Source: Akkermansia muciniphila (GTDB taxonomy: Bacteria; Verrucomicrobiota; Verrucomicrobiia; Limisphaerales; SIBE01). From it: a DNA stretch of 41,645 nt. The stretch is taken from the NCBI GenBank assembly GCA_945861765.1, contig CAMAWP010000019.1:1-41645 (forward strand). Reading direction: 5' to 3'. Below are positions 1-41,645 of this stretch, one piece after another. The notes under the pieces were generated by a model that had not been told where the DNA came from, did no database searches, and worked only from the letters and a program-made list of their open reading frames with translations. Both the position numbers and the translations under genes were made by a program. Positions within the stretch are counted from its first letter, which is position 1. Every line of letters begins with the position of its first letter.

Positions 1-347
1 TGACTCAGTCGCCATCGACTCCACTCCGGCTGGGCTGCCAACAGTTCCCTCACTTGCGCCACTTCTTGGCTCCCCATCCGCCGCCCTTGCATGATCTCGT
101 GCTCGCTCACTGCCCAGGAGCATGGCCGAACCGGAGCCAAGAGTCCCGCGCAAAGTCAGACTATTTTGCCGGATGCCCAAGGCCCCATTCCGACCTTCTT
201 GGATCTTCCGGCCCCTCGGCCGCAGGATCGACTTCTACCTTCCGCTTTATTCCTCTGCAAAAATCTGAGATGCGCACGGCCGGATCGCCGGATCCCGCCC
301 AATCGCGTCGCCCCGTCACCATCGGCGGGTGCCCCAAGCGCTGCGAT
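1..347. other. Unassigned left edge
   Basis: I see no convincing gene here. The open frames that cross it on the plus strand are rich in Pro, Ser, Arg and His and resemble no family I know, and no RNA gene or repeat stands out. It lies downstream of the broken minus-strand gene that ends at 348. Confidence 0.4.
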
Positions 348-626
348 CTATTTCAGCAGACGCCAGCCCGATGAGTCGGCGCTCAGCGCCGTGTGACTTT
401 TGTACCGGTCATAGACCCGGTGCATGTCGTCGATGGTATCATAGAAACTCACGATGTGAGTTACGTTAAAGGATTCGCCCGCTTTCACGGGCTTGCCGTG
501 GATCTCCTCGATCATGACGATGATGCCGCCGGGTCGTTGGCTGCGCCAGGCTTCATACACCACCGACGGTTCGAGCGTGAGCCCTGCCAAACAGGGACCG
601 TCTGACGCTGGAAGCGGACGGCGGGG
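348..626 (-). pseudogene. C-terminal remnant of a conserved protein of unknown function
   Basis: The minus-strand frame ends in TAG at 348-350 and reads as a credible protein tail. It contains EPSVVYEAWRSQRPGG, then a stretch around VMIEEIHGKPVKAGESF, then FYDTIDDMHRVYDRY, and ends in SGWRLLK. The composition (balanced acidic and aromatic residues, few Arg/Pro runs) is that of a real protein. There is no ATG at the head of this stretch, only a TTG at 588-590, and upstream of about 620 the frame turns into low-quality Arg/Pro/Ser sequence, so the N-terminal part seems lost where the next locus begins. I do not recognise the family. It is best read as a truncated gene; a short intact gene starting at the TTG is possible but less likely. 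Confidence 0.45.
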
Positions 627-737
627 GTGCTGAGCCGAGCACGATTGACACCCGATTCGTTGCGCGGAATCTCGGATCTTAAAAATCGCCTAAAAAGCAC
701 GTTGTCCGTTGAGCTCACATCCGTTAATCTTTGTGGC

Positions 738-3473
738 ATGCGAATCTCTTGTTCACTCAATTTGGTGAGGCGCCAGGTTGTTGTGAAAGAGCCGCCCGCG
801 GGGTTCAAAGCTGCGCACTCTCGCTCGTTCTGGGCCGCATGTTTCCTTGTTCTCTGCCGCCTGGCCGCCGCAATGGGCGGCACGGCCAGAGCCGAAACCG
901 AGCCGGACTCGGTGCGCTTCGAGGAGCACATCCGCCCCCTCTTCAAGGCGATGTGCTTTCATTGCCATGGGGAGGAAAAAGAGAAAAAAGGAAACCTGGA
1001 CCTGCGGCTGGTTCGCTTGATCAAGGCCGGAGGCGAGTCTGGCTCCGTGCTGACCCCGGGAGATGCGAAAGGCAGTTTGCTCTGGCGTAAGATCCATTCC
1101 GACAAAATGCCCGAGGGCTCCAAGAAGCTCACTCCGCCCCAAAAGGCGCTGGTTTTCCGCTGGATCGAGCAAGGCGCTCTCACCACCGATCCCGAGCCTT
1201 TGGACGGGGCCGATGCCCGGTTCTCCGCCGTGGAACTCAAGCACTGGGCTTTTCAGGCGGTGACCCGCCCGGAAGTTCCGCAGGTCGAGGGATACGCGCT
1301 TTCCACCCCGGTGGATGCCTTCATTGCACGCCGCCTCGCGGATCGAGCTCTGCCATTCTCCCCGCCGGCCGACCGACCGACTTTGATCCGTCGCGTCACC
1401 TTCGACTTGACCGGCCTTCCGCCCACCCCGGAGGCAGTCCGAGCCTTCAACGAGCACCATGCGCCGAACGCTTACGAGCGCCTCGTGGATCGCCTCCTCG
1501 CCTCCCCTCAATTCGGTGTTCGCTGGGGGCGGCATTGGCTCGACCTTGCGGGATTTGCCGAAAGCGAGGGCGGGGTCGAATCCGACCCGAAGCGGCCGCA
1601 CGCCTGGCGTTACCGGGATTACGTCATCAACTCGTTCAACGCCAATAAACCCATCGATGCCTTTATCCGCGAGCAACTCGCGGGTGATGAGATGGCTCCC
1701 CCAAACCCGCCGGATCCGGGCAACGCGCGCCAGATCGAGCTCTTGACCGCATCCGGCTTCCTGCGCATGGGGCCCGATCCGACCCAAGCGAACGACACCT
1801 TGGATAACCGCAACGCAGCGGCCGCGGATTCCATTAAAGTGCTGAGCACCGCAATGCTGGGGCTCACGGTCGGTTGCGCGCAATGCCACGACCACAAGTA
1901 CGACCCGATCACCATCGATGACTATTACGCCTTTCGAGCCATTTTCGATCCCTTGTTCCCGTTGAGAGGCAATGATTGGCGCCGGCCCAGCGAACGTTTG
2001 ATCGATTTCACCCCGGCGGAGTTGCGGGCCAAGGCCGAGCGGATTGAAGCGGAAGCGAAAGTGGTCGAGGACGAAATCAACGCCCGCAAGCTCGAACTCG
2101 GCAAGGAGATCCTCGCCAAAAAGCTGGCGGATGTGCCGGAAGAACGTCGGGACGAGGTGCGCCTCGCGAACGAGGCGGCCGAGAAGGATCGCAACGAACG
2201 GCAGCGCAAGTTGCTCGAGGACTACCCGATGGTGAAATCCCCTCAATTCATCGCCGGGTTCTTGGTCGAGTACGAAAACGCCGCTCACCGCAAATTCGAG
2301 AAGGAGTCGGAGAAAGTCGCTGCCATCCGGGCAACAAAACCGCCGAAACGCCTGGTGATGATCGCGGACGAAAAACCCGGTATCGCCCCCGTCAGCGCCG
2401 TTTTGTTCCGCGGGGATCCCGCAAGCCCCGGCGCGCCTGTCTCCCCCTCGGAATTAGCCGTGCTCCGGCGCCACCCTCCGCTGCCGTCCCTGCCGAGCAA
2501 AGATCCGAGTCGTCCCACGACCGGAAGGCGCCTCGCCTACGCCCGGCATTTGACCAGCGGCGCTCATCCCCTGACCGCCCGCGCCTTTGTGAATCGGCTG
2601 TGGCTGCATCACTTCGGTCGAGGCTTGGTGGCTACTCCCAATGATTTCGGGCTGAATGGGGACCGCCCCTCGCATCCCGAGCTCCTGGATTGGCTGGCCG
2701 ACGAATTCGTTCGCCATGGCTGGGATCAAAAACGACTCCACCGGCTCATCCTTTTGTCAACCGCCTATCAGCAACAATCCCGCCGAACGCCACGGTTGGA
2801 CGCGCTCGACCCGCAAAACGAACTCGTCGGCAGAATGAACGTGCGCCGCATGGAAGCGGAGGCGATTCGCGACTCGGTCCTGGCGGTCAGTGGAACATTG
2901 AATCGGGCTCTGGGAGGACCCAGCGTCCCAGTCACGGTCAACGGAGAGGGAAAGGCGGTCCTCGGCGAACAGAAGTTTCGGGACGGCCTGGTGTCTGGGA
3001 TCGAGGACGCGAGCCAAGCCAACGCCTTCCGCCGAAGCATCTATGTGGAGGTGCAACGCTCCCTCCCGCTGAACATGCTGCTCACGTTTGATCAGCCGGA
3101 AATGAACCCGAACTGTGATCTCCGGCGCCATTCGACCGTAACCACACAATCCCTCTGGTTTCTCAACGATGAGTTCTTGGTGCAGGCGGCGGACGACCTG
3201 GCACAGCTCATCCTCGACAACTCACCCGGCGATCCGGAATCCCAGCTCCGCAGCCTTTATCGGCGCTTGTTCGCCTCCGACCCCTCCCCGGAGGACGCCG
3301 CCTCGCTCGTCGCTTTCCTCGCGCAACAATCGGACTATTTCCGAACGAACCCCGATCCGGAGTTTGAGAAGCGCGTTGGATCCGCGGGCAAGGCCAAGGC
3401 CCCGTCCAAGCGCGCTCTGAGCGCGCTCTGCCAGACCCTGCTCGCTTCAAACCGGTTCCTCTACATCGACTAG
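738..3473 (+). CDS. Cytochrome/DUF1549/DUF1553 protein (no binding module)
   Basis: This is a 911-residue exported protein of the planctomycete-type cytochrome family. After a signal segment (about residues 28-52, ending in GGTARA) comes a small c-type cytochrome domain with a heme motif CFHCH at residues 73-77. DUF1549 follows from about residue 185, with the family signature FDLTGLPPTPEA and a second CxxCH (GCAQCHDHKYDP) near residue 380. DUF1553 covers about 605-900 ([26 protein letters not shown]). The linker between the two (about 430-560) is charged, Lys/Glu/Arg-rich and probably coiled coil, where the other two copies in this window carry a LamG or discoidin domain. I chose the ATG at 738 because the frame upstream of it looks non-coding; a GTG at 783 is an alternative. 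The function of the family is not established; export and heme binding are supported. The DUF1501 partner starts 5 bases after the stop. Confidence 0.93.
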   Translation: MRISCSLNLVRRQVVVKEPPAGFKAAHSRSFWAACFLVLCRLAAAMGGTARAETEPDSVRFEEHIRPLFKAMCFHCHGEEKEKKGNLDLRLVRLIKAGGESGSVLTPGDAKGSLLWRKIHSDKMPEGSKKLTPPQKALVFRWIEQGALTTDPEPLDGADARFSAVELKHWAFQAVTRPEVPQVEGYALSTPVDAFIARRLADRALPFSPPADRPTLIRRVTFDLTGLPPTPEAVRAFNEHHAPNAYERLVDRLLASPQFGVRWGRHWLDLAGFAESEGGVESDPKRPHAWRYRDYVINSFNANKPIDAFIREQLAGDEMAPPNPPDPGNARQIELLTASGFLRMGPDPTQANDTLDNRNAAAADSIKVLSTAMLGLTVGCAQCHDHKYDPITIDDYYAFRAIFDPLFPLRGNDWRRPSERLIDFTPAELRAKAERIEAEAKVVEDEINARKLELGKEILAKKLADVPEERRDEVRLANEAAEKDRNERQRKLLEDYPMVKSPQFIAGFLVEYENAAHRKFEKESEKVAAIRATKPPKRLVMIADEKPGIAPVSAVLFRGDPASPGAPVSPSELAVLRRHPPLPSLPSKDPSRPTTGRRLAYARHLTSGAHPLTARAFVNRLWLHHFGRGLVATPNDFGLNGDRPSHPELLDWLADEFVRHGWDQKRLHRLILLSTAYQQQSRRTPRLDALDPQNELVGRMNVRRMEAEAIRDSVLAVSGTLNRALGGPSVPVTVNGEGKAVLGEQKFRDGLVSGIEDASQANAFRRSIYVEVQRSLPLNMLLTFDQPEMNPNCDLRRHSTVTTQSLWFLNDEFLVQAADDLAQLILDNSPGDPESQLRSLYRRLFASDPSPEDAASLVAFLAQQSDYFRTNPDPEFEKRVGSAGKAKAPSKRALSALCQTLLASNRFLYID

Positions 3474-3478
3474 GTTAC

Positions 3479-4951
3479 ATGATGCCAAATCTCATCCACT
3501 CCCAAGCACTCTGTTCCCGCCGGCACATGCTCCGCACTTCGGCCTTCGGTTTGAGCTCCGTCGCGGCTGCTTGGTTGCTCAAGCACGATGGCTTGCTTGG
3601 GGCGGAACCCGTCAAACCTCCGCTCGAACCCCAATCCTACGATCTGCTGCCCAAATCGCCGCCGCGGCCAGGCAAAGCCCGGGCGATGATCTCGATGTTC
3701 ATGTTGGGCGGCCCCAGCCAAATCGACCTTTTTGACCCAAAACCAGAATTGATCAAACGCCACGGCCAGTCGTTCCCGGGCGATGTCAAGTGGGACAACC
3801 CCGCCCAAGCCAGCCGGGAAATCATGGCGCCGCTCTGGAAATTTCACCGCCATGGCCAATGCGGCATGGAGCTTTCAGAACTCCTGCCCCACTTGGGCGG
3901 CGTCGCTGACGAAATCACCCTGATCCGTTCCATGAGAACCGGGGTGAACAATCATGTTCCCTCAAATTTCGCTCTGACCACGGGCAAACCCGAGCACGGA
4001 CGAGCGGTGCTGGGAAGCTGGCTGGCCAGCGCTCTCGGCAGCGTGTCCCAGGATCTCCCCGCCTTCGTCGCCTTGACCGACCCGCGCGGTTTACCCTTGC
4101 TCGGCGGGGAAAACTGGCATCACGGGCGCCTTCCCTCGATCTACCAAGGCACGATGGTGCGTCCGACCGAACCCCGTATCTTCAACCTCGCCCCGCCCAG
4201 CCGTCTCCGCGGCGCCTCCCAGTCGGCGCAGCTCAGCTTGCTGCATTCGCTCAACCAGCGGCACCTCGCGGAACACCCCGGCGAGAACGAACTCGAGGCG
4301 CGCATGGCGAGTTACCAACTGGCTGCCCGCATGCAGTTAGCCGCCACCGAAGCGTTCGATATCTCCAGCGAATCCGAGATGACACGCCGCCTTTACGGGA
4401 TCGACCAAGACGTGACGCGGGATTATGGCACGCGCTGCCTCATCGCCCGGCGCCTCGTGGAACGAGGTGTTCGCTTCGTCCAGATTTTCTGCAACGGTCA
4501 AACCTGGGACCACCACGGATCGATCAACACCGCTCTCCCGGCTCGCTGTCGCGAGATCGATCAACCCGCCGCCGCTTTGGTCCGCGACCTGCAACAGCGC
4601 GGCCTCCTCGATTCCACCCTCGTGCATTGGGGCGGCGAGATGGGGCGTCTTCCCGTCATTCAGTTTCGAGATGGGCTCACGCAACGCGACAAAGTCGGAC
4701 GGGACCACAACACCTACGGCTTCAGCATGTGGGTCGCCGGTGGCGGTTTTCGCGGAGGCCACATCCATGGCGCGACCGATGAGTTTTCGCATCACGCCGT
4801 CCAAGGCACGGTCCATCATTATGACTGGCTGGCCACGGTCCTCCACCTGTTCGGCTTGGACCACAACGAATTGAAGTTCCGCGTGGGGCCGAGAGATTTG
4901 AAGCTGGTGGAAAATGCCGAAGCCCGCGTGGTTCAGGAGTTGCTCGCGTGA
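3479..4951 (+). CDS. Tat-exported DUF1501 protein
   Basis: This 490-residue DUF1501 protein belongs to the alkaline-phosphatase/sulfatase-like superfamily. The N-terminus has a twin-arginine signal, SRRHMLRTSAFG, followed by a hydrophobic stretch. Family landmarks include FMLGGPSQIDLFDPKPELI near the start, ARRLVERGVRFVQIF in the middle, and GRDHNTYGFSMWVAGGG with GGHIHGATDEF near the C-terminus; the Asp and His residues in these segments are typical of the fold. ATG codons at 3479 and 3482 are equally possible starts. It follows the cytochrome/DUF1549 gene by 5 bases, the standard pairing, so the two are almost certainly co-transcribed. The substrate is unknown; a hydrolytic role on sulfated or phosphorylated polymers is only an inference from the fold. 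Confidence 0.93.
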   Translation: MMPNLIHSQALCSRRHMLRTSAFGLSSVAAAWLLKHDGLLGAEPVKPPLEPQSYDLLPKSPPRPGKARAMISMFMLGGPSQIDLFDPKPELIKRHGQSFPGDVKWDNPAQASREIMAPLWKFHRHGQCGMELSELLPHLGGVADEITLIRSMRTGVNNHVPSNFALTTGKPEHGRAVLGSWLASALGSVSQDLPAFVALTDPRGLPLLGGENWHHGRLPSIYQGTMVRPTEPRIFNLAPPSRLRGASQSAQLSLLHSLNQRHLAEHPGENELEARMASYQLAARMQLAATEAFDISSESEMTRRLYGIDQDVTRDYGTRCLIARRLVERGVRFVQIFCNGQTWDHHGSINTALPARCREIDQPAAALVRDLQQRGLLDSTLVHWGGEMGRLPVIQFRDGLTQRDKVGRDHNTYGFSMWVAGGGFRGGHIHGATDEFSHHAVQGTVHHYDWLATVLHLFGLDHNELKFRVGPRDLKLVENAEARVVQELLA

Positions 4952-5151
4952 GCCAAACCGAAACAAGTCTGAGGCTTCGGACCCGTCCTCGGCATCGAGG
5001 ATGCGCAAGCCGGCTGGGCCGCGGAACAACTTTGCTCCGAAGTCCCGTCAAGGGTTTGGCCCGAGCGTGCGTGCGGCCGCAATTCTGCCAGCGCCCACTT
5101 TCGCGGACAAAGATCACCGCGGCGCCGGTGCGATTTTGGAGAGGCGCGAAG

Positions 5152-6462
5152 ATGGCCGCGCTGATTCTGCTTGGCATCACCTGCCTGTTTTCAGTCGACG
5201 CGCTCGCGGAGATGAAGGCGGGCGCCAGCCGGCGCAATGTCACGCTGCCCCAACTGCTGGGAAATCCCGATGTCCACGACCCACTCTTTGCGCAGGTTCT
5301 GGTGATGGACGACGGCAAGAACGCTGTGGCCATCATCTGTTTGGACATGGTCCATCCCTGGTTCCCCGAAGTGCGCGAAAGGATCCGGCAGCAGCTCCGA
5401 ATCGCCTGCGTCTTGGTCAACTGTTCGCACGCTCACCAGGACCATAGACGTGGTTACAACGAGCGATGGAGGAAGGCTGCGGGCGACCTGATCTACGAAG
5501 CAGCGGCGGAAGCTCAGAAAAACTGCGTGCCCGTTTCCCTGTTTACCGGCCGGGCACCGGTGGTCGTTGGCAAGAATCGATACGGCGCCGCTTTCACTCA
5601 GGACATTGTGCCCTGGGTGAATGTGCTGGAAGCTCGCGCAAGGGACGGACACACCGTCGCGGTGCTCTTCGAGCATCCGGCCCATCCGGTGATGACGCTC
5701 GAAGCTCCCGAGGGAATCACGGCAGACTTTCCCGGATATGCCGTGGCGCGTGTCCAGGAGGAACTCGGCGCTGACGCCATCGCGATGTTCGCTCAGGGCT
5801 GCGGCGGAAACGTCAACGCCGAGCCGGTGGGATTCAGCGTCAAGAGTGGTTGGTACGAAAATGCAAAACGAGAAGGCAGAAAGCTGGGGGACGCTGTGCT
5901 CGCAGCCATGCGTCACAGCACGGAGATTAAGGCGGACACGTTCACGACGCGGTCCAAAACCATCCTGCTCCCCTTGCGCGTGCCGACGATGCAGCAGTGG
6001 GAAAAGCAGCTGGTTCAGCTCCGACAAACGAACCCGGAGGATCAGGCCATGTTGCAGTCGCATCAACGGGTCAAGGGCATCATCGAACGCGGCGAACAAC
6101 CCGGGCTGCCGCAGGAAATCAACCTGGTTATGTTGGGTTCGGAGTGGGGCCTGGTGGCGGTGGCCGGTGAGCTGTTCACCGAGTATGAGCTCTGGATCAA
6201 CGCTCTGGCGCCGTTCAACCATACGATGGTCTTCGGGTTCACGAACGATGCCGCAAACCCGTTCGAAGAGCATTATGTGTCCTACATCCCGACGGACAAG
6301 GCGCTGGCGCTCTCCATCAAACATCCCGATCAAGCGAATCGCAGTTGCCGCGACGCCCTGCGCGTGCACAGCCCCACGACGCACGAGGGCGTGCGCCTGC
6401 CTTATGCCGTTGGCATTGAAACGCTGATCAAGGGAACGATTGCGTCCCTGTGGGCGCCATGA
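5152..6462 (+). CDS. Ceramidase-fold secreted protein, paralogue 1
   Basis: This 436-residue secreted protein resembles the N-terminal domain of neutral/alkaline ceramidases. The frame is open back to 4948, but the ATG at 5152 is preferred: it has the Shine-Dalgarno-like GGAGAGG about 8 bases upstream and is followed directly by a signal peptide (MAALILLGITCLFSVDALAE). Putative metal ligands are kept: H93 and H95 in CSHAH, the His of FEHPAHP at about 175-178, and E340 in AGELFTEYE. The loop that in true ceramidases carries the nucleophilic Ser (GDVSPN) reads GCGGNVNAEP here, so that Ser is absent. Ceramide hydrolysis is therefore doubtful; a related metal-dependent amidase or another hydrolase is possible. 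It is followed by a clear paralogue, probably in the same operon as the DUF1501 gene. Confidence 0.85.
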   Translation: MAALILLGITCLFSVDALAEMKAGASRRNVTLPQLLGNPDVHDPLFAQVLVMDDGKNAVAIICLDMVHPWFPEVRERIRQQLRIACVLVNCSHAHQDHRRGYNERWRKAAGDLIYEAAAEAQKNCVPVSLFTGRAPVVVGKNRYGAAFTQDIVPWVNVLEARARDGHTVAVLFEHPAHPVMTLEAPEGITADFPGYAVARVQEELGADAIAMFAQGCGGNVNAEPVGFSVKSGWYENAKREGRKLGDAVLAAMRHSTEIKADTFTTRSKTILLPLRVPTMQQWEKQLVQLRQTNPEDQAMLQSHQRVKGIIERGEQPGLPQEINLVMLGSEWGLVAVAGELFTEYELWINALAPFNHTMVFGFTNDAANPFEEHYVSYIPTDKALALSIKHPDQANRSCRDALRVHSPTTHEGVRLPYAVGIETLIKGTIASLWAP

Positions 6463-6529
6463 ATGCGAAGGGCGCACAACGCGAGGGCTCCGTCGGCCTT
6501 CAGCGACCCTTGATGACAGACACGGAACC

Positions 6530-7894
6530 ATGAAAGCCGCAATGAAAGTGAAAGCCTTGGTAGTTCTGATGCTGCTGGCCGGCAGCGCGGCCCTGCTGCC
6601 GCTCCATGCCCAGGCGATGAAGGCCGGAGCCAGCCGGAGAGACGTCTCTGTCCCTGAACTGCTCGGTCAGCAGCCGGTCCATGACCCGCTCATGGCGAGC
6701 GTTCTTGTGCTGGACGACGGGAACAACTCCGTGGCGATCCTCTGTCTCGACATGATCGCTCCCTGGTTCCCCGAGGTTCGCGAGAAGATCAAGAAGGAGC
6801 TGGGTATCACGCACGTTTTGGTGAACTGCTCGCACACGCATTCCAACGGCAGGGGTGTCGGGTCGACTCCCGAATGGAGGGACAAAGTCGGAGCATTGAT
6901 TTACAAGGCAGCGGAGGAAGCGTCCGCCAATCGAGTGCCGGTGTCACTGCATGCCGGCCGCCAACCTGTTGAAATCGCGCACAACCGGTACGGCGATGCT
7001 TTTACTCAGGAGGTCGTTCCCTGGGTCAATGTCCTGGAAGTTCGCCGGGAAGACGGCAAGCCGCTCGTCGTCCTGTTCGAGCATCCGGCTCACCCGGTCA
7101 TTGCGATGACACACCCCGGTTTGAGCGCCGACTTTCCCGGTCACGCGGTCAGACGGATCAACGACGCGTTGGGTGATCATGTTATCGCCATGTTCGGTCA
7201 GGGCTGCAGCGGCAATATCAACGCCAATCACGTGGCCGGCGGCCATCAGCACGCTCAAACAGCGGGAAGAAAACTCGGTGATGCCGTGCTCAGAGCACTC
7301 CGTTCCATGACCCGGATTCAGGCGGGCCGGATGACGCTGCGGTCCACGACCATCCAGCTCTCTCTTCATCTGCCCACGCGGGAGCGGTGGGAACGGATGA
7401 TCGAGAGGATCAAGGCCGGCGGCGAAGTGCCGCCTCGCGAAGGCTGGCCCGACAACGCAGAGACGCTGAAATCCATGATGACCCTGAAGGGCATGATGGA
7501 ACGTGGCCAACCGCCGAAAATGCCCATGGAACTTAATGCCGTCATGCTCGGTTCGGAATGGTGCCTGGTGGCGATGGCGGGCGAGGTCTTCACCGAGTAC
7601 GAAATGTGGATCAACGCATTCGCACCGTTTGACCACACCATGGTCTTCGGTTTCACGAACGCCGCCGTCGGCGCCCGCGATGACGAGTACATCGGGTACG
7701 TTCCGACCGGCCGGGCGCTGGCGCTTGGTGTCAAGACGCCCATCGTGGCCGAGACGGCGTGTATTGAGGCCGGTTTCTTCCCCGGGTTCTTCCATGGCGT
7801 CAGAGTCGAGGGAGCGTATTCCAGTTACGCCGTTGGCATCGAGAGCCTGATCAAGCAGGCCATTACAGGGCTCTGGACCAAGAATCAACCGTAG
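6530..7894 (+). CDS. Ceramidase-fold secreted protein, paralogue 2
   Basis: This 454-residue protein is the tandem paralogue of the gene before it. The ATG at 6530 opens a good signal peptide (MKAAMKVKALVVLMLLAGSA, ending near LHAQA); 6542 is an alternative start. Nearly every block of paralogue 1 recurs: MKAGASRRDVSVPELLG, PWFPEVRE, VNCSHTHSNG (H102, H104), VVPWVNVLE, VLFEHPAHPV, FGQGCSGNIN and AGEVFTEYEMWINAF. As in paralogue 1, the ceramidase nucleophile position is not Ser (SGNINAN). The two genes are separated by about 67 bases and look like an old tandem duplication. Role unknown; secretion is well supported. Confidence 0.86.
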   Translation: MKAAMKVKALVVLMLLAGSAALLPLHAQAMKAGASRRDVSVPELLGQQPVHDPLMASVLVLDDGNNSVAILCLDMIAPWFPEVREKIKKELGITHVLVNCSHTHSNGRGVGSTPEWRDKVGALIYKAAEEASANRVPVSLHAGRQPVEIAHNRYGDAFTQEVVPWVNVLEVRREDGKPLVVLFEHPAHPVIAMTHPGLSADFPGHAVRRINDALGDHVIAMFGQGCSGNINANHVAGGHQHAQTAGRKLGDAVLRALRSMTRIQAGRMTLRSTTIQLSLHLPTRERWERMIERIKAGGEVPPREGWPDNAETLKSMMTLKGMMERGQPPKMPMELNAVMLGSEWCLVAMAGEVFTEYEMWINAFAPFDHTMVFGFTNAAVGARDDEYIGYVPTGRALALGVKTPIVAETACIEAGFFPGFFHGVRVEGAYSSYAVGIESLIKQAITGLWTKNQP

Positions 7895-7971
7895 TGGGTT
7901 CAAGTCTCAACATTCAATCAATGGGCTTCGATTTTTTTTCTGGCGGCCAGTCACCGGTGCGCACCTGAGGT

Positions 7972-8001
7972 TTGACACCCGCATTCCCACCCCGATAGCA
8001 T
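7972..8001 (+). promoter_or_regulatory. Candidate sigma-70-type promoter
   Basis: TTGACA (7972-7977) is a perfect -35 hexamer. TAGCAT (7996-8001) matches the -10 consensus at four of six positions, with an 18-base spacer. It lies 26 bases ahead of the ATG at 8028, in the gap after the ceramidase-fold pair. The short tandem CACACCACT repeat follows it. Confidence 0.35.
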
Positions 8002-8027
8002 CACACCACTCACACCACTCCTACGCC

Positions 8028-9365
8028 ATGCCCCGACCCGAACGAACGTTACCCCTCTTGTTCCTCACCGCCCGCGTTCACTCGTCCCTGCGCCGGATCC
8101 AAGGCGCAGCGTGGCTCCTGCTGGGCCTGGTTTGCGCCTCCGGCGCTGCGGCGGCGGACTGGCCGGGTTGGCGCGGGCCGTCACGGGACGGCCATAGCGC
8201 CGTCGGCGGTCCGGCGCTCCGCGGACTGCCGGCCGAACCCCGACGGGTCTGGCGCCTCAAGATTGGCGACGGGCTTGCGGCGCCGGTCGTGGCCGGGTCA
8301 CGCGTTTACTATCTTGACGCGCAGGACACGAAGGAGACGGTCCACGCCATCGACCGCGAAACGGCCGAGGAGGCGTGGAGAGTCACGCTCGACGATGGCT
8401 TCAGGAATGGCCAGACCGCGCCGGGGCCGCGCTGCACGCCTCTCGTGGACGGCGATCGCATCTATGTTCAATCGTGCCGGGGTGAGCTCCAATGCCGGGG
8501 CACGAGGGATGGCCAGTTGCACTGGCGGGTCAACTTCCTTCGCGATTTCCGGTCCGAGGCCCCCGCCGAAGTTGGCAACAACAAGGGGGCGCAACGCCAC
8601 GGGTTCACGGCGGCGCCGTGGGTTGAAGGCAACAAGTTGATCGCGCTTGTGGGTGACACGCACGGCGCCGGAGTGGTGTGCTTTGACAAGCGGACCGGGC
8701 AGGTTCTGTGGAAATCCCAGAACGACCGTGCGGCCAACGCAGCCCCCGTGATCACCACTTTCGCCGCGACGGCGCCCCGTCAAATTGTGGCGTTCACCGT
8801 TGAAGGGTTGATCGGGGTAAACCTCGACGACGGCGCATTGCTCTGGCGTGTGCCGATGACCACCACCTACGGCCGGCACGTCATGACCCCGGTCGTGGTG
8901 GACGGCATCGTCATGGTGTCATCGAAGGAGAACGGTCTCATCGGGGTTGCACCGGCACCGGACCCGGTCACCCATTCTTGGCGAGCGCCGATCGTCTGGG
9001 AGGCGAAGGAGATCTTGGTCAATTTTTCAAGCCCTGTTGCGGTGAACGGGCATATTTATGGACTCGGTGCGGAGCGAAATCTCTTCTGTGTCGAGGTCAA
9101 AACCGGCGTGGTGAAATGGTCCAAAGGGGGGTTCGCAACCCAGTCCGCCGAGAAGTCCCATCTCGCGTTGGTCGCTGTTGGGAGCAACCTCCTGGCGCTC
9201 ACGGAAACCGGCGAGCTGGTGCTGGTGGCTGCGAATCCGACGGAATACCGCGAGCTGGGCCGGACGCAGGCCTGCGGATCGAACTGGTGCAATCCGGCTT
9301 ATGCCGACGGACGCCTTTATCTGCGCGATGGTAAGGAACTGACCTGCCTTGAGCTGACGCCCTGA
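8028..9365 (+). CDS. PQQ-type beta-propeller protein
   Basis: This 445-residue exported protein has a signal-anchor region ending near GLVCASGAAAADWPGWRGP. The motif WPGWRGPSRDG just after it is the usual opening of secreted PQQ-like (outer-membrane assembly BamB-like) propellers in planctomycetes and verrucomicrobia. Blades show repeated elements of the type VYYLDAQDTKETVHAIDRETAEEAW, VVCFDKRTGQVLWKSQ and LFCVEVKTGVVKWSK. Such proteins may bind PQQ or serve as scaffolds; no catalytic residue can be fixed from sequence alone. The reading frame ends at 9365, immediately before the transposase fragment at 9370, and its C-terminus (LRDGKELTCLEL) looks natural, so the insertion seems to have landed just after the gene. 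Confidence 0.88.
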   Translation: MPRPERTLPLLFLTARVHSSLRRIQGAAWLLLGLVCASGAAAADWPGWRGPSRDGHSAVGGPALRGLPAEPRRVWRLKIGDGLAAPVVAGSRVYYLDAQDTKETVHAIDRETAEEAWRVTLDDGFRNGQTAPGPRCTPLVDGDRIYVQSCRGELQCRGTRDGQLHWRVNFLRDFRSEAPAEVGNNKGAQRHGFTAAPWVEGNKLIALVGDTHGAGVVCFDKRTGQVLWKSQNDRAANAAPVITTFAATAPRQIVAFTVEGLIGVNLDDGALLWRVPMTTTYGRHVMTPVVVDGIVMVSSKENGLIGVAPAPDPVTHSWRAPIVWEAKEILVNFSSPVAVNGHIYGLGAERNLFCVEVKTGVVKWSKGGFATQSAEKSHLALVAVGSNLLALTETGELVLVAANPTEYRELGRTQACGSNWCNPAYADGRLYLRDGKELTCLELTP

Positions 9366-9369
9366 TTCA

Positions 9370-9716
9370 ATGGGTTCGCGTCTGCGGCTGGGCTGCGATT
9401 GCCTCGACAATGGCCGCGTGGCGGTCGAACCGGTTTTGATGTTGTGCGTGAGCTTTCTCCAATATCTGGATGGACTGCCCGACCGCCAGGCAGTGGAGAT
9501 GCTGCGCTATCATGCGGGTTGGAACTTCGCCCTGAACCGTCAACTGGGCGACGAACTCTTTCACCACACGACGCTGTCCAACTTCCGCCAGCGCCTGCTG
9601 GAAAACAAACAAAGCGCCTTGGGCTTCCAGACTATTCTGGATGCGCTGGCCGAAGCGGGACTGGTCTCGCGGCAAAGCCGGCAACGGCTGGATTCAACCC
9701 AAATGTTCGGCTTAGT
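9370..9716 (+). pseudogene. IS1182-type transposase, 5' part
   Basis: This segment encodes the N-terminal DUF772-like region of a transposase: LPDRQAVEMLRYHAGWNFAL, FHHTTLSNFRQRLLE and RLDSTQMFGLV. The last motif is normally followed by ARMSRLE- or SRMSRL-type sequence, which is found intact at 10343 after the inserted element. The chimeric frame runs only a few codons further into the insertion (TK, then TAA at 9724-9726). Confidence 0.8.
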
Positions 9717-9728
9717 AACCAAATAAAC

Positions 9729-9747
9729 CCTCCAGCTCTGCTGGAGG
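9729..9747. repeat. Left-end hairpin of the IS200-type element
   Basis: CCTCCAGC-TCT-GCTGGAGG is a perfect 8-bp stem with a 3-base loop, 12 bases inside the inferred left boundary. Its position matches the subterminal hairpin recognised by Y1 transposases. Confidence 0.8.
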
Positions 9748-9828
9748 ACTCCCGAAGTTTGACAGCTCCGGGAGTGTTGCAGAGTCTCCGTTTCGTGAAC
9801 TGCTCAAAGTTTACGAAAGGAGACCAGA

Positions 9829-10263
9829 ATGAATACGTTCAATAGTCTGAAGCACACGACATGGGAATGCAAATATCACGTGGTATTCATACCGAAGTAT
9901 CGGAAGAAAGTGTTGTATCAGCAGTTGCGGAGGGAACTTGGAGGGGTGTTTCGGGAGTTGGTGAAACGGCAGGAGAGCGAAGTGTTGGAAGGGCATCTGA
10001 TGGCCGATCATGTGCATATGCTGATCTCGATCCCGCCGAAGCATTCGGTGTCGGCAATAATGGGGTTTGTGACAGGCAAAAGCGCCATTCACATTGCGCG
10101 GGTGTATGCTGGCCGGAGACGAAGTTTCGTGGGCCAGCATTTTTGGGCGAGGGGATATTGGGTGTCGACGGTAGGGAAGAACGAAGCGGCAGTGCGTCGA
10201 TACATCCAGGAGCAGGAAAAGGAAGACCAACGCCTGGACCAACTGGAGCTACCGGCGCTTTGA
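9829..10263 (+). CDS. tnpA: IS200/IS605 Y1 transposase
   Basis: This 144-residue HUH-type Y1 transposase is of full length for IS200 TnpA. The HUH motif is H61-V-H63 (MADHVHMLISIPP), and the catalytic tyrosine is Y125 in RRYIQEQ. The family opening, HTTWECKYHVVFIPKYRKK, is intact. A good ribosome site, AAAGGAG (9816-9822), precedes the ATG by 6 bases. No stop or missing catalytic residue is visible, so the enzyme may be active. It is encoded in the same direction as the host transposase gene that it interrupts. No TnpB/IscB-like accessory gene is present. Confidence 0.95.
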   Translation: MNTFNSLKHTTWECKYHVVFIPKYRKKVLYQQLRRELGGVFRELVKRQESEVLEGHLMADHVHMLISIPPKHSVSAIMGFVTGKSAIHIARVYAGRRRSFVGQHFWARGYWVSTVGKNEAAVRRYIQEQEKEDQRLDQLELPAL

Positions 10264-10313
10264 GCGCCTCACGGAACAACTAATCCGCTTTGAGCGGTTC
10301 ACGCTATTTCAAG

Positions 10314-10332
10314 CCTCCGGCTTTGCCGGAGG
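10314..10332. repeat. Right-end hairpin of the IS200-type element
   Basis: CCTCCGGC-TTT-GCCGGAGG is a perfect 8-bp stem with a 3-base loop, 9 bases inside the right boundary. It mirrors the left hairpin in length and outer base pairs (CCTCC/GGAGG). Confidence 0.8.
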
Positions 10333-10341
10333 TCGTTGACT

Positions 10342-11524
10342 GAGCCGGATGAGCCGATTGGATTGCGTGCGGGAAAGCTTGCGGCTGGCTTTGCCGGAAC
10401 TGGAAGGGATGGTGGGGCCGGAGGCGCGTCCGGTGTTTTGGCTGGAACTGTGGGAGCGTTATGTGGAAAGCCAGACGGACTATCGGGCCGGCAGTGAGGC
10501 GCTGGCGCGCAAGCTGGTGGAAGCGGGCACGGACACGGCGCGCTTGCTGGAATGGGCGCGCGGCCAGTCCAGGGACCACTTCACGCCGGGTGCGCAACTG
10601 ACGCTCTTGGAGCGGGTCTTTGGCGAACAATTTGAAATGAGCCAAAGCCAGGCCGCGCCCAAAAACAAAGGAGAACTGAGTTCGGATCGGGTGCAGAACC
10701 CGCACGATCCGGAAGCGACTTATGCGGTCAAAGGCGAAGGGAAAAAGAAGAAAGAACACGTGGGCTACAAAGTGCAAGTGGCCGAGACGGTCACGCAAGC
10801 CGAGCTTGGGCCCGGAGAGCCGACGAGCAATTTCATCACGGGAATTGTGACGCATGCCGCGCACCAGAGCGACCCAGCGGGCGCCGAAAAGATGGAAGCC
10901 GAGCAAGCGGAGATGGGGTTGGAGAAGCCGCCGGTGCAGTACGTGGATGCGGCGTATGTTTCGGCGGAGAAGCTGGCGGGCGCGCAGGCCGAGGGTCGGC
11001 AATTGATCGGGCCAGCGCTCTGTGCCCCGCACAACAACGGCGGACGATTCACGGCCGAATCCTTTGACATTGAAGTCGAGCAGCGGCGGGCGCTTTGTCC
11101 TGCCGGCAAACTCAACACCCAATGCAGCCGGCTGGAGAACCAAACCACAGGCCAGGTGAGCTATCGCTTGGAATGGGGCCAGGACTGCCAGCAATGTCCG
11201 CTGCGAGCCCAATGCATCGGACCCGACCAATCGCATCGCACTCTGGTTGTGGGTGAACATCACACCGTATTGCAAGCGCGGCGCAAGGAACAAAAGACGG
11301 AAGCCTTTGCCAAAGAGATGAAACACCGTAATGGGATTGAGGGCACGCAAAGCGAGTTGGTGCGGGCGCATGGGATTCGGCGGGCGCGCTATCGAGGCTT
11401 GGCCAAAGTGCGGCTACAGAACTATTTTGCGGCTGCGGCCTGCAACGTGAAACGGTGGATCAACCGGAAAGTGTGGAACTTGAAACAAGCCAGTTCGGTG
11501 GCGGCCGTTGGGACGGCACACTGA
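10342..11524 (+). pseudogene. IS1182-type transposase, 3' part
   Basis: This is the catalytic part of the split DDE transposase, open from the insertion point to 11524; an ATG at 10349 could start a 391-residue product. It contains NPHDPEATYAVKGEG (probable first Asp), VQYVDAAYVSAEKLAG (second Asp), a Cys cluster (CQQCPLRAQC) and KHRNGIEGTQSEL (third acidic residue, Glu) followed by HGIRRARYRGL. The sequence is otherwise undamaged, so disruption by the IS200-type element looks recent. Without the N-terminal region the protein is unlikely to transpose. Confidence 0.82.
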
Positions 11525-11791
11525 GCGTCCCCATCGGAGACAATCCTCGGAGAAAAGTCGCGATCAGCCTCGCCCGCTCTCCTTTGAGCGCTCACCGGTG
11601 CAAAAACCCGCCGCGAATGACCGAGCTGCTGATCAGCCGTTCCCGGATTCACCATGGACGCCATCAGCGCAGAAAGGCTCTCAGCGATCTCAATGCAGAT
11701 TCTCTTATCCACTGCATAAACCAACCTCTGCTGAAAAACCCCCAGCATCACGCCAGAATCATTCTCAAGAACTGACCCCAAAGGCTGTGGG
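11525..11791. other. Gap after the transposase remnant
   Basis: These 267 bases lie between two convergent genes. They may include the right end of the outer insertion element, but I could not find a convincing inverted repeat. Open frames on either strand here have no recognisable family. Confidence 0.4.
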
Positions 11792-13246
11792 TTACGCGAG
11801 GATGGATCGCAGCACCTGTCCCTGCACATCGGTCAGGCGAAAGTCGCGGCCGCCGAAGCGATAGGTCAGGCGCTCGTGGTCCAGACCGAGCAAATGCAGC
11901 ACCGTGGCCCAAAGATCGTAAAACGTGCAGGGATCTTCCACCGCATAATAGCCAAGCTCGTCGGTTGCGCCAAACACGGCGCCTCCCCGCACACCGCCAC
12001 CCGCCAGCCAGAGGCTGAAGCCAAACGGATTGTGGTCCCGCCCGTCGCTGCCCTGCGAGAACGGTGTCCGGCCAAACTCTCCAGAGAACAGGATGATCGT
12101 TTCGTCTAACAGGCCGCGCGCCTTTAAGTCGCGGATGAGTCCAGCGAGCGGTTGGTCCACCTGAAACGCCATCGAGCCGTGGCCCTCCTTGAGCTTGCCG
12201 TGTTGATCCCACGGATTGCCCGGACCGCCGGCACCGATGCCGCCGGAGAGGCAACTCAGCTCGACAAAGCGCACACCCCGCTCGATCAATCTCCGCGCGA
12301 CCAGGCATTGCCGGGCGTAGGCGGCCTTGTTCTTGTCCGTTGCATCGAGCCCGTAAAGCTTCTTGGTCGCGTCGCTCTCGCCGGTGAGATCACACAGCTC
12401 CGGCACCGCCGCCTGCATGCGATAGGCCGTTTCGTAGTTGCGAATGGCGGCTTCCACCTGCGGTTCGCGAAGCGATTGAGTGAAACGCTCGTCGGACTCG
12501 CGAATGAAGCCCAGCCGGCGCCGCTGCAGAGCGTCGCGTTCGCCCGGCTTGATGTTCGCCAGCGCGGGATCGCGATCCACCTGCAAGACTGACGCCTGAT
12601 GTTGCGCCGGCAGGTACCCGCTGCTGAACAGCCCAACGCCCCCGTGTGGCACAGCCGCCCCGCCGCTCTGCAGCACAACGAAGCCGGGCAGCTCCTGATT
12701 CTCCGAGCCGAGACCATAACACGTCCAGGCGCCCGCACTCGGGTGTCCCAGAAACGGAAAGCCCGTATGCACGGAGTAATTTCCCTGCGCGTGCTCGTTG
12801 ACCTTGGTGGTCATGGAACGGATCACCGCCAGATCGTCGGCCAGATCCGCAAGGTGCGGGAACAGGCCGGTCATCTCGATGCCGCTCTGGCCGCGCGGCC
12901 GCGTCTCCCAGGGGCTGGCCATGATGTTTCCGTTGTCGTTGAACATCGTCGGTTTCACCGGCACCGGCATCGGCTGGCCGTGCCGCTTCTTTAACTCCGG
13001 CTTCGGATCGAACGAGTCGAGATGCGACACTCCGCCACTCATGTAGGCGAAGATCACGTGTTTCGCTCGCGGCCGAAAGTGGGCAGAGCGGATGGAACTG
13101 GTGAAGGGCGCCGCGCCGAACGCATTGTTCGGGAGCAGTGCCGACAAGGCCAGTGAGCCGAAGCCGAGTGAGCAGAGGCGCAACATCTCGCGCCGGGACA
13201 AAATGGTCATTTGTTGAGGATCGCGCATAACGGTTTCATCGGACAT
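11792..13246 (-). CDS. Tat-exported DUF1501 protein
   Basis: This 484-residue DUF1501 protein has a twin-arginine signal, [19 protein letters not shown], ending near NAFGAAP. Diagnostic segments are [37 protein letters not shown] and [22 protein letters not shown] at 13246 is the first start; 13210 would also keep the Tat motif. The start overlaps the end of the upstream DUF1549/DUF1553 gene by 11 bases, which points to translational coupling. The enzyme activity is unknown. Confidence 0.93.
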
Positions 13247-16200
13247 AAATGAACTCTTTCAAATTGAACAACGACTGTGCGAAGTCACGCCAGACTTGTG
13301 GGTCGTTGCCAAGGCCGTGTTCACGGGCCAGGTCTGCCAGATAGGCGCGGCTTCCGGCCAGTTCCGCGTCGGTTGGCAAACGGGCCAGGGCCTCCTCGAA
13401 CATCCGGCGCACACGGGCCTCGGCGTCCGCGGTGTCACGCAGCGCGGAATCGGCCCACTGTGCCGACAGTTCGAGGATGAACGGGTCGTTCAGCAGCGCG
13501 AGCGATTGCGCGGGAACATTCGTCGTGTCGCGACGGCCGAGCGTGCTAAACGGCTTGGGCGCGTCGAACGTTTCGAGGAATGGACTCAGGAAATTCCTTC
13601 GGATGGTCAGGTAAACGCTGCGCCGCCTTTGCTCAGCGGGCGGGGCCAGCGCGTTGCCGCCAGGACCGAACATGGTGGGATCAAGCCGCCCACTCACCGC
13701 GAGGAGACTGTCGCGGATCGCTTCAGCTTCGAGCCGGCGCATGCGCGTATGCGAAAGCAGTTCATTGCCCGGATCGATTTCCTGCGCGCGCGCCGGCCCT
13801 TCGCTCGACATCTGGTAGGCCCGTGTAGTGACGAGAAAGCGGATCAAATCCTTGAACGACCAGCCCCTGTCCACGAACCGTGTAGCGAGAAAATCGAGTA
13901 ATTCGGGATGCGACGGCCTGTCGCCCAGGTGCCCGAAATTGTCCACTGTCGCGACCAACCCGCGTCCGAACAGGTGGTGCCAGACGCGATTGACCATGAC
14001 GCGAGCAGTCAGCGGATTGGCGGCGTTGGCCAGATCGTTGGCCAGTTCGAGCCGGCCACTGAGCCTGGTCTCGTAAGGACGGCCGGAGACCAACCGCACA
14101 TAAGCGCGCGGGATTGGCTCCATCGGCCGCGTGTGATCGCCGCGCGAGAGGAGCGGCGCATTGTAGCCGGCGGTCTCCAGGACACCGGGCGCGCGACGCG
14201 GCAACGGAATCTCCGCCTCAAGACGCCGGTACTCAGCCACGAGTGGGGCGAGCGCCGGCAGTTCCTTCAGAGAAACCGGCAGCAATCCGCCGCGCAGGAA
14301 CGCGTCGAGGAACACGCGCTGATCCTCGTTGAGTGAGTCGCTTCGCCAGGCGGCCACCGCTTCCGTCAGTTCCCCTCCGATGCCTCTGGCAAACTCCTCC
14401 GGCGACTTCGGAAATTCACCTCGCAGGAGGAGGGTCAGCGGGGTTGCCTCGTCCTTCGGCGGCGCCTTGCCATCGTGGAAGACGACACGTTCGACGCCGA
14501 AGAACGAGCGCCCGCCTGGGCCCGGCGTGGCACGGTCGCGTGCGCTCACGTCCTCGGCGGTCGCGAATTCCAGATACGCCATCGAACCCTTGCGATACGC
14601 GGTGTCGAGCCGCACCCACGTGGGCGCGTCACTGTTGAGCGCTGACTGCGGGAAGATGTTGCCGCTGCCCAGCGGGTAGTTGTCCGTGATCAACCGCACA
14701 CGCGCGCCTTTGCCGCCGAGCGCGCGGACGCTGATGCTGTCGCTCTCGACCTTGAAGCGCGGCGAGGTGAATATCCCGTTATGCTTTTGCGACAGGCGGT
14801 GACTGAAAACCCCCGCGGGCCACAGCCCGGTCAAGACGCGGTCGCCTTCCGGTTCGAGGGAAAAATCGCCAGGCCGCGCGACGGCTTCGGGCGGATTCAA
14901 CCCGTGCTGGAACCAATGGCTCGCCTCGTCGCCGCTCAGATCCCACGCCAGCTTGAACGGGGCGGCATTGAACTTCTTCCGCTCCCACAGTTCGTCCACA
15001 TGTTTCTTTGTGAACGCTTGCCCGCCGGATGAGTAAGCCTCCCCGGACTTATCACGCAACTGAAACCAGACATTCAGCGGGTGGTTCTCGCTGCTCGCCG
15101 CGGCCTCGAACGCGGCCAGCATTCGGTTGCGTGCGGCGTCGCGTTGGGCGTAGTCGGGAAATTGGTTCGCCAGGGCGGCGCGCTCGAGTTCGATCTCGGC
15201 GAGCAATCGCGCCTTTTCCTCGCGCTCGTCCGCGGTCAGCGCCGCCGCGATCTCGGCGGGCGAAACCAGTCCAGGGCCGGCACGGAACGAGTTGGCGATC
15301 TCGTTCGTGCCGAGCGGGCGATCGTAGAGCCGGGCTTCTTCGATTTCGCCGGCCAGGAACGGATTGCCGCCGCCAGTATGCCGCATCCCGAAGAGCACGC
15401 GCGCGGACTTCGCCTCGAAAGTTCGCAAGGTGTCGCCGACCGGCGTGTAGGGCGAACCGTAGGGCGCGCCGTTGCGGAAAAGAGCAATGCTGTTGTCCGC
15501 GCGATAGACGATCGCCAGATGGACCAACTCTTCGGATTTGCTCGTTTCAGCCGGCCCATTCGCGCTTCGGGTGCGTCGGAATCCATCGCTGCCGGCCATC
15601 CATTTCCGCGACTCCTGCTCGGCGAAGACGATGGCGTCGAACACCCCGCCGTTTGCCGACTCGACGCTGAGCGCACCGCCTCCACGCTGTTCGAGATTCG
15701 CCAGCGCGACCCAAACTTCGAGTGTCTTCTCACGGAGCGCGCGTTCCAATAACTCCGTGCGGACGAAGGCGCCTTTGCCGTCCAGGATAAGCCGCCCATT
15801 GCGGATGACCGCGCCGCCCTGGAGTTGGCCGTGCAAGCCTCCGAGAGAGTCGCGCGCATCGCCATCGAACGTCCAGGCGGCCATCGGCGTGACCGCACTT
15901 TCGCTCGCGTTCGCGACATCCCGTGTTCGCAGCACGGCGGCCCGGCCCGCGGCATTGATCTGGGTAATGCGACGTTCCAGGCCCTGGATGCGGTCTCTGA
16001 TTTCGTCACCGGCCATGGGCAGTCGGTTGGTCGCGCCGTGGCTCAGCGACGCGAGAAGATGCTCGGACAGTTGGCTCGCGGATTTGGCCCAGGCGTCGGC
16101 GATCCCGGTCTTGAGGACGCTTTTCAATTTCTCCAACTCGTCGCGATGCACTCGCAGCCGTTCCGGCGTGTCGATGGTCACCTGCGCCGGCCGGCAGCTT

Positions 16201-17090
16201 GCGAAGATGCCATGGAGGGCATAGTAATCGCGCTGACTGACAGGGTCGAACTTGTGGTCGTGGCAGCGGGCGCACGCGATGGTGAGGCCTTGGAATGCCT
16301 TGGAGACAGTGTCGATCTGGTTCTCGACCGTCTTGACCTGTTCATCAAGCGTGTCCACGGGCTGAAACCCATGCTCAACCAGGCGGAGATGCGCGAGGCC
16401 CAGCAGGGATTCATTAATCCCATCGGCTTTGTTCCAGCGTGGCGCCGGCAGCAGATCGCCCGCGAGATGTTCGCGGATGAGTTGGTCGCACGGCACGTCC
16501 GCGTTGAAGGCGCGGATGAGATAATCGCGATAGCGCCACGCATTCGGGATTTCCGGATCGCCCTCGCTGCCGTGCGTCTCGGCGAAGCGCACGAGATCCA
16601 TCCAATGCCTTGCCCAGCGCTCACCGAAGTGGGGAGAAGTGAGCAGACGGTCCACCACCTTCTCGCAGGCGTTGAGCGAAAGGTCCTCAACGAATGCACG
16701 CACCTCCGCCAGCGTCGGCGGGAGGCCTGTAAGTGCGAATGTAACGCGCCGGAGGAAAGTCCGCTTGTCCGCCGGGGAAGCCGGCGCCAATCCGCGCTCC
16801 TCCATTTTCGCCAGGAGGAAACGATCCACGGGGTGATCAGACCAAGCCGCGTTTGCGACGGACGGGACGGCTGGTTTCAGAATGGGCTTGAAACTCCACC
16901 AATCCTTGCGCTCGGAAAAGATCCCATCCCAAGCTCCGTCCTCCGTCGCGGCGATCGCCGGTGTCTGATCAGAGCCAAGTGGAACCGGATCCAGATTCCT
17001 TTGACCGGCAAACGTGGCCAGAGCCGTCAGAATGCAGATCGAGCCGGCCACCAGGATGAGAATATTCCGACATTTTGACGGGGTTTGCAT
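13236..17090 (-). CDS. DUF1549/LamG/DUF1553 protein lacking the N-terminal cytochrome
   Basis: This protein of about 1284 residues starts at the ATG at 17090, followed by a hydrophobic export segment ([20 protein letters not shown]). The open frame continues to 17360, but that part runs through an intergenic palindrome and is not credible. There is no N-terminal CxxCH cytochrome domain. DUF1549 begins near residue 85 ([13 protein letters not shown]), with the internal CxxCH motif [12 protein letters not shown] near 273. A LamG/concanavalin-like domain (about 395-605, [15 protein letters not shown] to [13 protein letters not shown]) and a further beta-rich stretch sit between DUF1549 and DUF1553 (from about 1020, [13 protein letters not shown]). 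LamG domains usually bind glycans, which suggests but does not prove a polysaccharide target. It is paired with the overlapping DUF1501 gene. Confidence 0.9.
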
Positions 17091-17109
17091 CCAGGAACCT
17101 TTTAACGAT

Positions 17110-17171
17110 CCCCTCACCCGCCCTCCGGGCACCCTCTCCCCATCGGATGGGGAGAGGGGCGGGGTGAGGGG
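17110..17171. repeat. Long imperfect palindrome, CCCCTCACCC type
   Basis: The outer arms CCCCTCACCC (17110-17119) and GGGTGAGGGG (17162-17171) and the inner arms CTCTCCCCATC (17134-17144) and GATGGGGAGAG (17146-17156) make a nested hairpin of about 62 bases. It looks like a dispersed intergenic repeat. It also shows that the open frame upstream of 17090 is not coding. Confidence 0.75.
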
Positions 17172-17457
17172 GGCTCCGGCTCCGTCAAGGCTCATGGGCG
17201 GGAAGTGTGCCGAACTGCTGAGATGCCGGCGCGAGGCTAAAGGCGGAAGAGGATCGATCATTTTCTTACACGATGAGCGTAAGCCCGGCGGAGACGGGGG
17301 GTGCTGTCTGGTTTTCATGGTTTGGAATGTGAGCATGATTGCCAAAGACCATTTCCACAATTCTCTTTTTGACGGAGCCCTGAATTTCGGCCTGATTCTG
17401 ATTCCATATTTTGGATTCCATCAGCAATTCTTTCGGACTGCGCGCACTTCGTGATCC

Positions 17458-17519
17458 GTTTGGAGTCCTGGCTTTAGCCGGCTTTCACGCGCCAACCGGC
17501 TAAAGCCGGGACTCCAAAC
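17458..17519. repeat. Long hairpin, GGAGTCC-GGCTTTAGCC type
   Basis: Two 24-base arms (17458-17481 and 17496-17519) pair at 23 of 24 positions around a 14-base loop. The core is GGCTTTAGCCGG and the outer part is GTTTGGAGTCC. It resembles a dispersed REP-like element; a terminator or attenuator role for the gene at 17596 is possible but less likely. Confidence 0.75.
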
Positions 17520-17595
17520 CTGCCCTAATGAGAATTGCTGGGATTCCATACTTTGGATTGCCATGAGCTCGCAATTTGGAGATAATAAATTTCTT

Positions 17596-18936
17596 ATGTT
17601 GAAAATCATGGGCAAATCGATGGGTCATTTTTGCGACGGGCTTTCACGGCGGGACTTCATGCGGATCGGAGGTCTGGCCCTGGGGGGACTTTCTCTCCCG
17701 CAATTGCTCGAGGCGGAGCAGCGCTCCGGCATTCGCAAGTCTCACAAAGCTGTCATCATGATTTACCTGGTCGGCGCGCCGCCTCATCAGGACATGTTCG
17801 ACCTGAAGATGGACGCGCCCATCGAAATTCGCGGACCGCACAAGCCGATTTCCACAAATGTGCCGGGCATCCAGATTTCCGAGCACATGCCCTATTGCGC
17901 CCGGATCATGGACAGGCTGGTGCCCATCCGCACTATGTATGGCTCCCCGAACGGGGACCACGATTCTTTTATTTGTTACACGGGCCGGCCGGTGCCGAAG
18001 CAGCCGCCAGGCGGGTGGCCATCTCTGGGTTCGGTGCTCTCGAAGCTCCAAGGCCCGTCCGAGCCGATGGTTCCCGCCTTCGTAGGTCTGGCGCCCAAGG
18101 CGGGGCATCCGCCCTACGGTTCCCCCGGACATCCCGGTTTTCTCGGTCCCGCCCACTCCGCTTTCCGCTCAGGCGGCGCAGGGATGCAAGACCTGAAACT
18201 CAATGAGATCTCGCTCGACCGCCTGCAGGATCGAAAGGCGCTGCTGGCCGGCTTCGATCAGTTTCGCCGCGAGATCGACCACAGTGGTCTCGTCGAAGGC
18301 ATGGACGCCTTCAAGCAGCAGGCCTTTAACATCCTGACCTCGAGCAAACTGATGGAAGCATTCGATTTGAGCAGTGAACCCGCGAAGGTGCGGGAGCGCT
18401 ATGGCAAGGGCGATTCGAGGAATTACGGCGACGGTGCGCCGCGCAATTGCGAGCATTTTCTGATCGCCCGCCGCCTGGTGGAAGCAGGCGCCCGTTGCGT
18501 CACCCTCAACTTCGGACGCTGGGATTTCCACAGCAATAACCACAGCGAGTTGCTCACGCATCTGCCCTTGTTTGACCAGGCCATGAGCGCGCTCGTCGAG
18601 GATCTTCATCAGCGCGGCCTGGACAAGGACGTGGCGGTGGTGGCTTGGGGCGAATTCGGGCGCACACCGCAGATCAACCCAGACGCCGGTCGCGATCATT
18701 GGCCGCAGGTCGGTTGCGCTTTGCTCGCGGGCGGAGGCATGAAAACCGGCCAGGTCATTGGCGCGACGGATCGCCTCGGCGGAGCCATTGAGTCGCGCGG
18801 CGTCCATTTCGGGGAAGTCTTCGCCACGCTGTATCACCAACTCGGCATCGACACGAGCCGCGTCACAATTCCTGACCTGTCTGGCCGTCCCCAATATCTT
18901 GTGGACGGCTGGCAGCCGATGCCGGAATTGGTTTAG
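17596..18936 (+). CDS. Tat-exported DUF1501 protein without an adjacent DUF1549 partner
   Basis: This DUF1501 protein has about 446 residues from the ATG at 17596. Starts at 17563, 17608 and 17620 also retain the twin-arginine motif LSRRDFMRIGGLALGG; 17596 was chosen for a GGAGA 13 bases upstream, which is only modest support. It differs from the other three copies in its first core motif (IYLVGAPPHQDMFDLKMDAP) and is shorter. The C-terminal part keeps WGEFGRTPQINPDAGRDHW and GQVIGATDRLGG. No DUF1549/DUF1553 gene lies next to it on the same strand; the nearest one is divergent, across a 0.5-kb gap, and already has its own partner. Function is otherwise unknown. Confidence 0.9.
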   Translation: MLKIMGKSMGHFCDGLSRRDFMRIGGLALGGLSLPQLLEAEQRSGIRKSHKAVIMIYLVGAPPHQDMFDLKMDAPIEIRGPHKPISTNVPGIQISEHMPYCARIMDRLVPIRTMYGSPNGDHDSFICYTGRPVPKQPPGGWPSLGSVLSKLQGPSEPMVPAFVGLAPKAGHPPYGSPGHPGFLGPAHSAFRSGGAGMQDLKLNEISLDRLQDRKALLAGFDQFRREIDHSGLVEGMDAFKQQAFNILTSSKLMEAFDLSSEPAKVRERYGKGDSRNYGDGAPRNCEHFLIARRLVEAGARCVTLNFGRWDFHSNNHSELLTHLPLFDQAMSALVEDLHQRGLDKDVAVVAWGEFGRTPQINPDAGRDHWPQVGCALLAGGGMKTGQVIGATDRLGGAIESRGVHFGEVFATLYHQLGIDTSRVTIPDLSGRPQYLVDGWQPMPELV

Positions 18937-19019
18937 CGCGGGTGAGAACTCCTGGTGTGTTGGGCAGGCATTGGGACCGCCTCCTTGGGCCGAGCGCGGG
19001 TCGGTGGACCAGACTTGAC

Positions 19020-20582
19020 TTAAGCGAAAACCGCCTGGATCACCTGGCCATGCACGTCGGTCAGCCGCCGCTCGAAGCCGTTGTGATAGTAGGTGAGGCG
19101 TTCGTGATCGAGGCCGAGCAGGTGGAGGATGGTCGCATGAATGTCGTGAACGGTGACGACGTTCTCCGCCGCCTTGTAGCCGAATTCGTCGGTCGCGCCG
19201 TAGCTGAACCCTTTTTTCACACCCGCGCCGGCGAGCCAGCAGGTAAATCCGCTCGGGTTGTGGTCGCGGCCCTGTGCGCCCTTCTGGAAGGTCGGCATGC
19301 GGCCGAATTCGGTGCACCACACTACCAGGGTGTCTTCGAGCAAACCGCGTTGTTTGAGGTCGATCAGCAGGCCGGCCGTCGGCTTGTCGAGCACGGGGCC
19401 GTGGAGGCTGTATTGCTTGAAGAGATCCTTGTGGCCATCCCAGTTGCTCACGCCTTCGCCGCCGGTCTGGTAGGCGCCGTTGAAAAGCTGCACGAAGCGC
19501 ACGCCCTTTTCGATGAGGCGCCGGGCGAGAATGCAATTGCGCGCGTAGGCGGCGCGAAGCTCGTTCACCTTCGATCCGCCTTCATCCGCGCCATAGAGGC
19601 GCAGGATGTGAGCCGGCTCGGTTGAGAGGTTGGCCACTTCCGGAACGGTCAACTGCATCCGGGCGGCTAATTCATAGCTCGCGATGCGCGCGGCCAATTC
19701 GCTGTCGCCAGGGAAGAGCTCGGCGTGACGCTCGTTGAGGCGCAGAAGAAAATCGCGCGTCGCGGCGTCGGTGCCGCCTGCGATGGGACCGGGCCGGGCC
19801 AGGTTCCGGATGGGATTGGTGGCATTGAAATCGGTGCCTTGAAAGGCTGCGGGGAGAAAGCCCGGCGCCCAATTGTTGACGCTGTTCTGCGGCTTGCCGC
19901 GCGGATCGGGAATGGCCACATAGGCCGGCAGGCTTTGGTCCTCGCTGCCGAGCGCATAGGTCACCCAGGCGCCGACGCTCGGGAAGCCATCGAGTGTGTA
20001 GCCGGTGGACATGTAGTTTTCGCCGGGACCATGCGTGTTGGTCTTCCCCTGCATCGAATGGACGAAGCACAAATCGTCCACGAGGGCGCCCAGGTGCGGC
20101 ACGAGATCGGAAACCATCTTGCCGCTCTGACCGCGCGGACGGAATTCCCAAGGGCTTTTGGACAACGCCCCTTGCCCGCCTTGGAACGTGATCAGTTTCT
20201 CGTTTCCGGGCATGGGCTGGCCGTGGCGGCGGATCAGCTCCGGCTTGTAATCGAACGTGTCGAGGTGGCTGCATGCGCCGCTGCAAAAGATGACCAGGAC
20301 GTTCCGGGCCCGAGGGCTAAAGTGCGCCGCCCTGGGCGCGTAAGGCCGCCCCGGTTGGAAGGAAGGACGCAACGCCTCTTTCCCCGACACGTTTGCCGCG
20401 AGCAAACCCTGGCGTCCCAGCAAGTGCGTCAAAGCGATGGCACCGAGGCCCAGGGCGGCGTCGGCGAGGAAACGGCGGCGGTTCAGCAGGGGATGAGAGC
20501 CGAAGGCTGAACCAGCCGCTTGTCTCAATGCTTCCCGCGCGGCTCCTGACCCCTGCCCTGTGACTTCTGCTGGCTGCTTCAT
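19020..20582 (-). CDS. Tat-exported DUF1501 protein
   Basis: This is a 520-residue DUF1501 protein. The ATG at 20582 overlaps the TGA of the upstream gene as ATGA, a strong coupling signal; the open frame farther upstream lies inside that gene. The Tat signal is [20 protein letters not shown]. Core motifs are [56 protein letters not shown] and [18 protein letters not shown]. It is the last gene of the minus-strand unit that begins with the pseudopilin at 24403, and the partner of the cytochrome/discoidin protein. Confidence 0.94.
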
Positions 20583-23530
20583 GGAATGAACAAAAACTCG
20601 TTGGCGTTCAGCACGGCCCGGCAAAGCGCGGGCAAACCGTGTTCCTCTGCGAACGGCACGGCGCTCTCCGCTTCCGCACGCCCTGGCGCCCGGTTGAAGG
20701 CCAGTTGCCACGCCAGTTGCACCTGGGCTCTGAGATCCCGTCCGGCCTCCTTTTTAAGCCGCTCGGAAAACTTTTCGGACTGCTGAATGACGAACCGGCT
20801 ATTGAAGAGATTCAACGCCTGCAATGGGGTCGTGGACACGCTGCGTCTGGGCATGACGAGACTGCCGTCGGGACAATCGAACGCGCCAAAGATGCCGTCC
20901 TGCTCCATGCGGACCTTGAAGGCGTAAACCATCCGGCGCGATTCAGCCGCGCTGAAATCCTCCTTGGGGTGGTAGTGATAAACATTTTCGCGATCCACGT
21001 TGTGAAGGAAAAAACCCGGCCCCCCGGCGGTGCGGTCGAGGTTGCCGCTGACGGCGAGGATGCTGTCCCGGATGGACTCGGCCTCGAGTCGGCGCGGCGG
21101 GAAGCGCCAGAGCAAACGGCTGCCGGCATCCACACTCAAAGCTTCTGCGCGCGGCGCGCTTGATTGGCGCCACGTTGCTGAGGTGAGAATCCGTCGTTGC
21201 AGCGCTTTGACGCTCCAGCCGCGCGCGATGAATTCGCTGGCCAGCCAGTCGAGCAACTCGGGATGCGAGGGCCGCGCGCCGTTCTTCCCGAAGTCGTTGG
21301 GCGTGTCCACGAATCCGACGCCGAAGTGGTGCTGCCAGACGCGGTTGACCCAGACGCGGGGCGTCAGCGGATTTTCCGGGCTGGTGATCCAATCCGCCAG
21401 TTTCAGGCGGCGCTCCCGCTCCGGGGTATTCGTAGTCAGCGTGAGCGGCTGGAACACGGCCGGCGTGCCGGGCGCTACCGTTTCGCGCTGCTGCATCGGG
21501 TCGCCACGGTCAAGCCGATAGGTGGCGCCGGGCTGAGTGAACTTGCCGGCATAGACCATCGGCGGCTTGGCCAAAGAGTCGCGCCGCCCGCGCGCTTCTT
21601 CAAGTTCGGCCAGCCACTTTCTGGCTTGTTCGGCTTCCGCCACGGAGGCGCTTTCGAAGCGATACACCGGACCCGTTGGCTTCGCAGCCTTGCCGGTGAA
21701 GGGTTCGCGGTCATCGGAACTCGCCACTTGTTGCCACGTGTTGAAATCGCGAGCGGCTTCGATTCGATACTTCGTCGCGAGGCGGTCGCCAAATGCCCCT
21801 TCGCGGTCGCGGCCCCACACGACGCGTTCGAGGCGCTCCACCTTCGGGAACTCCAACTGCACCCAGCCGCGTCCGCCTTCATTGGAAATCCAGGACCAAC
21901 TGTTCCCGAACTTGCCGTCGTTGAGATGTTCCAGTTTGTGAATCTCGAACCCGGACAGCGTGCCTGAGGCGGTGGCCTTCGCGCCAGCGCTCGCCAAAGC
22001 GGCGTTGCGGCCGCCAGCCCAGACTTCCAGTTCATCCAGGCATGGCTCGCCGGAATTCGAGGCGAGCACCGTGAAGCGAACGAACTTGGCTTCGACGGGC
22101 GCAAGGATTTCCTCGTTTTGCCGCGCGTTGACCGGCGGGCGCAGCGCGCCGGGAGTGGGGTTGTTGGCGGCGCCCGCCGTGGAGGGTTTGACGAGGAAGG
22201 GCGCCAGCCGGCGCTCCAGTTTTCCGATGGCGCCGTCAAGTTCTGCCAGCCGCGTCTGGTCCTCGGATGGGATGGGCAGCGCGCGTTCGCCATGTTTCAC
22301 GCCCGCGAACAAGGCGGCCATGGAGTAATACTCTCGATGCGCGATGGGATCGAACTTGTGCGAATGACAACGGGCGCAGCCGAGCGTGAGACCGAGAAAG
22401 GTTGTGCCCGTCGTGCCGACCATGTCGTCGAGTTCGTCCGCGCGCTGCTGTGCGGTCAGCACGGGGTCGGGACTGCCCACAATGTCCACCGGGCCGCCGA
22501 CGAGGAAGCCGGTGGCCACGTCCACGCCCAGAGCGTCGCCGGCGAGTTGCTCACGGACGAACACGTCGTAGGGCTTATCGTCGTTGAAAGCAGCGATCAC
22601 GTAATCGCGGAATCGCCACGCGTTGGGACGCTCGCGGTTAGTCTCGAACCCGTTGCTCTCCGCGAAGCGAATCACATCGAGCCAATGGCGACCCCAGCGT
22701 TCACCGTAGCGTGGGTCATCGAGCGCCTTGTCCACCAGACGCTCGAAGGCGTCCGGCCTGGCGTCGGTCACGAAAGCCGCGACCTCTTCCGGAGCCGGAG
22801 GCATGCCGAGCATGACGAAGTAGAGCCGGCGGATGAGCGTGACACGGTCGGCTTCGGGCGAGGCGGTCAGTGCTTTCCCGGCCAGCTTGGCGGTGATGAA
22901 CGCATCAATCGGGTTCGCGACAGGTGAAGTGTTTGGCACTGAAGCGGGTGCCAGCGGGCGCACGACGGGTCGAAACGCCCAGTGCAATGCCGCGGGATCC
23001 GCCTCTCCACGCTTGCCCTCCGGCCAGGCGGCACCCTGATCGATCCATGCGCGCAGCAAGGCAACCTGTTCAGACGAGAGACGTTTGCCTTCCTCCGCCG
23101 GCGGCATAACGATTTCCTTGTCCAGACCGGCGACAAACCGGATGAGCGGGCTCTCGGCGCTCTGGCCGGGGATGATGGCCGGCGCGTGATTTTCGCCGCC
23201 GCGCAGAGCGGCGCCCCTGCTGTCGAGCCGCAATCCGCCTTTCTGCTTTTCGAGTCCATGGCAAGCATGGCAATGCTTTTGGAGAATCGGTTCGATGTCT
23301 CTGACGAAATCGACCGTCGTTCCGGCCGAGGGCGCAAGCGCGGGGCGGTCAATGTCTCCAACACCGGCGATGAGGCAGAAGCCGGTCGCCCAACTCAAGC
23401 AGCCCAACGTCCGGATGACGATAATCGTCCGGTCGAGCGTTGAACTTCGGCCGCCACGAAGAGCGGCGCCGACGAGGGTCGAGTGGTGTTGTGTGGTCAC
23501 GTTCAACCTCTGGAGTCTGGCCTGCAACAT
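20579..23530 (-). CDS. Cytochrome/DUF1549/discoidin/DUF1553 protein
   Basis: This 983-residue exported protein has a hydrophobic segment at about 35-57. An N-terminal cytochrome domain has heme motif CHACH at residues 87-91. DUF1549 (about 145-400) includes the second CxxCH ([12 protein letters not shown], about 385). A discoidin/F5-8C-like module spans about 473-610 ([54 protein letters not shown]). DUF1553 runs from about 715 ([18 protein letters not shown]). The discoidin module is strikingly close to the one in the sensor kinase gene of the same locus, including the LRPPV lead-in. ATG at 23530 is the only Met start; a GTG at 23500 would also retain the signal region. The pseudopilin gene ends 12 bases upstream and the DUF1501 gene overlaps by 4 bases, so the three form one unit. 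Confidence 0.92.
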
Positions 23531-23542
23531 CCTCTCCAGCCA

Positions 23543-24403
23543 TCAGTCTTCCCGGATGGAAGCACGCTCTGACATAAAGACCATATCAAGGTTTCTGGGC
23601 GAAGGAACGACCAAGGGCATCGACTGATTCTTCACCGGTTGCCTGGTGCGCGGATCCAGCCACTTGTGAACTTCAGCGTGTCCATCCGCGAAGCTCAACC
23701 CCCCCGATCCATTGTGAGTGCTGGCGGGATAATCGATAATGTAAATCCGCGTGGGCGCCACGCCGTCGTTCATGGCGACTGCAAAATCGCCGAAGTTGAT
23801 GCCGTCGGGATGTTCGTCAATGAACACATAGGCTTTTGACGGGCCCATGAGCGTGATGTCAGACGACTTGCGGAAGACGCGGTATTTCTTCTGGGTCAGG
23901 TAGTGCAGCCAGTCATTCCGTGAATTCATCGCCTGGCTCAAGGAAATGCTGCGCACGCGCGGATAGGGCCGGCCGTTAATGATGACTTTGCTTGGATCGG
24001 CCGGGCACTTGTAGATGCCCGTTGCCTGCGTGTACGGCCACAGCTTCGCATAATTCGGATCTTTCAGGTAAAGAACATTCGTGTTGTGTTCGTTCTTCGG
24101 ATCATAATTGATGATGCCCCGGACCCAGCCGGCGCGTTTGTCTTCCATATCGTTCCAAACCAAATTATCGCTGAAATCATCCGCGTACATGATCCACCCC
24201 AAGGTCAACTGCTTCATGTTGCTCAGGCACTGAATTCCCTGCGCTTTGGTCTTGGCCTTGGAAAGAGCCGGGAGCAGCATGCCGGCCAGGATCGCGATGA
24301 TCGCGATCACGACCAGGAGCTCGATGAGCGTGAAAGCGCCGAACGCAGTGCGAGATTGGGGAGTGAGCTTGGTTTTACAGGCGGGGAATTGGGTAGTGCT
24401 CAT
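23543..24403 (-). CDS. H-X9-DG prepilin-like protein
   Basis: This 286-residue protein starts at the ATG at 24403 (24430 is an alternative). It has a type IV prepilin/pseudopilin N-terminus, [20 protein letters not shown], followed by the amphipathic helix [21 protein letters not shown]. Near the C-terminus is the H-X9-DG signature, [12 protein letters not shown], typical of the very numerous verrucomicrobial and planctomycetal prepilin-like proteins. These are probably processed by a prepilin peptidase and displayed by a type II secretion-like machine; their individual roles are unknown. It leads the operon with the cytochrome/discoidin and DUF1501 genes, and a palindrome (24522-24537) lies about 118 bases upstream. 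Confidence 0.92.
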
Positions 24404-24521
24404 AGGAGAATACGCGGCAGGTTCAACCACAGGGTTAGAGTCGATTACGACATCGTTAAGGTTGAGGTTCTCATTTCTTGTTCACCGCCAGGCAAGATAT
24501 CGCAACTCGGAGCATTAACAA

Positions 24522-24537
24522 TCCCCCGTTTGGGGGA
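24522..24537. promoter_or_regulatory. 7-2-7 palindrome, candidate response-regulator operator (site A)
   Basis: TCCCCCG-TT-TGGGGGA is a near-perfect inverted repeat with two 7-base half-sites and a 2-base centre. It lies 118 bases ahead of the pseudopilin start, between that gene and the end of the response-regulator gene. Read on the minus strand, the right half is followed by TTGTT, and the second copy (32840-32855) is followed by TGGTT. The NarL-family assignment is inference from geometry. Confidence 0.6.
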
Positions 24538-24626
24538 GTAAATCTTCAATCCGTCGCGCGCGCTCCGGTCTGCGCCTCGGGTGCGCAATGGCAGACCCAA
24601 CACATGTAAGCAAAAGGCCCGTCTCA

Positions 24627-25256
24627 TTATTTGCTGTAGTATTTGCAGGCGGCGGCGGTGCGAGACCGGACGTGCAGCTTATCATAGATGCTCTTCAAAT
24701 GGGAGCGAACCGTCTCCACGCTCACCGAAAGGAAATTGGCAATTTCTTTGTTGATGTAGCCTTTAGCCACGTAGGCCAGAACCTCCTTTTCGCGCTTGGA
24801 AAGATTCTCGGATTCCTTTGGGGAAGGGCCTTGCTTTTGAAAGGATTGGGCCACTTTGCGCGCCACACTGCTCGACATCGGTGCTCCGCCCCGGGTCACT
24901 TCTTGGATGGCCTTCAAGATTTCATCCGGCGGAGTGCGTTTTAACAGATAGCCGCTGGCGCCAGCTTGCAGAGCACGGAAAACCTGATCGCTGTCGTCAT
25001 AGACCGTCAGCATGACAATCTCCAGTTTGGGCAGGATGTCCTTTAGGCGTTGCACGCACTCGACCCCGGACATGCCTGGAAGATTGATGTCCATCAGCAC
25101 CGCGTCCGGCATTTCTTTTGGAATCCCGGCGAGGGCTGCCTCCCCTGAGGAATAAGAGCCGAGACAACAAAAGCCGCTGGCCTCATCGACCACCCGGGCC
25201 AAGGCCGTTGAAATCCGTGGATCATCCTCGACGATAGCGATGCGAATAGACATCAA
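24627..25256 (-). CDS. NarL/LuxR-family response regulator
   Basis: This 209-residue response regulator is of typical length. Receiver domain: acidic pocket E10-D11-D12, phosphoacceptor D56 (MDINLPG), T84 and K106. C-terminal LuxR-type helix-turn-helix at about 151-205 (LSKREKEVLAYVAKGYINKE, VSVETVRSHLKSIYDKLHV). Its start overlaps the end of the kinase gene by 4 bases (ATGA), so the two are a cognate pair. NarL-type regulators bind 7-2-7 inverted repeats, and two such palindromes lie upstream of the units on either side, which makes this protein the obvious candidate regulator. ATG codons at 25256 and 25253 are both possible starts. Confidence 0.96.
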   Translation of the reverse strand: MMSIRIAIVEDDPRISTALARVVDEASGFCCLGSYSSGEAALAGIPKEMPDAVLMDINLPGMSGVECVQRLKDILPKLEIVMLTVYDDSDQVFRALQAGASGYLLKRTPPDEILKAIQEVTRGGAPMSSSVARKVAQSFQKQGPSPKESENLSKREKEVLAYVAKGYINKEIANFLSVSVETVRSHLKSIYDKLHVRSRTAAACKYYSK

Positions 25257-28200
25257 GCAACCGGATGCAGCGATGGATTGAGCTGGAGCACGAGTCTAAT
25301 TTTTGTCCCCTGGCCGGACGCGCTCTCCACCTCCAACTTACCCCCGGCCTGTTCCAGCCGTTTTCTCATGTTGGGCAAGCCGTTGCCGGGAGCGGGCCGC
25401 AAAACTTGCTGCGCATTAAAGCCGCAGCCATTGTCCTCGATGGCGATGGAAAAGATACTCTCTTGCACCGACAATCGAATCCAAACCTCAGATGCCCCTG
25501 AATGTTTGACGATGTTGTTCAGGGCCTCTTTCACTGTCAGGTAGAGGTTGTGACGAACTTCCGCGGTAAGCGCAATTTCGGGCAGCAGCGTCGGCACATC
25601 GATACGACAACGGATTGGAGTAAAACGGAGAAATTCCACAGCGAATTTCGGGAGATAATCTGCCAATTGGTCGAGCGTGTCGTTCTTGGGATTGACGGCC
25701 CAGACGATGGCTTCCATGGTTTGGACAATCTGTCGTGCGCCGGTGGAAATCTGCCGAAAGTTCGCTTCCACATAGCGGGGAGCGGCGCTGTTTTTTTGGC
25801 CGAGATCGCTGAGGAGCGAAATCTGTGTCAGGCCGGCGCCCAAGTCGTCATGAAGGTCTCGCGCGATGCGGGTGCGCTCCTTTTCCAAGCTATGCTGGCG
25901 TTCGAGTCGTTCTAATTTGGTTTGGAGGTTTTTCCACACGATATAGCGGGCGGCGCCACCCAAGGCGGCGACAGTGGCCAGACCCGCGAAGCAAAGGAAC
26001 CACCAAGTTTTCCAAAACGGCGGAAGCACGATCAAGCCAAGCGAGGCGCCGGTTTCATTCCAAACGCCATCGTTATTGCTGGCCGTCACCCGGAAACGAT
26101 ATGGGCCGGCCGGCAGATGCGTATAGACCGCCGCCCGGCGTGTGCCACTCTCAATCCAAGTCTTGTCCAAACCTTCCATCCGGTACTTAAACTTGATCTT
26201 CTCAGGAGCGACAAAGCTCAGCGCTGTATAACGGAATTCCAAGCGTTGAACTCCAGGCAGAATCCGGATCGGATGGGACAAGATGGGAGGTTGGAGATCA
26301 GAGGCTGCCTCTGGGCGCAGTTCTCCGTCGATCAACATCTCCTCGATGACCACCGGCGGCAACGATTCATTCAGGGTGATATGTCTCGGGTCCACTCTCA
26401 CCACCCCCTTGACCGTGGAAAACCAGAGTGTGCCATCGCTCGCCTTCAGGCCCGCGGGATGAAAGCCGCCGGTGCATTCCAGACTCTCCATTCCTTCGTC
26501 TTTGCCGTACGAGACGGGATGCACAGAGGAAATCCTCCGGTCGGCCACGTGCAAGAGGTCCTGTTTTTTGATGCGGCTAATTCCCTGATTGGAGCCGAGC
26601 CAAAGGTGGCCTTGATCATCTTCGAGGATCTGCGAAATCACATTATCGATCAACCCCTGGCGAGTCGTTATGCTAAGGAATTGTCCCCCTTTCCAAAGAC
26701 TTAACCCGCCACTGGTGCCGATCCACAGAGTTTTTTCGGCATCCCAATAAAGCGTTCGGACAAAATCGCTGGCCAGCCCATCCTTGCGCGTGCAGGCAGA
26801 AAACTTCCCATCAGTCAGGCGATTCAAACCACCGCCGCTGGTGCCGATCCAGATTGTTCCGGGGCGCTCTTCGATAATGGCCGTGACAAAGTTCGCAGAC
26901 AAACCCTCTTTGGCGCCGTACTGCACGAATGCTCCGTCGCGAAAGTAATTCAGTCCTCCGGCGTAAGTGCCAATCCACAGCCCGCCCGACGAGTCTTCGC
27001 AAAGGGCCGCAATCACGTTGTCGGAAAGCCCATCGGCTTTCACGAAATTGACGATCTTGTCTCCGGTTTTCTGAAACAACCCGCCGCCCCAAGTGCCGAT
27101 CCAAAGACGGCCTTGCTGTCCCGCACACACCGACCAGATACATTCGTTATCGAGCAGATAGTTCACGTGATAAGGCGCAAAAACGTCGTGACGCCAAAGA
27201 TTCAATCCGCCGCAGTTCGACCCGATCCAGACCTGTTTCTCGTGATCCTCGGCTAAAGACATCGCCACGTCGTGCGACAAACCGTGGCGCGTGGTGAAGG
27301 TGGACAGCTTTTTCGCTTTGAGCCGGAGCAATCCGCCGCCGTTTGTTCCGACCCAAATGTTTCCTTCCCGATCTTCGAAGATGGAGGTCACGGAGTTGTT
27401 GGACAAACCTTCCTGAGTGGTAAAAACGGTGAACTTCCCGTCGCGCAGCCGGCTGAGTCCGCCCGAGGCTGTTCCCACCCAAACGTCGCCGTTGCGGGCC
27501 TCAAAGATTTCCCAAACCATGTCCGGCAACAAGCCGTGCTCCTTCCCAAAGACCGTCGCCTGTCCGTCCTTCATGCGCGCCACGTAGCCATTCGCCCCGC
27601 CGATCCAAACGCTGCCGGAGAATCCTTCGTGAAGGGAAGACAACGAGCTGAAACGGGCCGGCTCACCTTCAAAAGGCGGGACGGTCTCCCGGCCCTCTTT
27701 CAAGAGACTCAGGGTTGCCGTGAGGACCCAGAGATTGGCGGAACGATCTGCGCAAATCCGATAGACCGCGCGGGAGGCCAGTCCAAAGTGGTTGCGGTCT
27801 TCGATGATTTGTCCGTTCCGCAGGCAGTTCAAGCCGGAGGCAGTTCCAACCCACAAGTTGCCCGCGCTATCTTCCGTCATCGAGAGGACCACGTTGTCCG
27901 ACAATCCTGCGCTGGCGGTGTAGGGGGTGAACTGGCCGCCACGGTAACGGATCAAACCTCCTCCTTCTGTACCAATCCAGAGCGCTCCGGCGCGATCTTC
28001 GTACAAGCAGACAATGCGAGGATTGAGGAGTCCTTGAGCTTCTCCAAAAACGACAAACCGAACTCCGTCAAAGCGGACCAAACCGTTAAACGTGCCCAGC
28101 CAAAGATAACCATCCCGCGTTTGCAGAATGGCTCGGATCGTGTTGCTCGGTAGCCCATTTTCCGTTTGCCAGACATTGAAAGTGTATTCTCCGGAAACCG

Positions 28201-28297
28201 ATACGGAATCGTCCGGCGCGAGTGTGGTACCGACGGGCGCGAATCGATTCACAGTTATACGCTGGCCTGGATTGACGCCAAAATACTCCGCGCCCAT
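25253..28297 (-). CDS. Propeller-type sensor histidine kinase, main part
   Basis: This is the frame-intact part of the kinase, 1014 codons from the ATG at 28297, which probably is not the true start. Order: about a dozen Reg_prop blades (for example GNIWVGTNGGGLLRL, GTIWIGTSGGGLNRL), a Y_Y_Y domain (LEFRYTALSFVAPEKIKFKY), a transmembrane helix (WWFLCFAGLATVAALGG), a HisKA_3 dimerisation domain with phosphoacceptor H816 (RIARDLHDDLGAG) and a HATPase domain (EALNNIVKHSG, EDNGCGFN, GNGLPNMRKRLE). This is the architecture of kinases that sense extracytoplasmic polymers in Bacteroidetes and PVC bacteria. Upstream of 28297 the same frame continues meaningfully (DWKLVASSADRKPLE) and links to the discoidin segment at 28352-28952 after removal of one base. 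It overlaps the response-regulator gene by 4 bases. Confidence 0.94.
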   Translation of the reverse strand: MGAEYFGVNPGQRITVNRFAPVGTTLAPDDSVSVSGEYTFNVWQTENGLPSNTIRAILQTRDGYLWLGTFNGLVRFDGVRFVVFGEAQGLLNPRIVCLYEDRAGALWIGTEGGGLIRYRGGQFTPYTASAGLSDNVVLSMTEDSAGNLWVGTASGLNCLRNGQIIEDRNHFGLASRAVYRICADRSANLWVLTATLSLLKEGRETVPPFEGEPARFSSLSSLHEGFSGSVWIGGANGYVARMKDGQATVFGKEHGLLPDMVWEIFEARNGDVWVGTASGGLSRLRDGKFTVFTTQEGLSNNSVTSIFEDREGNIWVGTNGGGLLRLKAKKLSTFTTRHGLSHDVAMSLAEDHEKQVWIGSNCGGLNLWRHDVFAPYHVNYLLDNECIWSVCAGQQGRLWIGTWGGGLFQKTGDKIVNFVKADGLSDNVIAALCEDSSGGLWIGTYAGGLNYFRDGAFVQYGAKEGLSANFVTAIIEERPGTIWIGTSGGGLNRLTDGKFSACTRKDGLASDFVRTLYWDAEKTLWIGTSGGLSLWKGGQFLSITTRQGLIDNVISQILEDDQGHLWLGSNQGISRIKKQDLLHVADRRISSVHPVSYGKDEGMESLECTGGFHPAGLKASDGTLWFSTVKGVVRVDPRHITLNESLPPVVIEEMLIDGELRPEAASDLQPPILSHPIRILPGVQRLEFRYTALSFVAPEKIKFKYRMEGLDKTWIESGTRRAAVYTHLPAGPYRFRVTASNNDGVWNETGASLGLIVLPPFWKTWWFLCFAGLATVAALGGAARYIVWKNLQTKLERLERQHSLEKERTRIARDLHDDLGAGLTQISLLSDLGQKNSAAPRYVEANFRQISTGARQIVQTMEAIVWAVNPKNDTLDQLADYLPKFAVEFLRFTPIRCRIDVPTLLPEIALTAEVRHNLYLTVKEALNNIVKHSGASEVWIRLSVQESIFSIAIEDNGCGFNAQQVLRPAPGNGLPNMRKRLEQAGGKLEVESASGQGTKIRLVLQLNPSLHPVA

Positions 28298-28952
28298 TTC
28301 CAGCGGCTTCCGGTCCGCGGAAGATGCGACCAGTTTCCAATCCCCCCCATGCCTCGGCCACTTCGATTTTGTACTCCGTCACCAGCCGGTCGATGAACTT
28401 GCTTTCCCGGTCCCGGCCCCAAACTACCTTATTGATGTTTTCGACTGCCGGCAATTCGATGACCACCCAACCTTTGCCTGCTTCGTTTGAAATCCAACTG
28501 CGTCCGTTGCCGTAAACACCATCGTTGATGTGTTCCAGCTTGTGAATCCCGTATCCTGGCAAGGTGCCTGAGGCAGTGACTTTTCCGCCGGCCCTGGCTA
28601 GAGCGACGTTGCGCGGTTCTGGATTCGCCGTGAAGATTTCCAGCTCGTCCAGGCAAGGCTCGCCCCGGTTTGTCTTGAGAATCGTGAAGCGAACAAACCT
28701 GGCGTTAACTGGAGGAAATTCATCGACGTTCCGGCGCGAGTGAACTGGCGGACGCAAGGCCGTGGTGAAGTTGGAGCGACTGCCGCTGTCGTTGGTTCCC
28801 ACCAGGGAACGCTCAGCAAGATTCTTAGAATCAGGCCCAGCAGCTTGCATCTGCGGAAGCAAAACGCAGATCACGCTCGCGCCGAGGAAAGGGAGATGCA
28901 GAGTTCGCCAAACGCCCGGCCATTCTCTCTTTGTTTCATGGGTGGCGAGCAT
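28086..28952 (-). CDS. N-terminal discoidin part of the sensor kinase, separated by a frameshift
   Basis: From ATG 28952 the frame encodes an N-terminal export segment (LHLPFLGASVICVLLPQMQAAG) and a discoidin-like module: ARFVRFTILKTNRGEPCLDE, GIHKLEHINDGVYGNGRSWI and [19 protein letters not shown]. Just after YKIEVAEAWG it meets a run of seven G (28342-28348 as C on the plus strand). Beyond that the literal frame gives Arg-rich sequence and stops at 28086. Dropping one G continues into GDWKLVASSADRKPLE and then the propeller kinase frame; the paralogous module at 21.7 kb has [14 protein letters not shown] at the same point. The intact gene would be about 1232 codons, 25253-28952. Either the sequence has an indel error or the gene is frameshifted in this strain. 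Confidence 0.85.
   Translation of the reverse strand: MLATHETKREWPGVWRTLHLPFLGASVICVLLPQMQAAGPDSKNLAERSLVGTNDSGSRSNFTTALRPPVHSRRNVDEFPPVNARFVRFTILKTNRGEPCLDELEIFTANPEPRNVALARAGGKVTASGTLPGYGIHKLEHINDGVYGNGRSWISNEAGKGWVVIELPAVENINKVVWGRDRESKFIDRLVTEYKIEVAEAWGGLETGRIFRGPEAAGNGRGVFWRQSRPAYNCESIRARRYHTRAGRFRIGFRRIHFQCLANGKWATEQHDPSHSANAGWLSLAGHV
28342..28348 (-). other. G7 homopolymer at the kinase frameshift
   Basis: Seven C on the plus strand (G on the coding strand) lie exactly where homology switches frame between the discoidin segment and the propeller segment. A six-base run would fuse both frames. Confidence 0.8.
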
Positions 28953-29222
28953 CAAGAGCTTCTTATGCCGTTTTGAAAACTTCGAATCAAGCTCTGGCGC
29001 GTTGAGAATCCTTTCCGGGCGCGTCAGCAAATTGTCGCCACCGGCGGGCTTTCCGGCTGCGGTCCAAGCCGACATCCTCTCACCCGAAGCCTTTTGGAGC
29101 GCGGGGGAAGCGAAGCGCGGCACGGCTTTGGGCGCTCTGGACCCGTGCCGGCAAAGCCCCAGTCAATGGGCCGTCGCCACTCCGCTCTGTCGGCGCGCTC
29201 CCAATTGCGGGATAAAGGCCGC
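28953..29222. other. Gap upstream of the kinase gene
   Basis: These 270 bases lie between the five-repeat gene and the kinase. The minus-strand frame of the kinase stays open to 29123, but the residues are low quality. I see no TCCCCCG-type palindrome and no clear promoter here, so the kinase may be read from its own unseen promoter or through from the five-repeat gene. Confidence 0.5.
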
Positions 29223-32200
29223 CTATTGGCGCACACGATAGAACTTCACCGTGCTCGGACCTCTCGACACCGTTTGAGGGCTTGCGTTCGCGCCCGCCAC
29301 ATCGGTCCAAGGGCCGGTCACTGAATCCGCTGATTGAAGCGCTCCTGAACTGGTCCAGGAGATGACGAGGCTGCTCCCTTCTCGGCGGACACTCAGCACC
29401 GGACGGGCCGGAGCGGCGCTGAACACTTCGATTTCATCGATGCAGATTCCAACGTCTGAAGTCTTAAACCGCAGCCCGGTAGCCTGAATTGGGCCGCCGG
29501 CCGCCACGACCTCGAAACGATGCCTCAGCCACGGCTCAAAATCAGGTGCAGAAGCGCTTTTGTACTCAACGCTCCCGATCGTCGCCCACCCAGTTGCAGG
29601 ATTGCCTGTCTCGGCCGTATCCATTCCAGGATTCGCCACGGTGGTCACTTGCAAGGTGTAAACGCCACCCCACCGATCCCTCAATTGTCCTCCACAACAA
29701 TCTCCAGGATTATTTCCGTTGTCCCGTCCCCAGGCAATGCCGCCGATCGAAAGCACCTTTCCAAAGTTCAACCCGATGGAAGGCTTCGGATCAGGGATCC
29801 GGAAATCGGCAATCCAGCTCTTGCTATTGCCATAAAGACCATCATTAACGTTGTTGATGAGATGGATGCCTCCTCCATCATATTCGCTGGTGCCGAAAGG
29901 GGTCACCCCTTTGCTGGCGAGAGCCAGATTATCCGGCGCTGCCGCCCCTTCCGCCTCACTGTAGAAGTCTCCGTCATTTCCATCCCAAGTGATCGAATAT
30001 CCAGACTGGCTCTTGATCTCTAAGAGATCTCCCTCGTCCGCCAGGCTGACGTTCACCTCGATTTCGTCGATGGCCAGTGTCGGGTCGGACACTTTAATCC
30101 GCAGGCCAGTCGCCGGTATGGGATTTCCCCCCGCGCTGACATCAAACTTATGTCGCAAGTGAGGAGTGAAGCGAGCGTCCTTTTCGCCGGTGTATTCGAT
30201 CGTGCCCAGAGTAACCCAGCCGTTGGCCGGGTCATTGCCCTCGGTCATCGTCACGCCTGGGTTAGCCGCCGTCGTGATCTGGAGCGTGTAAATCCCCACG
30301 GCCCGATCCGCCAATTGCCCTCCGCAACAATCGCCCGCGTTGTCGCCGTTATCCCGGCTCCAGGCAATACTTCGGAGCGGAATGGTTTTGCCGAAGCTTA
30401 AGCCAATGAAAGGATTGGGGTCGGCTGGCGCCGTGAATTTCGCGATCCAACTATGACTGTTTCCGTAAAGCCCGTCGTTGATATGAACAATGCGGTGAAC
30501 TCCCGCGCCGAACTCACTGCTGCCAAAAGCCGCGGTCCCTTGGCTGGCCAAAGCCACGTTTTGCGGGGCGCGGGCCGGCGAATTCGTGTCATAAAACTTG
30601 CCGTTGTTCCCGTTCCAGGTGATGGAGTATCCGGCAGCTTTCTGAATGATCACCGCAGCCCGCGGCACACCCGACGGATTGACTTCGATCTCATCGATGC
30701 AAGTTGCGCTACTGGAAACTTTGATGCGCAAGCCGGTGGCCTGAATCGGATTGCCGCCCTTGGCCACGCTATAGCGGTGCCGCAGCCATGGGTTATAATC
30801 AGGCGGCGCCTGCCCGCTGTAGTCCACCGTGCCAATCGTCGCCCAGCCCGTCGCGGCATTGCCGGTTTCGGCAGTGCCGGCGCCGGGATTGGCAACCGTC
30901 GTTATCTGCACCGTGTAGGTCCCCTGCCACCGGTCTCTGAGTTGTCCGCCACAACAATCCCCCGGGTTGTTTCCATTGTCTCGGCCCCACGCAATGTCGC
31001 TAATGGAAATGATCTTGCCAAAGTTAACTCCGATGAAATCGCCCAGCGACGAATCCACACTGGGATCCACTTGCTGCGGGCCGGGAATCCAACTTTTGCT
31101 ATTGCCATAAAGCCCATCGATCACATTGTCGATATCGTGGATCGAGCCGTCGGCGAAGAGCTGTCCGCTGCCAAATGCTTTCGCGCCATTGGCCGCCAGG
31201 GCCGCATTGGCGGGTGCGCTGGCGCCTGGATTCGGACTGAAGAAATCGCCATCATTGCCATCCCAGAGGATGGAGTATCCGGGATCGCTCGCAATGGTCA
31301 CAAGGCCATCTGCCAGCGCTTGGAGGCCCGCATTCACATTGACTTCAATTTCATCGATGGCAGTTCCAGCCTCGGGCACCTTAATGCGGAGGCCGGTGGC
31401 CACGATGGGAGCGTCGCCTTGGGCCACATTGAAAAGATGCCTGAGATGAGGCTGCAAAGACGCTCCGGCACTCTTGTAATGAATTGTTCCGAGGGTGACC
31501 CATCCCGTGACCGCGTCGCCGGTCTCGGCTGTCTCTTTGTCGGGATTAGCCGCTCGCGTTACTTGCAAGGTATAAACACCCAGCGCGCGATCCGCCAGTT
31601 GGCCGCCACAGCAATCGCCCGCGTTGTCCCCATTGTCCCTGCTCCAAGCAATGTTCTTTATCTCAATCTTCTCGCCAAAATTCAGGCCGATAAAAGGGTT
31701 CGGGTCCGCTGGAGCGGTAAACTTGGAGATCCAACTATGGCTGTTCCCATAAAGCCCGTCATTGACGTTCGCGATAAGGTGAATTCCAGCGCCAAATTCT
31801 GTGCTGCCAAAAGGCTTCGTCCCAGTACTGGCCAGGGCCCGGTTGGCGGGCGCCCGCGCCGGTGAATTCGTGTCATAAAACTTACCGTCGTTCCCATTCC
31901 AACTGATGCTGAAGGTGGGGGCATTCGTGATGACGATAAAGTTTGAGATCGGTGGTGTCGGATCCGCCGGGGGATTCACTTCGATTTCGTCAATGCAAAT
32001 CCCCCCATCTGAAACTTTGATCCGCAGACCAGTGGCTGAGATGGGGTTCCCGTCTGCCAACACCTCGAAGCGATGTCGAAGGTAAGCACTGAAAAGAAGG
32101 CCGTCTGCGCCCGCCTTGTACTCAACCGTTCCGATCGTAGCCCAACCCGTGGCTGAGTTGCCGGTCTCCGGACTGTCGGCGCCAGGATTGTTGGCACGGG

Positions 32201-32741
32201 TCACTTGGAGTGTATAGATCCCGACCGCGCGGTCGGTGAAAGGGCCGGCGGGAGTGCGTTCTGAGTTGTCGCCGTTGTCTCGCGACCAAGCGACGCTGCT
32301 GATGGAGATTGATTTTCCAAAACTTAATCCGACAAAAGCGTTTCTGTCGGGAATCCGGAAATCGGAAATCCAACTGGAGCTGTTTCCGTAAAACCCATCG
32401 TTGACATTCACAAAATCATGAATCCCGCCCGGAAGAAAAGCCGTGCTTCCGAACGGTGTGACCCCTTTGCCTGCGGAAGCCAGATTATCCGGCCCCTTGG
32501 CGCCGGATTCGGGGCTGCTGTAGCCTCCGTTGTTGCCGTCCCAGGTAATGGAATAGCCGGCCTGCGCTGTAATGACAACGCGGTCGCTTTGCGCTTGTGC
32601 CGGCCCGAAGCAGCCGACTGCCAGCAAACCCGCCGCCAACCATGGCTTCAGGTGAATCGGAAACCGGAGGGGCTTCGAACTCTTGGCCGAGGTTTGAGCA
32701 GTTCTGGAAACTGACGAGCCGAACAATTTGGTTGTGATCAT
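29223..32741 (-). CDS. Secreted protein with five discoidin-like repeats
   Basis: This protein has about 1172 residues from the ATG at 32741; three more in-frame ATGs upstream (32750, 32759, 32774) include two 9-base direct repeats, so the start is uncertain. A signal peptide (LKPWLAAGLLAVGCFGPAQA) is followed by five repeats of about 205-215 residues. Each has a SITWDGNDG-type opening, a NVNDGLYGNSKSWI core, an IAWGRDNGNN strand, a TGWATIG strand and a CIDEIEV ending. Repeats 2-5 carry a vicinal Cys pair (GDCCGGQL); repeat 1 lacks it. The C-terminal 60 residues (SSGALQSADSVTGPWTDVAG, ending KFYRVRQ) match the common verrucomicrobial C-terminal sorting-like domain. Binding to a glycan or surface ligand is inferred from the discoidin-like fold. 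A palindrome lies 98 bases upstream. Confidence 0.92.
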   Translation of the reverse strand: MITTKLFGSSVSRTAQTSAKSSKPLRFPIHLKPWLAAGLLAVGCFGPAQAQSDRVVITAQAGYSITWDGNNGGYSSPESGAKGPDNLASAGKGVTPFGSTAFLPGGIHDFVNVNDGFYGNSSSWISDFRIPDRNAFVGLSFGKSISISSVAWSRDNGDNSERTPAGPFTDRAVGIYTLQVTRANNPGADSPETGNSATGWATIGTVEYKAGADGLLFSAYLRHRFEVLADGNPISATGLRIKVSDGGICIDEIEVNPPADPTPPISNFIVITNAPTFSISWNGNDGKFYDTNSPARAPANRALASTGTKPFGSTEFGAGIHLIANVNDGLYGNSHSWISKFTAPADPNPFIGLNFGEKIEIKNIAWSRDNGDNAGDCCGGQLADRALGVYTLQVTRAANPDKETAETGDAVTGWVTLGTIHYKSAGASLQPHLRHLFNVAQGDAPIVATGLRIKVPEAGTAIDEIEVNVNAGLQALADGLVTIASDPGYSILWDGNDGDFFSPNPGASAPANAALAANGAKAFGSGQLFADGSIHDIDNVIDGLYGNSKSWIPGPQQVDPSVDSSLGDFIGVNFGKIISISDIAWGRDNGNNPGDCCGGQLRDRWQGTYTVQITTVANPGAGTAETGNAATGWATIGTVDYSGQAPPDYNPWLRHRYSVAKGGNPIQATGLRIKVSSSATCIDEIEVNPSGVPRAAVIIQKAAGYSITWNGNNGKFYDTNSPARAPQNVALASQGTAAFGSSEFGAGVHRIVHINDGLYGNSHSWIAKFTAPADPNPFIGLSFGKTIPLRSIAWSRDNGDNAGDCCGGQLADRAVGIYTLQITTAANPGVTMTEGNDPANGWVTLGTIEYTGEKDARFTPHLRHKFDVSAGGNPIPATGLRIKVSDPTLAIDEIEVNVSLADEGDLLEIKSQSGYSITWDGNDGDFYSEAEGAAAPDNLALASKGVTPFGTSEYDGGGIHLINNVNDGLYGNSKSWIADFRIPDPKPSIGLNFGKVLSIGGIAWGRDNGNNPGDCCGGQLRDRWGGVYTLQVTTVANPGMDTAETGNPATGWATIGSVEYKSASAPDFEPWLRHRFEVVAAGGPIQATGLRFKTSDVGICIDEIEVFSAAPARPVLSVRREGSSLVISWTSSGALQSADSVTGPWTDVAGANASPQTVSRGPSTVKFYRVRQ
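29420..32590 (-). repeat. Five tandem ~640-bp coding repeats in a 1-B-C-B-C order
   Basis: Approximate repeat spans, in coding order: 31960-32590, 31330-31950, 30670-31315, 30040-30655 and 29420-30025. Repeats 2 and 4 share FYDTNSPARAP, FGAG and FTAPADPNPFIGL; repeats 3 and 5 share AWGRDNGNNPGDCCGGQLRD and TTVANPG. The alternation indicates duplication of a two-repeat block of about 1.3 kb. Confidence 0.8.
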
Positions 32742-32839
32742 AAATGTCATAAATGTCATCCGTCCCCGCCCCATGCTTCACGTGGAGCCTCATTCACCGA
32801 AATTGCTCTACTCCTAGCAAGAAAGAGGAAGCGAAACCA

Positions 32840-32855
32840 TCCCCCGTACGGGGGA
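32840..32855. promoter_or_regulatory. 7-2-7 palindrome, candidate response-regulator operator (site B)
   Basis: TCCCCCG-TA-CGGGGGA is a perfect 16-base palindrome with the same half-sites as site A. It lies 98 bases ahead of the start of the five-repeat gene. On the minus strand it is followed by TGGTT, similar to site A, which hints at a wider oriented motif. Confidence 0.62.
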
Positions 32856-33019
32856 ATCATTGAGACCTATGCAGCGCCCACGACATAAACTGATCCACCC
32901 GGCTCTTCGACGGCGGGACTCTGCAGGTTGGCCGAAGTTACTGATAGGAACGAAACGTCGCATTGCACACAGTGTGGTATCCAGCCGCAGGCCGTACATT
33001 CGGTATAACAAAACTCAAC

Positions 33020-34504
33020 TTACGGCTTCGCCACGGCTGCCGTAGCTGCCTCCCGCAACAATCGCAGCGCAGCTTCCACCAGCGCTTCGCCGGTTCCCGG
33101 CAGACAAGCCGAGTTCGTCACTTCATAGCTTCCACCGGCAAAGGCGGCGCGCGTCGGGATGTAGACGGTCTCGACGCAGTTGGCCAGTTCGATCACGAGC
33201 GTGTTGCGAAACGGCGAACCGCGTTTGATCGCCAGCCCCAAATCCACAAACACTTCACCCGGCAAACAGACGATGGCCAGATCGGAGCCGAAGGTGAACG
33301 TCGTGACTTCCAGCGGCAGTTCCTTGCCGATGCCGCCCCAAGTGTGGCTCAAGCCCCAGCCGATCCAGCGCGACGCTTCGGCGGGGGCGCGGCGTTGACG
33401 CAGTTGATCCACCATCAACAGACGGTAGGCCTCGACTTGTTGGAAGAAGTCCATGGGCTTGCCGGACTGCACGATCGTCAGAATGTCCTTGGATTTCTTG
33501 AGTTGCTCATCGGTCACTTCCCGTAGCGGAGCGTGAACCACCGCGGAGCGGACACGCAGCGTCGGATTGGTGATGATAGTCGTGCGATCCAGGCCGACGC
33601 GAATCGTTTTGCCCAATTCGCCGCCGATCATGTCGGTTTTGTTACGCTCCTTGGCCGACGGATCGGAATGATTGATGTCTCCGCAACAGCCGGCGCCGAA
33701 TAGTGAAATGACCTGCGGCCCCAAGTGTTCGCGCACACTGCGTTCGATAAAAAACGGATAGTCGGCGCTCCAGCGATTGCCTCCAACCGTATCCAGATGC
33801 AGCGCAAAATTACTGAGCACGGCCAGTGGTTGGTTTCCCTCAGCGGCGCGCGCAACCACGATGCCGATTTCCGGATCGATGGGGCCAGCGGCGCGGACGA
33901 CATCGGGATTCGCCAAGTTCATCCAGGTGTGCACGCTGCCGTCGCGCATTACGAAACGGCGGTTGAAGGAGACGGGTGTTTCCTGCCGTGCCGAAGCCAT
34001 GGCGAGAACGCCGGGCTGGGCTTTGCCGTGGGCTTGGACGACCGCATCGACAATACGGTCGATCAGATTGGTGACGTACCGCGCCCGCTCGCCGCCGGCC
34101 CCCGTTTTTCCCAAATGATTAAACAGGTCTTTGAAGTAGTCGGGGGCCGTGTGCGAATGCGTGGCGGCAACGACGAGGTTTTCGGCCGGAATCCCGGTCC
34201 TGGCCGCGACGATCCGACGCACTTCAGTCGAAAGATCTTTGGCGATGCCGGTCAGATCGCAAGTCACCAGCGCGGCCTGCTCGGTGCCTTGACGAAAGAC
34301 GATCGCGTGGGCTTTGAGCGGATCAATCGCGCCCGTCGCCAGCCGCTCGTGGTAGTAACCGGACATGGGGTAGCCGTTGGGCGGCGTGATGTCGGTCTCC
34401 GCGACACCAATGCGCAGCGGCTCCGCTGCGTGTCCCGCGCGAGGTTCCAGGCAGGAGAGCGCGGTTAGCATTATCGACAGCCAGAGCAATGGACGGGATT
34501 TCAT
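33020..34504 (-). CDS. Ceramidase-fold secreted protein, distinct subfamily
   Basis: This 494-residue protein starts at ATG 34504 with a signal peptide (MKSRPLLWLSIMLTALSCLE, ending near GHAAEP). It has the neutral-ceramidase N-terminal fold: IGVAETDITPPNGYPMSGYY, a probable metal site H116-S-H118 (AATHSHTAPD), NFALHLDTVGG, FGAGCCGDINHSDP and the C-terminal PGEVFVDLG. The nucleophile loop is GDIN where ceramidases have GDVS, so the key Ser is again missing, though the match here is closer than in the tandem pair at 5.2-7.9 kb. It carries extra sequence and belongs to another subfamily. Its role is unknown; it follows no obvious operon partner. Confidence 0.87.
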   Translation of the reverse strand: MKSRPLLWLSIMLTALSCLEPRAGHAAEPLRIGVAETDITPPNGYPMSGYYHERLATGAIDPLKAHAIVFRQGTEQAALVTCDLTGIAKDLSTEVRRIVAARTGIPAENLVVAATHSHTAPDYFKDLFNHLGKTGAGGERARYVTNLIDRIVDAVVQAHGKAQPGVLAMASARQETPVSFNRRFVMRDGSVHTWMNLANPDVVRAAGPIDPEIGIVVARAAEGNQPLAVLSNFALHLDTVGGNRWSADYPFFIERSVREHLGPQVISLFGAGCCGDINHSDPSAKERNKTDMIGGELGKTIRVGLDRTTIITNPTLRVRSAVVHAPLREVTDEQLKKSKDILTIVQSGKPMDFFQQVEAYRLLMVDQLRQRRAPAEASRWIGWGLSHTWGGIGKELPLEVTTFTFGSDLAIVCLPGEVFVDLGLAIKRGSPFRNTLVIELANCVETVYIPTRAAFAGGSYEVTNSACLPGTGEALVEAALRLLREAATAAVAKP

Positions 34505-34679
34505 GGGATCAAGGAGATTGGGTTGTAGGACACGCACTATTCGGGCGAAATGGCTGATCGTCAGGGTTACTGATAGGAATTTGCTTTTTCACGACCGTGC
34601 CCGACCCTGACCGTTCCGGGGCGTTGCCGCAAGAAATAAGCCCTTCAGAGGCGATGGAATCCCGCTCGGCCATCGCCCG

Positions 34680-34862
34680 GAAGTATTGGATCAGACGCTG
34701 GATTCCCTTCCGATCGCCTGTCTCCAAGCGCACGCTCTGGTCCACGCTGAACCCGCCTGCCCGCCGAAGCCTTGGCGAAGGTGGGGAGTGTTTCCAGGAA
34801 CGGATGTTGGCCACCACCTCGTCGTTGATTTTGCCCTCGCCCAGGTTGGCCTCACACACCAC
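34680..34862 (-). pseudogene. Remnant of a Y2-type (IS91-like) transposase
   Basis: The minus-strand frame reads INDEVVANIRSWKHS, then an 11-residue Pro/Arg-rich interruption, then GFSVDQSVRLETGDRKGIQR and LIQYF. This matches the segment of putative Y2/IS91-type transposases in which a WxHSGF motif is followed by an arginine-rich helix and (L/R)xxYxxR. Beyond LIQYF the frame loses similarity, and nothing of the N-terminal or catalytic regions is nearby. Confidence 0.6.
34755..34784. repeat. Short GC palindrome inserted in the transposase remnant
   Basis: The core GCCGAAGCCTTGGCGAAGG reads as an imperfect inverted repeat. It interrupts WKHS/GFSV in frame with about 30 bases, encoding PPSPRLRRAG. 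The pattern is that of a dispersed palindromic element. Confidence 0.55.
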
Positions 34863-35027
34863 GACCCACCTCCCTGAGGAGGAAGTTTATGCAGACTCAA
34901 CCCTCGCGCGAGCACGAAATAACCACAGGAGCCCGCCGCGTTAACCTACGGCGCAGCTGCACCCCGGTGCCGGTGGCCGCCCCGGGCATGCCTCCGCTGC
35001 TCAAGAAAGCTTGAAAGGAGGTGGACG

Positions 35028-35633
35028 GTGGACGGACAGCGCGAGTGGGTGCTCGACGAGCAGGAGAGTCGTCCCTTCATTCGGCAGGCCATTGAAGGCG
35101 GCATTAACTTTTTCGACACTGCCGATATTTATTTTTTCGGCGGGAGTGAAGAGATTCTTGGGCGTGCCCTCAAGGAGTTTGGCCTGTCGCGGGATCGCTT
35201 GGTCATTGCCACGAAGGTATTCAATGCGATGGGGGATGATCCCTATCAGCGCGGCCTTTCCCGGAAACACATTTTTCATGCTATTGAGGACAGTCTGCGG
35301 AGGTTGAAAACCGATTACGTCGATCTTTACCAGATTCATCGCTTCGATCCGGCCACTCCCATCGAAGAGACATTGGAAACGCTCCATGATCTTGTCCGGG
35401 CGGGTAAAGTGCGTTACCTTGGAGCGTCCTCAATGTGGGCGTGGCAATTTGCGAAGATGCGTCATGTGTCCCAACAGCACGGATGGACGCATGTGTGTGG
35501 TAGTAATCTTGACGCGGGGAAGGCTGCGCGAATTCAGAACTTTAAGGACTTCCCGCACGGCGTGGAGGTTCGCCCACGAGGGGTTGGGTGCTGCGGAGGT
35601 AGGCGAATAGGTCACGCGTCTGCTGCTCGGTGA
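35028..35633 (+). pseudogene. Aldo/keto reductase fragment, truncated at both ends
   Basis: Residues 1-156 are the middle of an aldo/keto reductase. The catalytic tetrad is visible as D30 and Y35 (FFDTADIY), K63 (ATKVF) and H104 (YQIHRFD); NADP-enzyme landmarks SLRRLKTDYVDLYQIHR and RYLGASSMWAWQFAK are intact. The first 30 or so residues (strand and glycine loop) are missing, and after QQHGWTHV (about 35495) the expected SMQNHYN continuation is replaced by unrelated sequence that runs into the 3' end of the convergent gene. A typical member has about 330 residues. A good AAAGGAGG precedes the GTG at 35028, but that is likely coincidental. Confidence 0.78.
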
Positions 35634-38600
35634 AGCTGTCGAGCAACCCCTCGGGCATCAGCGACAGGCCAGCGGCCCTTAGTTCCGCCAGCTCCGCGCG
35701 AGCCAGGGTCACGTTTTGGTTGTCCAGACCGCGCAGGACGATGGTGCGATTGTCCTGCTCCACCAGGAAACCGGAGAGCGAACGGCCGTCCCGGGTTTCC
35801 ACGGAATAGTTTTCGAAGCCTTCCCGGATCTCAGCGCTGGGATTCACGATCGCCAGGAGCATCGATTCGAGATCTCCCCGGTTGTGGACCGTGAGGTCCG
35901 GCCCAACGTCTCCTCCTTGTCCGAAGAGCTTGTGACAATTGCCACACAAGTTCTGAAAAAGAGTCCGGCCCTGATACGGGTCACCGCTTCCGCTCCGGAT
36001 AACCCCGGCCAGGTGGTGGATTCTTTTCTCCATGTCCGCAGTGGTGGGGCTTCCGGTGTTGGGCCAGATTTTTTCCGCCAACTCTTGAAGCTCTGGCTTC
36101 CGGTGTTGCTTCAGCTTTCGAACGATGTTCAGTGGGATGGTCTCGGGCTTGATTCCAGGACCCGAGGATCCCGCGCTATTCACGGCTTGGGCAAGTTTCA
36201 GCGCCCACGCCGGCCGGCTGGCCAGCAAAGTTTGCGCGGTGGGAAGCGACTCGCGGCCCAAGGCCGGATAGGCGCTCAACACAACCTCGGCGATGGCTGG
36301 GTCATCGTACTTCTGGAACGCCGCGAGGATCGCCTTGCGCAGGGCATCGTCCTTGGAAACACCGAGGTAGGCCCGGCTCAACGCCGGCACCGCTCCGGGA
36401 ACTTTCACTTCGCTCATCACTCCGAGGAATTCCAACCGCTCGGCGCGCGAGGCCGTTTCTTCGGCCACGACTTGAATGGCTTTCCGGACGGCGTTGGGAT
36501 CGCCCTGGCGCAGAGCGAAAGCCGCGGAACCGACTCCGTGTCGCGACAGCGCCTGGACCAGTGCGTCGGGAAGGCCGGCCAGTGCGCGCCCCTTGAACGC
36601 GGCTTCGAAACCAGATATGAGGCGGCGGCTGTGTTCCACGGACGGCGAGAGTTCAAAGAGCCGAGCGCACGTCAGCAAATCCCGGCGTGATCCGGCTTGA
36701 GCGAAACGACGGGCGATGCGATCGAGGAAATGAGCCTCGACCAGCGGGCTGCGCCAAAAGGCGGAGTCCTCGAACAGTTGGAGCACCTCCTCGCGGTGTT
36801 CTTCGCACCTGGCTTCAATGGCCCACCAAAGGAGCAACGGCATCCGGTTGTCGGTGGCGTCATCGGGACGAAGCGCAAGCGAACGGACCAACGTCAGCCC
36901 GTCGCGCGCCGGCAGCCGCTTGGCCGTGGCGGCAAGCTGGATTCGCACTTCGAGGTTGAGTTCCTTCGCGGCCAGTGCGGCCAGCTTCCCGGCTACCGCG
37001 GATGAAACGCGCTCCGTGTCGCCCAGCAGCCGCACGGTCCAAAGCCGCACAAACGGATCGGTGTGGTCCAGCGCTTTGAGCGCCTCGGCATCGGTCAAGC
37101 CGCCGCAGAGATTCAACGCCCACAGAGTTTCCAAGGCGAGCTGATCAGAACTCCGAGAAAGAGCCAAGGACAGCGCCGGGATGAGCGACGAATCGCGCCG
37201 GTCAGACAGCAGGCGCAACGCCGTCTGGCGAACCCAGCGGTTGGGATGGGCGAGGCGTTCCAGGAGTCGTGCCGTCGCGAGCTGTGACAGGTCCTCGGAA
37301 CGTGTTGGCTGGACCCCGTTGCCCTTGAGCCGGTAGATGCGCCCGTTGGCGGTGTCGATCTTGCCTTCGTGATTGCGATAATGGTTTATCTGCTGGTCAT
37401 ACCAATCACAGACGTAGAGGGCGCCATCGGGACCGGCCTTGATATCGACTGGACGAAACCAGCGGTCGTCGCTGGTCACTGGGCGTGAAATATCTCGGGT
37501 GCGAAATGAGGAGCGGTCGGGAATGACTTCGCTTTCCACGATTCGACCCTGGATCGGTTCGACGCCAAACAGCCTGCCTTGGTAACGCGACGGCAAGGCG
37601 CCGTGGTCGTAGAGGACAAAATTGTGAGTGAAGCGCGGAACCCGATCGTGCGGCATGGCCGGGAAATAGCCGAAAGCGTACGGGTTCGACAGCGGGCCGT
37701 GTTTCTCAAAGCCCTTCTGCAGATAGGCGCCTTGCAGATAATGGAACCCGCGCGTGTCGCCGCCATTGTGACCCGAGAAGATCCGTCCCCTATTGTCGAT
37801 CTCACAGCCGAACGCGTTGCCGCCGCCCTCGGAGAAGACTTCGTAGATTCGCTTCTCCGGATGGTAGCGCCAGATGTTCTGTCCTTGGGAGAAGATCGGT
37901 TTGGCGTTCTTGGGTTTTCCATCAGCGGCATGCGCCAGGATGTTCGCGGTGACGGTGCTGCCTTGCGCGGCATAGAGCCAGCCGTCCGGGCCCCAGCGCA
38001 GGGAGTTGGCGACACTGTGCGTGTCTTCGAGGCCAAAGCCCGACAGACGAACCTCGGGATCGCCGTCGGGCACATCGTCGTTGTTCGCGTCCGGATAAAA
38101 GAGAAGATAAGGCGGGTTCAGGATCCAAACCCCGCCCCGTCCGCGTTCCACGGAGGTGACGATGTTGAGGCCGTCGAGGAAGGTCGTGTGCCGGTCGAAG
38201 GTTCCGTTGCCGTCGGAGTCTTCGTGAATGGTGATCCGGTCGGCGCCTTTGAAGTGTCGGGGCGGCGGCGGTGGCAGCCGGTCATAGACAGCGCGCCAGA
38301 CGCTGTCGTGGCTGACCATCTTTATTCCCGCAGGCGAGGGGTACTGGCGATATTCCACGACCCACATGCGGCCCCGTTCATCGAAGTTGAGAAAGACGGG
38401 CTGAGCGATGAATGGCTCGGCGAGGATTTGTTCCCACTGCAAATCTTCAGCGACCTGGAATCGTGCGCTGGCCTCCGCCGGGCTGAGCGGCGGAGACGTC
38501 GCTTCCTGCGGCAAATCCAGCAAGCGCGGGGCCGGAGTCGTCTGGGCCGCCGAGGGGGACGGCGCAGGCGCCGCGACAGCAGCCGTCTGCCCGCGGACAC

Positions 38601-38700
38601 GGGCGGGCAAGGGGAAGAAGTCCCCGGCCCGCCCTGGGGATTGATCAGTGAGGAGAAACACTGAGGAAACGAGGAGCAGAAGGAAAGGTGGTTTCTTCAT
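35542..38700 (-). CDS. PVC-type propeller/HEAT/CxxCH protein
   Basis: This 1052-residue protein starts at ATG 38700 (38706 also possible) with a signal peptide (MKKPPFLLLLVSSVFLLTD). The N-terminal half is a sorbosone-dehydrogenase-like propeller of the membrane-bound dehydrogenase type: FDERGRMWVVEYRQYPSPAG, GLEDTHSVANSLRWGPDGWL, FGCEIDNRGRIFSGHNGGDT and GPDGALYVCDWYDQQINHYR. A HEAT-repeat region follows (about 470-880). The C-terminus is a heme-binding domain with CGNCH in LFQNLCGNCHKLFGQGGD, and the end DLFAYLRST. This is a common PVC architecture; the substrate is unknown. Its 3' end overlaps the tail of the aldo/keto reductase fragment. Confidence 0.94.
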   Translation of the reverse strand: MKKPPFLLLLVSSVFLLTDQSPGRAGDFFPLPARVRGQTAAVAAPAPSPSAAQTTPAPRLLDLPQEATSPPLSPAEASARFQVAEDLQWEQILAEPFIAQPVFLNFDERGRMWVVEYRQYPSPAGIKMVSHDSVWRAVYDRLPPPPPRHFKGADRITIHEDSDGNGTFDRHTTFLDGLNIVTSVERGRGGVWILNPPYLLFYPDANNDDVPDGDPEVRLSGFGLEDTHSVANSLRWGPDGWLYAAQGSTVTANILAHAADGKPKNAKPIFSQGQNIWRYHPEKRIYEVFSEGGGNAFGCEIDNRGRIFSGHNGGDTRGFHYLQGAYLQKGFEKHGPLSNPYAFGYFPAMPHDRVPRFTHNFVLYDHGALPSRYQGRLFGVEPIQGRIVESEVIPDRSSFRTRDISRPVTSDDRWFRPVDIKAGPDGALYVCDWYDQQINHYRNHEGKIDTANGRIYRLKGNGVQPTRSEDLSQLATARLLERLAHPNRWVRQTALRLLSDRRDSSLIPALSLALSRSSDQLALETLWALNLCGGLTDAEALKALDHTDPFVRLWTVRLLGDTERVSSAVAGKLAALAAKELNLEVRIQLAATAKRLPARDGLTLVRSLALRPDDATDNRMPLLLWWAIEARCEEHREEVLQLFEDSAFWRSPLVEAHFLDRIARRFAQAGSRRDLLTCARLFELSPSVEHSRRLISGFEAAFKGRALAGLPDALVQALSRHGVGSAAFALRQGDPNAVRKAIQVVAEETASRAERLEFLGVMSEVKVPGAVPALSRAYLGVSKDDALRKAILAAFQKYDDPAIAEVVLSAYPALGRESLPTAQTLLASRPAWALKLAQAVNSAGSSGPGIKPETIPLNIVRKLKQHRKPELQELAEKIWPNTGSPTTADMEKRIHHLAGVIRSGSGDPYQGRTLFQNLCGNCHKLFGQGGDVGPDLTVHNRGDLESMLLAIVNPSAEIREGFENYSVETRDGRSLSGFLVEQDNRTIVLRGLDNQNVTLARAELAELRAAGLSLMPEGLLDSFTEQQTRDLFAYLRSTQPLVGEPPRRAGSP

Positions 38701-38964
38701 GGTCATTCCGGTGTCAGGTTGCCAGGCCTGCCGAGCGCGAAGGCAGTGATTGCGAGCATCGACGCGGCGGATTGGTTGGGCTCATGCGCATATTCCAACC
38801 AGTTGATTACGTTTGAGGCGAGAATTTCCTTCCCCCATTCGGGATACGATGCTTAATTCAACGGTAGTGCCGGGCTAATATCTTGCGGCCGCGTTGGATC
38901 TGGGAATGGAGGCGCAACGTGACCGCGTGGCGACCCCACCGAGGCTGTCGAAGCGGGCGAGGCA
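38701..38964. other. Gap between the PVC-type protein and the oxidoreductase
   Basis: These bases lie upstream of the minus-strand propeller gene. The only point of interest is TCCCCCATTCGGGATA at 38831-38846, a weak match to the palindromes at 24.5 and 32.8 kb. Confidence 0.5.
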
Positions 38965-40320
38965 TCAGAGTGCCCAGCCCGCTCGGTATTCGCGCCGAAG
39001 GAACGCATCCGCCTCCGGCACGTTGGCAAACCCGAACTTCGCCGAATCCCACAACAGCTTCACGCGTGTGAGCTTCTCCCGCAGTTTGACCCGAAGCGCG
39101 ACGTTGCCCAGCAGCACGGTCTCAGTCAGTGGACCCGCCCAATCGAAGTGGGAACCAGCGACGCCGCCGCCTTTGCAGGCGTTGATCCATTCCTGGTGAT
39201 GGCCCGGCGAGCGCGGCAGTGTCTTAGGCGGTTCACCATACTCGCGCGCCAGTTTTTCCGGATACAAACGCCACTTGCTCCAGTCGGTGGTAATGACGCC
39301 CTTGTCGCCGATCAGCAGGTGTCCGTTGTCTCCCATCAGGTCGCCATCCTTGAGTTGTTCGGGGCGAGGGGGACGCAGCCCGCCGTCGTACCAGACAAGT
39401 TTCAAAGCCGGGAAAGAACCGCGCGCGGGGAATTGATAAGTGATCATGCAGCCGAGCGGATAAGTTTCCTCGTTCACGCGTGTGGAGGAGGCTTCAACGC
39501 TGATGGGAGCGCCGAGCTTGAGCGCACGGAAAACCGGATCGAAGTAGTGGCAGGCGATGTCGCCGAGCGCGCCCGTGCCGAAATCCCACCAGCCGCGCCA
39601 CTTGGCCGGGAGGTAAGCCGGATGGTACGGCCGGGCGGGCGCCGGTCCGAGCCACAGATCCCAGTCGAGCGTCTCCGGCACGGCGGGCGTTTCGGCCGGC
39701 TGAGCCACTCCTTGCGGCCAGTATTCGTTGAAGAGGCCGCGCGATGGGCGATCAGTCCAGATATGCACTTCGCGCACGGGGCCAATGGCGTGGTCGAGCA
39801 GAAACTCCTGAAGCCGGCGCGTCTCCTCTGAAGCCTGAGCTTGGTTTCCCATTTGAGTGGCCACTTTCGCCGTGCGCGCCGCCTTGGCCACTTCGCGGGC
39901 CTCCCACACCGAATGGGTGAGGGGTTTTTCGCAATAGACATGTTTGCCCAGGCGGATTGCCGCCATGGACGCAAACGCGTGATGATGGTCGGGGGTGGCC
40001 ACGATGACGGCATCGATCTCGCTATGCATCGAGTCGAGCATCTTGCGGTAATCCTCGAACTGTTTCGCGCCCGGAAATTTCTTGAAAGTGCCAGCGGCGT
40101 GACGCCAGTCCACGTCGCACAACGCGACGATGTTCTGGCTCTTGAGTTGTTCGATGTCGCCGGCGCCCTGTCCAGCCGCCCCGATGGCGGCGATGTTCAG
40201 TTTCTCGTTGGCGGCGTAAGTGCGGGCCGAACCCGCGCTCAAGATGGTGAAGGTGGCCGCCGCTTGGGCGGTGGAGTGCAGAAAGTGGCGGCGTGTGATG
40301 GGGCGGGCGGTGTCATTCAT
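38965..40320 (-). CDS. Tat-exported Gfo/Idh/MocA oxidoreductase
   Basis: This 451-residue protein starts at ATG 40320, where MNDTARPITRRHFLHSTAQ begins a twin-arginine signal. A Rossmann fold follows (LNIAAIGAAGQGAGDIEQL, IVALCDVDW, IDAVIVATPDHHHAFASMAA) with the family motif CEKPLTHSVWEAREV. The C-terminal half has GGWWDFGTGALGDIACHYFD-like sequence (WRGWWDFGTG, CHYFDPVFRAL) and the end SGHHQEW-like (SPGHHQEWINACKGG), as in exported sugar-type oxidoreductases of planctomycetes and verrucomicrobia. It probably uses NAD(P) on a sugar or inositol-type substrate; export of a folded, cofactor-loaded enzyme fits the Tat signal. The open frame upstream of 40320 is not credible. Confidence 0.95.
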   Translation of the reverse strand: MNDTARPITRRHFLHSTAQAAATFTILSAGSARTYAANEKLNIAAIGAAGQGAGDIEQLKSQNIVALCDVDWRHAAGTFKKFPGAKQFEDYRKMLDSMHSEIDAVIVATPDHHHAFASMAAIRLGKHVYCEKPLTHSVWEAREVAKAARTAKVATQMGNQAQASEETRRLQEFLLDHAIGPVREVHIWTDRPSRGLFNEYWPQGVAQPAETPAVPETLDWDLWLGPAPARPYHPAYLPAKWRGWWDFGTGALGDIACHYFDPVFRALKLGAPISVEASSTRVNEETYPLGCMITYQFPARGSFPALKLVWYDGGLRPPRPEQLKDGDLMGDNGHLLIGDKGVITTDWSKWRLYPEKLAREYGEPPKTLPRSPGHHQEWINACKGGGVAGSHFDWAGPLTETVLLGNVALRVKLREKLTRVKLLWDSAKFGFANVPEADAFLRREYRAGWAL

Positions 40321-40620
40321 AGTATGCTTGTGAAATCGGGTGTCCTTATACTGACGCCGGATCGCCTTCCGGTATTGAAACAAATTTGAGTGCTCGGCGC
40401 ATTCCGTTCCTCCGTGGGGTTTTCGGATCGACCGATTTCCAGGCTTGGGTCCTTGTTCAGTTCCGGATTCCGTCGGAAGGATCGGACGCTCCCCGGCGGT
40501 GCGATTACAGCGCAACCGATGTCCGGCCATTGCGGGTCGAGGTTGTTCCGCAAGCGGGCGGCCCGCCGATGACTTTCTTCAAATTGATGGTCCAATAAAT
40601 CTGCACGGCCAACGAATCCT
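40321..40620. other. Divergent intergenic region
   Basis: This gap of 300 bases lies between the minus-strand oxidoreductase and the plus-strand MORN gene. I found no clear promoter pair, palindrome or small gene. Confidence 0.5.
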
Positions 40621-41217
40621 ATGAAACGCACAATGATTTCACAAATTGGCGGCGGCGTGTTGATCGTTGGATTCGTGGCTGGCTTCGCGCTGGTCTGGCC
40701 CATGTGGAAGTCCAAGCCGTTGGAGGCTCTGAATTCGGAATTGACCTTGCGCGACGGGCATCTGTACCGAGGCGCGGAACGGGAGCCCTTCACCGGCGTG
40801 ATGCTCGAGCGGCACGAAAACGGGCGTTGGAAATCGCGGTCGATGGTGGTGAAGGGTCTTCTGCATGGAGTTTCGCAAGGATGGCACACGAACGGGCAAT
40901 TGCAGGTGCGGGAACATTTCAAGCATGGAATATCACACGGACTGCGCACAAAATGGCTGGAGAATGGAAAGATCCTGTCCGAGACCGCCATTGTGGAAGG
41001 CCAACATCACGGAACGTTTCGCCGCTGGCATGAGAATGGGCAATTGGCCGAGCAGATCGAAATGAAGAAGGGCGATCCAGACGGGCTCTCGCTCGCGTAT
41101 TATCCAAGCGGTTTTGTGAAAGTTCAGGCTAGATTGCAAGACGGTCACGTAGTGGAGCGACAGTCCTGGAACGACGGCGAGCTCAAACAACCGCTCCCAG
41201 CCAACGGCACCAATTGA
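40621..41217 (+). CDS. YwqK-family MORN-repeat protein
   Basis: This 198-residue protein has an N-terminal hydrophobic segment (IGGGVLIVGFVAGFALVWPM) that serves as membrane anchor or uncleaved signal. Then come several MORN_2/YwqK repeats: GVMLERHENGRWKSRSMVVK, GVSQGWHTNGQLQVREHFKH, GLRTKWLENGKILSETAIVE, GTFRRWHENGQLAEQIEMKK and GLSLAYYPSGFVKVQARLQD. Members are often named antitoxins by homology to B. subtilis YwqK, but no toxin gene is adjacent, so an antitoxin role is not supported here. No regulatory element was found. Confidence 0.88.
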   Translation: MKRTMISQIGGGVLIVGFVAGFALVWPMWKSKPLEALNSELTLRDGHLYRGAEREPFTGVMLERHENGRWKSRSMVVKGLLHGVSQGWHTNGQLQVREHFKHGISHGLRTKWLENGKILSETAIVEGQHHGTFRRWHENGQLAEQIEMKKGDPDGLSLAYYPSGFVKVQARLQDGHVVERQSWNDGELKQPLPANGTN

Positions 41218-41245
41218 TGGATGAACCTCCGGCGATCCCTGGAAA

Positions 41246-41645
41246 ATGAGACGGAAACTCCGCGTACTTCGCGTCTCCGCAGTTTTTCCGCCGTGTTCGC
41301 CTAGGATCCAGCCTGGAGGAACGGTGCTTCCGGCCGGCCCGGCGCAAATGCTCGCCGCGCACTTCACCCCGGATGACAACATCACCTTCGCCACCGTTAC
41401 GATGCAAGTGCCCATCAAAGTGACGCCAGCGGCGCTCGCTGTCACAGCGGCCAACGCGGCCCGCGATTACGGTTTGGCTAATCCAGTCTTTACCGGGACG
41501 CTGGCCGGCATTCGGAATAACGATCTGATTACTGCGGCCTACAGCACCGCAGCAACGCCATCGAGTCCGGTCGGCACGTACCCAATCGTGCCCGACCTGA
41601 TCGATCCCCAAGGCAAGCTGGTCAATTACATCGTGGCCAAAAACA
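41246..41645 (+). CDS. MBG/Ig-like repeat protein, partial (runs off the window)
   Basis: The frame from ATG 41246 is open to the window edge (133 codons, no stop). From about residue 25 it reads as the end of an Ig-like/MBG-type repeat (GTVLPAGPAQMLAAHFTPDD), then ITFATVTMQVPIKVTPAALAV, and then a typical MBG repeat (YGLANPVFTGTLAGIRNNDL, ITAAYSTAATPSSPVGTYPI, LIDPQGKLVNYIV). Such repeats make up very large secreted surface proteins. No signal peptide precedes the repeat, and the first 24 residues (Arg/Val-rich, with CSPRIQ) resemble non-coding sequence, so the gene may be truncated at its 5' end. Confidence 0.6.
   Translation, partial: MRRKLRVLRVSAVFPPCSPRIQPGGTVLPAGPAQMLAAHFTPDDNITFATVTMQVPIKVTPAALAVTAANAARDYGLANPVFTGTLAGIRNNDLITAAYSTAATPSSPVGTYPIVPDLIDPQGKLVNYIVAKN

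Follow-up and report, generated by a model that had tools for sequence, protein, structure and literature searches.

Organization of the gene block

The window, meaning the whole stretch of 41,645 nucleotides that was analysed, carries a minus-strand block in which a sensor kinase and a response regulator lie between the gene for a five-module protein and a pseudopilin-like gene cluster. Its features are, in order of transcription:

32840..32855, no strand assigned: putative operator site 1, TCCCCCGTACGGGGGA, preceding the discoidin-repeat gene
32811..32816, minus strand: -10-like TAGGAG, 23 nt past site 1; weak; TACAAG in a same-genus relative
29223..32774, minus strand: five-module protein with CBM32/discoidin-like modules of 201-209 aa; probably secreted; probable ATG at 32741
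28089..29123, minus strand: 5' part of the kinase gene, with a signal-like region and an F5/8 discoidin (28356-28703); probable ATG near 28952
28342..28348, minus strand: run of 7 G, with a frame change between the discoidin part and the kinase
25253..28297, minus strand: sensor kinase, main open frame; Reg_prop / Y_Y_Y / HisKA_3 / HATPase_c
24627..25256, minus strand: NarL/FixJ-type response regulator; ATG at 25253, overlapping the kinase stop
24522..24537, no strand assigned: putative operator site 2, sense TCCCCCAAACGGGGGA, between the regulator and the pseudopilin operon
24494..24499, minus strand: -10-like TATCTT, 22 nt past site 2; TATTTT in the same-genus relative
23543..24430, minus strand: pseudopilin-like gene (N_methyl); probable ATG at 24403
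20579..23530, minus strand: PSCyt1/PSCyt2/discoidin/PSD1 protein, with its own discoidin at 21752-22090
19020..20711, minus strand: DUF1501 protein, last gene of the putative pseudopilin operon

A first-pass annotation of this DNA had described a regulator overlapping the kinase and a pseudopilin-cytochrome/discoidin-DUF1501 unit, and both descriptions hold. The regulator is a receiver and GerE protein that overlaps the kinase stop (PF00072, 91.6 bits; PF00196, 66.1 bits; both over the Pfam cut-off) and its best NCBIfam match is NarL (PRK10651), at 142.7 bits and under the 250-bit cut-off of that model. N_methyl, PSCyt1/PSCyt2/F5_F8/PSD1 and DUF1501 were found by Pfam in the three downstream genes, whose spacing suggests that they form one operon. 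Pfam also placed the kinase in the Reg_prop/HisKA_3 class, with propeller repeats, Y_Y_Y, HisKA_3 and HATPase_c all present.

The kinase gene and its discoidin family

The annotated kinase with an N-terminal discoidin module exists as one open frame in the same-genus relative G004 (1232 aa) and in two other genera (G191, 1197 aa; G305, 1206 aa), but in the window it is split at the run of 7 G, so that ORF 28089-29123 with the discoidin module and ORF 25253-28297 with the kinase are in different frames. The intact frame in relatives indicates that the window gene was mis-assembled or freshly broken, and the split counts against the circuit proposed below. A programmed frameshift is not supported, as the G run is absent in G004.

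The discoidin of the kinase belongs to a nearly private family. Seven of its eight matches in the genome, itself included, lie inside this cluster, and the discoidin of the PSCyt protein is 65% identical to it. A homologue of the window kinase stands upstream in 60 of 63 other regulator loci (17 of the 80 had less than 3.6 kb upstream and were left out). The discoidin-bearing form occurs in all five readable loci with lectin (discoidin-repeat) genes, and discoidin was seen in 1 of 60 other kinase homologues. This shared family and the co-occurrence of kinase and repeat genes make it plausible, though by indirect evidence, that the kinase senses the ligand class of its putative targets.

The five-module protein gave no Pfam match near the cut-off and no NCBIfam match, and two of its modules scanned alone gave no Pfam match. 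Structure prediction for one module yielded a CBM32/discoidin jelly roll (Z 15.2 against a galactose-bound CBM32; rmsd 2.0 over 133 residues at 14% identity), preceded by about 30 residues outside the aligned part. The predicted fold is consistent with the earlier description of a five-repeat discoidin-like protein and suggests that the repeat module is CBM32-like.

Palindromes in the source genome and across the order

The two palindromes reported earlier are both exact, at 24522-24537 and 32840-32855, and their given distances of 98 and 118 bases fit the ATGs at 32741 and 24403. Taken by itself, the window shows a slight excess: five matches occur at two or fewer mismatches, a number that 4 of 100 shuffles reach. 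The genome-wide rarity is striking: the 7.27 Mb source assembly has only two copies of TCCCCCNNNNGGGGGA, both being the palindromes of this block, and no copy of the same pattern read backwards with 0 mismatches allowed. On this count, chance or a repeat element was rejected as the origin of the palindrome. A relaxed operator plus -10 pattern has a single match in the source genome, at site 2. A general tie to DUF1549 genes, one of the classes that the first-pass annotation had proposed to search, was not supported, for such a palindrome is missing from two other PSCyt/DUF1549 genes in the window: one at 627-3473, accompanied by DUF1501 at 3479-4951, and one at 13236-17360, which has a DUF1501 gene in divergent orientation at 17563-18936; among the window's PSCyt units it is found only where the PSCyt protein bears a discoidin.

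G004 has exactly two TCCCCCNNNNGGGGGA copies in 5.7 Mb, both at orthologous places, and the intergenic DNA around them has largely diverged. The order kinase, regulator, operator, discoidin-repeat gene recurs in other families (G243 and G132). In G191, G101 and G073 a large protein comes after the operator; Pfam identifies it as lamin-tail/CotH in G191, and by eye those of G101 and G073 look similar. A lectin gene directly follows this protein in G191 and G073. In G003, the genus's third genome (60% complete), no palindrome was found, and no lectin module among the matches listed. G305 has a CCCCCC/GGGGGG palindrome but lacks TANNNT at 22-23 nt, which counts against the circuit proposed below. 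In G067 an operator-like site and -10 box follow the regulator, yet no lectin gene was found in the next 9 kb. In four f52 genomes (G154, G159, G160, G165) the lectin-pseudopilin-DUF1501-PSCyt genes are retained, entirely or for the most part, and no such operator was found just before them, so that the target genes do not need the operator there. Family genomes G005, G006 and G007 contain TCCCCCNNNNGGGGGA with other centres.

Of 320 genomes, 16 had matches to a looser pattern, 25 places in all; the backward control gave 7 places in 6 genomes. Eight of the 25 rows, representing seven distinct sites (two in G000, two in G004 and three in G243), lie in clusters with such a regulator, which near the G243:C397 site is 35% identical. 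The other 17, two of them also in G243, lie outside regulator clusters, so not every match to the pattern can be taken as this operator. In the stretch read, none of the window's six proteins had a relative at 15 of these, and two (L153, L157) showed a pseudopilin-like match only; such outlying sites may be due to chance or belong to another regulator. A stricter scan returned six genomes, three of which (G104, G237, G297) are among the outlying rows. The pattern that the first-pass annotation had set against its own reading, a palindrome scattered at random and unlinked to genes, is not what was found across the order, despite the 17 of 25 rows outlying.

Promoter geometry and the regulator

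In the TCCCCC group, TANNNT stands 22-23 nt beyond the palindrome at five of seven sites and TA at 23 nt at the other two, an arrangement reached by 0 of 5000 shuffles. With no sequence assumed, 23 of 100 homologous regulator loci have a downstream 7-2-7 dyad with TANNNT 22-23 nt beyond (19 at 23 and 4 at 22, every other offset having 0-4), although these loci share descent and the matches are not independent. The set comprised 110 loci minus 10 that were duplicates or had fewer than 60 bases downstream (L045, L063, L100, L174, L184, L186, L187, L191, L193, L195) and includes the window, G004 and G243. In a sister group 20 of 20 sites have a -10 box at 23 nt; these were picked by sequence pattern, which makes the unpicked test of 100 loci the fairer one.

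This spacing puts the dyad centre near -43. A fixed distance from site to -10 box, a trait of activator promoters whose site abuts the -35, was found here. TTGTTA stands at the -35 place of site 2, directly after the palindrome, and most sister-group sites have no -35 consensus there (CTGGCAGG, CTAGCAGG). The -10 box of site 1 is poor and counts against the circuit. NarL binds 7-2-7 sites and activates from positions that include -44.5 and a site immediately upstream of the -35 (PMC7419079), a position like that of the present dyads. A rule of a 7-2-7 dyad, 22-23 nt and TANNNT beside the regulator gene may let targets of many such regulators be read from sequence.

In the unpicked set, all 7 cases with R in the recognition helix have C at position 6 of the half-site, and 15 of 16 with H have A, where the one miss (L112) looks spurious. 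This relation stays a trend, since several helix columns co-vary, L091 contradicts it, and in L062 and L077 the two half-sites differ, one bearing C and one A, so that a single half-site follows the helix. A specificity code in the helix was rejected, as other columns co-vary with position 6 and L091 contradicts it.

In a sister branch, the regulator is followed by a candidate small RNA. At E<=1e-5 this candidate was found in 102 of the 320 genomes, and it had no Rfam match in the five loci scanned. A small RNA was sought in the window and none was found. Reading of loci covered 25 of 80 in one set and 12 of 30 in another.

Proposed circuit and alternatives

We consider it probable that the block encodes a self-contained two-component circuit in which a discoidin kinase acts through a NarL-type regulator on two operators and the targets are activated. 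A membrane kinase with an extracytoplasmic CBM32-like discoidin and a Reg_prop propeller would hand phosphate to the adjacent regulator, whose dimer would bind TCCCCCG-NN-CGGGGGA, a 7-2-7 palindrome adjoining the -35 on its upstream side and centred at about -43. The promoters bound would be those of the five-module lectin-like gene, whose product would be exported, and of the pseudopilin/PSCyt-discoidin/DUF1501 operon, and transcription would be activated at both. Because the same near-private discoidin family occurs in the sensor and in its targets, the signal is probably a glycan or glycoconjugate belonging to the ligand class of those targets. The DNA half of the earlier interpretation, putative operators at both units, is well supported by the 7-2-7 form, the exclusivity to two promoters, the position conserved across families, the -10 spacing and the helix trend.

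It is improbable that the circuit is degenerate in this strain, with the sensor split and the targets unregulated or constitutive. The one-base frame change at the G run, set against the open frames of G004, G191 and G305, speaks for this; however, the kinase part reads through 1014 aa uninterrupted, with 78% identity to the same-genus relative, and in an assembly of 556 contigs an error is as likely.

Similarly doubtful is repression by the same regulator from the same operator, the -35 being covered until a signal releases it. NarL-type proteins are capable of repression too, and a dimer bound to the palindrome, which adjoins the -35 place, could obstruct polymerase there. The tight 22-23 nt to the -10 box and the missing -35 consensus at most sister sites look activator-dependent, however, and NarL activates from about the same place (PMC7419079).

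There is a small chance that another DNA-binding protein recognizes the palindrome and that this regulator is close to it only as a bystander within the operon. Related C5-N4-G5 sites of G266 (L161, L164, L165) lie near other secreted-type genes with no regulator relative in the 3 kb read, and one in G243 precedes a different NarL-type regulator. Against this stand the two sole copies flanking the kinase/regulator pair in two genomes, the dyad and -10 signal beside the regulator gene at 23 of 100 loci, and small-RNA copies without a regulator in the stretch read that bear the sister operator. An RNA hairpin, as an attenuator or leader element, is very improbable, for although the palindrome would fold into six T-A/C-G pairs with a loop of 4 nt, a promoter with its -10 box downstream at a fixed distance would not transcribe it, and the half-sites TCACCAG, TCCCCCG and TCATCCA vary in register with one another, in the manner of protein sites.

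Returning to the activated circuit, we tentatively extend it to the order, as a possibility that falls somewhat short of even: a whole family of Reg_prop-kinase/NarL pairs in this verrucomicrobial order would have its own operator by the regulator gene (near -43 where found), with half-sites shifting with the helix, one branch driving an undescribed small RNA and that of the window a closed lectin loop in which sensor and exported targets have one private sugar-binding-type domain in common. In that case the lectin array might serve to display ligand to the sensor or to buffer it. With a dedicated sensor, operator and co-regulated lectin array, the ligand of the discoidin would reveal the switch of the unit, and the operator rule points to a widespread candidate small RNA.

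Comparison with known systems

In a literature search whose scope was papers outside subscription, no paper was found joining Verrucomicrobi* with two-component and discoidin, Verrucomicrobi* with Reg_prop, or two component regulator propeller with discoidin; for palindrome, operator, response regulator or small RNA, apparently nothing related was among the matches listed. The cytochrome unit has the same domain set as the Planctomycete-type PSCyt/PSD1 genes of Verrucomicrobia but is here tied to a dedicated regulator, a putative operator and a lectin array. The modelled module of the five-module protein resembles CBM32 / F5-8 type C modules in predicted fold, at 14% identity and with putative sugar binding. 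The kinase shares its domain order with Reg_prop/Y_Y_Y/HisKA_3 kinases that pair with LuxR-type regulators, from which it differs in its N-terminal discoidin.

GacA is a regulator of NarL/FixJ type. A palindrome upstream of the rsmX/Y/Z small-RNA genes is a potential GacA response-regulator site (PMC2375449), and the sister branch likewise has a palindrome upstream of a candidate small-RNA gene. In contrast to that system, the sister-branch candidate adjoins the regulator gene and is absent from the window, its sequence comparison being the Rfam scan only.

A close likeness in promoter layout is to NarX/NarL of E. coli at yeaR-yoaG and ogt, with the same receiver and GerE regulator, a 7-2-7 repeat just upstream of the -35 and, at ogt, a -10 of TATCTT, the same as at site 2 (PMC7419079). 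The present system differs in its half-site TCCCCCG, in having only two exact sites in the source genome, and in a sensor with discoidin and propeller domains in place of a nitrate sensor.

Organization of the discoidin block

The gene block at 19020-32855 is transcribed from the minus strand and is listed here in transcription order with its two palindromes.

32840-32855: palindrome, site 1
Minus strand: five-module discoidin-like (lectin) protein, modules of 201-209 residues, signal-like start
Minus strand: kinase
Minus strand: NarL-type regulator, its gene overlapping the kinase stop
24522-24537: palindrome, site 2
Minus strand: pseudopilin
Minus strand: PSCyt/discoidin/PSD1 protein
Minus strand: DUF1501 protein

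Both palindromes reported in the first-pass annotation are exact, and its distances of 98 and 118 bases agree with ATG codons at 32741 and 24403. The same annotation described a kinase gene with an N-terminal discoidin module; the discoidin part does adjoin the kinase, but in the window the two occupy different frames, shifted at a seven-G run (28342-28348), whereas they form a single frame of 1232 aa in the same-genus genome G004 and of 1197 and 1206 aa in G191 and G305, respectively, from the same order. The break is either an assembly error or recent, and the window kinase calls for a frame check. Genes for a ceramidase-like protein and a DUF7133/HEAT/cytochrome protein adjoin the block (33023-34537, 35545-38706), and no test ties either to it.

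Rarity and conservation of the palindrome

Within the window the palindrome is weakly above chance (five matches at up to 2 mismatches, reached by 4 of 100 shuffles). At genome scale it is clearly beyond chance: the 7.27 Mb contain TCCCCCNNNNGGGGGA just twice, each time in this block, and the backward control not once without mismatches; allowing one mismatch raises the counts to 7 for the pattern and 1 for the control. The two other PSCyt genes of the window lack the palindrome, and the site therefore marks the discoidin unit rather than a gene type. When the whole genome was searched for CCCC-N6-GGGG and a -10 box at operator distance, one place was returned, site 2; site 1 is missed because its box is TAGGAG.

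TCCCCCNNNNGGGGGA was present in 5 of 8 genomes of the family, the centre given by the first-pass annotation being matched in the window's genome and G004 only. G004 holds exactly two copies, one ahead of the five-module gene and the other separating the regulator from the pseudopilin, in intergenic DNA largely diverged from that of the window. Neither palindrome nor lectin module was found in G003, the third genome of the genus (60% complete).

A scan with a fuller palindrome pattern matched 6 of 320 genomes of the order, including G243 from another family, where one contig carries kinase, site, regulator, site, discoidin-repeat gene, pseudopilin (68% identical) and alpha-L-rhamnosidase. The first of these sites lies 61 nt before the regulator, unlike in the window, where no site was found before the regulator gene itself. 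The alpha-L-rhamnosidase gene (locus L147:8086-11094) offers a substrate hint. A further TCCCCCAAACGGGGGA with a -10 at 22 nt (L148:11287-11302, G243:C397) precedes a different NarL-type regulator (35% identical), and a PA14/F5-8 gene lies about 3 kb beyond it. At the matches in G104, G237 and G297 no related genes were seen.

Regulator matches at E 1e-55 or better occurred in 192 of 320 genomes, from which 30 fetched loci were read for dyads and 12 of those for genes. This reading added G132 and G305, with lectin genes 67% and 57% identical in the part read and 59% and 51% over a longer stretch. In G101, G191 and G073 the site precedes another large protein, which in G191 carries lamin-tail and CotH domains; in G191 and G073 this protein is in turn followed by the lectin gene. 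G067 has an operator-like site, with no lectin gene found in the next 9 kb.

At E 1e-20 or better the lectin module was detected in 30 of the 320 genomes, where the weaker matches are looser relatives. In 15 further target-gene stretches from 14 genomes, C5/G5 palindromes stood directly before the gene in G229, with TANNNT at 23, and in G028, without TANNNT at 22-23, and imperfect palindromes did so in G246 and G131. None was found directly before the gene in G154, G159, G160, G165, G072, G189 and G190, or before the second G101 lectin gene (C421). Contig edges cut the gene in G103 and G192, leaving its start outside the stretch. Other families, too, have lectin, pseudopilin, DUF1501 and PSCyt-discoidin genes grouped, as a complete or partial set, including at places where no operator turned up (L234-L239, L248). 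C5-N4-G5 palindromes also lie near secreted-type protein genes in G266 (L161, L164, L165), with no relative of the window regulator in the 3 kb read.

Spacing of the putative operator and regulator pairing

Among seven sites with the window's TCCCCC half-site (two each in G000, the window's genome, and G004, three in G243), TANNNT follows the palindrome at 22-23 nt in five and TA at 23 in the remaining two, a result equalled by 0 of 5000 shuffles. In a sister group of regulators with a different half-site, TANNNT stands at exactly 23 in 20/20 sites picked by sequence pattern. An unpicked test took 100 non-redundant regulator loci and accepted any 7-2-7 dyad with at least 6/7 pairs within 500 bp downstream. 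TANNNT was then tallied for every offset between 5 and 49. It stood at 23 in 19 loci and at 22 in 4, against 0-4 loci for each of the remaining offsets; these loci share descent, so the 23 are not 23 independent events. On the upstream side, over 250 bp, there was one case at 22 and one at 23.

Adjacency and rarity point to the window regulator as the probable binder of the palindrome. Across the unpicked loci, the helix residue that aligns with NarL Lys188, a base-contacting residue, is R wherever half-site position 6 is C (7/7 loci); 16 loci have H, 15 of them with A at that half-site position. The regulator tree requires two changes for each of the two operator labels (bootstrap not settled). 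Since other helix columns co-vary with this residue, L091 contradicts the pairing and L062 and L077 follow it in one half-site only, we count it as a trend.

A candidate small RNA in the sister branch

In the sister-branch loci read, a conserved segment of some 120-190 nt, rather than a gene, comes after the operator (for example TCACCAGTACTGGTGA, with a -10 at 23 nt). Its end is a terminator-like hairpin that shows compensatory changes, suggesting a candidate small RNA.

Candidate small RNA directly downstream of the regulator gene: L040, L044, L053, L057, L058, L061, L062
Candidate small RNA directly downstream of the regulator gene: L070, L073, L082, L083, L089, L093, L115

Rfam, applied to five loci at the gathering threshold, gave no match. 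A model of the candidate matched 102 of 320 genomes at E<=1e-5, the weakest matches being doubtful, and none of G000, G003 and G004. Among 30 fetched loci, some of which were used to build the model, the regulator adjoins in 22 and an operator with its -10 box at 23 is present in 28 (looser dyad rule, CC/GG core). Copies for which the stretch read shows no regulator also bear the operator, in tandem pairs in L266 and L269 (G120:C11, G096:C331), and therefore support the operator reading.

Proposed sensor, targets and circuit

Eight places in the genome match the kinase discoidin. Besides the domain itself these are the PSCyt discoidin (65%), five segments of the lectin protein and a single place outside the block. 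The discoidin is present on the kinase in all five lectin-gene loci with a readable kinase N-terminus (G000, G004, G132, G191, G305), and G131 holds a fragment of the same make-up. Of 63 other regulator loci whose upstream sequence reached 3.6 kb or more, a kinase homologue is present in 60 and the window-type discoidin in one, L045, where the contig stops directly after the regulator. No lectin gene lies in the 7 kb downstream of any of them, or up to the contig edge where that comes first. Such a discoidin is also missing from eight kinase loci in genomes of the family, one of which is in G000. The predicted structure of one lectin module (pLDDT 83.6) points to a CBM32-like fold, its best match among CBM32 domains being a galactose complex (Z 15.2, rmsd 2.0 over 133 residues), in agreement with Foldseek; a common fold does not reveal the ligand.

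The first-pass annotation saw a real and conserved regulatory unit; the DNA half of its circuit stands up strongly, and the sensing half is plausible. A signal, probably a glycan, would bind the discoidin/propeller sensor, phosphate would pass to the regulator, and a regulator dimer at both palindromes would recruit polymerase, upon which the lectin array and the pseudopilin/PSCyt operon would be produced. What the analysis shows is the anatomy of the unit; phosphotransfer, binding, activation, export and ligand are inferred.

If the -10 box starts at -12, as is usual, the centre of the dyad would lie at -42.5 or -43.5. NarL activates ogt from -44.5, and at yeaR-yoaG it does so through one 7-2-7 site immediately upstream of -35 (PMC7419079); the -10 element of ogt in that paper, TATCTT, is identical to that of site 2.

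Follow-up and report, generated by a model that had tools for sequence, protein, structure and literature searches.

The heptamers recognized by NarL follow the consensus TACYYMT. At the yeaR and ogt promoters of E. coli, NarL sites with a 7-2-7 layout abut the -35 element and activate transcription from there, the centre being at -44.5 in ogt, and a single NarL site suffices at yeaR (PMC7419079). The locus described here, which lies in a window of 41,645 nucleotides (the whole stretch of DNA that was analysed), resembles these promoters in its two 7-base inverted half-sites, separated by a 2-bp spacer, with one site abutting the -35 region, and in a regulator of the same receiver and GerE build. 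The -10 element of ogt, TATCTT (PMC7419079), is also the one predicted for the first of our two sites. Nevertheless, the half-site is TCCCCCR here, which departs from the NarL heptamer consensus while keeping the layout, the predicted regulon is local, with two operons, whereas that of NarL is global, and the kinase carries a propeller sensor instead of being of the NarX/NarQ type. VraR-type regulators (7ve6) share the receiver and the LuxR-type helix-turn-helix over their whole length, and differ in kinase type and target genes, and presumably in operator. A Reg_prop/Y_Y_Y architecture, as in the kinase found here, is typical of the sensors of Bacteroides hybrid two-component systems. In such systems for polysaccharide loci (e.g. 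PMC11253607), the sensor adjoins the surface or carbohydrate-type genes that it is thought to control, as is the case here, whereas our locus encodes the kinase and the regulator as two proteins, the regulator having a DNA-binding domain of the NarL/LuxR type. A NarL-type regulator acting through a 7-2-7 operator in class II position is of a kind already known. We found no description of the half-site, the regulon, or the order-wide arrangement presented below in the open-access papers searched, a limited library, and a literature search for Verrucomicrobia operators of this kind returned nothing relevant. The features of the locus are as follows.

19020..20711, minus strand: DUF1501 protein, third in the operon behind site A
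20579..23530, minus strand: PSCyt1/PSCyt2/PSD1 protein into which an F5/8-C-like domain is inserted, second in the operon behind site A
23543..24405, minus strand: prepilin-like protein (N_methyl), opening the operon behind site A, start ATG 24405-24403
24494..24499, minus strand: predicted -10 element TATCTT, at 22 bp from site A, with a predicted transcription start near 24487
24521-24516, minus strand: -35-like element TTGTTA of site A
24522..24537, minus strand: site A, putative operator TCCCCCAAACGGGGGA, predicted centre -42.5
24627..25256, minus strand: response regulator, receiver and LuxR/GerE DNA-binding domain (Pfam; VraR and NarL structures), proposed binder of both sites
25253..28297, minus strand: sensor histidine kinase (Reg_prop propeller, Y_Y_Y, HisKA_3, HATPase), ATGA-style overlap with the regulator gene
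28086..29123, minus strand: ORF with an F5/8-type-C-like (discoidin-like) domain, in a frame other than that of the kinase here
29223..32774, minus strand: 1183-aa secreted-type protein, opening the operon behind site B and consisting of some five repeats that are related to the F5/8-C-like domain
32811..32816, minus strand: predicted -10 element TAGGAG, at 23 bp from site B, with a predicted transcription start near 32804
32840..32855, minus strand: site B, putative operator TCCCCCGTACGGGGGA, perfect palindrome, predicted centre -43.5

The initial annotation had reported sites A and B, each followed on the coding (minus) strand by TNGTT, with no further full match in the window. Both 16-mers are indeed found at these coordinates, the following bases are TTGTT at site A and TGGTT at site B, and neither the rest of the window nor the remainder of the 7.27 Mb genome holds another full match. 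A genome-wide motif scan returns the exact pattern TCCCCCNNNNGGGGGA at two places, sites A and B, which lie 8.3 kb (8.32 kb) apart, one before each operon of a single cluster, and which are both intergenic, rather than the motif falling mostly inside genes. The reversed pattern, used as a control, has 0 matches in the same genome. The two sites show the 7-2-7 layout, inverted heptamers with a 2-bp spacer, which reads TCCCCCR-NN-YGGGGGA in relatives; in site A, 6 of the 8 pairs are complementary, namely the six outer ones, and the seventh is mismatched. In this genome, the palindrome appears private to the cluster.

Behind each palindrome, at 22 bp (A) or 23 bp (B), occurs a -10-like hexamer, so that the predicted palindrome centres are -42.5 (A) and -43.5 (B). 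Reckoned from these predicted -10 elements, both sites lie in the class II range (centre near -41 to -45, abutting the -35). The -35-like hexamers are poor (TTGTTA at A, TGGTTT at B), and the weak -10 of site B is preceded by TGC, resembling an extended -10, with TTTCTTGCTA identical in another genome of the same genus (G002). A standard promoter scan at sites A and B gave a sigma-70 match at neither, and throughout the window a TC..GA palindrome is combined with this -10 geometry only at these two sites. The alignment with the G002 homologue begins at the residue encoded by the ATG at 24403-24405, which supports this start; the ORF behind site B has possible starts at 32774 or 32741.

The regulator gene, the only one of LuxR type in the window and adjacent to site A as first noted, ends about 90 bp before this site. 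Its product shows the NarL/FixJ-family build (Response_reg, 4.7e-26; GerE, 2.2e-18; Pfam), with the VraR-type structure 7ve6 as the closest, full-length match and NarL (1a04) at 2e-30. The adjoining kinase contains HisKA_3 and HATPase_c domains with an intact H-box, RIARDLHDD. The two palindromes are very probably the cognate NarL-type operators of this regulator, in class II position and driving both operons. The kinase would presumably phosphorylate the regulator, a dimer of which would bind the 7-2-7 site abutting the -35 region, centred at about -42.5 or -43.5, and recruit RNA polymerase as a class II activator. Site B would then drive the operon of the 1183-aa repeat protein, the F5/8-C-like ORF, the kinase, and the response regulator, resulting in autoregulation, and site A that of the prepilin-like, PSCyt1/2-PSD1, and DUF1501 genes. 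The activation of both operons by the phosphorylated regulator is proposed by analogy with NarL at yeaR and ogt. Four independent tests support the initial annotation, which had taken the palindromes for NarL-type 7-2-7 sites from which the adjacent LuxR-type regulator would activate two promoters: the exact palindrome is unique to these places genome-wide, both sites are kept in place in the sister species G002 and occur beside a 62% identical regulator of another family, the 22/23-bp distance to a -10-like hexamer is repeated across the order, and the operator type follows the recognition helix of the regulator.

The same sites might instead serve the regulator as repressor sites, for negative autoregulation. 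NarL-family proteins both activate and repress, and a protein bound at -42 by the -35 region could also block the polymerase, two outcomes that sequence alone cannot distinguish. We nevertheless consider repression improbable, since NarL activates from the same position at both ogt (-44.5) and yeaR (immediately upstream of the -35; PMC7419079), and the -35-like hexamers are as poor as in activator-dependent promoters.

A weaker third match, at 38831-38846, had also been put forward, but it is at chance level, as it has two mismatches, lacks the promoter geometry, and fails the -10 spacing rule. Places with up to two mismatches number about 177 genome-wide, giving an expectation of about one per window. 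A search for the DUF7133 gene in G001 and G002, for comparison of this site, gave only distant or unlinked copies. The one-mismatch places elsewhere in the genome (C78, C125, C147, C383, and C465) were rejected, none combining the palindrome with the -10 geometry. The exact pattern alone was also discarded as a marker across 320 genomes, where 74 have a match, because several of the matches come from repeat-like, CCACTG-centred copies. In the order's other genomes, many exact matches lie more than ~1.5 kb from any related regulator, and a number of them are explained by repeats or chance.

Both putative operators are conserved in G002, whose regulator is 80% identical. Its 5.7 Mb contain exactly two exact palindromes, on one contig and 8.27 kb apart, at the same two positions, and the gene order between and behind them, as established by tblastn, is the same as here. 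In pairwise comparison, 15 of 16 letters are kept in each palindrome and 20/29 and 22/30 in the next 30 bp (69-73%), while the upstream flanks keep 7/16 and 8/24 and the leaders 32/79 and 32/75 (flanks 33-44% identity). In G002, site B (L033:5095-5119) has an extra half-site copy, TCCCCCGAATCCCCCGAACGGGGGATT, alongside, making three half-sites in 9-bp steps. In a genome of another family (G042), with the 62% identical regulator, exact palindromes occur directly before and directly behind the regulator gene. The gene order differs in G042, yet the palindrome again precedes the same targets: the second copy is followed by the same repeat protein and prepilin as here, and then by an alpha-L-rhamnosidase (L035:2466-12938), the last of which may be a hint to the substrate. 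A CCCCC-N4-GGGGG motif is also found behind the orthologous regulator in G026, G045, G199, and G307.

We surveyed 120 different LuxR/NarL-type response regulators of the order, inspecting 450 bp behind their stop codons for 7-2-7 TC..GA 16-mers with at least 6 of 7 pairs, and for a -10-like hexamer, TAnnn[T/G], at offset 22 or 23. There are 28 such palindromes, 17 of which have the hexamer at 22/23 bp against ~0.7 expected (background 0.012 per position; P ~4e-21), under a composite rule picked after the first loci had been seen. This rule was put to a partly independent test on another 80 named loci, of which 67 had new regulators, and the result was 0.29 composite sites per kb behind the regulator versus 0.003 per kb elsewhere, five of the ten hits behind a regulator coming from regulators already in the first set. 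When inverted repeats are taken without restriction, gaps of 4, 6, and 8 are all enriched behind regulators; such repeats are confounded by hairpins, and the analysis was therefore restricted to TC..GA sites, with the -10 as an independent test.

Two operator types recur, namely C5, CCCCC-N4-GGGGG (9 regulators), and CCAG, TCMCCAG-NN-CTGGKGA (13 regulators). All 13 regulators with a CCAG site have the recognition helix ETVHTY[IV]RR, and 8 of the 9 with a C5 site have ETV/I-R (Fisher 2.8e-5, relatedness among regulators uncorrected). These counts are not independent, and the safer statement is that operator type co-segregates with regulator clade, a single change parting C5 from CCAG on a FastTree phylogeny with many weakly supported branches. 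The exception is L052, where a C5 site lies between a regulator gene and a prepilin gene, the regulator being 31% identical and having a different helix. Neither type is present within 450 bp behind the gene for 97 of the 120 regulators, so the arrangement is not universal. It is possible, if a little short of probable, that in this Limisphaerales-like order many expanded NarL-type regulators have a private TC-N5-NN-N5-GA operator behind their own gene, at a fixed promoter distance and with letters predictable from the recognition helix. The rule of a palindrome behind the regulator gene, with a -10 at 22/23 bp, could help to predict regulons in uncultured members, and helix-predictable operators, if true, would make the regulator-operator code readable in a phylum whose regulation has seen little experimental work. 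In the CCAG class (L194, L200, L207, L211, L237, and others), the operator is followed by CTGGCAGG and the -10 is usually 23 bp on; the genes behind these operators vary, and the regulators there have ETVHTYIRR helices.

The palindromes could also be read as intrinsic terminators, that is, GC-rich hairpins with a 4-nt loop and a following T-rich stretch that end the upstream collinear gene. Both sites are flagged by a terminator scan, and each lies between two collinear genes. This explanation is nevertheless highly improbable, and termination is unlikely to be the main role of the hairpins: there are just two copies in the genome, the letters are conserved between species beyond mere pairing, the T-tract is weak or absent in relatives, where the next 8 bases include 0-4 T for C5 sites and 1-2 T for CCAG sites, and one G042 copy sits between kinase and regulator. 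Termination also predicts neither the fixed 22/23-bp distance to the -10 nor the tracking of the recognition helix. That two GC-rich palindromes occur here by chance is not credible, given two exact places in the genome and two in G002, and it is also highly improbable that they serve an unlinked regulator. The window-only count of the two-mismatch pattern is not unusual (5 found versus 2.75 expected), whereas the probability that two random sites lie within 8.3 kb of each other is only ~0.002, and the palindromes recur at the same positions in G002 and next to the orthologous regulators in other families.

With the palindromes taken as activator sites of the adjacent regulator, the locus appears to be a small surface or carbohydrate-type cluster with a signalling pair dedicated to it, which would switch it on. 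Verrucomicrobia and Planctomycetes have PSCyt/PSD1 and DUF1501 genes in abundance, whose functions are described as unknown (PMC5615132), and a precise candidate operator and regulator for one such cluster would offer a way to find its inducer. Several further PSCyt/PSD1-DUF1501 gene pairs are present in the window (627-7894 and 11792-20711), without an operator of the type of sites A and B. In G002, the F5/8-C-like domain and the kinase form one frame of 1232 aa; here, this N-terminal part of the kinase is out of frame (28086-28360), owing to a real frame shift or to an assembly error. The occurrence of the discoidin-like domain in both the sensor and the targets suggests that both may recognize the same ligand, possibly a glycan. 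The sensor part and the domain within the PSCyt protein share 59% identity, and the 1183-aa protein has repeats related to this domain, which suggests recent domain copying within the cluster (20579-23530, 28086-29123, and 29223-32774).
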